DNA from: Nepenthes gracilis
Taxonomy: Eukaryota; Streptophyta; Magnoliopsida; Caryophyllales; Nepenthaceae
DNA length: 64,000 bases
NCBI GenBank assembly: GCA_033239525.1
Contig: BSYO01000030.1
Coordinates: 4,130,850-4,194,849, forward strand
Reading direction: 5' to 3'
Part shown: positions 1 to 64,000 of the stretch, piece by piece
Numbering within the stretch: the first letter of the stretch is position 1
Layout of the letters: each line of letters begins with the position of its first letter
Program-made: the position numbers and the translations under genes
Notes under the pieces: generated by a model
What the model saw: the letters and a program-made list of their open reading frames with translations, nothing else
What the model was told of the DNA's origin: nothing
Databases searched by the model: none

Positions 1-783
1 CAATACAATATTCCATCCACAGAATAAACAGCCGTTTAAAGGACTATTTAGTTTTTTGAGAATATATTAAGGGTATCAATTTTGGAAATGAAAGAAAATT
101 GGCATAATTATTTGCCACTTGCCGAGCTCTCATATAATAACAACTATCAGTCAAGTATCGGGATGGCCCCTTTTAAGGCTTTGTATTGTTAGAGATGAAG
201 TTCTCCCATTAATTGGGAAGAAATAAGCGATCGCAAATTGTTGGGCTACAATATCATGCAGGATATATCAAAGAAAATTAACATCATTTAAGATCGGTTG
301 ATTGAGGCTCAAAGTCCCAGAAAGTTATGCTAATAAGAGGAGATTCAATTTGAAGTTTGAAGTGGGCGACCATGTATTTCTAAAAGTGTCTCTAAGGTAA
401 AAAATTTTGTGGTCTGGGATGAAGGATAAATTGAACCTAAGGTTCAATGGACCCTTTGAGATTTTGGGGCAAGTCAAAGAAGTGGCCTACAGATTGGTGT
501 TGCTTTCGAGTTTGACGAATTTCCACGATATATATCATGTTTCTATATTAAGAAAATTTATGTATGATCCTTCGCATGTGATTGAATTTAAGCCATTTGA
601 GATTGATGAGAATTTGTCCTACATTGAGGTGCCTATTCAGATTCTAGATCGAAGGGAGCAAGTGTTGAGGAACATGACAATTCTACTGATCAAGGTAATA
701 AGGATAAATCATTTGGTCGAAGGCAACTTGGGAGCACAAATATGAAGTCTCGCAGAAATTTCTCAATTTGTTTGATGATTGAG
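1..783 (+). pseudogene. Ty3/gypsy pol fragment, integrase C-terminus (Tekay-like element A)
   Basis: Three-frame reading gives the end of a Tekay/Del-type integrase. Around 88-260 are the NYLPLAELSYNN and SSIGMAPFKAL motifs of the integrase core C-terminal side. From 407 there is a continuous stretch with GPFEILGQVKEVAYRL, HDIYHVSILRKFMYDPSHV and the NHLVEGNLG tail typical of the end of pol. In-frame stops (for example after KALYC near 190) and frame changes break it, so it makes no polyprotein. The 5' part of the element lies left of the window. It would have joined cDNA to host DNA in the nucleus. It is followed by a polypurine stretch and an LTR, which fixes its orientation. Family assignment to Ty3/gypsy is secure; Tekay is inferred from motif wording. 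Confidence 0.85.
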
Positions 784-810
784 GTATGTAAATTTTGAAG
801 ATAAAATTTT

Positions 811-827
811 TATATGGATGGAAGAAT
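811..827 (+). promoter_or_regulatory. polypurine tract of element A
   Basis: A purine-rich run (atatggatggaagaat) lies directly before the LTR start, after a decayed match to the gaagacgaaattt block that precedes the PPT in the related composite element (12,631-12,662). It would prime plus-strand cDNA synthesis. It is decayed, with T interruptions. Confidence 0.55.
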
Positions 828-2822
828 TATAATACCTGGATTCTCATTTGGTTTATTGTAATATTAATTATGATTTTTGGGTTAATTGGGTGTGTTGAAA
901 TCAATTATATCATAGGAAAATTTGAAGGGTATTCAGATCAATAGTGTGGCGCTTGAAGCGCGATCAAGAGATGCCCGAGTGAGTGGGCTTGCGGCCAAGG
1001 CATGCTCGAGGCCACGCTTGAGTGCCGATTCCAGATTAGTTGTGCGCAAGGCGCTCCTAAGGCAGAGCTTGAACCCCGGTTTGGTTATAAAAGGGGTGCA
1101 GCACTACTATGCACATCATTTCATGTAAGAGAAGCAGAGAAGAGAGAGAGAACTGGAGAAAGAAGAGGGAGAAGGTGGAGTTCAGGTACTTCGAAATATC
1201 CTTTCGTCAGATTTATTTTGTATAAAGTCGAGACAAATATCTATAAACTCTATCCTTTATCTGATTTCATATTTGATAATATTTTCTTATGTTTTGATGA
1301 TTTTATGTACATGCATATCATTTTAATTACCTGATCTATTTCATGTGGACATGCATGCCATATTTACCAGTTGATCTGGGCTTTTTGTTGGGGTCCTTGT
1401 AATTTTGAGGATTTTATGAAAACCTGTATAAATATTTGAGTTCGTATATATTCAGTATCAATATATTTGTATGGAAAGGAGTATAAAACTTGCATAGGCA
1501 GTGCATCAGTATACATGCATGTGCCAGGGATAAGGTCGCTACCTTTGTAATTCAATATGCAATCTGATTTGGATATGTATTATCTGGTGCCTGTCCCGAA
1601 CAGAAGACTTTGTTCTCAAAGGGAAAATATTTGTGACTCCCTTTTTCACTAACAGAAAGAGGCATTTTTCATAGCTAGACCTACCCCATTGTTTGTTTAA
1701 ATGAGAACCATTGTAAGATAATTACGAGAATTTTATATATATTTAAATCTCCTGATATATCTAATAAACTTAAGGATTGTACCCAAAGTCATAGGTGACA
1801 AAACATAGTGTGAAAGTTATGTATTTATGGGAGACAATATTTATAGATGGCCTTACCTACTAGCCAAAAATTCAAATAGATTAGTTTAAGATTAATGGGG
1901 ATATGTGTAACATTTTCTTAAGTTAGTCTTTTAAAAGAAAATCTTTGGCTCTCCAATTGTGCATGCTTTGTATTGTGACATGGATTTATATTTGGACTTC
2001 AATTTGAGATTCACAAATTTGCCCAAGGATAGAAATCTTGTCGGTCTCGTACATTTGATATATGATTTGTCCCGAAACATATTTAATTTATATATTTTTA
2101 TTCCACCTTTGTTATTCGTGTGTAATTTGGATCCAAATTTCCTTTTGTTCAGTGTGCACTTCATATAGACATGATACCGGATCACAATTTTCTATATAAT
2201 ATAATTTGGATTATAAGATTTGATTACAGATCACAATTTGATATGAAACTGTCCTGAGATGACCACGTTTGAACGGATTGTGGTTTTAGTATGAAACTAC
2301 CCTCAGGATTTTTGTTGATTTTCGGACCCTACGATTTGTTTGATGTGCCTTGTTTATATTATTTGACTTCTCCCCTTTGATTGTGGACTTATACATATAT
2401 TATTTTCTGCATATATACTAATACTTATTAAACTTTAAACTCATATTTTCATATTTATCCCTTCAGACTAGTGGGTTGGATACACTTATAAGAGTTTGGA
2501 TATAATCTGATGCAACATTATTCGTTTAATGAGTATGATATTTTATTTTGATTAGTATTCAATCTTGGAGGTATATTTTGGATAATTGAGTATGTCCACA
2601 TGAGGGCTTTTGGATCATATTTTGAGAATTTGTTGGTTTGGATACCTTGCATAGATGAGTTATTATTATTATCCAATTATCACTCTTCTGATATTTGGAT
2701 AATAGGTCATTTGTATTGTCTGAATTTATATTTGATAAAGTCCTGTGTGGGTTTTAATTTTATTGGGCGATATGTATTTCTATTTTGTCATACCTGACTT
2801 GTTTTGGATTAGGTTCGTAACA
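828..2822 (+). mobile_element. 3' LTR of Tekay-like element A
   Basis: The block starts at tataatacc (decayed from tgtaatacc) right after the PPT and ends gttcgtaaca, giving an LTR of about 2.0 kb. It contains a GC-rich island with gcgcttgaagcgc-type words (945-1,080), a TATA box at 1,086 and an AG-rich leader (1,130-1,180). This is the same layout as the other Tekay LTRs in the window. The sequence after 2,822 is copia pol on the other strand, which supports the right boundary. The left partner LTR is outside the window, so LTR identity and TSD cannot be checked. Small ORFs inside are not conserved and are ignored. Confidence 0.7.
1086..1094 (+). promoter_or_regulatory. TATA box of element A LTR
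   Basis: tataaaagg follows the GC-rich island and precedes the AG-rich leader, as expected for an LTR Pol II promoter. Function is inferred from position only. Confidence 0.5.
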
Positions 2823-3119
2823 ATATCAATTCATTTAGAAGAATTAACTTTTTCAACAAATTGTTAGAAAAAATCAGATCATCAAATATTTCTATATCAA
2901 ATTTAATTTCTTTTAGATAAATTAAATAATTGTTTGAAATAACAAATCTCATTTCCCTATAATAATTTTTTAATATTGCTTCTTGTGGTCATTCTATGAT
3001 TTGTTCAATGGTGACAACATTATCATAGAAAATAGAATCATTAATTTGTTAATTATTGTTATTAAATTATTTAATAATAGTTGGGATAATAATTTTTTTT
3101 TTGAAGTTATGAGTAAATG
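2823..3119 (-). pseudogene. Ty1/copia pol remnant, integrase-RT linker and RT N-terminus
   Basis: Reverse-strand translation gives a PQEAILKNYYREMRFVIS segment followed by NNYLIYLKEIKFDI and a FDDLIFSNNL segment. These align by eye with the copia block that joins integrase to reverse transcriptase (a PQE...R-RRPAI-DDY--YL-E-EFDI pattern). The fragment is AT-rich and carries stops. It continues the copia pol that breaks off at 16,814, because the composite gypsy element between 3,125 and 16,808 interrupts it. Copia membership is inferred from pattern memory, without an alignment. Confidence 0.6.
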
Positions 3120-3490
3120 GGTTTTGTTAGGTTCCGGTTCCAAAGCGTTATAATTAGAAAGGTAATCAAAATGATAATAATTAAAATTAGACTGAAAATG
3201 TCGAAAAAATTAAGACTGGAAGCAAAAGAGAGGGATTTATGCTCAACGCCTGATGACAACCCAAGGCGCCACTCGGACGCGTATAGAAAACCTTAGTGCC
3301 CGAGGGAAGCTCGAGCCAAGGGCCGGGCAGATATAATTGAAGAGCCACGCTCGATGGTGATCGAGCACTAGCTGGGCGCATTTGAAAGAATGCCTCAGTT
3401 AAAGTGCACTCGATGAGCGCGCGAAGTGCGGCATTGATAGTAGGGTCTCGCACGATTACCGCTCGACTAGCGCTTGAGTGCCAATCGTGG

Positions 3491-3500
3491 TATTTAAATA
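3491..3500 (+). promoter_or_regulatory. TATA box of element B left LTR
   Basis: tatttaaata lies downstream of the GC-rich gctcgag-like block and upstream of an AG-rich leader (3,546-3,580). The middle LTR keeps a similar tatttaaacg at about 13,029. Confidence 0.5.
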
Positions 3501-5176
3501 TGCTAGGATTTATTTCTTGTCATTTTTTCGTCCTTTTGATTTTTTGAGAGAGAGAGTGCCGACCAAGAGAGAGAAAGGAGAAGATCAAAGCCTTAGAGCC
3601 CGAATCCGTCCAAGAGCTAGTTAGAAAGGTTGAAAATCGGGCCGAGGCAAGTGCTCCCATACCCTTTTTATCCTCTTTTTTTATTTTTACTCATTTTCCT
3701 TTAGGTATTCTCGTCCTGGTACCCACCACATCATGAGAGATATGGTACCCATGACCCTAATATAATTTATTTATCGTTTGGCACCCGATTGCCCCTTCAA
3801 TTTGCTCTGTTTAGCTTTGCCAATCCCTAACCTGTGCCCTGTTTGTGTTTTCACCTTACCCTTTGAATTTTATGCTTATTTGTCCTCAATTTATGAATTA
3901 TCATGTCCGAATTATGTACATATATCGACCGGCCATTCGATCTCACAAGTATCAACCCATTTGCAATATCCGAAAGCTCTAAAAACGGCCCTGCCACTAT
4001 TCACATGAGACCAATGAGAACTTTGCACGTTTTTACTCTATCTAATGTTTATGAAATTTATGTCTAATTGAAAGCCTCAAGAAAATGTATTTGTGATCCG
4101 TTGTGAAGGAAATGTGTCCCGGAGGCCCCCCAAAGTGATAATTGTCAAATGGTGGTAAGGAATTCTAATCCTTCCCTTGTATTATGATACTCATGCATCC
4201 AATTAACTCATTAAAAGACTTAAGTCCAAAGGAAAGATAATAATCATACATGCAATTGGAGGAAAATCCACAATGTGATTATGTGATCAAATTATTCTCT
4301 TGGATGGAGATATTATGAATTAAATTATGGTGGACCTTCCTCAAATGAATAAGAAACCGTGAAATTAGGACCACAGAATTGTGTTATAGAGGAATACCCC
4401 TTGGCCTGCCATTAGGATTACAATAGAGACTCAAGAATTACTCCGACTGCTTATCGTAGTTGATGATACTATTGGCAAGCCTTAGGATATTACTGCGGAA
4501 GGATGATGACTGCCTCTAGACCGCAAGAGGTTAGGATAGTGTTTTATCGATCCTGTATAACCGGATGATAGGCATACTGCTATACCACGTGGTGATCGGC
4601 CTGTTGAGAGGCATTGTATATGGATGGCCCCTCCTCTAGGTCGATAATAAGAGCTCACAGCCTTAGGTCATGTGGAGTATCATGATCTTTTTTCGTCCTC
4701 CCACACCTTTAGTTAGTAAGGCTTACTAACTTTAGTCCGCAAAGACAAATAACTATACATGAAATATATCCCAAAAAGAAGTAAACAATATTTCAAAGCA
4801 TATTCAAACACGTTCCTGCTTATTCATCCCTTTCATGATTATATGTCCATCATTTGCTTAGCTTTGCTTATATTGTCTATTTCTTTTGATTCTGATGCAC
4901 TTGTTGAGTTGTTAGCTCACTCTTACTTCTTCTTTCTTCTACATGAGCACACTGTTATGTCTGACGAGTCCGAGAGGGCGGTAGGCACAGTATAGGTAGT
5001 TGGTACTGATTCGAGAGCTCTTGAGGACTTAGTCTTATGATTTTGTATGAAACATGGATATGAAACTATTTGTTTTGATACTTATGAAAATGTATGATGA
5101 TAATGATGGATGTGTAGTTTTGCTTTCCACCGTATATGATGGATGTAGTAGCTTCTGCAGGTTTTTTTATGGTTAT

Positions 5177-7693
5177 TGTGATGGACCGGATTATTTTTCT
5201 AACAAATAACCTCCGTCAATGGTAACACAACTAAAGCCCATAATTAACCTATGGATTCTATAGAAATTTCGGCAGAGTTTCCTCTACAATTGGACGAAAT
5301 CCAAAAATACAATCTGCTTAAATACATCCTGTACAAACACACATCTAACCAAAATAATTAACACAAAGCCTACAACACAACACACAAGATCACAACATCT
5401 GCTATATCATCCATGGCTCCAATACAGTACTCCTATCTACCGTATTAGATCTAGAGAGATAACATCTAAAATAAAATAAAGCTCAAAACATCAATATAGA
5501 TGCGAAAGTGTAACTAAATCATCAAAACCTGTGGAAGTATAACAAAACCATAATATATAATAACAAGCCACCTTCATCAATGAGTGGCTGTTACATCCCA
5601 TTACTACAATATGACCAAATCTTCAATGTACTTGACGTCCAGCTAACCCCTTCAAGCAAGTCTCTCTCCTTGCTCTAACTAATCTGGCGATGGCTAAGTG
5701 TTCTCATCTGGAAAGATAAACGACAAGAATGAGCGTACAGCTCAGCAAATATAATCATAAATCACATCTCATAGTAGAAAGTAACAGAAGCAATAACTGA
5801 AAAGGGGGGACACGTGTAATCTCAACAATCATGAATCTTGAGAGGGAAACTGGGGAGATCTGGGATTATTAGATTCTCATGGTTACATCGGTTATGTATT
5901 ATTCATTTTCATCATTATATCATCTTTGTAGACCCGGGCTAGTAGGCCGTACTAACTAACGATGCGAGAGAATGAGGAAAGGAATGTGCTCGCTACATAT
6001 TCTAAAGCCATGGCTACATTTTAGGTCTGCAACTGGACCATCGGTTGCATCTCCACTGTACAACATTTAACCAAACGGCTACATTTTAGGCCTGCAGCAC
6101 TCGGCCATCTCAACACGCCCCATATCCCCCGGGGACTAGGACAATCCTCATTCTCCCACAGTAGTTTCCTAAAGCGTACCACGAACATCACCCGCTCCCA
6201 CGAGCGGCCAGAATACGTGGCCAGGTGTTCCTCGAGTTCACACCGCAATGGACATGGTAAGCTAAAGAATACTACCCCTATGAATCATGGTCCGAGTTTC
6301 AAGGTTAGTTTCCACACTTGGAGAGGAAAATCCATATTTGCCATACACATTCACAACTCGAAAAAATCCCATTCCCGTCACATACATCTCCATCCAGATC
6401 ATTCCATCACATACATCTCCATCCGGGAGATCATTCCATCACATTGTACAATGTGGATTCCCTTTCATTTACTTGCTCGATTCACAACTTTTTGTGGGAT
6501 TCAATCCCATTATTCTTAACAAATCATTCCAAGTTCACGAGGGAGATTAGGATTTCTTACCTCTGATGATCACATATCATTTAGAAGCCTCCGAGACTCA
6601 TTCCCTTGCTTCCGGCACATGGATACACATTTCGGAGCTTACATTACACTGAAACAATTAGACATCACTTTCATAACAATTAAACGAGGGCAAAGTATGT
6701 AAATTTCCCATTTATTTTTGGATGAACAGTGTCATGGGGCTTTTAGAGCATCCGGACGCCGCGAACGGTTCGATACTTGTAAATCAGACGTCCGGTTAAT
6801 ACATACACACAATTGGGACGTGGTGATTCATCTTTTGGGGTCGATTCAACATACAATGAAGGTTGAAACATGCAATTTTCCCCTTTACACTCGAATGAAC
6901 AGTGTCAAGGCCAATTTAGAGGGCCCGGACACTACGATCGGGTCAAAACGTGCGAGATCAAACTCACGGCCGACATATATACATATTTAGGACGTGGGGA
7001 TTCATATTTTGAGGTCAATTTCATGATACGTGGAAGGGAGACTGAAAATCCCCAATTTTGTGGGTTAGGGTTTCGGTGAAACCAAACCGAATGGATCGGA
7101 CACGATTCGAACAACTAACTGCATATCCCTTGATCATTAATTATGAGTTTCAAGATTCTAACATTTATAATGGGTATCGACACAAAATACCTAACCAAAT
7201 CAAGAAAAACATCAAAACAGGATGAGAAGTGAGTATGAGAACACTTGCCTCGACGCGTGCTTTCACCTTTGTAAGTAGCTCTCGGACGGATTTGGACTTC
7301 ATGGCCTCGATCTCCTCCCTTCTCTCACTAGAATCGGTGCTCTCTCTCTCTCTAGAAGCTTTTGGGATCATGGGAAAAGGAGGAGAAAGAAGCACGACGT
7401 GGCTTAAAAAGGCACCACCGCTCGAGCACGCCTCGAGCGAGCATCAGGCGAGTGCGATTCTAGAATTCCGCTCGACCGGCCAGTGGGCGGGCGCAATTCT
7501 GGAAATTGTGCTCAAGCCACAGCTCGAGCGTGTAGCAGGCGCAAGCCTGCTAGCAGCGCTTCAGCAGCACGAACCCGAATTCTTCTCAATTTTTCTTCCG
7601 ATACCCAACCTTATTCGTTCCATAGGCCTAGTATTGATCATTAACATACTAATCACCTCATTATTATCAAGTTTTCAAACCTGAAACCTCACA
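5177..7693 (-). mobile_element. solo LTR of the LARD-like family C, nested in element B
   Basis: The block reads tgtgatggaccgg to gaaacctcaca and is flanked by gttat on both sides (5,172-5,176 and 7,694-7,698). Removing it and one gttat restores the continuous sequence seen in the sister LTR at 15,472. Its reverse complement matches the LTRs of the 19,930-28,459 element from tgtgaggttt to the terminal tgac(a/g)gaggttat block. At 2,517 bp it is close to their 2.7 kb. It carries no internal region, so it is a solo LTR formed by LTR-LTR recombination. It is more diverged than the 19,930/25,735 pair. It contains the rc of the telo-box-like agggttt and of the CTCGAG-rich promoter block. Confidence 0.93.
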
Positions 7694-7907
7694 GTTATAA
7701 TTGGTTTCCTAGTTGGTATCCTTTCTGAACCGGTGTTGTACCAGAGTTATGACTCCGGTGCCACCTGTGTTGTTTTGATGGCTTAGGGATCCTATGTATT
7801 TGTGTAGTGTTTATTTATGATTGTTATACAGGATTTATATTTGGAGAATGTCCATTTTATAGACGAAACTCTGCCAGATTCTCTGCAGAATTTTTTATCT
7901 GTCACAA

Positions 7908-7920
7908 TTAGTATCAGAGA
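7908..7920 (+). promoter_or_regulatory. primer binding site of element B
   Basis: ttagtatcagaga is a decayed form of the tggtatcagag initiator-methionine tRNA primer site used by many plant Ty3/gypsy elements. It sits two bases after the LTR end and is seen again, more decayed, at 15,689-15,700. Confidence 0.75.
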
Positions 7921-8181
7921 AAATAATGCCTTAGAATTGATTTGAATCATATGAGAAAGCTTAGGATAGTATAGGCTAAGGCTCGATAAATGAACATCGA
8001 TATAGAAGGACCAAGTTAGGATAGAAAGCTCTAGTTATTCTAACTTGCGTAACTTAGACTAAAGGCCAAGAGAGGATAGTAGTTTTATTTAATTGCGTAA
8101 ATAGTAATGTCGTAATTAAGGTTTGATCTTTGGACTAACCCGTAATCATTCTTATTTCAGAAGTGCTTTCTAAAGTCAAGC

Positions 8182-9297
8182 ATGCCACCTAGATGTGGAG
8201 GTTCGTGGAGTGGTAGTCGTTCCCAAGATCGAGAGGCCGAATACTTGAATTTGTTGGAGTGTATTATGAACATTATTGAGAATATGGAGTAGAGAATTGT
8301 TTACCCTATCCCAGCTTCGACTCCAGTTTAGGCCCCTGTTATCCCGGGATCATTCGCATATGATCACTTCGTCCAGGAGCGACTTCCTATGTTTCTAGGG
8401 GAGCCCCACCCTGTAAAAGCAGGCACGTGGTTTGAGAGCCTAAAGAAGGTATTCACCATCATCTATTGCCCCGAGGAGGATTGGGTTCTGTTTATGTCCT
8501 ACCGACTGGAGGGTAAGACGCATTATTGGGGGATGATGAAGAAGAGGGCGTTGGGAGTGCTTGAAGATGAGATCACATGGCAGATGTTCAAGTAGGCATT
8601 CATGGAAAAGTATTTCCCTTCTAGCCTCCATGTCCAAAAGGAAGAGGAATTTATTCATTTGGGTGGCCGGACCGTGGCCCAATATGATGCTAAGTTTACT
8701 GAATTGTCACGGTTGGCTTCTTATATGGTAGAGGATGAGGAGAGGAAGACAAGAAACTTTCTACAGGGCTTGCGGGATGATATTCGCAAGCATTTGGCAA
8801 CCCTCAAGCTGACGACCTATGCAGATATGTTGGATTGTGCCCTGATCCACAAGTAAGAGCTTGCAAAGGAAGAGTTCTATAAGAAACGGTTGTCACACAA
8901 GAGTGGGGTTAGTGCTAGTTCAAGAACTAGTTTGGGGAGGCCATTCAAGAAGTCTGAGCAGTCAGATTCTGGTAAGAAGAGTGGTCAAACCTCGACATCG
9001 TCTCAAGCTTTAGTGGGCACGTGCCAACATTGCAGGAAAATGCATGAAAGTAGGCCTTATTTCAAGTTGATGGGCCCCTGTTTCAATTGTGGCCAAGTGG
9101 GGCATAGAGCCAAGGAATGCCCTCAGCTGCTGAAAATTTGTGCTCCAAAGCCGATGGTGCAAGGGAAGGCCTTTGTGGTATCTGTGAGCGAGGCCAGGGC
9201 GTTGGACAACATGGTGGAAGGTATACTCCCTATTTGTGGTATTTCCTATTCAATGTTTTTAGATTTTGGGTCCACGCATTCGTTCATTTTTTCCTGA
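8182..9297 (+). pseudogene. gag-protease of Tekay-like element B
   Basis: The reading frame opens at the ATG of MPPRCGG. It then shows a retrotransposon gag domain (around 8,389-8,856, with AFMEKYFPSSL and FTELSRLASYM), a basic serine-rich linker, a CCHC knuckle CFNCGQVGHRAKEC (9,079-9,120), and a protease core FLDFGSTHSF where the usual DSG is DFG (9,258-9,290). The frame is interrupted by stops at about 8,290, 8,329, 8,593, 8,854 and 9,295 with no frameshift. Several stops sit where CAG or CAA would give the expected glutamine. The second copy at 16,105 still reads cag where this one has tag. Gag would form the virus-like particle and protease would mature it. Confidence 0.88.
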
Positions 9298-12200
9298 TTG
9301 GTCTGTCATATTGCACCCTCCCCCATGACCCTTAATTTCTCTTTGGTCGTATCTACACCCACGAGGTCTTCTATTATGATTAATGTTTCCTACCCAGGGT
9401 GAGTTGTGGAAGTGAATGGGATAGCTTTTGTTGTTGATTTGATCCTCCTGGATATGCATGATTTTGATGTCATTTTAGGCATGTATTGGTTGTCTAAATA
9501 TCATGCAACTATTGACTGCTTCCACGAGAGGGTGGACTTTGCCATCTCAAAATGTGAACCTTTTCATGTTTGGGGGGTTCGGAGAGTAGAGGCATCTAGT
9601 TTTATTTCAACTCTCCAAGCCTGCCATTTGTTGAAGAGCAGGTGTGAAGCCTTTCTGGCTTACGCTAATATGATGGAGAGTCGGGAGTTGTCTGTGAACG
9701 ACATTCCGGTTATGTGCGAGTTCGAAGATGTGTTTTCTGACAAGTTGTCTGCTTTACCGCCACACCGTGAAATTGAGTTTGGGATTGATCTTATGCCAGG
9801 ATCGGCACCTATGTCAATGACTCCCTATCGTATAGCTCCTGCTGAGCTGAAGGAGTTGAAATAGCAGTTGTAGGATTTGCTCGATATGGATTTTATTAGA
9901 CCCAATGTTTCGCTGTGGGGTGTTCCAGTCCTATTTGTTAAGAAAAAGGATGAGACCTTGAGGTTGTGCATAGACTATCGTGAGATGAACAAGATCATGA
10001 TTAAGAACAAGCATCCGTTGCCACAGATTGATAATCTCTTCGATCAGTTATAGGGGACCCGAGTGTTCTCTAAAATTGATCTTCAGTCCGAATATCATCA
10101 GCTTCGCATCAAGCAGGAAGATGTAGCAAAGACGGCTTTCTGGACAAGGTATGGTCATTACGAATTCCTTGTGATGCCATTCGGATTGACTAATGCACTA
10201 GCCATGTTTATGGATCTGATGAATCGGACCTTCCAGCCACACTTTGATAACTTTGTCATGGTTTTCATCGACGACATCTTGATTTATTCCAAGGATTGTA
10301 CCGAGCATGAAGGGTACTTGAGAATCGTGCTTCAGACCCTTTGGGAGCATCAGTTGTTCGCAAAGTTGAGGAAGTGTGAGTTTTGGCTCAATGAGGTAAT
10401 ATTCTTGGGCCACGTCATTTCTAATGGAGGCGTCTCGGTGAACCTGAAGAAAGTTGAGGCAGTGATTAGTTGGAGTCGACCCACGACCGTGTCGGAGATC
10501 CAAAGCTTCTTGGGGATGGTCGGGTACTACCACCGTTTTGTGGAGAATTCCTCTCGAATTGCTTTACTTTTCACTCGTTTGACGAAGAAAGAAGCGAGCT
10601 TTGATTGGACCAAAGAGTGTAACAGAAGTTTCCAAGAGTTGAAGGATCGGTTGATGTCTACTTCGATTTTCACTCTTCCTAATAATTTTGGTGGGTTTGA
10701 GGTGTATTGTGATGCCTTTAAGGTGGGGCTCAGTTGTGTCCTCATGCAGAATGGAAAGGTGGTTGCATATGGGTCTCGGTAGTTGAAGACCCACAAGAAG
10801 AACTACCCGACCCATGATTTGGAGTTAACCATCATGGTTTTTGCGTTGAATATTTAAAGGCACTATTTGTATGGCGAGAAATTTCTAGTGTACTCTGACC
10901 ACAAAAGCCTTAAGTATTTGTTTTCACAGAAGGAGCTGAATATGAGGCAGTGGTGATGGATGGAGTTCCTCAAGGATTATGATTGTGAGATCCAGTATCG
11001 GCTGAGGAAAGCAAATGTGGTTGCAAATGCTCTGAGTCGCCAAACTTGTTTGGTCGCGACGATGCAGATTAAGCAAATGGAGATATTGGACTGTCTGCAG
11101 TCTTGTCACATTCAGCGCTATGTTAGAGCAATAGGATAATATTATCCTTTTTGTAGGTGCAGCCTGAGATCCTCCAAAGGATCAAGGAATGGCAAGTCAA
11201 TGACCCGTTTTTATGGACATTGTTAGCGACCACGGTAGAGATTCCTGAGTTGACTTTAATGTACGTGCAAATGGGATTCTGAGATTCTGGAAGCGGTTTT
11301 GTATATCAGATGATAAGGCTTTGAAGGAAGAGATCATGAAAGAGGCTCATAGGACTCAGTACACAATTCACCCCGAAATAAACAAGATGTACCAGGACTT
11401 GAAGAAAATGTTCTGGTGGATGAACATGTGGAGGGGGATTGTTGCCTTTGTGGGTCAATGTCTTATCTATCATTAGCTGAAGGCTGAAAGGAGGAAGCCT
11501 TTTGGATTACTGTAGCCCTTGCCTGTCCCCAGTTGAAAGTGGGAAGACATTTCGATGGGTTTTGTATCTGGGTTGCCTAGGACTCTTAAAAACCATGATG
11601 CAATCTAGGTCATTGTGGATCGACTGACAAAATATGCCCAATTTATAGCCATTTGGACTACGTATTCCCATGATCGTCTGGCACAGCTGTACATCAGCGA
11701 GGTCGTTAGGTTCCACGGTGTGCCAGCATCTATTGTGTCCAATCATGATCCACAGTTCATCTCTAAATATTAGGAGGGCTTGCATCGAGAATTAAGGACA
11801 AATTTGAAATTTAGTATGGCTTACTATCCTTAGATTGATGGTCAGTTTGAGCAGACGATTTAGATATTGGAGGATATGTTTAGAGTTTCGGTGATGGAGA
11901 TGAGAGGTATTTGGAATGATCATCTAGTGTTGGCCAAGTTTGCCTACAATAATAGATTCCAAGTAAGCATCGATATGGCTCCCTTCGAGGCACTTTATGG
12001 TAGGAAGTACCGATCACCCATCCATTGGGAGAAGATGGGGGATAGACATTTGCTGGGTCCTGATGTAATTCGAGAAATATCGAAAAAGATTACGGTGGTT
12101 TTTGAGAAGCTGAAGGTCGCCTAGTGTCGACAGAAGAGTTACGTCGATCGGAGGAGATCCGAGCTCAGATTCGAGGTTGGAGATTTTGCCTTTCTCAAGG

Positions 12201-12560
12201 TGTTGCCGTGGAAGGGAGTTTCTAGATTTTGTGTTAAAGGGAAGTTGAAGCCACGTTTTATTGGGCCCTTCAAGATTCTCGAGAGAGTTGGTGTAGTAGC
12301 ATATCGTTCGGCGTTGCCACCGAGTTTGACCGAGGTGCACAATGTCTCCCATGTTTCAATGTTGAAGAAGTACGTCTATGATTCGGTGCATGTAATTAAT
12401 TATGGTCCCTTGGCTATCAATGAAGATTTACATATGTGGAGGAGCTAGTAGAGATCTTAGATCGTAATGACCAAATTTTGCACTAAAAGACAATGCCTCT
12501 CATGAAGGTTTTATGGAAGAATCATTCCCGCAAGGAGGCGATGTAGGAGAGAGGGGACGA
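9298..12560 (+). pseudogene. pol (RT, RNase H, integrase) of Tekay-like element B
   Basis: In order: the protease-RT linker with EIEFGIDLMPG (9,770), RT with [27 protein letters not shown] and the catalytic [10 protein letters not shown] (10,063-10,300), and RNase H with [10 protein letters not shown] (10,700). Next come the integrase zinc-binding region (about 11,340-11,490), the integrase core with FAYNNRFQVSI and APFEALYGRKYRSPIHWEK (11,940-12,040), and the C-terminal GPFKILERVGVVAYRS with HVSMLKKYVYDSVHV (12,260-12,400). It stays in the gag frame through about 10,782. After that at least one frameshift occurs before 11,867. Stops include two tag codons near 9,862-9,876 and one at 10,050. 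It would copy RNA to cDNA and integrate it. Clade call rests on remembered Tekay wording. Confidence 0.9.
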
Positions 12561-12648
12561 TATCTGAGAAAAGTACCCTCATCTTTTCTAAGGTACGCAA
12601 GATTAATTGATTCCTAAAACTCGTTAATTTCGAAGACGAAATTTCTAT

Positions 12649-12662
12649 AAGTGAGGGAGAGT
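12649..12662 (+). promoter_or_regulatory. polypurine tract of element B
   Basis: aagtgagggagagt directly precedes the tgttaggtttcgg start of the middle LTR. It follows a gaagacgaaattt block like that of the other Tekay elements here. Confidence 0.75.
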
Positions 12663-15600
12663 TGTTAGGTTTCGGTTCCAAAGCATTATAATTAGAAGAT
12701 AATTAAAATGATAATAATCAAAATTAGGCTTAAAATGTAGAAAAAATTAAGATCGAAAGTAAAATAGATGGATTTGTGCTAGGTGCCTGATGACTGCCCA
12801 AGGCGCCACCCGAACGCAAATAGCAGAACCTCGATGCCCAAGGGATGCCCGAGGCGAGGCTCGAGTGGATATAATAGAAGGGTCATGCTAGATGGCCGCT
12901 CGAGCGCCGGCTGGGTGCGTTTGGCAGAATGCCTCACTCAAAGTGTGGTCGACGAGTGTTCAAATCGCGGCGTTGGCAAAAGGGTCCACCTGATTACTGC
13001 CCGACTGGCGCTCAAACGCCAGTCAGGGTATTTAAACGTGCTAGGGTTCATTTCTTGTCATTTTTTCAGCCTTTCTGATTTTTATAGAGAGAGAGCACAG
13101 ACCAAGAGAGAGAAAGGATGAGATTGAAGCCTTAGAGCCCAAATCTGTCTAAGAGCTAGTTTGAAAGGTTATAAATCGGATCAAGGCAAGTGCTCTCATA
13201 CCCTTTTTATCCTCTTTTTTTTATTTTTACTCGTTTTTCTTCGAGTATTGTCATCCCAGTACCCACCCACATCATCAGAAATATGGTACCCCTGACCCTA
13301 GTATAATTTATTTATCATTTGGTACCCGATTGTCCCCGATTTGGTCGGTTTGGCTTTCCCAAACCCTCACCTGCGACCCGCTCAAGTTTTCCCCTTACCC
13401 TTCAAATATTATGCTCATTTGTCATCAATTTATGAATTATCATGTCCTAGTTATGTACATATATTGACCGGACATTTGATCTCACAAGTATCGACCCGTT
13501 TGTGGTGTCTGGAAACTCTAAAAACGTCATTGGCACTGTTCACGCGAGACCAATGAGAATTTTGCAAGTTTTTACCCTATCTAATGGTTATGAAATTTAT
13601 GTCTAATTGTATATGTCTAATTGAAAGCCTCGAGAAAATGTATTTGTGATCCGTTGTAAAGGAAATGTGTCCCGAAGGCCCCCAAAGTGATAATTGTCAA
13701 ATGGTGGTAAGGAATTCTAATCCTTCCTTTGTATTATGATACTCATGCATCCAATTAACTCATGAAAAGACTTAAATCTAAAGGAAAGATAATAATCATA
13801 CATGCAATTGGAGGAAAATCCACAATGTGATTATATGATCGAATTATTCTCTTGGATGGAGATATTATGAATTAAATAGTGGTGGACCTTCCCTCAAATG
13901 AATAAGAAACCGTAAAATTAGGACCACGGAATTGTGTTATAGAGGTAATACCCCTTAGCCTGCCATTAGGATTACAATAGAGACTCAAGAATTACTCTGA
14001 CTGCTTATCGTAGCTGATGATACTATTGGCAAGCCTTAGGATATTACTGTAGAAGGACGATGACTGCCTCTAGACCACAGGAGGTTAGGATAGTGTTTTA
14101 TCGGTCCTATATAACAGGATGATAGGCATACCGTTATACCACGTGGTGATCGGCCTGTTGATAGGCATTATATATGAATGGCCCCTCCTCTGGGTTGATA
14201 ATAAGAGCTCACAGCCTTAGGTCATGTGGAGTATCATGATCTTTTCTCGTTCTCCCGCACCTTTAGTTAGTAATGCTTACTAACCTTAGTCCACAAAGAC
14301 GAATAACTATACATGAAATATATCCCAAAAAGAAGTAAATGATATTTCAAAGCATATTCAAACACGTTCCTGCTTATTCATCCCTTTCATAATTATATGT
14401 CCATCATTTGCTTAGCTTTGTCTATATTGTCTATTTCTTTTTATTATGATACACTTTTTTTTTGGTAAGTAATTAAGATTAGATTAAATTAAAACAAAAT
14501 ATACAAAACTCTATTCTAACTCCAAATATTTTACCGACTTAGAGTTAAAATAAAGCCACTAGGGTATACCCCGAGCACACCATGAAAGAAACATGAAAAA
14601 AAGGAAAGCAGGTACATAAAGAAAAAACACACGGCTAAGCCATCAGTCTTCAAGCCCAACAGAAGCCTCATTACTGAAGACTGCACCAGAGCACTCTTCC
14701 ATCCTCTAAGTCACAAACATTGTCAAACTGCCCATCATCGGGAACGTGTGAGAGAAGGACCGGTGTGCCCATCGTAGTCAATCTTCCACGTCAAACATAA
14801 CCGGCAGCCAAAACAGGGCTAAGCAAAAATAACGATCTGGCCTTCAGTCTCAACAAGAAAAAGCAAACTGGAATTGAAACTACCCAATCCTGGAACGTGA
14901 GAGAAGGACCCGTGTGTCCAGCATAGCCAGCCGTCCACGTCAGCCAAAGCTGGCAGCCACACAGCCTTCGTGTATCAGCCAGAAAACGCATACCTGCCGC
15001 CAAGAGGATCGGGAGCATTTGAGTGAAGGATCCATACAGCCCAAAAAAACCGCTACATCCAAGTCAGCAAACATCCCATTCCGAGATAATGTGACGATCC
15101 GTTCCAGAAACCCACCCACCAACTAGCATCTTCAGCAACATCCTCATCAAAGCAATAAAGCAAACTTCACCAGATGACTTTTAGGCGTTCGTCCACGTCA
15201 GCTAGGCCTGAGAGTTGCAGAACCCTTACTTCTTCTTTCTTCCACATGAGCACATTATTTTGTCTTACAAGTCCGAGTGGGCCGTAGCGCAAGATAGGTA
15301 GTTGATACTGATTGGAGAGCTCTTGAGGACTTAGTTTTATGATTTTGTACGAAACATGGATATGGAACTATTTGTTTTGATACTTATGATTATGCATGAT
15401 AATGATGATGAATGTGTAGTTTAGCTTTCCACTGTATATGATGGATGCAGTAGCTTCCGCGAGTTTTTTTATGGTTATAATTGGTTTCCTAGTTGGTATC
15501 CTTTCTGAACCGATGTTGTACAGGAATTATAACGCCGGTGCCACCTGTGTTGTTTTGGTGGCTTAGGGATCCTATGTATTTGTGTAGTGTTTATTTATGA

Positions 15601-15686
15601 TTGTTGTGCGCGATTTGTATTTGACGGACTTCCATTTTATAGACAGAACTCTGTCGGATTCTCTGCAGAATTTTCGGTCCGTTATA
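12663..15686 (+). repeat. middle LTR of element B (carries a LINE fragment)
   Basis: It begins tgttaggtttcgg after the PPT. It aligns with the left LTR to its end at about 15,686, where the terminal tcaca has become ttata. It is followed by a primer binding site and internal sequence instead of host DNA, which proves the tandem arrangement. A minus-strand LINE fragment replaces about 20 bp of LTR at 14,455-15,220. Confidence 0.85.
14455..15220 (-). mobile_element. LINE 3' fragment nested in element B middle LTR
   Basis: On the plus strand it starts with a T run (14,455-14,463) and ggtaagtaa, the reverse complement of the ttacttacc-poly(A) end of LINE copies at 29,524, 36,530, 37,499 and 38,449. 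Its reverse complement then shows the paired ctctaagt/atttggag terminal stem and the ggggtataccc hairpin. No ORF is visible; it is 3' UTR only. A block of about 70 bp is present twice (14,738-14,807 and 14,891-14,958). About 20 bp of the LTR are missing at the site and no TSD is visible. Confidence 0.8.
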
Positions 15687-16149
15687 GTTTGTATTAGAGA
15701 AAATGATGCTTTAAAATTGATCTGAATCATATGCGAAAATTTAGGATAATATAGGCTAAGGCTGGATAAATGAACGTACATATAGAAGGACTAAGCTAGG
15801 ATATAAAGCTTTAGTTATTCTAGCTTACCTAACTTAGACTAAGGCAAAGAGAGAATGGTAGTTTTATTTAATTGTGTAAATAGTAATGTTGAAATTAAGG
15901 TTTGATCTTTGCACTAACCCGTAGTCATTCTTATTTCAAAAGTGCTTTCTAAAGTCAAGCATGCCACCTAGATGTGGAGGTTCACGGGGTGGTGGTCGTT
16001 TGCAAGATCGAGAGGCCAAATATTTGAATTTGTTGGGGCGTATGACGAATATTATTAAGAATATGAAGTAGTGAATTCTTGCCCCTGTCCCTGCTCTAGC
16101 TCCCGTTCAGGCCCTTGTTAATCTGGGACTATCTGCATACGATCGCTTA
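15687..16149 (+). pseudogene. duplicated 5' internal region and gag start of element B
   Basis: After the middle LTR the sequence repeats the internal region found at 7,907-8,365. It includes a decayed primer site and a second gag ATG at 15,961 with the MPPRCGGS start. It stops after about 460 bp at catacgatcgcttac, where it jumps into LTR sequence. The short word gcttac is present on both sides of the join in the parent sequences, suggesting microhomology-mediated deletion. Confidence 0.85.
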
Positions 16150-16808
16150 CTGACCCTGATCCACAAAGATGAATAACTATATATGAAATATATCCCAAAA
16201 AGTAGTAAATGATATTTCAAAGCATATTCAAACACGTTCCTACCTATTCATCCCTTTCATGATTATATGTCCCTCATTTGCTTAGATTTACTTATATTGT
16301 CTACTACTTTTGATTATGATGCACTTGTTGAGCTGTTAACTCACCCTTACTTCTTCTTCCTTCCAGATGACCACACTATTATGCCTAGGGAGTTCGAGTA
16401 GGCCGTAGGTACAAGATAGGCAACTGATACTGATTAGAGAGCTCTAGAGGACTTAGTTTTTTTATTTTGTACGAAACATGGATATGGAACTATTTGTTTT
16501 GATACTATGATTATGTATGATGATAATGATGAATGTACAGTTTAGCTTTCCGCTGTATATGATGGATATAGTAGCTTTCGTGGGTTTTTTTATGGTTATA
16601 ATTGGTTACCTAGTTGGCATCCTTTCTGAACTAGTGTCGTATCCGAGTTATGACACCAGTACTACCTGTATTGTTTTGGTAGTTCGGGAATCCTGTGTAT
16701 TTGTGTAGTGTTTATTTATGATTGTTGTATAGGATTTGTATTTGACGGACCTCCAATTTTATAGATAAAACTCTGCCGAACTCTCTGCAAAAGTTTTGGT
16801 CCATCACA
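16150..16808 (+). repeat. truncated right LTR of element B
   Basis: The 3' third of the family LTR, from the gatccacaaagatgaataac block to the end ggtccatcaca. It matches 4,735-5,171 plus 7,694-7,906 on the left LTR and 14,290 onward in the middle LTR. It is followed by agttt, the probable TSD. Confidence 0.85.
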
Positions 16809-16813
16809 AGTTT

Positions 16814-17719
16814 GGAGCTTAATTTTTTTTAATATCCATATTTCATAGGACATTACTCCCACTTATTCAAGGCTCTCAAAAAATTTGATATCACCTATTT
16901 ATATTATTCTTGTACTAATATTAGGATAGTAAGATTTATATTATTTTGATTTTTTTAGATAATTAATAAAATATTTATTAATAGTTTTAAAATCTATTTT
17001 TTTTTCTTATGGAATATATATTTTAAACCACAAGACACCCTAAATGTGTTGATATTGAATTCTCAATTTTTTAATAGTCCATAATTCCAAAAAGAGTTCT
17101 TAAAACTGTTTTATTAGAAACCTGATAAAAATTTATAGCAACCTTAAGGACTTCTATCTATAAAAAATTGGATAAAGAGGCATTAGTTAACATAATCCTA
17201 ATAATATCTATTAACTATAATTATGCTGTTCAGCAATAATATTTCTTTGTGGCATTTCCAATATAGTGTATTGAGTACATACGTCGTGCTTTTTTATTAT
17301 CTTATTAAAAAGGGTTAGATATTGTCTTAATTCATCATATTTATTATAATATTCAAGACCTCTATTTTATAGTTTTATTTGATTGTTTTTCAATATTAGT
17401 TAGTTATGGATATATCTAAAATATTCACAGTTTGGGACTTTTTATGTATTAAATAAATATAGTAATAATGTAAAAATTTTGTAAATACAAGTGATAAAAT
17501 ATTTTTTCTACTTGAAAATGAAAAATTAAAAGTCTCATAAATATTTGCACAGATAATTTGGAGAAATTCTTCACTTCTGTGGCAAACTTTTTTATATGTT
17601 TAGTTTTATTTTCATTAATATAGTCTACACATGCATTAAGATAGAAGAAATTTAGGTTAAATAAAATTCATTCTTTCGCCAATGTTTTTATTTAATCTTT
17701 TTATAAATGACCAAATCTC
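16814..17719 (-). pseudogene. Ty1/copia pol remnant, GAG-pre-integrase and integrase core
   Basis: The reverse strand reads LWYKRFGHL (GAG-pre-integrase), LNACVDYINENKTKHIKK (zinc-binding end), a GLEYYNKYDEL segment at the catalytic region, YTILEMPQRNIIAEQHNY (PQQNGVAERRNR-like) and FKTINKYFINYLKKSK. These are the ordered landmarks of copia integrase, here with many stops and A/T drift. It joins the fragment beyond 29,525 once the 17,737-29,524 LINE is removed, and the fragment below 3,119 once element B is removed. Recognition is by eye from family patterns. Confidence 0.75.
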
Positions 17720-17736
17720 TTGTACCATAAGAAAAA
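17720..17736 (+). repeat. left TSD of the ORF1-only LINE
   Basis: ttgtaccataagaaaaa recurs with one mismatch (g to a) right after the poly(A) at 29,525-29,541. Both copies lie within the copia remnant. Confidence 0.8.
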
Positions 17737-17868
17737 CAGATGTTTCTTCGAGAATCAAGCAGAACGAACTGCTAGAGAGAGAAGCTCTCCATTCTCTCTA
17801 CTTTCAAATTTCAAAATTAGAATTTGAACTGCGTCTCTTGGCTGTCTCTGGCGTCACCAGTGCCGGCA

Positions 17869-19929
17869 TGGTCGGCCCTCTGCTGGCGTTGTTGATCCTC
17901 CCCAAGGCCTCCTCCCTTTCTCCGTCCCCTAACCTTTCTTAACCGTCATCGGTTTCGTCTGCAACCGCACTCCTCTCTCCCTCCTTCCCTCCTCTGCACA
18001 GGAGCGCCTTGCTCTCGTCCCCAGGGCCCGATGCCTCCTTCTTAGAGCGCCTGAAGCCCTTGGACCTTCGCAACCCCCTCATATTGCCGTCTCCTTCTCC
18101 CCTTGTTTCATGTGAAGAGAGTGCTGAACGGAGTCTAATCGAGGCGCATTTTGGAGGCGCTGATGCCAAATGCAAAACCACTGCCGATACTGAAAATGTG
18201 CCAAACCCTCCACAGATCATATCAGATGCGGCTCCTATAATGCCCCCGTCCTCCTGGGTTGATATCGTCCAGAACAAGGGAGCTTGCCCTTGTCCTTCCC
18301 TCAAATTTTATCCCCCTCCATCTTTCGATGGGGATGTTGTCTCCATTTCTCCTCCTACCGAGGTTATCAAGCAAAGCTAGGAAGTATGGAGTGCTACGCT
18401 TGTGGGTTTCTTCTCCGAAACCCTTTTACATTTTCTGGCGGTTAACTCCATTGCCGGCAAAATTTGGGCGAGATTTGGAATCAATCATGTAGCTGCGAAC
18501 GAAGATGGTTTCTTCTTCTTCCGTTTTGCATCTGAAAAACAATTGAACCTCTGCCTTTCTACAAGCCCCTGGACATTTTGCAAGAAACCCATCTTCCTCA
18601 AACGATGGCAGCCTGGAATGGAGTTGTCTAAAGACACTCACCAATCTTTTCCAATCTGGATTTCTCTGTTCAATGTTCCAATCGAGTTCTGGACCCTGTT
18701 CGGCCTTAGCTGGACAGCCAGGGGGGTTGGCAAACCCCTTTACCTAGACCCGTGTACAGCCCGTATGGATCGAATGCACTTTGCAAGGATCTGTGTCGAA
18801 GTGAGTAAAATGGTTCCTCTTCCTTCAAAAATCAGAATTAAATCTGATGATAATGAAACGGCCAAGGATGTCGTTGTTGTGGTTGATTATCAGTGGAAGC
18901 CGATGCAGCATGGAAAAGGTCACCCTGCTAACCAAAAGAGCACCAGTAAAAGTAACAATGCCCATCAGGTTGTTGCACCTAAGAACTTAACCCCTGATGT
19001 TGTTTCGGCACAGAGTGGATATCCCTTCTCTTTGGATGACCACCATGCTGACGAAGCTGTGACCTCTACTGAACCAGGGGCTTCCAATGCTAACAATAAG
19101 GCGCCTGTGGATACTCTGAAGCGGGCCCCTGATGTCGACGGAGCTGAGGATGGGACTTCCATCCTGGTTTCCCTTTCTGCAAACGTTGGCTTTGATTCGA
19201 TCTCTCCTAAGGCGAATGTGGAATATCTGGTGAATTCTGCGCCAGCCTCTGGGATGTCTGGTGGTTTGGTGGAGCATTCCCTAGTATCGGACATGAATAT
19301 TTCGACTCAGGAGGTCACCTGCTCTGCCTCTGGTGATAAATCTACCAGCGGGTCTGGACCTGCTTCAAAGTCCCACCCTACTATTGCGGATGCTTCGACT
19401 GCTCCGGGTACTGTGTGTTCAGCTACAAGTTCAATAGGTATGCAGAACGAAACAATGACCTTGATTAAGTCGTTTCAGAGTGAAGGTATCCCAATTAGTC
19501 CTTCTACTAAGAGGAAACCTCACACCCTCTCCTCGCAGCCTGCTGATGATGATAATGCTATTCTTGGTCAGCTTATGCCTGGTGGTGGTGTTTTGGCTCT
19601 TGAAGGAATAGATTGTTCTCAGCATTCCAGTGGAAGTGAGCAGCAATTTGGCTTCTGTCAGACTACCCCTGCTTACTCCCCAATGGTTGCTGCTAACATT
19701 CCGTTTGAAGCCGTTTGTGAATTGGAATCTGCTCCCGGTCCTCTCGTTGTCCCTGCTGATCAACTTGCTTTGGACCCGGATATTGAGTTAGATCTAGATC
19801 TTACACCTGACTCTATCTCCTGGAATCTCAGAAATACTCCTTGGATGGCAAAGGCCATAGTGGGATTGACTCTGGTTGCCATGGAAATTCTTTGGATACT
19901 GATTGTGAAGGTCGGGTGCAGGAAGTTCC
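17869..19929 (+). pseudogene. LINE ORF1, DUF4283-type, first part
   Basis: Plant LINE ORF1 proteins are RNA-binding chaperone-like proteins that coat the LINE RNA. From about 18,381 the frame shows VWSATLVGFF, ANEDGFFFFRFASE, PWTFCKKPIFLKRWQPGM, PIWISLFNVPIEFW and ARICVEVS. This is the DUF4283 fold and its following basic segment. A long Ser/Thr/Pro-rich, low-order region then runs to about 19,830. In-frame stops lie at 17,940 and 18,378. The start is uncertain; the ATG at 17,869 is a candidate. Near 19,845 a frameshift moves the natural frame to one that reads into the distal part. The zinc knuckle found in some relatives is not visible. It is cut at 19,929 by element C. Confidence 0.8.
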
Positions 19930-22672
19930 TGTGAGGTTTCGAATTTAAGAATTCGATATTAATGAGGTAATTAGGATGATAATGATTTATATTAATCTAT
20001 GGAGGGATTAAGGTTTGGTATCGGAAGAAAAATCGGGAAAGAAATCGGGTCCGGGCTACGAAGCCCTCGCCAAAGAAGCCGGCGCTTCTTGGCGCTCGAG
20101 CCGTGGCTCGAGCGGTGGCTAACCCGTGGCTGGCCGCTGCTGGCCGCTCGAGAGCCGCTCGAGCGGCCCGAGCATTATATATCGTGCCGAGCCTTCTCTC
20201 TCCCTCATTTTTTTCAACCCGAGGGTTTTGAGGAGAGAGAGAGCGGCGCGACTAGAGAGAGAAGGAAGGAGATCGAGCAGAGTCCGATTCCGTCCGAGAG
20301 CCAGTATAAAGGTGAAAGCACGCGTCGAGGCAAGTGTTCTCATACCCACTTCTCGTTCTCTTTCGTTGTTTTATGTATTTTCGTTGGGTATTTTGTGTCG
20401 ATACCCACGGGGAATGTTAGAATATCGATACCCATGCCTTGAGGTCCGAGAAAATGTAGTTAGTTGTCCGAACCGGGTCCGATTCGCCCGGGTGATTTGC
20501 GCCGGAACCCTAACCTACGGGATTTTGGGGGTTTCCCGTTTCCCGGCCCCGTATCATGAAATTGACCCCAAAATTGGAAAGCCCACGTCCCAATGATGAA
20601 TATAAGTCGGCCGCGGGTCCGATCTCGCACGTTTGGACCCGTTCGCGGCGTCCGAGCCCAAAAAAGGGGCGCTGTTACTGTTCACCCGAGACCGGAGGTG
20701 GATTTTGCGTGTTTCCACCTTCGTGAGATGATGAAAGAACTCTAGAATATGAATCCCGGTATTCCAATTGTGTATATATATCGACCGGATGCCGAATCTT
20801 GCAAGATTTGACCCGTTCGTGGCATCCGGGAGCCTTGATAGTTTCCCGTTGTTGATAATCCGAAAATAAATGGGAAGTTGTGTACTTCCACCCTCGTGAC
20901 AAGTAAATCGAACCCCAATTGTGTAATCCTGTGTACAAGATGTACGAACGAATCCACCGGACGTCCGATTTCCAAGTATCGAACCGTGTACGGCGTCCGG
21001 GTGTTCAAAGAGAAATCCGATAATGTTTATCCAAAATGAGACGAAATCAAAGATGAAATGTGATCCTAATTGTAATGAAAGAACGTTTAAATGATTAAAC
21101 GTAAAAGTAAGAACCCGAATGTGAATCCGGTGTGCGGAGGTTCCAAAGTGAGATGTGATCATCTCGAGGTATGAGATCTGGTTTCTCTTGTGAACTTGGG
21201 TTGATTGTTGTGAATAAGGGAATGAAGTCCCGCATATTGTGATTAAAGGAATTGAGTCCCTTTGGTGATTGTGAACCGTGATGTGATCGGAAGGAGTCCA
21301 CATTGTGCTTGTGATGATATAATCTCACGGATGGAGATGTGATTGATGATGTAATCTCCCGGTTGGAGATGATTATGATGGGAATGAGGTTTCCCGAGAT
21401 ATGATTGTGTGGCAAATGTGGATTTCCCTCTCCAAGTGTCGAACCTAACCACGAAACTAGGACCACGAGTCATATGGGTAGTATTCTTTGGCGTACCATG
21501 TCCATCGTGGTGGGAACCCGAGGGATACTTGCCCACGTATTCCGGCCGCTCGTGTGAGCGGGTGATGTCTCGTGGGTACGCTTTAGGAAACTACCGTGTG
21601 GAAGGACGAGGATTGCCACGACCCCGGGGGTGTGGGGTGTGTCGACACTACATATTGAGATGTAGTTGTCGGTGATGATTGTTGCATGGATGCAACCGAG
21701 GGGTCGTGTGCTACCGGCCAAAGTAGTAGCCGTGGCTTTAGAATGTGTGCGAACACATTCTGTTCTCGTTCTCTCGCATCGTTGGTTAGTACGATCTACT
21801 AGCCGGGGTCCACAAAGATGATATAATAATGAAAATGAATAATGTCCAATCGATGAACCCGTGAATCAAGTGATTCGAAACAGAACCATGAACTGTAATG
21901 AGAATCTTGTGAATCCAAATGATGAACCGAATGAAACCAGTGATTCAAGATGAAACCGTGAGAACTGTAGGAATCGAGTGATTCCAGTTGCTTCTTATTC
22001 CCTGACCTGTTCCTTGATTGGAGAGTGCTTGTATTCCCTCCGGTTTCCGTCCTTGTACATGTCTTGGAGGGGTGATTATGATTACATTTGCTGAGCTGTT
22101 GGCTCACTCTTGCTATTGTTGTCTCTTTTTCAGATGAGAACACTTAGGTCAGCGCGGTGTAGATAGAGCAAGGAGAGAGACTTGCTTGATATGACCGGCT
22201 GGACGGCGCGTGATCAGAAGATTTGGGCATAGAGTTGGATCGGACTGTGGACAGCCACTCAGTGTTGGGCGTGGCTCGTTATAGTTAATGTTTTATGGTT
22301 TTATTATGCTTCCGCAGATATATGATGACTTAGTTATGCTTCCGCGTCTGTATTTATGTTTTGAGTTTGGTTTCATACTAGATGGCATCTCTCTAGATCC
22401 AAAAGATCGTAGGTTGTGTATCATTTGGAGCCATGGATGATATGGCGGTGTTGTTGATCTGTGTGGCGTGTTGTAGGCTTTGAGTTAAGCCTTTGGATTA
22501 GATGCGTGCTTGTATAGAATGGTATTTAAGCAGGTTGTATTTCGGTTTTCGTCCAGTTGCAGAGGAAACTCTGCCGGATTTTCTGTAGAGTCTATAGCAT
22601 TAATTATGGGCTCTAGGGTGTGTTTAGACATTGACGGAGGTTATTCAATGGAGAATAATCCGTTCCGTCACA
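19930..22672 (+). repeat. left LTR of element C
   Basis: The sequence is near-identical to 25,735-28,459 apart from transitions at CG/CHG-like sites and many length differences in short G or C runs. It contains a CTCGAG-rich palindromic block, a TATA box, a CT/AG-rich leader, a telo-box-like aaccctaac, three closely spaced hairpins (21,648-21,760) and the ggctcactc block shared with other Tekay LTRs. A 249-codon reverse frame inside (20,554-21,303) is broken in the right LTR and is not called a gene. Confidence 0.92.
20175..20182 (+). promoter_or_regulatory. TATA box of element C left LTR
   Basis: tatatat lies 12 bp after the last of four CTCGAG words (20,094-20,163) and just before the agccttctctctcc leader. 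Confidence 0.6.
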
Positions 22673-22674
22673 GT

Positions 22675-22686
22675 TGGTATCAGAGA
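22675..22686 (+). promoter_or_regulatory. primer binding site of element C
   Basis: tggtatcagaga, complementary to the 3' end of initiator methionine tRNA, lies two bases after the LTR end. Confidence 0.88.
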
Positions 22687-25600
22687 ATAAGAGAGATGCC
22701 TAGGTTTGATCTGAATAATATGCGGAAGCTTAGGTTTGATTAAGATTGATTGTTTTCGCCAATGAAGGTAGGTGAGGACTAAGTTAGTCCGGGTAGTTTT
22801 GGTTACCCCGATCCCAGAACTTAGGCTAGTACTAAGTTAGAAGCGGTGACTTAGTTCGGATGTCTAGCCTATACGTCCTAGATTGTGTTCTAGGATTGGC
22901 TTGACCCGAATTGTTTCGAACTCGCCGAAAGTATTAGTAGTGGCTCCTTGTTGGGGACTACTAATACTAGTGACTGGTTATAGGTCGAGAGAAAGAATGG
23001 TGTGTTGAGACACCTAAGTAATCGAATTTGACTAGTATCGATTGGGACCTTGGACCGATCAGGGTTGATTCGAGGCCTAAGTTGATTAATCTCAGTTTGA
23101 GGTTTAAGTTTGATCGGTTCTTGGTTGAAGTCCTTGGATTAGTATTTTGCTTCGAAGGGTTGTCAGGTCAATCTAGAGAGCGTGATGAATTGGGTGGAGT
23201 TAAGTTTGGGCATATGAAGCTCTAGGTTGGAAATTCATGAAGTGTCTAGACTTGTGGGCAGTCTAGATCCTTAAGATTGAGATGTGGATTTTGAGGTTGA
23301 AGATATCGTTGTGGTGACCCCATGTCTGATAGAAGACACGGCGTGTTGCCCCAGAATGGATAGGAAGTGAAGTCGACCTCGGGTGGTTGACGTGAGAAAG
23401 ATCTTGGGTCTCGAGGATTAAGAAATATGGTCCCATGCATTATGGAAGCTTCTTGAATTGATTACGTATCGATGAGACTCTTGGTAGTGTGTCTCAATTG
23501 TGGACAAATCCCATCGCGAGATCTAAGGATGTCTTTAGTCACGGACGTGCGGTGAGAAGGGTCGATATTTATATCGGATCCTATGATATGAACCCAAGTG
23601 TTAATGTCGCTTTGTCGTGGCGGGAGGAGAGCTTCTTGGGTTTAATATTGCGATCGATGTTGTTTTGAACCATGTTGGGATTGTGGTTGAGATTGTGTAA
23701 TCGGGAGAATCTAGACTTGGCAAAGATGTCAAGGGCGACTTAGTATTCGGAAGGGCAAAGGAAATATGGCAGCAGCTATTCATGGATGAATCTTGGATGA
23801 ATGCCTTTCAAGAGATTTTGGAAACTAGGATCTAAGTTATAGATAGTACGGGTGTTGGATTGAGAATGGTTGTATCCTCTGATCTTGGAATGAAGAAATC
23901 CAGCACCGTAGGATCGCAGTTCGGCGGTGATGGTGCATGCGAGAAATTTGTGGATTGCCGAGGTTGGGAGATGAAATTTCCCAGCGTGATGTCACAAAGA
24001 CTTGCATCTTGGGGGACCACGAGTATGTTTATGGTTTTGTGATTCCAGGGGTTAAGGATCCAAGTTTGTTGCAAGTGGTATCGAGGTTGTGATATTTTTG
24101 GAGTTCGTGGATACGATCTGGGGGTTAACTTGAATCGTCTTGCGATGCCAATCTTGTTGTGATGTTTAAAGGTTTCGGTCAGTAAGTTATCGAGTCAATC
24201 TGAATTAGGTTGATGTATCCGTTGGTCAAGTATTCAAGGTTATGTCAAAAATTGACGCCGATTGTTGAGGATTCCAGCGGAGAGGAGATATCGGTTTGCA
24301 TCGTGTGAAGTGCTTGAGAACATTCGAGGTAAATAAGATGGACCGATCGGGTTGTTCGTGAATTTTGGAATGGGGTTGCCTAGGAGATTGATGGTTTGAT
24401 AACCAGATTTCGTGAATGGACAGCATAGTTTGTGGGCCGTCGTGAAGACTTGATGAATTCTAAGATCGATCTGGGTCCGTAACGGGACATTTGTGGATCA
24501 ATAGGAGTTGTAGCCCTGACGGTATCCGGGTCAAGCATACGGTCACTGTAAAGTCTAGAAAACGCCGTTTGGGTCTTGTAGGATCGATGGCGTTTCACGA
24601 AGCTTTATGAGATGATCTTTCGACCACGTCTGGGTCGATGTTGAAGTAGCTTCATGTGATAATCAGGGAATTTCAAGGATATCAATGGTGTGTGCAATCA
24701 TCTTTGATCTAATTGGATAGGGTGATTGATGTTCGTGACATTGGGTTGACCCCTAATGGGTCCGATGAGTTCTCGTGGAAAGTAATATCTTTGAGATAAG
24801 TGGGGGAGGAGTTCGGATTAGTGTTACCCCCACGAGTATGTCGTAAATTGGCCATTGAAGTTTTCTTTTGAAAACTCAAGAATATTGTCTTCGGAGATAG
24901 GAAGATGATCATATGGTCTTGCTTGTGGTCTGGTTTGTTTATAATTTGAGAAATGAACATCGGTGTTTCCCTTGGATCAATAGGCATCAATGTTGGAAAT
25001 TGATGCTACGAATCTTGACGTGTATGTCTTTGGAGTTTTATAGGTAATGTAAAAGATGAATTGCTAGTAAGTCCCGATGATTGGGTGTTAGAGTGTCGTG
25101 TTCTTGTTGGGATCTAGAACCGTACTTGGTTTTGGTTCGGTTGGCTTGTCGATATGCCAACAGGTTCTTGAGGTTACTAGACAATCGGAATTTTGAGAAT
25201 CCTGGGTATTGATCGGAAATCCTGTCAACTCTTTGGGTGACCGGGATTATTATAATTTTGAACGTGGCTTAATTGGTTGATTTGAGGATTGATCAGAGTG
25301 CGCAGAGTAAGCGTTGTGGGCCCGTGGCCCAGAGATTTCTAAATAAGCGTTGTGGGCCCGTGGCCCAGAGATTTCTAAATAAGTTTGAGGTTCCAGTGAT
25401 CGATCTCTTTCGAGGTTCCAGTGATCCGATTGAAGTGTCGGATTGAGTTGGGAAATGTCCGGCATGATTTTAGGCGGCTTTTGGAATATCTAGAAATCGA
25501 TCTAAGGTTTTCCTAGCACCTATGGTCGGGAGAATCGATAATTTTACGAATTGAGCCGTTGGGTGAGGCCGAAAGATTTGTTTTGTGATGAGGACGAGCG

Positions 25601-25721
25601 ATTCAATGCTTGAGGTTTCTAAACTAGGCATTGTTTGAGGAAATGAATATGGTATTTGAGTAGAGTTCTCCTCGAGTTTGGGAAATTGAGGCTCGTTAAA
25701 TTTCGGGGACGAAATTTTAAT
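22687..25721 (+). other. noncoding interior of element C
   Basis: About 3.0 kb of mostly unique-looking sequence without retroviral motifs in any frame. Visible structure: a perfect 12-bp inverted repeat with a 15-base loop 245 bp after the primer site (22,930-22,968), a 36-bp unit in perfect tandem duplicate (25,308-25,379), and a gaggttccagtgat word twice (25,386 and 25,413). The first 70 bp resemble element B's leader. Origin of the rest is unknown; it could be decayed gag-pol or captured DNA. Confidence 0.7.
25308..25379 (+). repeat. 36-bp perfect tandem duplication
   Basis: Two identical copies of a unit starting taagcgttgtgggcccgtgg (25,308-25,343 and 25,344-25,379). Each contains the small inverted repeat gggcc/ggccc. 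Confidence 0.95.
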
Positions 25722-25734
25722 AAGTGGGGAGAAT
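25722..25734 (+). promoter_or_regulatory. polypurine tract of element C
   Basis: aagtggggagaat directly precedes the right LTR and follows ttcggggacgaaatttt, the usual pre-PPT block of Tekay-type elements. Confidence 0.88.
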
Positions 25735-28459
25735 TGTGAGGTTTGAATTTAAGAATTCGATATTAATGAGGTAATTAGGATGATAATGATTTATATTAAT
25801 CCTATGGAGGGATTAAGGTTTGGTATCGGAAGAAAAATCGGAAAGAAATCGGTCCGGCTACTGAAGCCACAAGAAGGCGCTCGCCGGGCGCTCGAGCCGT
25901 GGGCTCGAGCGGTGGCTAACCCGTGGCTGGCCCGGCCGCTCGAGCCGCTCGAGCGGCCCGAGCATTATATATCCGTCTGAGCCTTCTCTCTCCCTCATTT
26001 TTTCGCAACCCGAGGGTTTTGAGGAGAGAGAGAGCGGCGCGACTAGAGAGAGAAGGAAGGAGATCGAGCCCGAGAGTCCAATTCCGTCTCGAGAGCCGTA
26101 TAAAGGTGAAAGCACGCGTCGAGGCAAGTGTTCTCATACCCACTTCTGTTCTCTTTCGTTGTTTTATGTATTTTCGTTGGGTATTTTGTGTCGATACCCA
26201 CGGGAATGTTAGAATATCGATACCCATGCCTTGAGGTCCGAGAAAATGTAGTTAGTTGTCCGAACTGGTCCGATTCGCCGGTGATTTGCGCTGGAACCCT
26301 AACCTACGGGATTTTGGGGTTTCCGTTTCCCGCCCCGTATCATGAAATTGACCCCAAAATTGGAAAGCCCACGTCCCAATGATGAATATAAGTCGGCCGC
26401 GGGTCCGATCTCGCACGTTTGGACCCGTTCGCGGCGTCCGAGCCCAAAAAAGGGGCGCTGTTACTGTTCACCCGAGACCGGAGGTGGATTTTGCGTGTTT
26501 CCACCTTCGTGAGATGATGAAAGAACTCTAGAATATGAATCCCGGTATTCCAATTGTGTATATATATCGACCGGATGCCGAATCTTGCAAGATTTGACCC
26601 GTTCGTGGCATCCGGGAGCCTTGATAGTTTCCGTTGTTGATAATCCGAAAATAAATGGGAAGTTGTGTACTTCCACCCTCGTGACAAGTAAATCGAACCC
26701 CAATTGTGTAATCCACCGTACAAGATGTACGAACGAATCCACCGGACGTCCGATTTCCAAGTATCGAACCGTGTACGGCGTCCGGGTGTTCAAAGAGAAA
26801 TCCGATAATGTTTATCCAAAATGAGACGAGAAATCAAAGATGAAATGTGATCCTAATTGTAATGAAAGAACGTTTAAATGATTAAACGTAAAAGTAAGAA
26901 CCCGAATGTGAATCCGTGTGCCGGAGGTTCCAAAGTGAGATGTGATCATCTGAGGTATGAGATCTGGTTTCTCTTGTGAACTTGGGTTGATTGTTGTGAA
27001 TAAGGGAATGAAGTCCCGCATATTGTGATTAAAGGAATTGAGTCCCTTTGGTGATTGTGAACCGTGATGTGATCGGAAGGGAGTCCACATTGTGCTTGTG
27101 ATGATATAATCTCCTGGATGGAGATGTGATTGATGATGTAATCTCCCGATTGGAGATGATTATGATGGGAATGAGGTTTCCCGAGATATGATTGTGTGGC
27201 AAATGTGGATTTCCCTCTCCAAGTGTCGAACCTAACCCTGAAACTAGGACCCTGAGTCATATGGGTAGTATTCTTTGGCGTACCATGTCCATCGTGGTGG
27301 GAACCCGAGGGATACTTGGCCACGTATTCCGGCCGCTCGTGTGAGCGGGTGATGTCTGTGGTACGCTTTAGGAAACTACTGTGGAAGGACGAGGATTGCC
27401 CTGGACCCCGGGGGTGTGGGGTGTGTCGACACTACATATTGAGATGTAGTTGTCAGTGATGATTGTTGCATGGATGCAACCGAGGGTCGTGTGCTACCGA
27501 CCGAAAGTAGTAGCCGTGGCTTTAGAATGTGTAGCGAACACATTCCCCGTTCTCGTTCTCTTCTCGCATCGTTGGTTAGTACGATCTACTAGCGGGGTCC
27601 ACAAAGATGATATAATAATGAAAATGAATAATGTCCAATCGATGAACCCGTGAATCAAGTGATTCAAATGAACCATGAACCGTAATGAGAATCTTGTGAA
27701 TCCAAATGATGAACCGAATGAAACCAAAGTGATTCAAGATGAAACCGTGAGAACCGTAGGAATCGAGTGATTCCGGTTGCTTCTTATTCCCCGACTTGTT
27801 CCTTGATTGGAGAGTGCTTGTATTCCCTCCGGTTTAGTCCTTGTACATGTCTTGGAGGGGTGATTATGATTACATTTGCCGAGCCGTTGGCTCACTCTTG
27901 CTATTGTTGTCTCTTTTTCGATGAGAACACTTAGTCAAGCAGCGGAGATAGAGCAAGGAGAGAGACTTGCTTGATATGACCGGGCCGGACGGCGCGTGAT
28001 CGAGAAGATTTGGGCATAGAGTTGGATCGGGTCGTGGACAGCCACTCGGTGTTGGGCGTGGCTCGTTATAGTTAATGTTTTATGGTTTTATTATGCTTCC
28101 CTTGATATATGATGACTTAGTTATGCTTCCGCGTCTGTATTTATGTTTTGAGTTTGGTTTCATACTAGATGGCATCTCTCTAGATCCAAGATCGTAGGTT
28201 GTGTACTTGTCTTGGAGCCATGGATGATATGGCGGTGTTGTTGATCTGTGTGGCGTGTTGTAGGCTTTGAGTTAAGCCTTTGGATTAGATGCGTGCTTGT
28301 ATAGAATGATATTTAAGCGAGTTGTATTTCGGTTTTCGTCCAGATTGCAGAGAGGAAACTCTGCGGATTTTCCAGAGTCTATAGCATTAATTATGGGCTC
28401 TAGGGTGTGTTTAGACATTGACGGAGGTTATTCAATGGAGAATAATCCGTTCCGTCACA
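25735..28459 (+). repeat. right LTR of element C
   Basis: Same features as the left LTR: four CTCGAG words, TATA at 25,965-25,972, telo-box-like motif near 26,297, hairpins near 27,440-27,545. It ends ccgtcaca followed by gttcc. High similarity to the left LTR indicates a fairly recent insertion relative to the other LTR elements except the 39,364 chromovirus. Confidence 0.92.
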
Positions 28460-28464
28460 GTTCC

Positions 28465-28615
28465 CATGTGTAAGGTGCCGCAAACATCTTGTCGTACCTT
28501 TCGAGAGATGGTTGCCACGGAACACAAAGCCTGGAAGAAGGCTAGGGCCAGTAGACGTAGAAATTCTGCTTCCCGAAAACCGAAAGACACTTCTGGTTCC
28601 AATGCCTTCTCTTAA
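28465..28615 (+). pseudogene. LINE ORF1, C-terminal part after element C
   Basis: Resumes directly after the second gttcc and reads MCKVPQTSCRTFREMV, then a basic KAWKKARASRRRNSASRK tail and a stop at 28,613-28,615. The basic end fits a nucleic-acid-binding ORF1 terminus. The frame agrees with the upstream frame that would apply after the frameshift near 19,845, not with the longest upstream frame. Confidence 0.75.
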
Positions 28616-29514
28616 GTCGGCTGGCCGTGTGGGTTTGGGATGTGGATTGTGTGGAGGCCCTTTTAAGGATCTGTTGCATGAATTTTGATGGTCTGTTAGC
28701 CTATCTTGGCATGAGGATGAAGTCCTGTGGGAGTATGGGTGTTTGCTTCTGCCCCTGCTTTGGCTCATTGTTGCTGTTTTGTCTGTTGATTCGGATGCTA
28801 TACTCTTGGTATTCTGCTTTGGATGGTTAGCTGATTTGCTGCTTTGGATGGTTTGGATTTGCTGACGTGGACTCGTCGACGTGGCCCGTAATCCTTACTT
28901 TCCGGTTGTAAAACTGAAGGCCGAATGGTTCTTCTTGCTCGGGATGGTTTTAAAAGCCGCACTGGATTGCATCCAACGTGACATTGAATGGTTTATAGCT
29001 AATGTGGAGGCGGGGCCGGTTTCGACTGCTGACGTGGACTGCATATGTTAGCTGTAGTTTTGGAAGCGATTGCTTATACTTTGAGATGTGTATAATTGCC
29101 GTTGGGGAATACTGCCGGGTTGCATTAACTGTCGTGGAATTTTGGCCGGGTTGGCTTTCCTGACGTGGCCTAAGTTGAAATGCTACTAGATTTGCTGGTT
29201 CAGATTAGCTTCGTTGGGGGCGTCTCGTTGCGTCACAGTAGATTCTGGGGTGTGTACTTTTGCTGCTAGGCATTGCAGTTCCCCGTGTTCATGCTCGGTG
29301 ATGTGTTATTGGGCCGAGTTTTTTTGGCCAGTTTAGATGTTGCTCATCTAGTTGGTTTTTGTGTTGATGTTTCTTTCAATTTTATGACTTGGTTCATGGT
29401 GATGCTCGGGGAATGCCCTAACTTGGTGTTCTACCTCTAAGTCGATAAAACACTTGGAGTTAGAACATTTGTTTCGTACTTTTTTTTTAATTTAATGTCA
29501 TTTACTTACTTACC
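28616..29514 (+). other. 3' UTR of the ORF1-only LINE
   Basis: T/G-rich noncoding sequence with four copies of a gacgtgg word (28,864, 28,878, 29,031, 29,158). It is followed by the ggggaatgccc mini-hairpin (29,408-29,418) and the terminal stem-loop (29,435-29,459). It is similar by eye to 38,220-38,440 (the ggccg, tttttgtgtt and gatttggttca landmarks in order). Confidence 0.7.
29408..29466 (+). other. conserved 3'-terminal LINE RNA stem-loops (copy A)
   Basis: The DNA reads ctctaagt, a 9-base loop, then acttggag, with one t-g wobble in RNA. It is flanked by tgttcta and tagaaca, which also pair. A GGGGAATGCCC hairpin precedes it. Equivalent structures occur at 36,414-36,476, 37,381-37,447, 38,329-38,390 and, reversed, at about 14,500-14,575. 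In LINEs with a 3' hairpin this is where the reverse transcriptase recognises its RNA; the role here is inferred. Confidence 0.7.
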
Positions 29515-29524
29515 AAAAAAAAAA

Positions 29525-29700
29525 TTATACCATAAGAAAAAAAAATTCCCATTCATTAGATTACCCTTTGTTTTTATATTATAATATAAGGTCATTAGAG
29601 TTTTAAAAAAATTTTAGTCTGTTTATTTTGCAAATGTTATCAAAAAGGGTTCTCGAACAAAAAAAAGGTTTTGTCTTTGCATAAAATAATCCTTCTATTT
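29525..29700 (-). pseudogene. Ty1/copia pol remnant upstream of GAG-pre-integrase
   Basis: Starts with the right TSD of the LINE (29,525-29,541). The reverse strand reads IKTKGNLMNGNFFF leading directly into the LWYKRFGHL at 17,730 once the LINE is removed. Strongly decayed, A/T-rich; the upstream limit is arbitrary. Confidence 0.45.
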
Positions 29701-30274
29701 TCAAAATTTAAGAATATTCTTGAACATCTGAGTTAAAAAATAAAAATAAATTTCTAAAAATTAAAGATACAAAAAGTAATTTTAGTAAATTTATATATAA
29801 GCTAATATAAAAAAATAAATAGAAGGTTCCAATAGTGAAAATAGAAACTTTGGCACCTTTTTTCCCAAGACAATTTGTATAATGAAACTCTTAATCAAAG
29901 TTGCGTTGCAAAAACATAATAAAAATATATCTACAAGAGATCTTACAAATATACGAGAGGAAAAATCATTTTAGTGATTATTGAAATGGGCTAGATGGGC
30001 AAAACAAGCAAATGCAGTCCGTCAAGCAATGAATAATTCATGTGTCCCAGTAAGTCATAAAATCATAAATGAAGGCCTATATGCAGAACAATCAATGTAG
30101 AGAAAGTGAAAACATCGGTCATATAATTATTTTTAAAGAAAAACATAAACGCTTCCTTTTCTTTTGTAATTTACAGTACTAAAGCAGTTTCCACCCTCTT
30201 TCTAGAATATCAATCCTCTTCGGCTTGATTCTTGCTAGCTCCTTTTCAAATTCAATTAGAATATAAATACTTTA
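29701..30274. other. unclassified AT-rich sequence
   Basis: No ORF, repeat or motif that I can assign. It may be the gag part of the copia remnant, too decayed to read. Confidence 0.4.
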
Positions 30275-30932
30275 TGATGCGTCCCTAAATCTGGATTATT
30301 GAACAGGTTAGGGAATTACTTCGATCTCTCCTGATTTGTTAAATTGGACCGGTCCGGTACCCATTACTTCTAGCCTGGATCCTAAACAAATAAAAGGTTA
30401 GAAGATTAGCAAGACTTGCTTCCCAATATATCTTCCGACACTCAAATCAGAAAGATTTCCTAAATGATAGAAAGATACGATGATATGAGATAAATGCGTG
30501 AATGCATGCATTAGAGATTGAGTATTTTGGTGCATCTAACCAAGAGGTAGTTTAGAGGTACACCTAACTATGGGGCGGCTTAGATGTATATCTGACTAAG
30601 GGGCGACTTAGAGAGATGACTGCACCCGACCAAGAGGCGGCTTGGAGATACACCTGGTTGAGGGGCGGCTGGTCAGTGAGATCCCGTTCTAGGGTCATGT
30701 GCCTGCATACCCTTTGGAAATTCATCCTAGCGAGGCAGGGCTTTTAGAGACGGATTGTCATTCCAAGTATTTTTCATTCCCTTTGAATTATACGTCCACC
30801 GTCATAAACTTTGTACTTGGTAAGAGGAATTAATGAATGGAACTACCGAGTATTCTTTGACTTCATGGCTCCAATATTCTCCCATGTTTGAATGATTGAA
30901 GTGTTTTGATGTTGGCGTTTGCTGTTCTAACA
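30275..30932 (-). mobile_element. Tat-type LTR (copy a)
   Basis: Starts tgatgcgtccctaaatc and shares ordered landmarks with the LTR at 54,508: the ttcgatctctcctgat block, the taacaaataaa-like stretch, the agattagcaagactt block, and the gaggggcggctt words. The proposed end ttctaaca gives flanks cttta and attta (4 of 5). It is shorter than the 54,508 copy, so a deletion or a different right end is possible. It may be the 3' LTR of the presumed Tat element that also contains 30,933-32,629 and 47,232-48,985. Confidence 0.5.
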
Positions 30933-30982
30933 ATTTAGTCAATTGACAACTCGGTCTTCTAGTGGTTTATCTTTTGGCAGCT

Positions 30983-31005
30983 TGTCCTAACGCTTCGTTA
31001 GGACA
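30983..31005. repeat. perfect 10-bp hairpin
   Basis: tgtcctaacg, a three-base loop, then cgttaggaca. It lies upstream of the antisense ORF remnant. Confidence 0.9.
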
Positions 31006-31295
31006 TGGCCGACCAAACCCAGCTTGAGGCTGTCAAGATCGAGCACCGTCAGACTGCAATCTATGGGCAATGATGTTTCTAGGCATCATTATCTAAGGCG
31101 TGCTATCGTCACATCAATCGAAGCATTAGAGCCCATCAATTGTAAACGGGTTGCACGAGGAAGCATCGCGTCAATCATCATAATCGCACCAGAGAAGGAA
31201 TGTGCCACTGCACATCATGGTGAGGACATATGTTGAGGCCATTATGGAGATGTGTCACTTCGATGTCCTCAAATGATGTCACTGCTAGGTAAGGG

Positions 31296-32340
31296 TATTG
31301 TCTATTTAAGTGCTGGCCCTCAACCATTTTCTTCATCACTTGGCCTCCACAGACATCTCTACCTTTACTTCTATCTTATGGATGGCTGATTGAGACATTA
31401 TCGATATTTTGACTTTGCTTGCCTTGGCATGGGGAGTGTCGTCCTCCTCTTTCCCTAGGCCTTCAATTGAGGAGGGAAGTGATGACGAGCAAACGATAGA
31501 GGAAATTGAAGAAGAGGACTTGGTGAATGTGGCTGCCGCTGAGAAAGGGCGCAACTTATGTGCTCCAATTCTTCAGCCACATGGTGCCCTGAGGGCACCT
31601 CCTGGCCTCGAGTCCATTGGGTCTTCTCACTAGGTACGTTCATCTCTCTAGGAGGTAGTACAAATTTCTGCATGTATGTTTTGTCGATGTAGCCTAAGGC
31701 TAACCACTCTTTTGTTTTTTACAACCATAGAGGGTGCCTCGTTGGATGGAGGACGATGTGCGCTTGTAAGAAGATGAGATTGCTCACTTGCTACGCACAT
31801 AGACTGATCGAGTCATCGAGAAGACGGAGCATCAGGTCAACACTATTGTCAAGGAGGTGCTATAGAGTCAAGCATGCACCAACTACCTTGACCAGGTTCT
31901 ATCCAAGTGTAAGGTAAGATTTAAATAGCTCTTCGAGGCCCATGCCTAGACTATATATAGGATCGCATCACTCGAGGGCGAGTTGAAGACTAGGTTTCAT
32001 CCTAAGGAGGTGGTCCATATCTTGGAGGAGTGGTTTCAAGAGGGTATTCGTTTTTGCAAACAGATAGCCTCCTTTGTGGCCCCCGACTTCCCTGTTGGCT
32101 TCTTGAACTCGAGGAATGATGGAGCTTCTCATCATTAGGACTTGATCGGCTTCCCAATTAGGGAGGGCAGAGGGCCTCTGCAATTTTTTCTAGAAGGCCT
32201 CGACCATAGGATAGTCATCTGGGTAAGCTGTAGGTGTAGATAGCATCTTGTATCTTTTGAGGTTGTCAGATACCTTTAGATGTATAACTTGATTTTTAAT
32301 GAATCAATTAGACCATTTTGATCATTGCTGTTAACGTTTT
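31296..32340 (+). pseudogene. decayed coiled-coil ORF with promoter and intron, antisense to Tat-type LTRs
   Basis: A TATA-like tatttaagt (31,301) precedes a coding-like stretch with an acidic segment (EEGSDDEQTIEEIEEEDL, 31,460-31,540). A possible intron runs from gtacgttc at 31,634 to a pyrimidine tract and ccatag at about 31,731. After it the frame reads VIEKTEHQVNTIVKEVL and FQEGIRFCKQIASFVAPDF, a helical coiled-coil with an end resembling plant transposon-associated proteins. Stops break it. A gene-like 3' end follows. It runs opposite to both Tat LTRs, as known for antisense extra ORFs of some Tat elements. Protein function is unknown. Confidence 0.45.
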
Positions 32341-32424
32341 TCTTATGTGTTGATTTGTCTCTACTTTGCCAACTAAGCAATATCACCATCTTGGTTGAGC
32401 TTGAATAGGTGCATTTGTCTTGTT

Positions 32425-32629
32425 GCGCTTGGTCCTGCCACGAGGAGGTCATGGCACAGGGAAATTCTTTGCCAGCTAGGCACTAATGCCATTGCTGCGA
32501 AGCTTAGCGAAACACACTTGGCCAATTGTGCTCGCTCCTACTGAGAGGAGGTCATGGCACTGAGAACATATGGTTGCTAGATGAGCCTTACAGCTATCAT
32601 TGCTGGACTTTGGCGTAGCCTAGGACTTT
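32425..32629. repeat. degenerate ~105-120-bp tandem repeats (two units, third at 47,251)
   Basis: The block gc(g/t)c(t/g)(t/c)g(g/c)tcct...gaggaggtcatggc occurs at 32,425 and 32,529. A third unit, with ggtcctcttagaggacgtcatgg, starts at 47,251 on the far side of the solo LTR. Removing that LTR restores roughly even spacing. Confidence 0.6.
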
Positions 32630-33136
32630 TGTGACGTCCCACGTCATACATCCTTGTACTTATCATTAATATTATTATTATCATAGACAGGATCCTAACA
32701 TTAGCCATAACTTATACTGGCTCTAATATCACATTATCCATTCATGATATTAGTCTAAATTAAAGACGATACTTACTAAACATCCATAAGAATTTAAATC
32801 TGACGGAAGCATATATTCTATATCATAACGGAAGCAATTCTATTATTATCAAAATACAACATGTCTAAAATACAACATTATATAGTATTTTTTTTTCTTC
32901 ATTTTCATCATCCCAAGTACAACATATATGTCATAATAAAATTATGGCCATCTCAACTTCTTTCCTAATCCTGTTCGTCCTTCATCATTTCTTGAGACTC
33001 GTCTAAAGGGAAGTGAAAACAACAAGCGAGTAAGCCAAATGCTCAGCAGTGTACATAACATACAAAGGCATACATTTTATACAAAAGATACATTAACATA
33101 TATAAATAGGAGCAGATACATGAAGTGCAATGCATT

Positions 33137-34860
33137 TACCTTTTTGTCAAAGGGGGAAGGGGTCTCCGTCAAGGAGATCCCATCTCTCCATACCTTTTTG
33201 TCCTGGTTATGGAGGTGTTGAATGGTATTATTGATATCAAGGCACATAGGAACAAAAATTTCAAATTTCACAGGAATTGTGATGCAACTCATACTGTCAT
33301 GCTTACTTTTGCAGACGACCTTCTCCTTTTCTCTCATGCCGATGTCTACTCAGTTAGGATACTCAAGGATTGCCTTGAGGAATTCCATTGGCTCTCTGGC
33401 CTATCGGCTAACGTGAATAAGAGCGAGGTCTTCATATGCTCCAAAGACCCATCCCTCCATCAGAATATTGCTAACATCATGGGCTTCAGAGTGGGCAGTC
33501 TCCCCATTAGATACCTGGGTGTTCCTCTGATAACTACCAGGCTTTCGATTCGGGATTGCAATGCTATCATTGAGAAAATTACTCGCCGGATCAAATCATG
33601 GAAGAATAGGTGGCTCTCCTTCGGGGGACGATTACAACTCGTGGCCTCTTTCCTCTTGTCCGTCCACCTATATTGGGCCTCAATCTTCATTCTGCCCAAG
33701 TCTATACTTAATCAGATCGATTGCATGATGAGGTGGTTTCTTTGGAACGGTTCTACTGATGAGAAGGCTAATGCAAAAGTAGCTTGGGCTGATATTTGTT
33801 ACCTGAAGAGTGAAGGTGGGCTGGACCTCAAGAATTTGCAGGGACAAAATAAAGCCCTCATTTGTAAACTCTTATGGCGTATCATGTCAAAGGATCCTGA
33901 ATCGACATGGTCAACATGGATCCACAAGAATAGAATCAAGGACCGGTGTATTTGGACTCTAAAAGTTCCAGACTCAACCCCCTGGGGCCGGAGAAAGATC
34001 ATGAAGCATCGTTCCTTCATGCGCTCTCATTCTATTAAGAACATTGGTGACGACGCTGATACTTTTCTTTGGCATGACAATTGGCACCCTATGGGCACGC
34101 TAAGTAATGTCAGTTCGGATCATATTCGTCTGGTCACAGGGTTGTCTTGGGATGCCAAGGTCTCACAAATAATCAGAGATGACCATTCGGCTTGGCCTAA
34201 TCCTTATGATCAGGAAGTGTCTAGTCTTGTAAAAAACATGCCCCATTATCTCTCTAACACCGAGCATAAAGATTCCCTGAGATGGGACGGGAGCCCGAAT
34301 GGTTGTTTTTCGACCAGATCTGCCTACCTTCTTATACATCCTTCCAAGCCAAAACTAAGCTAGACCAACTTAGTCTGGGGCATCTTCCATATTCCTGCCC
34401 ACACTTTTACTCTTTGGTTGGCTATCAAAGTCAGGCTTAATACTAATGATCGCATTTACGGTGTTCCTAACCTATCCAATACATGCATTCTGTGCGACTC
34501 AGAGGATGAAAATCATGAACATCTCTTCTTCTCCTGTCTCTTCTCCAGATCCATTTGGACCAAAATTCAAAGGAAAGCTAGCCTTCAGTGGCCTTACCCC
34601 GAATGGTCCTATAACATTAATTGGGCTGCTCAACAATGGAAAGGAAAGAATCTTATTGCTCTATCTAAACGTCTCTCTCTTGCAGCCACAGTCTATTTTA
34701 TTTGGAGAGAACGTAATCATCGATTTTCTAAAAATTCCCCCCACAGGATATATCCCAAATTTGCTCTCAGATAACCAATGTCGTATGGGACAAATTGAAG
34801 GCCTCCTTTTCTGGTGACAGACGCCATGTCCGCTCTCTCACTATTCGTTGGAACTTATAA
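33137..34860 (+). pseudogene. LINE ORF2, 5'-truncated: RT palm to zf-RVT
   Basis: Starts inside the reverse transcriptase at KGGRGLRQGDPISPY and continues with the catalytic FADDLLLFSHAD (33,308), GLSANVNKSE, LPIRYLGVPL, WLSFGGRLQLV and SVHLYWASIFILP. An in-frame stop at about 34,361 interrupts it. The zf-RVT domain follows (CILCDSEDENHEHLFFSC at 34,485, then LAATVYFIWRERNHR). It would reverse-transcribe LINE RNA at nicked chromosomal DNA. The endonuclease and the RT fingers are missing, as usual for 5'-truncated insertions. It is a close relative of the ORF2 at 49,486. Confidence 0.93.
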
Positions 34861-34863
34861 AAG

Positions 34864-34903
<40 letters not shown>

Positions 34904-35292
34904 AAAAAATAAATAAATAAAAATAAAAAAAATTAAAAAGAAAATTTAGAAATTATTCAGAGCTTCGTTTTACGTGAAGTATACAAGAATTTATTCTTTG
35001 GTTTCGTTTCTGTAGAATTAGCTCCGGTTTCTTTTCCTCCCTCTACTGGGGTTTGTATCGACTTGGTTGGTTCCTTTCGTCCTGCTGTTTATTTGTATTG
35101 TTTCGTCGCCATTGTTTTTTCTTCGCCTCCTCTTCTCTGGGTGCCCTGCTTTTATGTTTTTATGTTTTTTCTTCCCTTGCCCATAACTCCAAAAAAAAAA
35201 AAATCAAAAAAATAAAAAAAAAATTCAAAAAAATCAAAAAATCAAAAAAAAAAATAAAAAAATCGAAAAAAAGGAAAAAAGAAAAGAAGGAG
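34861..35292 (+). repeat. TA microsatellite and A-rich LINE 3' UTR segments
   Basis: (TA)n at 34,867-34,900 is followed by an A-rich stretch to about 34,945. Next is a T-rich 3' UTR-like segment and a second long A-rich run (35,189-35,285) giving a lysine-rich frame that is not a gene. They look like successive LINE tails. Confidence 0.7.
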
Positions 35293-37499
35293 AGTGAGAA
35301 TAGTGTCACTCTGTTCTGTTGTGGCTCGGTGGTGGTTCCTATGCTGTTATGGAAGTAGCAGAAAAGTACATTGGGTTCAGGCTGCGGAGTCTATTTTCCT
35401 CCCCTTGGTGAAAATGATGCACGCTCCATTGGGCATTTTGAAATCTGATGATGCTGCCCAGACTGTATTTCATGGCCTTTGCTGTTTTCTGGATGATAAA
35501 CCCATGATGTGCTGGTGCTTTGTGAGGGAATGTTATGCTGCAGTACATTTGTGTGTATGATTGATGATGTTGTTGTCCCACATGTCCCTATATGGATCTT
35601 AAGTGGCAGGCTATATTGCAGCAGCTGGGGGGTTTCGTTAGTTTGCTGGATATAGCCACATATTTGTGTTCCTATTGCTGAGTTGGGTGGTCTCCGCCTG
35701 ATGGTGTTTATGAACCATTTGTTGAGGAATGCCTATTATCAGGCGGCTGATGTGGAGTTGCAACTTTTGGGCTGTGTGAGGTGGAAACCAGGACATGCTC
35801 TTTTGTCCTGTGTAGAGTGGTGTTGCATAAGCTGCATAGTTTTCTCAAATCTAATATGCTGAAGCTGTAGTCTGGTGCATGTATTACATGGTTTGTTAAT
35901 CTTAGAGATCGACAGACCTATTGGAAGATGCTGATGGAATTGTTGGTTTTTTTGGAGTACTGCTGTTGATGCTCAGATGATATACATGTGGGCTAGTGCC
36001 CTGCTGTATGGTGCTTCTGAAGCATGGGCAGTTGAATGGTGTTGAAGCTACTTTCAGTTTCTTAAAGTGCCTAAATGACCAATGTTGTTGCTGCTGTGTG
36101 GCATTGAGTTGGTGCTGGTATATTTGATGCCAGAGCCCCTTTCTTTTGCTGATTATGGAATGGCTGTTGGGCTTTTTTGGTGCATTGGCAGTTTGCTGGC
36201 TGCTTCCAAATGGTGTCTTCTTGTATAATGGGCAGTGCTCCGGATGCACAGCAGTGAACTGCCCAGGAGTTGTTTGCGTTGCACCGCAAGATGCTATTGT
36301 TTGATGATTGTATGTCTGCTTATGTGTAACTTCAGATTATATATGTTGTTTTTTTTCTGTTGAACGTAGTCCTCTTAGAGGCTTGTTAGGTATTATATAT
36401 TGTACATTTTGCTCGGGGATATGCCTAACTTTTTATGTTTTAAATCCAAGTCAAAATACTTGGAGATAAAACATAAATTTTATAATTTTTTCTCCCTATA
36501 ATCCAAAATACTTACTTACCAAAAAAAAAAGCATGTATTACATGGTTGCTGATTTATCTTCATCAGAGATGCTGATTATAAAGCAGAGACTTCAGGCTGA
36601 TACTGAGCATGCTTGATTCTGTACCGCTGTTTTTTCTTGCTCCCCAATCATCAAGTGAGATGGTGGAATCAGGCTGTTGCTCATTAGCTGGGTCCAGCTC
36701 TCATGTCCACGAAGCTGCAATATCCGGTTACTGGCGTTGAAGTTGCTGCAGAGGATCGGTAATGCAGGTGCCAACAGTAAGGCTCAGGGATTTCTACTGC
36801 CCAGTAGGTAGCTGGTCGTGTAGTGCTGTAGCAAAATTTTGCTGAATGTTATGCCCACAGTCCAGCTGGCGATGGGGGCTTTTGCAATGGGCCTGCTGGA
36901 CGTGGTGGTGCAGTAGGAGTGAATGAGATGCTGCCCATGCTTGTGCATTCTGCTGCAGTTTCTGTTGCATCTGATGTTTTGATTATAGTGCTCTGCTGTT
37001 GCTGTTTCTCTGTATGTTGTGCACATGGCTGTTGGCTTGTAGGCCTGGAATGCTGGTTCCCATGATTCAGTCATGATGCTTGTGGCAAATGTGATGGAGA
37101 TGTTGATTGTGCACGTGCCTGCTGTCACTTGGATGATCTGGAATTTGGACCGTTTATTGGGCTGGTAGAATGCTAAGGGATTAGCTGCTGTGGCTGAGGA
37201 TCAACTTTGCTGGTCTCCAGCAATACTGATAATTTGCCTTAGCTGACTCGAAATAGTAGATCATCTGTCAGACCGTGTGTAACATTAGACAGATTTAATA
37301 TTTTGTTGAACATTGTCCTCCCGGAGGACCCCTTTGTTGTGTCTCTTTTTTTGTGTGTGTATTTTGATGTACTAACTGCTCGGGGAATGCCCTAACATTT
37401 TATGCTTTAACTCCAAGTCAAAATACTTGGATTTAATGCATAAGCTATGTAATCTTTTTTCCCTTTAATCCAAAATACTTACTTACCAAAAAAAAAAAA
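35293..37499 (+). mobile_element. LINE 3' UTR copy C (interrupted by copy B)
   Basis: T/G-rich noncoding sequence with many gctgttg-like words, ending in the paired ctccaagt/acttgga stem (37,411-37,431) with ttatgc/tgcataa outer stem, acttacttacc and poly(A) (37,488-37,499). The 5' limit is unclear; it may be the 3' UTR of the 33,137 LINE. Confidence 0.65.
35893..36530 (+). mobile_element. 5'-truncated LINE copy B nested in copy C
   Basis: 638 bp flanked by a 16-bp direct repeat gcatgtattacatggt (35,877-35,892 and 36,531-36,546). It ends in acttacttacc plus ten A. It contains only 3' UTR with the terminal stem (tccaagt/acttgga, 36,445-36,463) and an 11-bp outer stem tttatgtttta/taaaacataaa. 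Confidence 0.88.
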
Positions 37500-38449
37500 G
37501 TCTAATGCCATATGGGATGATGCTGAATTTTTGCACTGATGAAACAGCTTCTGGTTCCTGGAGGCTAGACTTGACCTTGTTGAGAAGCTGGGCTGAGGTG
37601 CTGGCGTTGTTGGTTGTCAGCCCTGTGCATTTTGTTTATTCTCATGTCCCTGCTAGCTGGGCCACATCTTTGTATTGTTGATGCTGGAGAAGTTGCTCTG
37701 TCTGTCATCCCAGCTTCCTTCTCTGGTGGATGCGAGAAGGCTGGAAAGTGGACTGGCATCACTTTGTTGCGTTAGAATGCATGACTAATGCCATGTGGGA
37801 TGATGCTGAATTTTTGCACTGAAGAAGGTATTATTTGTTAACCCATATTGCAACTGCTGCTGTTGTTGCTGGGTTTGGAAATTGATGCTACGAGTTTGCT
37901 ACTTCCGGCTCTTAGTGACTAGATGCTGCTAGAAAGCATCTAATCCCACTATGATGTTGGGCTGTGTCCCAGATGGGGTTGGAGTTACAGTCCGTTTTTC
38001 TTTGATATGGCACAGTTATGCATAGTTGAAACTGGGAGGATACAGGCTCTCTGCTGGTGTCTAAATTCCACCGGAGGGCCTGTGCTGTGATGATGGTTGA
38101 GTGCCGGTATTGTGCTGGCGGTGGACTTGGCACTGCCCTGTTGATTAGGTGTTGTTGCCTGCCGAGAGGTCTCCATTGGTTCATGAGCGGGTGGAGGCAA
38201 CGTTCCCCTTTGCTGTTGTTGTTTTTTTTGTCTTTTGTCTAGTATTTGGGCCGGTTTGGCCGGATGTGATGTTTTTCATCTTGTAGTTTTTGTGTTTTCT
38301 TTAACCTTGATTTGGTTCAGGGTGGTGCTCGGGGAATTCCCTAACTTGTTTTTATAACTCCAAGTCGGCAAAACACTTGGAATTAGAACAATGTTTTTTG
38401 TACCTTTACTTTCTGTTAATTTCATTTTACTTACTTACCAAAAAAAAAA
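37500..38449 (+). mobile_element. LINE 3' UTR copy D
   Basis: Noncoding, T/G-rich, ending with the ggggaattccc mini-hairpin (38,331-38,341), the ctccaagt/acttgga stem (38,358-38,381), acttacttacc and poly(A) (38,440-38,449). A 38-bp block occurs twice (37,502-37,539 and 37,785-37,822, one mismatch). No TSD recognised. Confidence 0.65.
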
Positions 38450-38458
38450 TTATTGATT

Positions 38459-39363
38459 ATATTTATTTTTCCTTATCTTTAGGGACCAGGGGCCAGTGGG
38501 CCTCATTAGCTAACGGAGCGAATAAATCAACGAAAGGATTGTGTTAACCCACACAATCTAAGGCAAATATCCTAGCAATGGGATAGATTGTGCTTACTTC
38601 CACAATCGGGATTGTGCTTAATTTCACAATCCAATTCTTGTCCTCCTTACACCCCGAGACGAGCGGTACTACCTATAATCCCGGTAGACGGGGTCGAAAC
38701 AGACGGACCGTATAAAAGTAATTCTTTAATTTTTTTACTGTAATATCCTAAGACATGCCAGGAAATATCACCATCTGAAAAAGATCCATGGTCTAATTTT
38801 TCTTTTTCAACTTTGAAGGGATCTCGTATAACTAAACTTTAACAGAACTTACCTGAACGTCACTGGACGTAACTGAATTTTTTTTTCATATTTTCATAGA
38901 GTCCCTTCCAAACTTTTATGAATATAGTTTAACATAACAAACAATATCCAGATATAATATTTCATAGGCCTTGAACATGCAGAAAAATGCATACGGAACT
39001 TTATTCCATACTTAAGTGTTTTTTAATCTACTTGGTGGCCAATTAATTTACCAGAGCTTAAATAATTTAATTCAATACATAATGATGTTAGTAAGTCAAG
39101 TCGGGGTAGGTCTTGAATATTTTATTCATATTTCAGAAATTTCATGGTTTATGTGAACCGGTTCAGTTAAGACTTGGGACCGGGTTTCATAATTATTTTG
39201 CGCCTGAATTTTTTTATAAGTATCCCAATATCCTTCTTAGGTCTATTGGTCATTGATTTAGTCAAATTTTAGTCAAATTTGGGCCCCGTTCAACCCTTTT
39301 TAATAAAGGGCTCAAATTAACATTTAAGCTGAACCGGTTCGGAAAAGACTTTGAGGGACCGGT
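38459..39363 (-). repeat. middle segment of solo LTR E
   Basis: Contains three consecutive hairpins gattgtg/cacaatc (38,537-38,558, 38,586-38,607, 38,610-38,631) where element C's LTR has three hairpins of other sequence. No gene. It continues at 45,097 beyond the nested chromovirus. Confidence 0.65.
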
Positions 39364-39942
39364 TGATGCGTGCTGAGCTCTGTTTTGGACCGAGGTGAGC
39401 TGCTTCAGGATCGCCGAGGTGAGTTGCTACAGTGACGCCGAGGTTTAAGATACCGAGGTGTGGAATATCACCTCGGTTGTTTAACTGGAATACAGAAAAC
39501 ACAGCAGAGAACACAGCAGAAAGAGAAGCAGAACAGAGAAGGAGTTCGGCCGAAGGAGGAGAAAATCAGATTGAGAGGGAAGAAGTGAAGACAGGAGAAG
39601 AGAATAATCTTTTCTTACCTTCTGTATTCTCACTAAGCCCATTTAAGGGATGCAGAAGCACACATAAGCAACAGAAATGGGAAATAACAGAATCACATGG
39701 CCAGAAAACAGAATGAGAAAAACAGAATTCCACATGTGGTGTGTGCGATAACAACGACCATGCAAAATTAATAAAAATCCCTAAATTTGGAGGGAAGTCG
39801 GATTTGGCGGGAGCTACGACGGTTATCTGCTGGGCGAAGTGAAGTTATGGTTGTAACTGCTGTATCCGTGTCCCCATCTTCCACCATTGGTTGTGCCTCC
39901 ACTGGCTGTGCTGTTGGGCGCTGAGAAATTAGACCCGTAACA
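39364..39942 (-). repeat. 3' LTR of chromovirus F
   Basis: 579 bp, tgatgc to gtaaca on the plus strand. On the minus strand the pol frame runs through the PPT and about 55 codons into this LTR, ending RLPSKFRDFY. Confidence 0.95.
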
Positions 39943-40433
39943 TTACCGTCCCCATCAAAAATAACCTTATCCTCAAGGTTGAAATCTGAAAATTCTTGGT
40001 TAAACCCAGTAATTGATTCCCAGGTTGCCTCCTCCGGGGTCTGGCCCGTCCATTGAACAAGAAGTTGTGGAACCAGCTTCCCAAGATGTAGGATCTTACG
40101 AAAACCGAGCAGTTTGGCAGGGGTGATCAATGGTTTGGATCCTAAACTGTCGGAAGGCAGGGCCACGCAGTGGGCATTTGGGTCACCGTGGCACTGCTTG
40201 AGCAAGGAAATGTGGAAAACGTTATGGATTTTTGAGTACTCAGGTAATTGTAGGCGGTAAGCTACTGGACCAATGCGCTCAAGAACGCGGAAAGGCCCGT
40301 AATTCCGCTTAGCCAGCTTATGGGAACGACGATTAGCAACGGTGAGTTGTCGGTATGGTTGTAGTTTGACGTAGACCCAATCATCTACCTGGAATTCTCG
40401 GTCCGTGCGGTGCGCGTCCGCTTGATGCTTCAT
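39768..40433 (-). pseudogene. chromovirus F integrase C-terminus and chromodomain
   Basis: Reads DREFQVDDWVYVKLQPYRQ, GPFRVLERIGPVAYRLQLP and HNVFHISLLKQC. The chromodomain follows (LVQWTGQTPEEATWES, then FNLEDKVIFDGDGNV) and a Pro/Gln/Ser tail inside the LTR. Chromodomains steer integration to particular chromatin. A frameshift at about 40,440 separates it from the integrase core upstream. The purine-rich codons of FDGDGN form the polypurine tract next to the LTR. Confidence 0.92.
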
Positions 40434-41315
40434 GCGCAGTTGAGCTCGCTGTAGGTAGTTCTGAGGTTGTCAATAATGGTGGAGCATTCGAATAACATTT
40501 CATCCATGGATGCGATGGTGGAAGCGCCTGGCATATAGTCAAGTAGTGCAGGGGGTGCTCTACCGTAAACTGCTTCGAATGGTGTCATCTTGATGGCAGA
40601 GTGCCAGGAAGTATTATAATGCCACTCAGCCCACGGCAAAAATTTCTTCCAGGTAGCAGGTTGCTCAGCAGCAAAACAGCGCAAGTAATCCTCCAGAAAT
40701 CGATTAACGACTTCAGTTTGTCCGTCTGTTTGGGGGTGGTAGGCGCTGCTGGTAGAGAGGACTGTTCCCTGGGCCCTAAACAATTCACGCCAAAAATTAC
40801 TCATGAAGATAGGGTCCCGATCTGAGATAATGTTGACGGGGAAACCATGGAGGCGGCAAACGTCCTTAATAAAAATGGTGGCCAATTCTGCGGCCGTGAA
40901 TTTACTGGCCAAGGAAGAGAAATGTGCATATTTGGATAGCCGATCGACCACGACCAAGATGGTAGTCCTTCCAGCAGAAGGAGGAAGATGTGTGATGAAA
41001 TCCATAAAAATGGATTCCCAAATCTTCCCTGGAATGGGTAAGGGTTGCAATAGGCCTTGTGGGGCCGTATTGGAAGGCTTGACTTGTTGACAGACTACAC
41101 ACTGCGCGACAAACTGGCGGATATCTTCCCGCATGCGTGGCTAGTAAAAATTCGTAGCTACCCGAGCTAGAGTTCTGTGAAATCCAGAGTGGCCTCCCAA
41201 TTGGGAGCTGTGGTATTCTTGGAGTATCAGCTCCTGTAGAGCTGAGTCTGTAGGGACAAATATCCGATTCTTGTAGAGTACCAACCCGTCCCGTAAGGCA
41301 TAGTGTTCAAAATCA
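40434..41315 (-). pseudogene. chromovirus F integrase zinc finger and catalytic core
   Basis: Zinc-binding HSGFHRTLARVA...CVVCQQVK, then the DDE core with FMDFITHLPPS, VVVDRLSKYAHF, IISDRDPIFMSNFW and HPQTDGQTEVVNR. A TAG at 41,141-41,143 replaces the Trp expected before PRMRED. A frameshift near 41,320 separates it from RNase H. Otherwise complete. Confidence 0.92.
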
Positions 41316-42830
41316 TGGACGGTTCTTCAGGGCAGTGACAAATTCTATAGAAGCGGGGTGTCGAGTGTAATATTGTCGCAGTGCGCTCAATAAGGCAACC
41401 ACTGGCCTGGAAACAGAGTAGATAGAATAACAGGAGCCCTCGGTCATCCTGGACAAGGCATCAGCTGGGCCGTTTTCACGCCCCGGCCGATATACAATCT
41501 CAAAATCATAACCAATTAGTTTGGTGATCCAGCGTTGTTGTTCAGGGGTGTGAACTGTTTGGGTCATGAGAGTTTTGAGTGGTTGGTGATCGGTGTGTAT
41601 CACAAATTTTGCGCCAAGAAGGTATTGGCGCCACTTCTTGACGGCCTCTGTAATTGCAAACAATTCTCGGACGTAAGTGGATGATGTCTGCAATTTTGGA
41701 CTAATTTGCCTACTGAAGTAAGCTACTGGTCAACCATCTTGCACCAGCACTGCACCCACGCCATTTCCCGAAGCATCTGTATTGACCATGAAGGGCTTGG
41801 TGAAATCAGGCAGTGCTAGAACTGGGGTGGTAGTGAGGGCGTGTTTGAGAACAGTAAAGGCTGTAGCAGCCTCTGGGTTCCAAATGAATGCATTTTTACG
41901 CAACAGCTGAGTAAGGGGTGCCGTAATTCTGGCATAATGTGCCACAAATCGTCGATAGTATCCTGCGAGCCCCAGGAATCCTCGAAGCTGCTTCACATTC
42001 ATGGGTGTTGGCCAGGACCGGACCGCTTCGATTTTGTCGGGATCCACAGATACCCCTTGTGCCGATACTATATGACCTAAATAACCAATGGAAATTCGTC
42101 CAAATTCGCATTTGGACTGCTTGGCGTAAAAAGAATTGTCCCGGAGAAGTTGCAACACAATGGTAAGGTGTTGGAGGTGATGCTCCCAGGAAGAACTATA
42201 CACCAAGATATCGTCAAAGAAAACAAGCACGAACTTCCTTAGGACAGACCTGAAAATGGTATTCATCTCGGCTTGGAAGGAGGAGGGGGCGTTGGTTAAC
42301 CCGAAGGGCATAACCAAAAATTCATAGTGCCCATCGTGAGTCCGGAAGGCTGTTTTATGCACGTCCGCCTCGTGGACCCTTAGCTGATGGTAGCCCGCTC
42401 TCAGATCCAATTTGGAGAACACCTTGGCGCCATGTAGTTCATCAAGCAGCTCATTGACTGTTGGGATGGGAAATCGGTCCCTGACCGTGATTGCATTTAG
42501 AGCACGGTAGTCTATACAAAATCGCCAACTGCCGTCTTTTTTCTTGACTAAGAGTACCGGAGATGAGAAGGGGCTGTGGCTAGGTCGAATTATGCCTTCC
42601 TCTAGCATGTCTCTGATCAGTCTGTCCATTTCCTCTTTCTGAAAATGAGGATACCGGTACAGTTTAACATTCACCGGAAGTGCATTAGGTTTGAGGGGAA
42701 TGCGGTGGTCCGTTACTCGCCGCGGGGGTAGTCCATGGGGAACGGAAAAAACATCAGCGAAGGACCGTAGAAGACTGCAAAGTGCCTCTGCCAACGATGA
42801 ATCAGTAAGTTGTGGAAATTGGCTGGTAGT
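41316..42830 (-). pseudogene. chromovirus F reverse transcriptase and RNase H
   Basis: RT motifs in order: [48 protein letters not shown], catalytic VLVFFDDILVYSS, and the SKCEFGRISIGYLGH thumb (42,794 down to 41,990). RNase H starts at MVNTDASGNGVGAVLV and continues after an in-frame TGA (41,730-41,732), with ELFAITEAVKKWRQYL and VIHTDHQPLK, to DALSRM. Frame is otherwise open from the gag stop. Confidence 0.94.
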
Positions 42831-44497
42831 CTAGATCGCAATCTGGTTTTCTGGTGCTGCGTTAGATGGAACAGAGGCCACTGTCATTTGGAAATAAGTG
42901 ACCGTGGAGTTGGTAAGGTCACTGCGCCGTAATTGGTGAAGGGTCATAGTAGCAATTCCAGCTCTCGGCATACCATGTAGTGTCAGTCGTGAACCCTTGT
43001 GATCGAAACTCATCCACAAGGCCTTATAGTCAAACATCACGGGGCCGATGGAAGCAAGCCATTGAACGCCCAACACCACATCAGCTCCATATATGGGCAG
43101 CAAATATAAATCTACTGAAAACTTGTGATCCCCCATTGTAAGGGCGACATTGGTACTCAACCCTTCGCACTGCAGCGAATCGCCATTGCCTACCGTGACA
43201 CTGAGATGGTGTGAGGGCTCGATTGTAATACCCAAATATCGAGCTAAGCGGGTCTGCAGGAAGTTATGGGTGGAGCCACTGTCCACCAATATTACCACAG
43301 AATGCCCATTGAGAGTCCCTTGCAGCCTCAGAGCTGTTGGTGCCGCATGGCCCTCTAATGCATGGAAGGAAATAGTTGGGGTGGCATCCTGAGCAGGCGG
43401 ACTATGCTGGATGCCTTCTGGTTGGATACATTCAACTTCCTGATCTGGTGCGGTTACCTCAGAAGGTGGGTTGTCGTACACAGGAACGCCCTCATCATCA
43501 ACTAACATACATAGGAATTGAGGAGGCTTACAGCGGTGTCCAGGCACGAAACGTTCATCACAGTTGTAACAAAGCCCCCGTTCTCGTCGGGATGCCATTT
43601 CCACGGGAGTTAACCTTTTGATAGGTAATTTAGAAGGAGGTGCGGGTGGTGGTGGAGGAAGTCTGGGAAGGGTATTGAAGGAGGAAGGGGAAGGTTTGTG
43701 GAGCGATGGTCTGGGGAAACTGTGTTTGCTGGAATCGAATTTCTCCTCTACCAATTTAGCCATGCCAATTGCCTCGGCTAGAGTGTCCGGTTTCAACAGG
43801 AACAATTCCCTCCTTATATCGTCGCGCAAGCCCGAGATGAAACAATTCAGCAAATTGGTTGGGGTGAGTCCAGAGGTTCTGGTTGAAAGAGTTTCAAAGT
43901 CGTTCATATATGCGAGCAGAGTAGAGGATTGTCGCAATTTGTACAAGGCGGCCTCGTGATTAACATAGGAGGAAGGCCCAAACCTGAGCTCCAGAGCGCG
44001 AGAGAAGTCTTCCCACGTCACCAATTGCCGTGTAGCGTGCATCCATTGATACCATTGCAAGGCTGCGCCGGACATATAAAAAGAGGCAATGGTGAGCTTT
44101 TGCTCGGCTGGAATGTGGTGATAGAGGAAAAACCTGTCAATCTGGAACAACCAACCCGTCACATTCTCTCCCGTGAAGAAGGGGATTTCCAACTTGGGTA
44201 AACGGAGGTGGTGATGGTTCAAAGCATCTGGAGGTGTCGGTAATAGTGGAGGAAGGACTGGATAAGGCATTTGCGGCGGAGGAACAGTTGGGGACGACTG
44301 GGTGGTTGGTGTAGGTAGTAGTGGTGAAGTCGGGGAAGGTGGATTTATCCGTTGGAGAAGTTCCAATATGGTGTGCTGCATTTGCTCCATTCCTTCTGAA
44401 TGCTGTTGCACAGTGGCCATTACCTCCTTCAATTCTTTCGCCAGCAGCGCGATGTCTCTTCCGTAGCCTTCGATCGTGTGGTCACTCCCTCAGCCAT
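42831..44497 (-). pseudogene. chromovirus F gag-protease
   Basis: A 533-codon open frame from 44,432 to a TAG at 42,831-42,833. It holds a gag domain (FFTGENVTGWLFQIDRFF, then WEDFSRALELRFGPSSY), a proline-rich linker, a zinc knuckle CYNCDERFVPGHRC and the protease site VDSGSTHNFLQ. The likely original ATG is at 44,497 (MAEGVTTRSKATEE), joined through a frameshift near 44,450. The downstream RT is in the same frame as gag, so one TAG separates them. Gag packages the RNA; protease matures the polyprotein. Confidence 0.92.
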
Positions 44498-44518
44498 CTC
44501 TCAATGAAAGCACCAAAA
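44498..44518 (-). promoter_or_regulatory. primer binding site of chromovirus F
   Basis: On the minus strand ttttggtgctttcattgag follows the 5' LTR directly; tggtgctttc has the TGG start expected of a tRNA primer site. The tRNA is not identified. Confidence 0.65.
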
Positions 44519-45096
44519 TGATGCGTGCTGAGCTCTGTTTTGGACCGAGGTGAGCTGCTTCAGGATCGCCGAGGTGAGTTGCTACAGTGACGCCGAGGTT
44601 TAAGATACCGAGGTGTGGAATATCACCTCGGTTGTTTAACTGGAATACAGAAAACACAGCAGAGAACACAGCAGAAAGAGAAGCAGAACAGAGAAGGAGT
44701 TCGGCCGAAGGAGGAGAAAATCAGATTGAGAGGGAAGAAGTGAAGACAGGAGAAGAGAATAATCTTTTCTTACCTTCTGTATTCTCACTAAGCCCATTTA
44801 AGGGACGCAGAAGCACACATAAGCAACAGAAATGGGAAATAACAGAATCACATGGCCAGAAAACAGAATGAGAAAAACAGAATTCCACATGTGGTGTGTG
44901 CGATAACAACGACCATGCAAAATTAATAAAAATCCCTAAATTTGGAGGGAAGTCGGATTTGGCGTGAGCTGCGACGGTTATCTCCTGGGTGAAGTGAAGC
45001 TATGGTTGTAACTGCTGTATCCGTGTCCCCATCTTCCACCATTGGTTGTGCCTCCACTGGCTGTGCTGTTGGGCGCTGAGAAATTAGACCTGTACA
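44519..45096 (-). repeat. 5' LTR of chromovirus F
   Basis: 578 bp, differing from 39,364-39,942 at 7 substitutions and one deleted base. It ends gtaca followed by ccggt. Confidence 0.95.
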
Positions 45097-47226
45097 CCGG
45101 TTCACTGTGTTATATAGCCCATTTTTACGAGAAAATTTTACACAATATGGACATTGGTCTTAGATAATTTGTGCCAACATTTGAGCCGGTTCAGTGATCG
45201 GATGGTGGCCGGTTCAGTCTGCCAACACAGACTGCCCATTCGGGTTTCAGCAGAACTGTCCAGGATAGTTCTGCTTTCCTAATTTTTTAATGGTTCAATC
45301 GGGCCTATTTTTGACGGGTTCTTGGAGTCTTCTTGTAGCCAAGGGACATAAATTTAAGAATAATTTTGGTTTAGGGCAGGTCCAAGTCAAAATATTGACC
45401 GGTTCAGACCAAATTCCCAGAACAGATTCTGCATCAGCATCAGCTGATGCAGACAGATTTTGTTCCAACTTTGAGGGCCCGAATCATATTTAATTTGGAT
45501 CCAATTTTTACGAGGTGATACTTTAATATCACCTCCAAGGCCTTAGCTAACTTCTGGCACCGATTTGGCCCATTTTTGGCTCGAGTTGTATTTTATTTAA
45601 AATTATTTTTCCAACTGCTCAAAGAAACAGTTCAGCAAGACCCTTGCTGTTCATGAGTCCGGTTCAGTATCCGACCCATATTTTATTGGGACTCTGGTTT
45701 ACATGGTGATAGTCCACACCTAATACTAGCAAATAGAGTCTGGGTGGACTCCGGATCAATCCATTTTGGGGCGTGTTTGGCTAAATTTCAAAAACTTAAA
45801 TTTCAGCATTAGCAAAACCAGTAAGCTGATTCTGCAGCCGAGTTTGTGTCCGATTTTGAACCCCTTCTTGAACCCTTCAGAGGCTCATTTTTTTCCCACT
45901 TTTACTTCATTAAATAAGGATCATTTGACCAGTTTTGGTCGTTGGAAACTTCGGCCATTTAGTGGTCGATATGAAGCAAACATCAGAAACTGTCACAGCA
46001 GAACCCGATTTTGGACACTATCATGTGTCCAGGGCCGGTTCACCCATTTTTAATTTTTTTCTTGCAACTCCTCATGAATTTATGATAACTAAGGAAGCAT
46101 ATGAAAATATTGGATCAACAATACTCAAGAGAAAGTAGCCAAAAATTGCTCAACAATCAAGGAAAGTGTTGAAGTACACTTGTCAAATTTCAACAATTCC
46201 TCTTTCCTTCTTGCTGTTCCAGATTTCCTTCTCCTTTTCCCCTTACTCTCTCTCAAATTTTTCTCTCAACTTAGCCTCTCCTTTTTCTCCTCATGCGTAC
46301 TTATAATTTTCAGAATTGAGGGGCTGGGTCATCAGCTCAGCTGCCACCTCAAATTTTCCTTTCCTGAATCCCTGCCATGTTGCTAATGGATTGCTGAATC
46401 ACCACTTGATTTGACAGCTACTTACCCTTCCATTTGTTGCTTACCTATTGACAAATTTTTAGCTAATGTGTACTGCCTGTGTCACTCTTAATTTCTTCCC
46501 TAATGTGGCTGTGCATGCTAGTGTCATGTGTGCATATCTGAATTAAATAATTCAGCTGAACTTTTCTTTGCTGCCTCTTGGTTTCCTTCCTCTTTTCCCC
46601 ATTTTTTCCTATTAATATATAATGTATCCTTAATTTACTATATTTTATACTTACTATAGTCCAACATGGAGTGAAAAATCCACCTAATTTCCCTATTGGT
46701 ACAGCTGCCAAATCGAATTTGTCCAAGTCCCCCTCGGTTGCCGAATTTTCCCATTTTGCCTATTATCTTGAAGGATTTAATTTAAGGTATTCGGGTATGT
46801 GTTTGTGGAAATTTAGGACATGGAAGCTTAGTATAAACACTAAAGATCGTCTAGTATTAATTTCGTCCCAAATCAAATTTCTTATCATCTCCCGATTTAC
46901 ATCCCTAGCTTTCGGGTTTGAAGGGAAATTTAAAAGATCGAGTGTCGGGGTTTTGGAAATGACTATATGCGAAGTTAGTCTACCTGACAATGATCAATTG
47001 GGATTATTTACCTCAAAATCCGAATTGCCTAACACATCCAAAATGAATTCCTAGCTTTTAGGTTTAAAACTTAAATTAAAGGAATCGGGCTTGAGTATAC
47101 AATAAAACTAAGGCATAGGGGGCCAGTATATTTGTCAAAGACTATTTTGGATTAATTCCATCATAATCTGAATTACATAAGTTGTCCCAAATTACGTTCC
47201 TGGTTTTCGGGGTTGCGGTCTTTACA
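45097..47226 (-). repeat. right segment of solo LTR E
   Basis: No gene. Contains five ccggttca words (45,186, 45,209, 45,399, 45,659, 46,035) of the seven in this LTR, a pyrimidine-rich stretch with a minus-strand ttataagta TATA candidate near 46,300, and an end gcggtctttaca followed by acttt. Confidence 0.65.
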
Positions 47227-47231
47227 ACTTT

Positions 47232-47970
47232 GCCTACATGTACCCTTCGACGCTCGGTCCTCTTAGAGGACGTCATGGTTCTCATACTTCTGGTCCTAGT
47301 CTATCGATCATTGTTGACTGATGGTAGTCGTTCTTGCTGGAGGAAATCATACCATGTATGCTAAAAATCTCCCTAAGGTTTTTGTGTTCGGCAACGCATG
47401 GGCTGCATAGTAATGGGACCGAGGTTCAAATCCAACTACATATGGGCCGCTCAATAACAGGACTGACATTAAAATCTGACCAAGTATGGGCTGCTCGATA
47501 ACAAGATTGAGGTTTAAATTCAACCGTGTATGGGCCACACAAAAATGGAACTGATGTTCTTTGACTGTTTGTAGGTCGGGTAGCAAATGAGAAGAAGCTC
47601 ACCTAACATAGGGGCAATTTAAGTCTTGGAATTAAAGCAAGTACACAAGTATTCGCATGATTGGTATGGTAAATAAAACAAACAAATAAACATGCTCATA
47701 ATATGCAAGCAATCTGCATGATGCATGTAAGACTTACTTGAGCTTGGTGGGGAATCATCTGTGGCACCTCTCGAGATGTAGGGCACTTTGGGCCCATGGG
47801 TCTAGCCTTCTAATCCAGGGCCATAGATTGTATGCCCCATTCTAGAGGATCCTTGAGGCCAAGAACGGTTCCCATCGGCAGGGGACTTGCCACTCCTGCC
47901 GGTAGTTCCATGTCTGTAGCCTCTACTCTCCGAAAGGTTGGGTCCGCCAAGCTAGGCTAGCATGGCACAA
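47232..47970. other. untranslated region of presumed Tat element
   Basis: Begins with the third unit of the repeat seen at 32,425 (47,251-47,280). Three gggc(c/t)g(c/t)-type atgggctgc words follow at 47,399, 47,448 and 47,487, with a ggttcaaatc/ggtttaaattc companion. No coding frame recognised. Confidence 0.45.
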
Positions 47971-48430
47971 AGGTGATGTCTTCTGGCATGAAACATCATA
48001 AGCAAGGGAGTTGAGGACTCTAACACTCCTGAGGGGGTTCCAACCTACCACTCAACATGCTTGGCATGTAGGCAGCATCATCTGGCATGAAACACTGCAG
48101 GCAAGGAATCAAGGACTCAACCACTCTTAAGGGTGTTCTGGCCTGCTGTCTGGTAGCTATCTAGCTGCCGGATTTAGACATTGGGCTCACATCACCAATA
48201 TGTGACCCGTCTAGACTGAATGGGGGGAGATCTCTCTCGATGAGTGGGCATCATCTTCTGGCGAGGACTGTTGCATGCAAGGAGCTGAGGACTCTACCAC
48301 CCCTGAGGGTGTTACAGCCTGCTGCCTGCCTCACTCAACACGCTAGCAGTATCTTCTAGGGTGAAATGCCGAATGCAAGTGGCTGAGGACCCTGCCAGTC
48401 TTGCTGGTGATCTGACCTACTGCACTGGGA
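47971..48430. repeat. degenerate ~105-bp tandem repeats, four units
   Basis: Units start near 47,971, 48,079, 48,248 and 48,350. Each shows tctggcatgaaac or a variant, a gcaag word, gaggactc, then an actcctgagggtgtt-like block and gcctgct. The second and third are separated by extra sequence. Noncoding. Confidence 0.7.
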
Positions 48431-48985
48431 ACTAGTGAGGCCCTAGGAGCCTGGAAGAGCTCAGAAACAATCCAGGTGGAACACCGAATTAGGACTTCAA
48501 ATGCTAGGCTTTCAATCTGATTTTTCGATGTTGTGATGAGGTGGCGGCCACCAAAGCCTTGTCACAAATGGTAACCTTGATAGATCGGTGAAGCACCTAC
48601 TGGCGTTGCATGAAGCTTCTTCTTGGATAGGAGGCCTCTGGTCATTGCGAGAGTGACTGGGGTTACGTTGCTTTGGACTCAGTCAACCCTCCAGCTGTGG
48701 CTAGGCCGTGTTGCTTATGGCCACTAGATCCTCTAAGGATGCTAGTTTTCTCTGATTGTCTGGAAGTTAGAGTGCAGAGCCCCCAACATTGCACCTTTAG
48801 ATTGGGGCACACAGTCTAGAAGAGGGTTCTCAGTTGAGCAATGAGCATTACACACTTGGGGTTGGTTGCCTATCGGCATAGCTATCTGAGGAGGGGTCAT
48901 CGCCATGGTTAGTACGATGGGTAACGGGTCAAGCATGTCGATCCCCCCATCGTGAGGATAGTGACAATTTCTACATGATCTGTTG
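48431..48985. other. unclassified sequence before LINE G
   Basis: No confident coding or repeat signal. Probably more of the presumed Tat untranslated region. Confidence 0.35.
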
Positions 48986-49480
48986 CTCTGCACAGAGTTG
49001 ATGAGAAGTGTTGCCGCAGGATCGGCCTTTCCAAGTCCCTAAGTCAGTTCAACGAGGCCGCTCGTGAGCAAAGGGCCAAACTCTCTGGGAGGGTCTTCTG
49101 TGTTGCACTTCTCATCCAAGCAAGGGGATGATAGAGAGCCTATCGACACTACGGGAGTCTTCCTTATGATCAGATGGTCTCCTATCATCTCAGGGTGGCA
49201 AAGGAATCACCACTCTATGGTTTTGTCCTTTGCTCTGGGATCGAGTCAAGCTTTCTTTCGAGAGCAGGCCCTATTTCCCGGATCCTCCCGAATATCGAGG
49301 TCATTAGGTAGAGGAGATTTTCTCTTGGCGGGCAGTCTCTTCCTTCGTCTTCTCCCATTCTTGCGCCAATCAATCCTCCGCTTACCATGCTTGAGGGTAG
49401 TAAAAGACGTAGTTCCATCAAATTTGTGCAATCCAATCTAAAAAGTTCAAGGGGGCCTAAAAGAATTTTCCCCATGCTTC
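48986..49480 (+). pseudogene. probable LINE ORF1 C-terminus
   Basis: Serine-rich frame pieces (SLGGSSVLHFSSKQGDD near 49,083; RRFSLGGQSLPSSSPILAP near 49,310; a lysine/arginine/serine end near 49,430) run straight into the start of the LINE endonuclease at 49,490. Position and composition suggest the ORF1 tail of the same LINE; no domain is recognisable. The 5' end of the element is not defined. Confidence 0.4.
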
Positions 49481-49485
49481 CCAAT

Positions 49486-52400
49486 GCCAATGATTAATAT
49501 TGCCTACTAGAATGTGAGGGGGCTTAACAGTAGGGTTAAAGCCTTTGTGGTTGATAATTTTATTAGGTCCTATAATTGTGCCATAATGGGGCTGGTGGAA
49601 ACAAAAGTTAAGGCATGTAATTCTGTTACCATTTCTAGGAAAATTAGACGCCAATGGAATTGGATTATGAATTACTCGGAGAGCTCCAAAGGTAGAATTT
49701 GGGTAGGTTGGGATCCAACATCAATAGATGTTACAATCCTGTCTATTGAAGACCAAGTTATCCATACCAAGATAGCTATTATGGAAAATAATCTACACTA
49801 TCTTCTGTCCTTTGTCTATGGTGCTAATTCGGAGGTGCTAAGATGTGACCTCTGGGATAGCCTTCGATTGAATTGCTCGACCTTTCAAGACCTCCCTTGG
49901 GCAGTGCTTGGTGACTTCAATGCTATCCGATCTTTCTCAGAGAACCGGGGGGTCTTGGAATGCTAGAAGTTCTCTTGATCTGGACAAATGTCTTAGAGAT
50001 TGCGATCGTGAGGATGTCAGTTATTAAGGTATGTTTTATACCTGGAATGATGAGTGAGACCCCCCCCATTCGAATTTCTAGGAAATTGGACAGAGTGGTA
50101 GCTAATGGCTCTTGGTTTGAAAATTCATGGGGACGAGAGCTCTCTTCCCCCCTCCCAGACTCTCTGGTCACTCCCCATACTTATTACTCTCTTCGAAGGC
50201 ACTATCCAGAAAGAAAGGGATGTTTCGGTTCAATAATTTCCTCACTAAGCTCCCAAACTTCCGCCAAGTTGTGGGGGCGGCTTGGAAGGAACAGGTCTGG
50301 GGAGCCCCCATGTATCGGCTTGTAAACAAACTGAAATCTATGAAGCGTTCCCTTAAAACTCTCAATTCACATGTCGGAGATGTCCATAATGAAGTTGAAA
50401 AGGCTAGGATAGCCTTGAATGATATCCAGTCTGGGCAGACTCCTTCGACAAATTGCTCGAAGAAAGTTAATTGTAGAGAAGCCTACTACAAAGCTCTGGC
50501 ACAGGAGCTTGACCTCCTTCAGCAAAAAACTAAGATTGAATGGCTCAGCGATGGAGATTGTTGCACCAGCTTCTTCTTTCATTCCGTTAATGGAAATACT
50601 AAATGCAATAGGAGTTCCCTATTAATAAATGCTGATGATACCCCTACCAGTGGGATTGAGGAGATACACACGCGTTTTGTTGAACACTTCCAACAGGTTC
50701 TTGGAGCTGGACGCACTATAGGATCGGCTGGAAAAGAACACCTTCATCCGTACATTCTTCGCACAATCCCTGATAACTTAAAAGTTCCCCTAACTACCCC
50801 TATTAGTGATGAGGAGATCAAGCATGCCATCTTTTCGATTGGCTATAAGGCCCGGGGTCCAGATGGTTTCTCATCTAGATTCTTCAAGGACACGTGGGAT
50901 ATTGTGGGGGTGTCTGTTATTTGAAGCTCTCAGGATTCCTTCCACAATGGTAAGCTTCTCAAACAAATAAATGCTATCATTATTAACCTTATACCTAAAA
51001 TAACCTCTCCCTGCATGGTGACTGACTACAGGCCTATCTCCTATTGTAATGTCCTATATAAGGCCATTTCCAAAATAATTGCAAATCATCTCAAACCTCT
51101 ATTACCTCATCTGATAGATAAATGTCAAACAGCCTTTGTAGCCGAGCGTCAAATAAGTAATAATATTCTCCTTGCCCAAGAGCTCCTACATAAATATCAC
51201 TTGGATCATGGTCCCCCCAAATGCGCTATGAAAATCGATCTCATGAAAGCCTATGACACTGTGTACTGGGACTTCATTATTACCACTCTTGAGTTAATGG
51301 ACTCCCCCCCCAAATGGTGGCATGGATTCACCAACGTATCACAACTCCCTCCTTCTCTCTCAATATTAATAGTGAGTCAGTTGGTTTCTTCAAAGGAGGT
51401 CAAGGTCTTAAACAAGGCGACCCTCTATCACTATACTTATTCGTTCTCATTATGGAAGTGCTGAATGGCATTGTTGAGGTGAAAGCTAGACACAATGATA
51501 AGTTTCGTTTCCACTGGAAATGTGACATTACCCAAATGGTCATGCTAGCTTTCGCGGATGACTTGCTCCTGTTTGCGAATGCTGACACTACCTCTGTCTG
51601 CATTCTTCAGGAATTCTTTGAGGAATTCAAGATCATCTCTGGTCTGTCTGCTAATAAAAACAAATGTGAGATTTTATCTTGCTCTAAAAATTCTAATCTA
51701 AAACAAAACATCAATAGTATCCTTGATTTTAAAACTGGCACTTTACCTATGAGATACTTAGGTGTTCCGCTCATAACAACTAGGCTTTCGCCTGCAAATT
51801 GCCAACCCCTTATTGATAAAATCCTAAAACGTGTTACATCGTGGAGGAACAGATGGTTATCATTTGGAGGACGTGTCCAACTTATCTCCTCCATTCTCTC
51901 ATCCATCCACTTGTATTGGGCTTCCATCTTCATCTTGCCAACATCGATAATCAAGATTATCAAAAGTTTCCTTAGGAAGTTTTTATGGCATGTTCTATTG
52001 ATGGGAAGACTATTGCCAATGTTGCCTGGGAAGATGTTTGCTATCCGAAGAGTGAAGGTGGGTTGGGTATCAAAAACCTTCTGGCTCATAATAAAGCTCA
52101 AATATGTAAGCTGCTCTGGCGCCTTCTTACCAAAGACTCTGAATCAGTTTGGTCCTTATGGATTCATGCGCACAGAATTAAGGATTGGTATATTTAGACT
52201 TTAAAAGTCCCAGATTCCTCGCCGTGGGGTTGGAAGAAAATCATGAAGCTTCATCCTATGATGAGTCTTCATACCTTATACTCTATTGGGGATGGATCTG
52301 ATACATTTCTTTGGCTTGATAATTGGCATCCGTTTGGTCCTCTGTGGGATAAACCACAGACCGTACCAGGATGGTCAATGGGCTGCCCATGGATTCCAAA

Positions 52401-53108
52401 GTCAAGGTAATTATTCGAAATGATAATTGGCACTGGCCTAACCCAAATGATATGGATGTGTCTCGCATCATGGACAACATGCCCCCTTATTCCCCTAATA
52501 CCAGAACTCAGGACTATATCAGGTGGACTACTAGTCCTGATGGGAAGTTTAATCCTAAATCTACATATCTCCTTTTTCACCCCCCCAAGGAAAAGGTGAT
52601 ATGGGGCCCCCTTGTTTGGGGCTCTTCTCATATCCTAGCCCATACCTTTGTTCTGTGGCTTGTCATTCGTAAACGCTTAAGTACTCTTGATCGTACTCAT
52701 TGTGTCCCTATTGGTTCCAAGACATGTGTCTTATGTAATACTGGGGATGATGACCATGATCACCTATTCTTCAAGTGCCAATTCTCTACTTCCTTATGGA
52801 GTATGCTTCATCGCCAAGCAGGTCTCCAATGGCCTTACCCAGAGTGGAATCACAATATAATATGGGCCGCTAACAAATGGAAAGGAAAGAACCTCAAGGC
52901 TCAATCTTTGCGTCTCACCCTAGCTGCCTCGGCTTACATTATCTGGAAAGAGCACAACCGCCGAATCTTCCAAGATTCCCCCCATCATCATACAGCCCAA
53001 ATATTCACTCATATTTTTGAGGTTGTCCGATGTAGACTCAAGGCCAATCTTTCCGTCTCTACCTGGGTGGATAAAACCATGCTGGATCGTTGGAGCTTAT
53101 CTTCATAA
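49486..53108 (+). pseudogene. LINE ORF2: endonuclease, reverse transcriptase, zf-RVT
   Basis: Endonuclease: INIAY-stop-NVRGLNSR (a TAG where Trp is expected), MGLVETKV and WAVLGDFNAI (49,490-49,930). RT: ARGPDGFSSRFFKDTW, YRPISYCNVLYKAISKIIA, QTAFVAERQISNN, KIDLMKAYDTVYWDF, GGQGLKQGDPLS and the catalytic FADDLLLFANAD (50,850-51,580). Next are LPMRYLGVPL, SFGGRVQL and the zf-RVT domain (WGSSHILAHTFVLWL, CVLCNTGDDDHDHLFFKC; 52,610-52,800) to a stop at 53,108. Frames change near 49,960, 50,920, 51,400 and 52,000-52,370. It is nearly full length in domains but inactive. Related to the 33,137 copy. Confidence 0.94.
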
Positions 53109-53139
53109 ATTGTGCGTAGTCCGCCATTAGTAGCGTACC

Positions 53140-53465
53140 TTGCCAAAAAATAAATAAATAAATTTTGCTACCATTTTTATTTTTATTTTCTTTTCTATTA
53201 TATTTCACCCTTTGTAACGTTCCTAGAGAGAAAAAAATTTGTATCCCTCCTCCTTTGCTTTTATTTTTTATTTTTGTTCACCCTTGTTTTTCTCTCTAAG
53301 AAAAAAAAAATTACTACAATTTTATTTTAATATCTACTATGTTTCACCCTTTGTAGCGTTCCTCGAAAAAAAAAAAAACTCTTATTTGTATCTTTCCTCC
53401 TTTGCTTTTGCTTTTTATTTTTGTTTCATCCCTATTTTGTCTCTCTCCAAAAAAAAAAAAAAAGC
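53140..53465 (+). repeat. LINE tail and ~130-bp tandem duplication with A runs
   Basis: ccaaaaaataaataaataaat (53,142-53,162) resembles a LINE tail. A unit with tttcaccctttgta, cgttcct, a run of A, cctcctttgct, tttttatttttgtt, tctctc and again a run of A appears at 53,206-53,318 and 53,340-53,465. Confidence 0.75.
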
Positions 53466-54262
53466 ATTTGTTGTTATCTTTGGTCCAGTCATATCACTTG
53501 GCCAAGTGGGTCTGGGGCTGCTATGATAGCCAACTAGGGATTATCTCTCTCCATGTCTCTGCTCCTTTTGTTGGACCTCTTTGATGTGGTGGTCCGTTGG
53601 GTCATGTTGGTAGGACTATGTCTTTGCTATTGTTCAGTATGGGGATGCTCCCTTTTCAAAAAAAAAACTATCTGTTCTCCCTCATTTCCGCTGCATTTGG
53701 TCGGCATGGCATCTCGAAAATGCCTATTTTTGACGATTAGGCATTTGATGATTTGGACCAGATTAGTTGCTCTTGGCTGATGTATTTTAAAGCTGCCTGG
53801 TGGCTATTCTGTGGTTTCATGACGTTTTGCCCGCGTGATAGTGCGCTGGTTGGTTGATTTCGTCAGAGTCTTGGTTTGGTCTTCATCATCTTGCTGGAGC
53901 TTGGCCTTGATGAGTTTAGCCTGCTGTTACGGTTGACGACTTTGTTGATACGTTTCGGACTTGTGACGTCTCTGCTCGGGAGTTGGTGGGCGTCTGCTGG
54001 TTTGGAGTGTCTTGCCGGTTTGCAGATGTGGCAGTTTCGAGAGCTGGTTTGCTACTATCATCCTACCAGTGAGCCTTTGGAGTACCTTCTCCTATGTGGT
54101 TCAAAAAAAAATATTCATGATCTGATTCGTGGTGACTGGGGCTTCCCCTAGCGTCTTTGTCCATGTCCATTGTGGGCTTTACCTTCAGAGTTTGAACATT
54201 AGTTCTGTATTCTTTTTTCTTTTCATCAATAAAATTCAATTGATTACCAAAAAAAAAAAAAA
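53466..54262 (+). mobile_element. LINE-like 3' UTR ending in poly(A)
   Basis: T/G-rich noncoding sequence ending atcaataaaattcaattgatt, accaaaa and a run of A (54,248-54,262). Possibly the real 3' end of LINE G or a separate truncated insertion. It lacks the ctccaagt/acttgga stem. No exact TSD found. Confidence 0.55.
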
Positions 54263-54489
54263 GACATTTGTACATATGAGGAAGGAAACCCCAACCGCTA
54301 CTCATCCAAATGAACGCATAGGGTCTAGAATAGCAAACGTATGTTCATCGAAGGCAACTTGTGCATCGCCCTGGCTACCATGGGGTTCATCACCATGGGA
54401 GACGATGTCTTTGTTCAACGTGTAGGTTGGAGTACGAGTATTGACTATACTTGTTTTGTTGTTATCTGGTGGAAAGACTTTTCAATCAT
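54263..54489 (-). other. 5' leader of presumed Tat element
   Basis: Lies between the LINE poly(A) and the primer site. No ORF recognised. Confidence 0.4.
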
Positions 54490-54507
54490 TCCCATAGATG
54501 GCGCCAA
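54490..54507 (-). promoter_or_regulatory. primer binding site of presumed Tat element
   Basis: The minus strand reads tggcgccatctatgggaa directly after the LTR end gcatcat. A tggcgcc start is common in plant non-chromovirus Ty3/gypsy elements. Confidence 0.7.
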
Positions 54508-55921
54508 TGATGCACCTCTAAATCCAAATTGTTGAATAGAATAGGAGTTATTCGATCTCTCCTGATGGGTTGAATTGGAGCTGGTTTGGTCCCCTGTTAT
54601 TTCTAAACTAGATTCTGCATAACACAATAAATAAATAAAAAGTCAGAGGATTAGCGAGACTTATTTCTCGATATATCCTTCGATGTTCAAGTTAAAAATC
54701 TTTTCTAACAAATAGAAAAATATGAGAATGTGAGAGAAATACATAGATGCATGTATTAAAAATTGAGTGTTTGGATGCGCCTGACTGACGGACGACTTAG
54801 AGGAATGAGTGCACCTGGTCAAGAAGCAGTTTGGAAATGCACTTCACTGAGAGGTGGCTTTGAGGGACACCTGATTGACGGGTGCGCCTGATTGAGGGGC
54901 GGCTTAGAGGGATGAGTGTGCTTGGACAGGGGACGACTTTGAGATACGCTCGACTAAGGGGTAGTTTAGAGGTGCGACCAACTAAGGGATGGCTTAGACG
55001 TATACCCGATTGAGCAACGACTTAAAGAGATGGAGGATGAGGCTCTAGTGAGGGTGCTCGTTAAACTCTTCTTCGATTGCTAGTAGAGGTGCTCCCTTTG
55101 CCTTTCTACGTGAGTCGGCCTCACTAGCGAAGCAGTGTGGGAGACTGGCACCTGTGTAAGTACAAGCCTGGATCGAAGAGTTGCCCTTAAAGTCGAGGAT
55201 GCTTCTATCCCTGAATAGCCCTCAAGTGAAATGAGAAAAGAGAGAGAGAGTATGCTCTAGATGCTCGGGCATGGTCTCACCATCTTCATGGAATTGGCTT
55301 TTCCTTGGTTGGAAGGCAGGAAGCCCCCCTTTTGTCATTTCTCTTTTCCTTGAACTTTTAGCCACCAGAATCCCCCCTTTCTCTTCTAAGGAAGGGAGGT
55401 ATTTCTAGGGTGAGAGCATTGGTTTAGCCTAGCTTGGGCACCAAGGCTAGTGACAACTTCTCGAAAGGTCATGGGGACTGATTATGACAACTGTTACTAG
55501 CTACCCAAATTCATTCCTTTCTCAATATGATTCTGGAGGTTTCCGTTATGGTAGTTGCCTTTTTTGGAGATTCGCTAAGTCCATATTGTCGCTCTGGGGA
55601 GATTTTCTATTCTAGTGATATTCTAGGAATATTTACTAAGTCGTAGAGGACTGTTATGGCAAATACCGCTGCCGTGCTCATGCTAAGATGTCTGCCGATG
55701 AACTGGCGATACTAGGATGTGCGCTTGTTGGCCGCATTCGATGGGCTACTCTACCAGTTCATATCTCGATGGGTGGTCTTAGGCCACGTGATTTTAGACA
55801 TTGAGCTGTGGGGACCTTCTCTTAGGATGTGACTTTCGGACTATTCTCCCAACGTGGATTTGGATCACAGTTCGGTTCATAGGTGATGGACCCATCCCTT
55901 TACATGCTCCCCATTAGAACA
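54508..55921 (-). mobile_element. Tat-type LTR (copy b), 5' LTR
   Basis: Plus-strand ends tgatgcacctctaaatcc and cattagaaca, 1,414 bp. It shares its first about 450 bp of landmarks with 30,275 and its start with 59,446. The adjoining primer site makes it a 5' LTR of a minus-strand element. A set of degenerate gaggggcggctt/gacgactt words (54,786-55,025) is a local minisatellite-like feature also seen in copy a. Confidence 0.7.
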
Positions 55922-56459
55922 ATATCATTCAACATGTTGTAAGTTGAATGTTTTACACCTAACATGTCAGAATTCTTTAATGAAATATAAATTTTGATTT
56001 TTAAGATTTTTGTTAATATATTTTCCAATAATCAATTATATATAAAGATGAATTTATATACCCATAATCATGAAATTTTAATTTTAATTTGCTAAAAAAT
56101 CTGTATAATTAAAATTACACCGAAATCATTCTTATTTTGAAAAAAATTGAAGATAATTTCTCTCTTTTCTCTCTTTAGGACTTTTAAAAATTTTCTATAA
56201 TCCTTATGCATTTTAGAATGATAAGTATAAATGATCTTTTATAGAGTAAAAGATAACAATTTTTAAACTATCGAAGTACTCATTCTTTCTATTAAAGGAT
56301 ATCTTAAATAGGCATATTTTTAAAAAAAAACCTTTTATAGTTTACTATAATAAATTAATATATTTTAACTAATTATAAAGGATTGTGTAATTTAATCAAA
56401 GATTAGTAAATTAATAAAACATATATCTTATCATGTAGTGTATTTTTCTAATAGTTAGT
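55922..56459. other. AT-rich sequence, nothing recognised
   Basis: No ORF, repeat or motif that can be assigned. Confidence 0.5.
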
Positions 56460-57080
56460 GTTAAGTTATAGGTCGCCTCCGTATAGGTTAATACCCATTT
56501 GACACGCCATTTGATGGTTCAAACGTGAACACATAGATACTATATTAATACGGAGCATTGTAGTCTTCACAAGCACAAACCGCGCTACAACTTGAAGGGC
56601 ACCTAAGGCGCCGATTCCAGAAGGGCCACACTTGAGACATTTCTGAGGGGTACTCGAGGCGCTATTTCTAGTGGCACTTGCACTTAAAGTATGCCTGATG
56701 AACGTTCGAGTGTGACTCATAATATAAAAATACATTGATACATTTTAGGGCATAACTACTTGAAATTTTTAGACATAGAGAGCGCCGTCTTTGATAGAAA
56801 AAAGAAAAAGAGAGAGAAAATAATTAATAGGATAATTTGTAAATTCAGTTGAATTTCAAATCATGTTTTGATTTCTACCGACCTTGAAAACATCATTCTT
56901 AAAATTTTTTTAGTAAGCAACTATTCTATTGTTTGAGTTGATAAGAATATTTTACCGATTATTTTTTATTTTTTATCATATACTCATTGTTACTCGATTT
57001 GACTAATATAAAATATTAAGTCTTTATATTTTATTGGAGTTTGTATAATTGAACTAATTGTATAGGGAAGATATTTCGAA
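56460..57080 (+). repeat. decayed Tekay-like LTR piece
   Basis: A GC-rich island (56,560-56,725) with ctcgaggcgc and gttcgagtgtgac words is followed by ataatataaaaat (a TATA candidate) and an AG-rich leader (56,770-56,820). This is the layout of the Tekay LTR promoters elsewhere in the window. Boundaries are not defined. Confidence 0.4.
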
Positions 57081-57530
57081 CGTATTATCCCGTGATTTTT
57101 TTTCTCATTCTTAAGAGAATTTTTATATAAAAATTACGTCTTATTTTATTATTAGTAATTATCATATACTTGTTGTAAATTGTTAATTCATTCATCACAG
57201 TCCAAATAAACGGGTCATATCTCAATAGTTAGAATATTAAAAGGATGATTTTTTTTAATAATTAGATATTAGCTAAAATGCCAATGATAAAAATCTATAG
57301 TCCTTTATATATGTTAAATTAGAAAACATCAAATTAAATATTTAAATATTGGTGATCTAATATTGTTGCACCAAAATAAATTTGTAATAAAACAACGTAT
57401 CTCATAATTGTTTGATATCACAAATAATTAAAATTAAATTATTTTATTTTAAATAGATACTAAAATAATTCATTAATTATTTAATTAGAAATTTTATTAA
57501 TGCAATAATATAACATCTTATACTCAATAT

Positions 57531-57533
<3 letters not shown>
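57081..57533. other. AT-rich sequence, nothing recognised
   Basis: No coding or repeat signal. Confidence 0.5.
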
Positions 57534-57599
<66 letters not shown>

Positions 57600-57603
57600 G
57601 TAT
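57534..57603. repeat. (TA)n then (TGTA)n microsatellite
   Basis: About 26 TA units followed by four tgta units. Confidence 0.97.
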
Positions 57604-58033
57604 ATTTGATAAATTTGATAAATAGAAACTATAAGAGATTCCTATCTTTTGATTCACATGAAAAGTTATTTTTCTTTTAATAAAAGCTGTCATATATTAT
57701 TATTCTACTATAATTTCTTAAAAAATTATCATGGATAATATGAATTAAGGTATTTATTGGTCCTTATTTTCTATAATAAAATTCCTCAAAATGACTTACT
57801 TTTTTTTTTTTTTAAATGAAAGTTATTTTATGAGCTCATCAATTGTTCACTAATTACAATCAATACCCATTAATAAAAGTTTTGCTCAAAGATGATACTA
57901 TTGCAGTACACAATGCCCTAACTCGTTACTTGGCACGGGCCAATGATACCATGGGTTGCCACTATCAGTTGCCAAATGGCACATAGGCTACCGTTAGTTT
58001 CTAATCAGTATGTGATTCCTTTAGACTTTATCG
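57604..58033. other. AT-rich sequence ending at a LINE target site
   Basis: No gene seen. The last 14 bp (58,020-58,033) are the left target duplication of the micro-insertion. Confidence 0.5.
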
Positions 58034-58077
58034 TTTTTTTTTTTTTGGTAAGTATTTTGGATTAAAGGGAAAAAAAT
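58034..58077 (-). mobile_element. 44-bp LINE 3'-end micro-insertion
   Basis: Thirteen T, then ggtaagtattttggattaaa and gggaaaaaaat: the reverse complement of the last about 31 nt plus poly(A) of LINE copies B and C. It is flanked by perfect 14-bp repeats tttagactttatcg (58,020-58,033 and 58,078-58,091). Confidence 0.92.
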
Positions 58078-58091
58078 TTTAGACTTTATCG

Positions 58092-58639
58092 TTAGTCGCT
58101 AACAATTAACATCTCTAGCCTCGTCTTCAATAATCCGGTAATCATGCTTTAGGTTGTCACTACCGTTTGTTAATCGACATACTTTGACCTAAATTTGTTG
58201 CTAATAGGTTGTTAGATAACTTGTGTCGACCCTGTCTTGGTTGTTTTCTGATTACAATTGCTAGCTATCGATGCAATCATTCAAGTTGATGATTACTAGT
58301 CGGTGACGTCTCTTGCCTTGCCATAAAAATTAAAATATAAACATATTAAAAATTAATAATAAATTTAAATAATTTTTTACTATAAAATATCATCACCTTT
58401 TTGAAAACATTACTGCATTTAATAATAGTTGGTATGTAATGTTCTTGATCAATTTGTATAATTCTTTATATGTTTTATATATGTTAAATATTAAAAAATA
58501 TTTTTAATAAAAACCTATTCTATTAATAAATATTTTTAATAAAAAATATAATTTTTTTTTAAAAACACCTTTAATAAAAAATATAATTTTTTTTAAAAAC
58601 ACTTTTAATAAAAAATATTTTTTTTATCAAATAAATATC
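58092..58639. other. AT-rich sequence with a short repeated block
   Basis: A taataaaaaatataatttttttt-like word is repeated two to three times at 58,538-58,615. No gene. Confidence 0.5.
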
Positions 58640-59060
58640 ACGTAAAATCGGATTTGCCCAGCTGTAATCATTCCATCTCCCAGAAACTGCTTACCTGAAG
58701 CTCAAACGGGGCTGAATAAATTTTTTTGAAGAAAAAAAAACAGAGTCTGCTGTCTGTCTGTGGGATCGACATTAAAGCATCGGAGACTGATAGTACGGTA
58801 ATTAAGAGATGACGCAGCTGAGAATCCAAGAGAGCTAGACGTGGACCTATCTGGTTCCGTTGGCGTCAAATCACGCGTACGGTCACCCTGTCAGTGCTTT
58901 CTGCGTTCCAACTAGCAAAAAGCTTTTGGCTGTGGTTGGCAATGGCGTTTGAACTTTCAACGGCTAGTAAATGAGTTGCCTCGTTCGACTCAATTTTTCA
59001 CAGGTCCGGATCTGTACCGTCGCACTGCTGTACCCAGCCTGGCCTCCACCACCGTCATCT
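58640..59060. promoter_or_regulatory. promoter-like low-repeat block
   Basis: A balanced-composition island in AT-rich DNA, unlike any repeat family in the window. It has agatgacgcagc (TGACG), agacgtggacc (ACGTGG, G-box-like), ggcgtcaa and cacgcgta words, and dyads for bZIP- or CAMTA-type factors. No downstream host gene is present within the window. Function is only suggested. Confidence 0.3.
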
Positions 59061-59445
59061 GTTTCAATTTCGTTTTTTCTTTTTAAATTTGAATAAAGAA
59101 ACGTGTGAATTAAAATATTTTTCATATATATAATTTAAATAGAAAACAGAATTTGAAATTGAAGATTGTTCTAAAATAGATAGATATAAATGCATTGACT
59201 GGAATCACAACTTAAGGCTTAGAAATAACATACACAAAATGTATACGGGTAAGTATATGGTTGAGAGTATTTCAAATGATGGTCTTCGAAAAAGGGCAAA
59301 ACCCAAATGAAAAAACAAAAAGCCAAAAATTTTGGAGGAATTGATCTAATATTATAGCTGTATAAAAATTTTTAAATTGTTCAAATCGTGTAAATTAAGT
59401 GAAATTAAACAGTTAAGAGTGATTAGTATATGTGCAATTCAGGTT
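59061..59445. other. AT-rich sequence, nothing recognised
   Basis: No gene or repeat assigned. Confidence 0.45.
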
Positions 59446-60390
59446 TGATAAGTTCTGAAATCAAATTATTGTTTGGATGACGGAGCCTCTCAGTCTTTCT
59501 CGTCGAGTTGAAATCAAGTGGATTTAGTTTCCGTCTCTAATAACTTTGATTTTATACAACACAACCAACGAACAAGATATTAGAGGATTTGTGATATTCA
59601 CTTCTCGATTTATCTTTTGGCACTCAAGTCAACATTTTTTCTCAAAAGATGAAAAGATTAGAGGTGAAGGATGTGATGATGTAAGAACATGAATTTTAAG
59701 TCTGACTCGGTGGTTGTATTCAACATGTAATGACTTTGATCTTGCGAGAGTAAAAATTGTGGAAATAATCTTTGGAGGCTCTTTCAATATAGAGAGGTCT
59801 CTTGAGAGTTCTTGAGTTTGAACATTTACGGGTGTGTTTGAGTATGAGAGGAAGCATGACCCTTAGAGTTTACCTCAAAGATTTTTAATAACTTTTGGAC
59901 CAGCTCAACCCTACTTGGGCTCTAAGGCTGACCACCAGCTAGCAGTGCAAATTTGGCAGTTGGCATGGGGATTATAAGTGCTGATTAGGGTAATCATGAT
60001 TAAACAAGAGGATCTCTTCTTTCTTTTAAGAGATGCTGGACAATACCGATATGAGAACTGCCATTATAAGAGATTTGTTGAGTTAACATTATCATTTCGG
60101 GAGTTATTGCGATCAGAGGCAATATTCATAGTGCTTAGCTTGTTAAGGCAAGCGATTTTCAACACGCAGAAAGAGGATTGTGGGCAATCCTGATTGAGTC
60201 GAGGTCGACTTGGGCATGTCTGGCCGGCTGGAATGCTCATTAGGTCAACGGAAGTGTTGACCAGTCCCTGCGCCTGTAGGCCAGACACCATCTGGGCCCA
60301 TTATAGTTCATGGGCCTTTGTATTGGGCCCAGTCTATTTTCACAGTCCCCATCGCTAGCCCCATATGTCGGGGGGTTTTAACCCCTAACA
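59446..60390 (-). mobile_element. Tat-type LTR (copy c), probable 3' LTR of element H
   Basis: Begins tgataagttctgaaatc, with the agatattagaggatttgtgat and cttctcgatttatctttt landmarks of copies a and b, and ends ggttttaacccctaaca. It lies on the 3' side of the minus-strand Tat pol, so it is probably its 3' LTR. It is separated from the pol end by another LTR. Confidence 0.6.
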
Positions 60391-60819
60391 TGTAACATAT
60401 TGAATATCTTTGAGTTTATTATTTAATAAAAATAAATTATCTGATTAATTTCGATAATTATTTTACTATTTTAGTAATTATTTTGAAATTAGAATCTTAT
60501 AATTAAGTTTAAATATGAGCTCAGAGTATTTGAACCATTAAATTGGGTTAAGATACTTGAATCATTAATTTGAATTAATAGTTTGAGTTTAGGTATTTCA
60601 GCAATTGAATTTAGTTTAGAGTAATTAATATGTTTGATTAAGTTAACTTAATTATTGGTCTAATTAATTATTTAAAATTAAAAATAAATTAAAATTTATT
60701 AATTTAAAATTAATTATAAAATTAAATTTAAAGATAAAATTAATATTAAAATATTTTAAATGAATAATTAGATAAATAATTAATTAATATTTTAATTAGA
60801 GATAAAAAATATATGTAAA

Positions 60820-60851
<32 letters not shown>

Positions 60852-62167
60852 ATGGTAAAGTCAGGGAAATGAATATATAAAAGAAAAGAAGGAAAAAAAA
60901 ATGAAAGAAAGGGAGGAAAGAAACAGGGTAAAGAAGGAAAGAAGAGAGGGAGTGAGAGGCACGTCAACACAGGGTTGACAAAGAAAGTAGGAAATTGACA
61001 CACAAATGAAAACTAGCAAAACCCTGGACGCGATTTACCCTATATTATTTATAGAAGACAAAGAAGTTATGAGGGGGGAGCAGCGCACGGAAGAAGGAAG
61101 CTGTGCACGAATCGAAGAGGGAAGCCGCCACCGTCGACGGAATAAATATATAGAATCGAAGGAAATAAATCTTTCAATTCTCTTTATTAATGATTATTTT
61201 CTTATTTCTTACATTGATTTCGTGGGAATCGATTGTGTTCTTTGAATGTGAATGAGAAAATGGGAAAATAGAACCATGAATCGTAGAGAAAAAGGGCTGA
61301 ATTTTCTAGGGTTTCGTGATGAATTGGGGCTTGATAATTTGGACTGTGGAGCTAGAGAAAGATTATTATTTTACATGTTTGATTTTAAAGCTTGGATTTT
61401 CATCAATTCGGCGCAAATCAAGTTGGAAGAGAAACAGACCCTTCGGCTCAGGATGATAGGAAAACATATTTTGTCAAGGGGCTCACAAAGAATTAGGGCC
61501 TGAGATATTTTGGATTCATGCTACAAATTCCTAATTTTACCTGTTAGAGTAGAAAAGTTTGGGTCTTCCTTGCATACTACAGGAACCAATTTTGTTGGGA
61601 GAGATAGGGCATGAAAGTTTGTTTAGGGATATCGTGTTGAATAAAAAATCACTTGGATTGTAACTATATAAATCAATGTTTCATTTGGTAGATGCATATT
61701 TAATTGTTATGTTTGAGGATTTTCAATATGTCGAGTTCCTATTTAAAATCTCTACAGATATTGTCAACTGCTATTGGGTGTGTGGATGTGTCATGTGTGT
61801 GTGTGCACTATGTGCGTGCATATGATAGTAAGCAACGTGTGCTGCTATGCTTGTATGCTACTAGGTGTGTGGGTGTTGCCGTGTGTGTGTGCACTATGTG
61901 CGTTTATGTGGGTAAGCAGCATGTGCTATTGTGTGTGCGTGCCTAGGTGTGTATGTGTGTGTAGTAGGTGTGTTGTTGTGCGATGTGCAGACTAGCAGTG
62001 GTGGTAAAGTATGAGTGTGTGTATTGGGAGTAAGTGTGGCTGTATATATTTATGTATTGAAATTATAAGTCGGAAGAAATTGATGTCGATTATTATTTTC
62101 ATTGGACATTTGTAGAAATAGCCAAATAGTTAAATAATGTAAGAAATTGTAATCTTATTCGGTAACA
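60391..62167 (+). mobile_element. probable solo LTR I
   Basis: Starts tgtaacatattg and ends ttcggtaaca, about 1.78 kb, inserted exactly at the end of LTR copy c. The word taaca stands directly before it and at its end, so it is unclear whether the terminal taaca is LTR or TSD. It contains a (TAA)n tract (60,826-60,850), a purine-rich leader (60,880-60,960) and ctagggtttcg (61,306). No internal region. Orientation is tentative. Confidence 0.45.
61771..61975. repeat. GT-rich minisatellite, two ~90-bp units
   Basis: Each unit has gtgtgtgtgcactatgtgcgt (61,798 and 61,888) followed by aagca(a/g)c(g/a)tgtgct. Cys/Val-rich frames across it are artefacts. Confidence 0.85.
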
Positions 62168-64000
62168 TCAAAATAGTAGTTATTTTTGGTGGCCTTAGGG
62201 ATAACACTGGGATACCGGGTAAGCTAGAAAGGATTTAATAAAATATTTTTGGGCTCGAAGGTTGTATGCATTGTTCTGCAGGATAGCTAAGACGAGGAAT
62301 GGGCGTTCCCAATTTGTGGAGAGTTTGTTCCTGTTAGTGTTCTTGCCTGTGGCCTCTATACTCTATAGGACAAGGTCCCTTACTTTGAATTAGTGAGCCT
62401 TCCACCTTTAATCGTAGTACTAGGCAATCCGCTCTTGATAGGTGGTTGTGTGCATCTTGGCCACATCTTGTGCTTCTTTGAGCAGGTCAAGATGCTCTCA
62501 GAATCACTGGGAGTTGTTGAGCAAATCAAAGCCATCGACCGGAGACTACGTAGTCCGATTTTAACTGGGATGATGGTCTCAGTTTCATAGTACAGATTGA
62601 AAGGCGTCTCACACGTTAGCTCCTTTGATATCGTTCAATATGACTACAATACGGAAGGTAGCTCGTTCACCTTGGAGCCCCCAACGTCTTCCAGTTTGGT
62701 CTTCAACCCATGTAACAAAATTTGGTTGGTAAACTCCACTTGCCCATCTACTTGTGGGTAGGGTGTGAACCAATCGGATGCCAAAACTCGTACAATGTCG
62801 GTGAATTAGATTCCATTGTCGGTTATAATGACATCAGAAATTCCAAATCTATAGATGATGTTTTGCTAAATGAACTCCATGGTATTTTGCTCGGTGATGG
62901 GAGCCAAAGGGGAGGCTTCAACCTACTTTGTGAAGTAGTTGATACCCACTATAACGAACTTCCTTTGTCAGACACTATGGGGAAAGGGTTGAGTATGTCA
63001 AGTCCCCATTGCACAAATAGCTAAGGGGAATGAAGGCTATAATCTCGGCAATATAGCCTCCCAACCACAATGGTGTACTAGCCGACGGTCTTCTTTACCC
63101 GCTTAGATGGTCCGGGTTCTCCTGCAAGGTGCCATCTGTGATATATCTCTAGTAGGGTGACATCCATCTTTTGTTCTTGGAGACTTGTGGCATTTCTTGC
63201 TTGGATTCTTCTATACTCGAAGAGGTTGGGACCTCTTGCATATCTCTTGAGTACAGTTGTGGGCTTTTTGTTGTGGCGGCCCTTGCCAATTGGTCAGTCT
63301 TCCAGTTGTCAGCCCTCAAGATGTGAACTATCTCAACCTTGTCAAATTCTGGGCCATACTCCTTGCTCTAACGAGGTATTTCATGAGCAAAGGGCTAGAC
63401 ATCTCGAAATTTTTGAAGACTTGGTTGATGATCAGCTTGGAGTCGCTATAGACGATTATGTGCCATGCTGAGTATTCTTTTGCAAATTGCAGCTCGGCAA
63501 GGAGGGCCTCATATTCGACAATGTTGTTGGTAGCTAAGAATTTGAGCTTCAACAAGTTCCTCATCTCCAACCTGTGAGGGTTCCTTAGAATCATTCCAGC
63601 ACTACTGCCGGTATGTATCAAGGACCTGTCTATGTGGAGGGTCTACTTCGACACCTCAGGTCGGTTGTTGGTTTTGCTGGGGTGATTGATGTCCGAAACC
63701 GAGGGTTGTGGCTTGACGATGAAGTCCACTAGGGTCTATCCATTTACAACAAGCCTTGGCTTGAATTCTACATCGAACTTGCCCAATTCGATGGCCTACT
63801 TGATTAGTCGTTCTGACATATCGGGTTTCTGTAAAATTCCGTTCAAGGGTTGGTCGGTCATGACAACTATTTTCTGTGCCTAGAAGTAGGGCCATAGTTT
63901 CTTGATAGAATCGATGAGTGCAAGCGCGATCTTTTCGGCATGCTTGTAGTGGGTCTTGCAACCCGTCAAAATCTTGCTGACATAGTAAAGTGGCCATTGT
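62168..64000 (-). pseudogene. Tat-lineage Ty3/gypsy pol: RNase H, second RNase H, integrase
   Basis: From the right edge downwards on the minus strand: end of RT-RNase H (KILTGCKTHYKHAEKIALAL, 63,900 region, then VVMTDQPLNGILQKPDMS). A second archaeal-type RNase H typical of Tat follows (SSAGMILRNPHRLE, ATNNIVEYEALLAELQFA, VYSDSKLIINQV; 63,330-63,621). Next are a linker (WKTDQLARAATT) and the integrase core (YRFGISDVIITDNG, PYPQVDGQVEFTNQILLHGL, LKTKLEDVGGSKVNELPSVL; 62,570-62,960). An integrase tail (KLSTNWERPFLVLAILQ) ends near 62,170. The integrase zinc finger appears deleted near 63,030-63,090. Stops and frameshifts are frequent. The 5' part lies beyond the window. Confidence 0.88.

Follow-up and report, generated by a model that had tools for sequence, protein, structure and literature searches.

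A candidate half-LINE lineage with a DUF4283-type ORF1 in Nepenthes gracilis

An element in the genome of Nepenthes gracilis that carries a LINE ORF1 but no ORF2 is, with a probability that we put at about 0.8, a decayed member of a lineage of half-LINEs that are non-autonomous, making their own ORF1 protein and borrowing ORF2. The element lies in a stretch of 64,000 nucleotides (C30:4130850-4194849 of the 752.5-Mb assembly), referred to here as the window, and copies were looked for in the same assembly. From the half-LINE transcript an RRM-like ORF1 protein would be made, which would bind that same RNA. Acting in trans, the ORF2 protein of a complete LINE would reverse-transcribe this RNA at the target site, with the shared 3' end as the feature that the partner protein recognises. 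ORF2 was probably lost from a two-ORF plant L1-type LINE. Borrowing in trans is suggested by the LINE-type ends of the element and by the presence of a two-ORF relative.

Structure of the window element

The window element was characterized from end to end (Table 1). The first-pass annotation had described an element with both ends, and the 17-bp TSD with one mismatch, the A10 tail and the family 3' end were all found. It had also reported a 0.9-kb 3'UTR with no trace of endonuclease or reverse transcriptase; in agreement with this, tblastn with the proteins of the window's own LINEs gave no EN, RT or zf-RVT match at E 1e-5 within 17737-29524. The claim of a LINE ORF1 with its own stop held for the stop codon, but the reading frame is not intact: by L009 numbering, codons 25 and 171 are in-frame stops, and the frame breaks near codon 661. 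The DUF4283 ORF1, the poly(A) and the TSD are hallmarks of plant L1-clade LINEs, and the element lacks the ORF2 with EN and RT of an autonomous one. Two other identities were rejected: a SINE, judged on the length of ~3.25 kb and on an ORF partly under selection, and mammalian HAL1 proper, judged on the DUF4283 type of ORF1 and the plant host.

Table 1. Features of the window and of related loci (window positions unless a locus is named).
Feature	Position	Strand	Details
Half-LINE (subfamily A) including nested LTR element	17737..29524	+	~3.25 kb without the nested element
5' TSD TTGTACCATAAGAAAAA	17720..17736		17 bp, one mismatch to 3' TSD
3' TSD TTATACCATAAGAAAAA	29525..29541		17 bp, one mismatch to 5' TSD
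36-nt 5' leader	17737..17772	+	no counterpart in the C24 copy
ORF1, 5' part up to nested insert	17868..19929	+	ORF1 start at 17868
DUF4283 domain	18438..18797	+	matched in P0001 residues 13-132, E=2.6e-28
ORF1, C-terminal part	28465..28614	+	Lys/Arg-rich; stop TAA at 28612-28614
3'UTR	28615..29514	+	~0.9 kb between ORF1 stop and tail
Family 3' end	29302..29524	+	common to many LINE copies in the genome
Poly(A) tail, A10	29515..29524	+	directly before 3' TSD
Nested LTR element	19930..28459	+	LTRs 19930-22672 and 25735-28459; ends TG...CA
TSD GTTCC of nested element, left copy	19925..19929		
TSD GTTCC of nested element, right copy	28460..28464		
Ty3-type gag, protease, RT and integrase domains	39768-44432	minus	
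ORF2-bearing LINE	49511-54257		EN-like, RT, zf-RVT; 1.1-kb 3'UTR full of A-runs
L020, two-ORF LINE	about C20:6825271-6835600		
Second-domain stretch of ORF1	L034:1905-2483	minus	

The LTR element proposed to lie inside the LINE has its GTTCC duplication on both sides, and the insertion site is empty and uninterrupted in the half-LINE copies on C24 and C20. Its LTRs, ~2.7 kb each, differ by a K2P of 0.016, as against ~0.08 in pairwise comparisons of the 3' part of three half-LINE copies; the LTR element is therefore a later insertion. Within its internal region of ~3 kb no ORF of at least 100 aa was listed, and a possible primer-binding site, GTTGGTATCAGAG, lies 3' of the left LTR.

At the other end, the half-LINE group has a common start at about 17770-17773 of the window (CTAGAGAGAGAAGC). 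Leaders of ~5-38 nt, which differ among copies, separate the TSD from this common 5' end (GCTAGAGAGAGAAGC) in the window element (17737-17772), L009, L034 and L035, and may be due to 5' transduction, the addition of bases or starts further upstream.

Copies of the element and the sequence downstream of ORF1

The first-pass annotation had proposed a family rather than a lone locus, to be recognised by several copies with the same junction of ORF1 stop and 3'UTR and with distinct TSDs, and to be abandoned if the junction were unique and the closest relatives all carried ORF2. The junction recurred. A query of the ORF1 end plus 3'UTR matched over its full length on C24 (90%) and on C20 (89%), while a second place on C20 matched its last 60% (87%). 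The 5' half of the element matched the C24 and C20 copies at 92%, and in each of them it directly adjoins the 3' half; junction identity in these two copies, neither of which has the LTR insert, was 89-92%. Six insertions span the stretch from ORF1 into the tail, each with a distinct TSD (one of just 9 bp), consistent with independent retrotransposition. Besides the 17-bp TSD of the window element, TSDs were found in L009 (CATATGCAT, 9 bp only), L010 (16 bp), the 5'-truncated L011 (15 bp, one mismatch), the complete subfamily-B elements L034 (15 bp) and L035 (14 bp, one mismatch), and L022, a 5'-truncated insertion that spans the ORF1 stop (14 bp, one mismatch). Diverged copies bear the family out as well: across the ORF1 stop, the window tail can be aligned with the tails of L031 (32-270), L035 (9-243), L041 (32-400), L022 (32-401), and L016 and L017 (5-354). 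The L034 tail gave no such alignment, and the C-terminus of its ORF1 is a different one from that of the window.

Some candidates were set aside. L012 was ruled out as a half-LINE, as what looked like its 3'UTR belongs to another insertion, 5'-truncated and with a 15-bp TSD of its own. In L021b the 3' end precedes the next EN, as in a half-LINE, yet no TSD was found, and L021 was left out both as an example and as a clean control.

A 5'UTR and ORF1 related to those of the window occur at at least 40 places (split matches merged; 40 of 664 candidates scored). Thirty-one of the 40 were read after ORF1, 11 in longer stretches (window, L009, L010, L029-L036) and the other 20 through 1-kb probes placed at the expected positions of EN and the RT linker; of the remaining nine, L016 covered one over a short stretch. 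At none of the 31 places was ORF1 followed by a same-strand EN or RT core, and in the uninterrupted L009 and L010 the 3.9 kb past ORF1 gave no match to EN, RT or zf-RVT at E 1e-5. As a positive control, the window-LINE queries did detect EN and RT after ORF1 in L020. The family 3' end was reached at 10 of the 31 places: in one piece in the window, L009, L010, L034 and L035, and, with a gap of 0.5-1.0 kb in the reading ahead of the probe, at places on C8, C6, C10, C36 and C16, where no TSD was found. The other 21 are interrupted or were read short of the 3' end. Homology to the ORF1 end, tail or 3' end was present in 13 of the 20 probes, and two more (L038, L042) match a second ORF1 domain described below; five had no useful homology, with none in L045, L047, L048 and L053 and an antisense 3' end only in L054. 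Elements of ~3.1-3.7 kb with LINE-type 5' and 3' ends recur in the genome, in at least two subfamilies, and their organisation is HAL1-like, with ORF1 present, ORF2 absent and several copies.

Several observations count against the half-LINE reading. Same-strand zf-RVT fragments lie 3.4 kb downstream in L030 and 0.44 kb downstream in L033, and the shortened L032 gives way to an antisense RT. L019 and L021 stand outside the group; in them a DUF4283 ORF1 is followed, 1.1-1.8 kb further on, by pieces of ORF2.

An EN remnant after the ORF1 stop was considered and is unsupported. At the protein level all 20 scores (10 sequences, two queries) were under the 95% level of shuffles. At the nucleotide level, comparison with the EN start of L020 gave 48 for the window (shuffle maximum 40) and 46 for L009 (maximum 44), on differing diagonals, and L022 scored within its shuffles; nucleotide scores to the L020 3'UTR were all under the shuffle maxima.

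As a separate observation, the half-LINE tail of L033 contains an almost tail-only LINE insertion (L033:2321-2365, on C9), antisense (T14GGTAAGTAT) and flanked by the 11-bp direct repeat TGTGCTCGCCC.

Constraint and decay in ORF1

Selection on ORF1 was analysed by comparing copies in the reading frame and in shifted frames. Between subfamilies A and B, the median dN/dS of DUF4283 was 0.27 (0.19-0.42, 24 pairs), compared with 1.34 and 1.03 in the shifted frames. A cleaner test, L033 and L035 against L030 and L031, gave 0.22-0.37 in frame and 0.64-1.07 in shifted frames for four pairs that are non-independent and in which every copy also includes neutral decay. L035 shares most of its tail with L030 (1374 columns) and L031 (1081 columns), and L033 shares the first part of its tail with both (795 columns). 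As judged from these substitution ratios, purifying selection acted on DUF4283 between copies in which the ORF1-only tail was already common. In the comparison of A with B, the C-half of ORF1 gave a dN/dS of 0.79 in frame and 0.72 and 0.83 in shifted frames; the values are alike in all frames, and there is therefore no coding signal in that part. Outside DUF4283 most pairs showed little constraint (0.43-2.22), a McDonald-Kreitman-like test was not significant (p 0.28-1), and it is for DUF4283 only that ORF1 appears to have been kept functional during multiplication.

Purifying selection in the correct frame, together with a structure model in which the DUF4283 part is predicted, with moderate confidence, to be RRM-like, lends indirect support to the earlier suggestion that the family supplies its own RNA-binding protein. 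A first structure model had a pLDDT of 42.5 and was set aside, and a profile search of solved structures gave no match. The half-LINE ORF1 has no CCHC knuckle, which the two-ORF relative L020 possesses (CESCKAFGHSKIHC); a zf-CCHC_4 search of the whole genome found one place only, a method too insensitive for this purpose.

Some relatives carry a second conserved domain in ORF1. In L034 the C-terminal region of DUF4283 is followed by an open stretch of 193 codons, and ~130 residues of it recur, for example in L015, L019, L021, L027, L029 and L036, and also in L038, L042, L044, L052 and L055, with a motif like FLDxCWCDxSxxTRDEFKSSFPL. L036:574-2436 reads through DUF4283 and the second domain in one frame, with a single stop at 1021. 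Pairwise dN/dS of the second domain was 0.51 (median of 145 non-independent pairs), compared with 0.97 and 1.01 in shifted frames. Searched with the L034 C-terminal domain, no Pfam or NCBIfam family matched, and solved structures gave E values of 1.6 or worse only. No match to this domain was found in the window or in L020, L009, L010, L030, L031, L033 and L035; the subfamily of the window element lacks it.

Decay is evident in the individual copies. None of the three subfamily-A copies has an open ORF1; all have stops. Across copies of different subfamilies, stops recur at codons 246, 275 and 282, of which 275 and 282 are Trp in other copies; the stops at these two codons may represent recurrent decay at TGG. 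In the public annotation P0002, P0004 and P0007, which are parts of half-LINEs, are hypothetical proteins, and the N. gracilis gene models P0002 and P0004 are identical in reading to ORF1 stretches of L035 and L033. 'Hypothetical proteins' of plant genomes can thus be parts of half-LINEs.

Origin of the group and its relation to known elements

L020 is likely to be a partner of the half-LINEs, as far as sequence comparison can indicate. Its order is DUF4283 ORF1, EN, RT, a 2.9-kb interruption and zf-RVT, and alignment of its 5' end with that of the half-LINEs scored 54, against at most 39 in 200 shuffles. The window 3'UTR is homologous, from ~28851 on, to a stretch of L020 that begins 1.15 kb past the ORF2 stop and is 66% identical. 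No TSD was detected for L020 and an A21 follows ORF2, so this window-like stretch may be a second truncated insertion; three plus-strand ACGTGG motifs before it fit a single 3'UTR. L014 is 88% identical to the L020 3'UTR and ends in an A-tract with a possible TSD. L020 thus resembles the half-LINEs in its 5' end, its DUF4283 ORF1 and, if contiguous, its 3'UTR, and differs in having EN, RT, zf-RVT and the CCHC knuckle, none of which the half-LINE has. ACGTGG repeats were also counted on the plus strand of other 3'UTRs: four in the window (28615-29515), two each in L009 and L010, and three and five in two parts of L020 (L020ext 9493-11315), where Markov means were 0.1-0.2; there were none in L034, L035, L022 or the window's ORF2-bearing LINE.

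ORF2 may have been lost once or more than once. Several independent losses, in place of one old lineage, are a less probable account that still deserves weight: subfamily tails diverge some hundred bases past the ORF1 stop, ORF1 C-termini differ, and HAL1s are reported, in the accessible text of PMC5753468, to have arisen several times in mammals. Alignments of A with part of B nevertheless extend past the ORF1 stop and on into the 3'UTR. In an ORF1 tree that included L020 as the sole two-ORF LINE of N. gracilis, A and B (with L016) were joined with a support of 99 and, with L023b added, of 92, so that these form one clade; L020 fell outside, its own position weakly supported.

The broken ORF1 of the subfamily-A copies, the C-half ratios of 0.72-0.83 in every frame and the non-significant McDonald-Kreitman-like test would also fit a deletion derivative that spread as passenger RNA and carried an ORF1 useless for its own copying. 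Such derivatives of LINEs are known: SIDEs, the short internally deleted elements of Lepidoptera, have a partner LINE, according to the accessible part of PMC6740152. That part mentions no protein made by SIDEs, whereas the half-LINE keeps part of an ORF under selection. We consider a passenger improbable, given the in-frame constraint on DUF4283 between copies with a common ORF1-only tail.

Comparably doubtful is a broader proposal, that Nepenthes L1 is a two-part system in which an old, diverse group of knuckle-less ORF1-only elements encodes RRM-like proteins, some with the second domain (L036), and ORF2 comes from separate elements. L020, which carries both ORFs, speaks against it. The ORF2-bearing LINE of the window (from 49.5 kb) has no match to the half-LINE ORF1 upstream of EN and may simply be 5'-truncated.

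Retrocopies of a domesticated host DUF4283 gene, made in the manner of processed pseudogenes, would account for the selection on the protein and for the annotation of element parts as hypothetical proteins. However, a two-ORF LINE has a related 5' end, and the 3' end is common to many LINE-type insertions; a host mRNA is not expected to carry such ends, which makes this origin very unlikely. The idea that this locus alone lost ORF2 by deletion, without a family of such copies, can be dismissed, since C24 and C20 have the same junction with other TSDs and the alignment of diverged copies continues past the ORF1 stop.

We return to the half-LINE reading. The ORF1 protein of mammalian L1 is of the coiled-coil type. 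Half-LINEs find their closest known organisation in HAL1 (half-L1), a non-autonomous L1 derivative of mammals described in the accessible text of PMC5753468 as encoding only ORF1p. The Nepenthes element is likewise an ORF1-only, non-autonomous LINE derivative; it differs in its plant host, its DUF4283-type ORF1 and the absence of the CCHC knuckle present in its two-ORF relative. By analogy it would work like HAL1, and it is not HAL1 by descent. Celine of poplar, a plant L1-clade LINE, also has a DUF4283 ORF1, TSD and poly(A), according to the available part of PMC11288735; the window element differs in lacking ORF2 (EN, RT) and in its 3'UTR of ~0.9 kb, compared with the 189 bp given there. No plant half-LINE was found in the open-access literature searched, and none is named in the accessible portions of two TE reviews, one on plants and one on Arabidopsis. 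A half-LINE in a flowering plant, built on another type of ORF1 with a selected core, suggests that keeping ORF1 and losing ORF2 is a repeatable strategy. It also makes testable the question of whether an ORF1 protein aids its own RNA in cis even though ORF2 comes from elsewhere.

Further copies of the LINE 3' end lie in the window at 36410-36530, 37377-37497, 38255-38453, 14433-14586 and 54188-54258; three of them are spaced ~0.9 kb apart.
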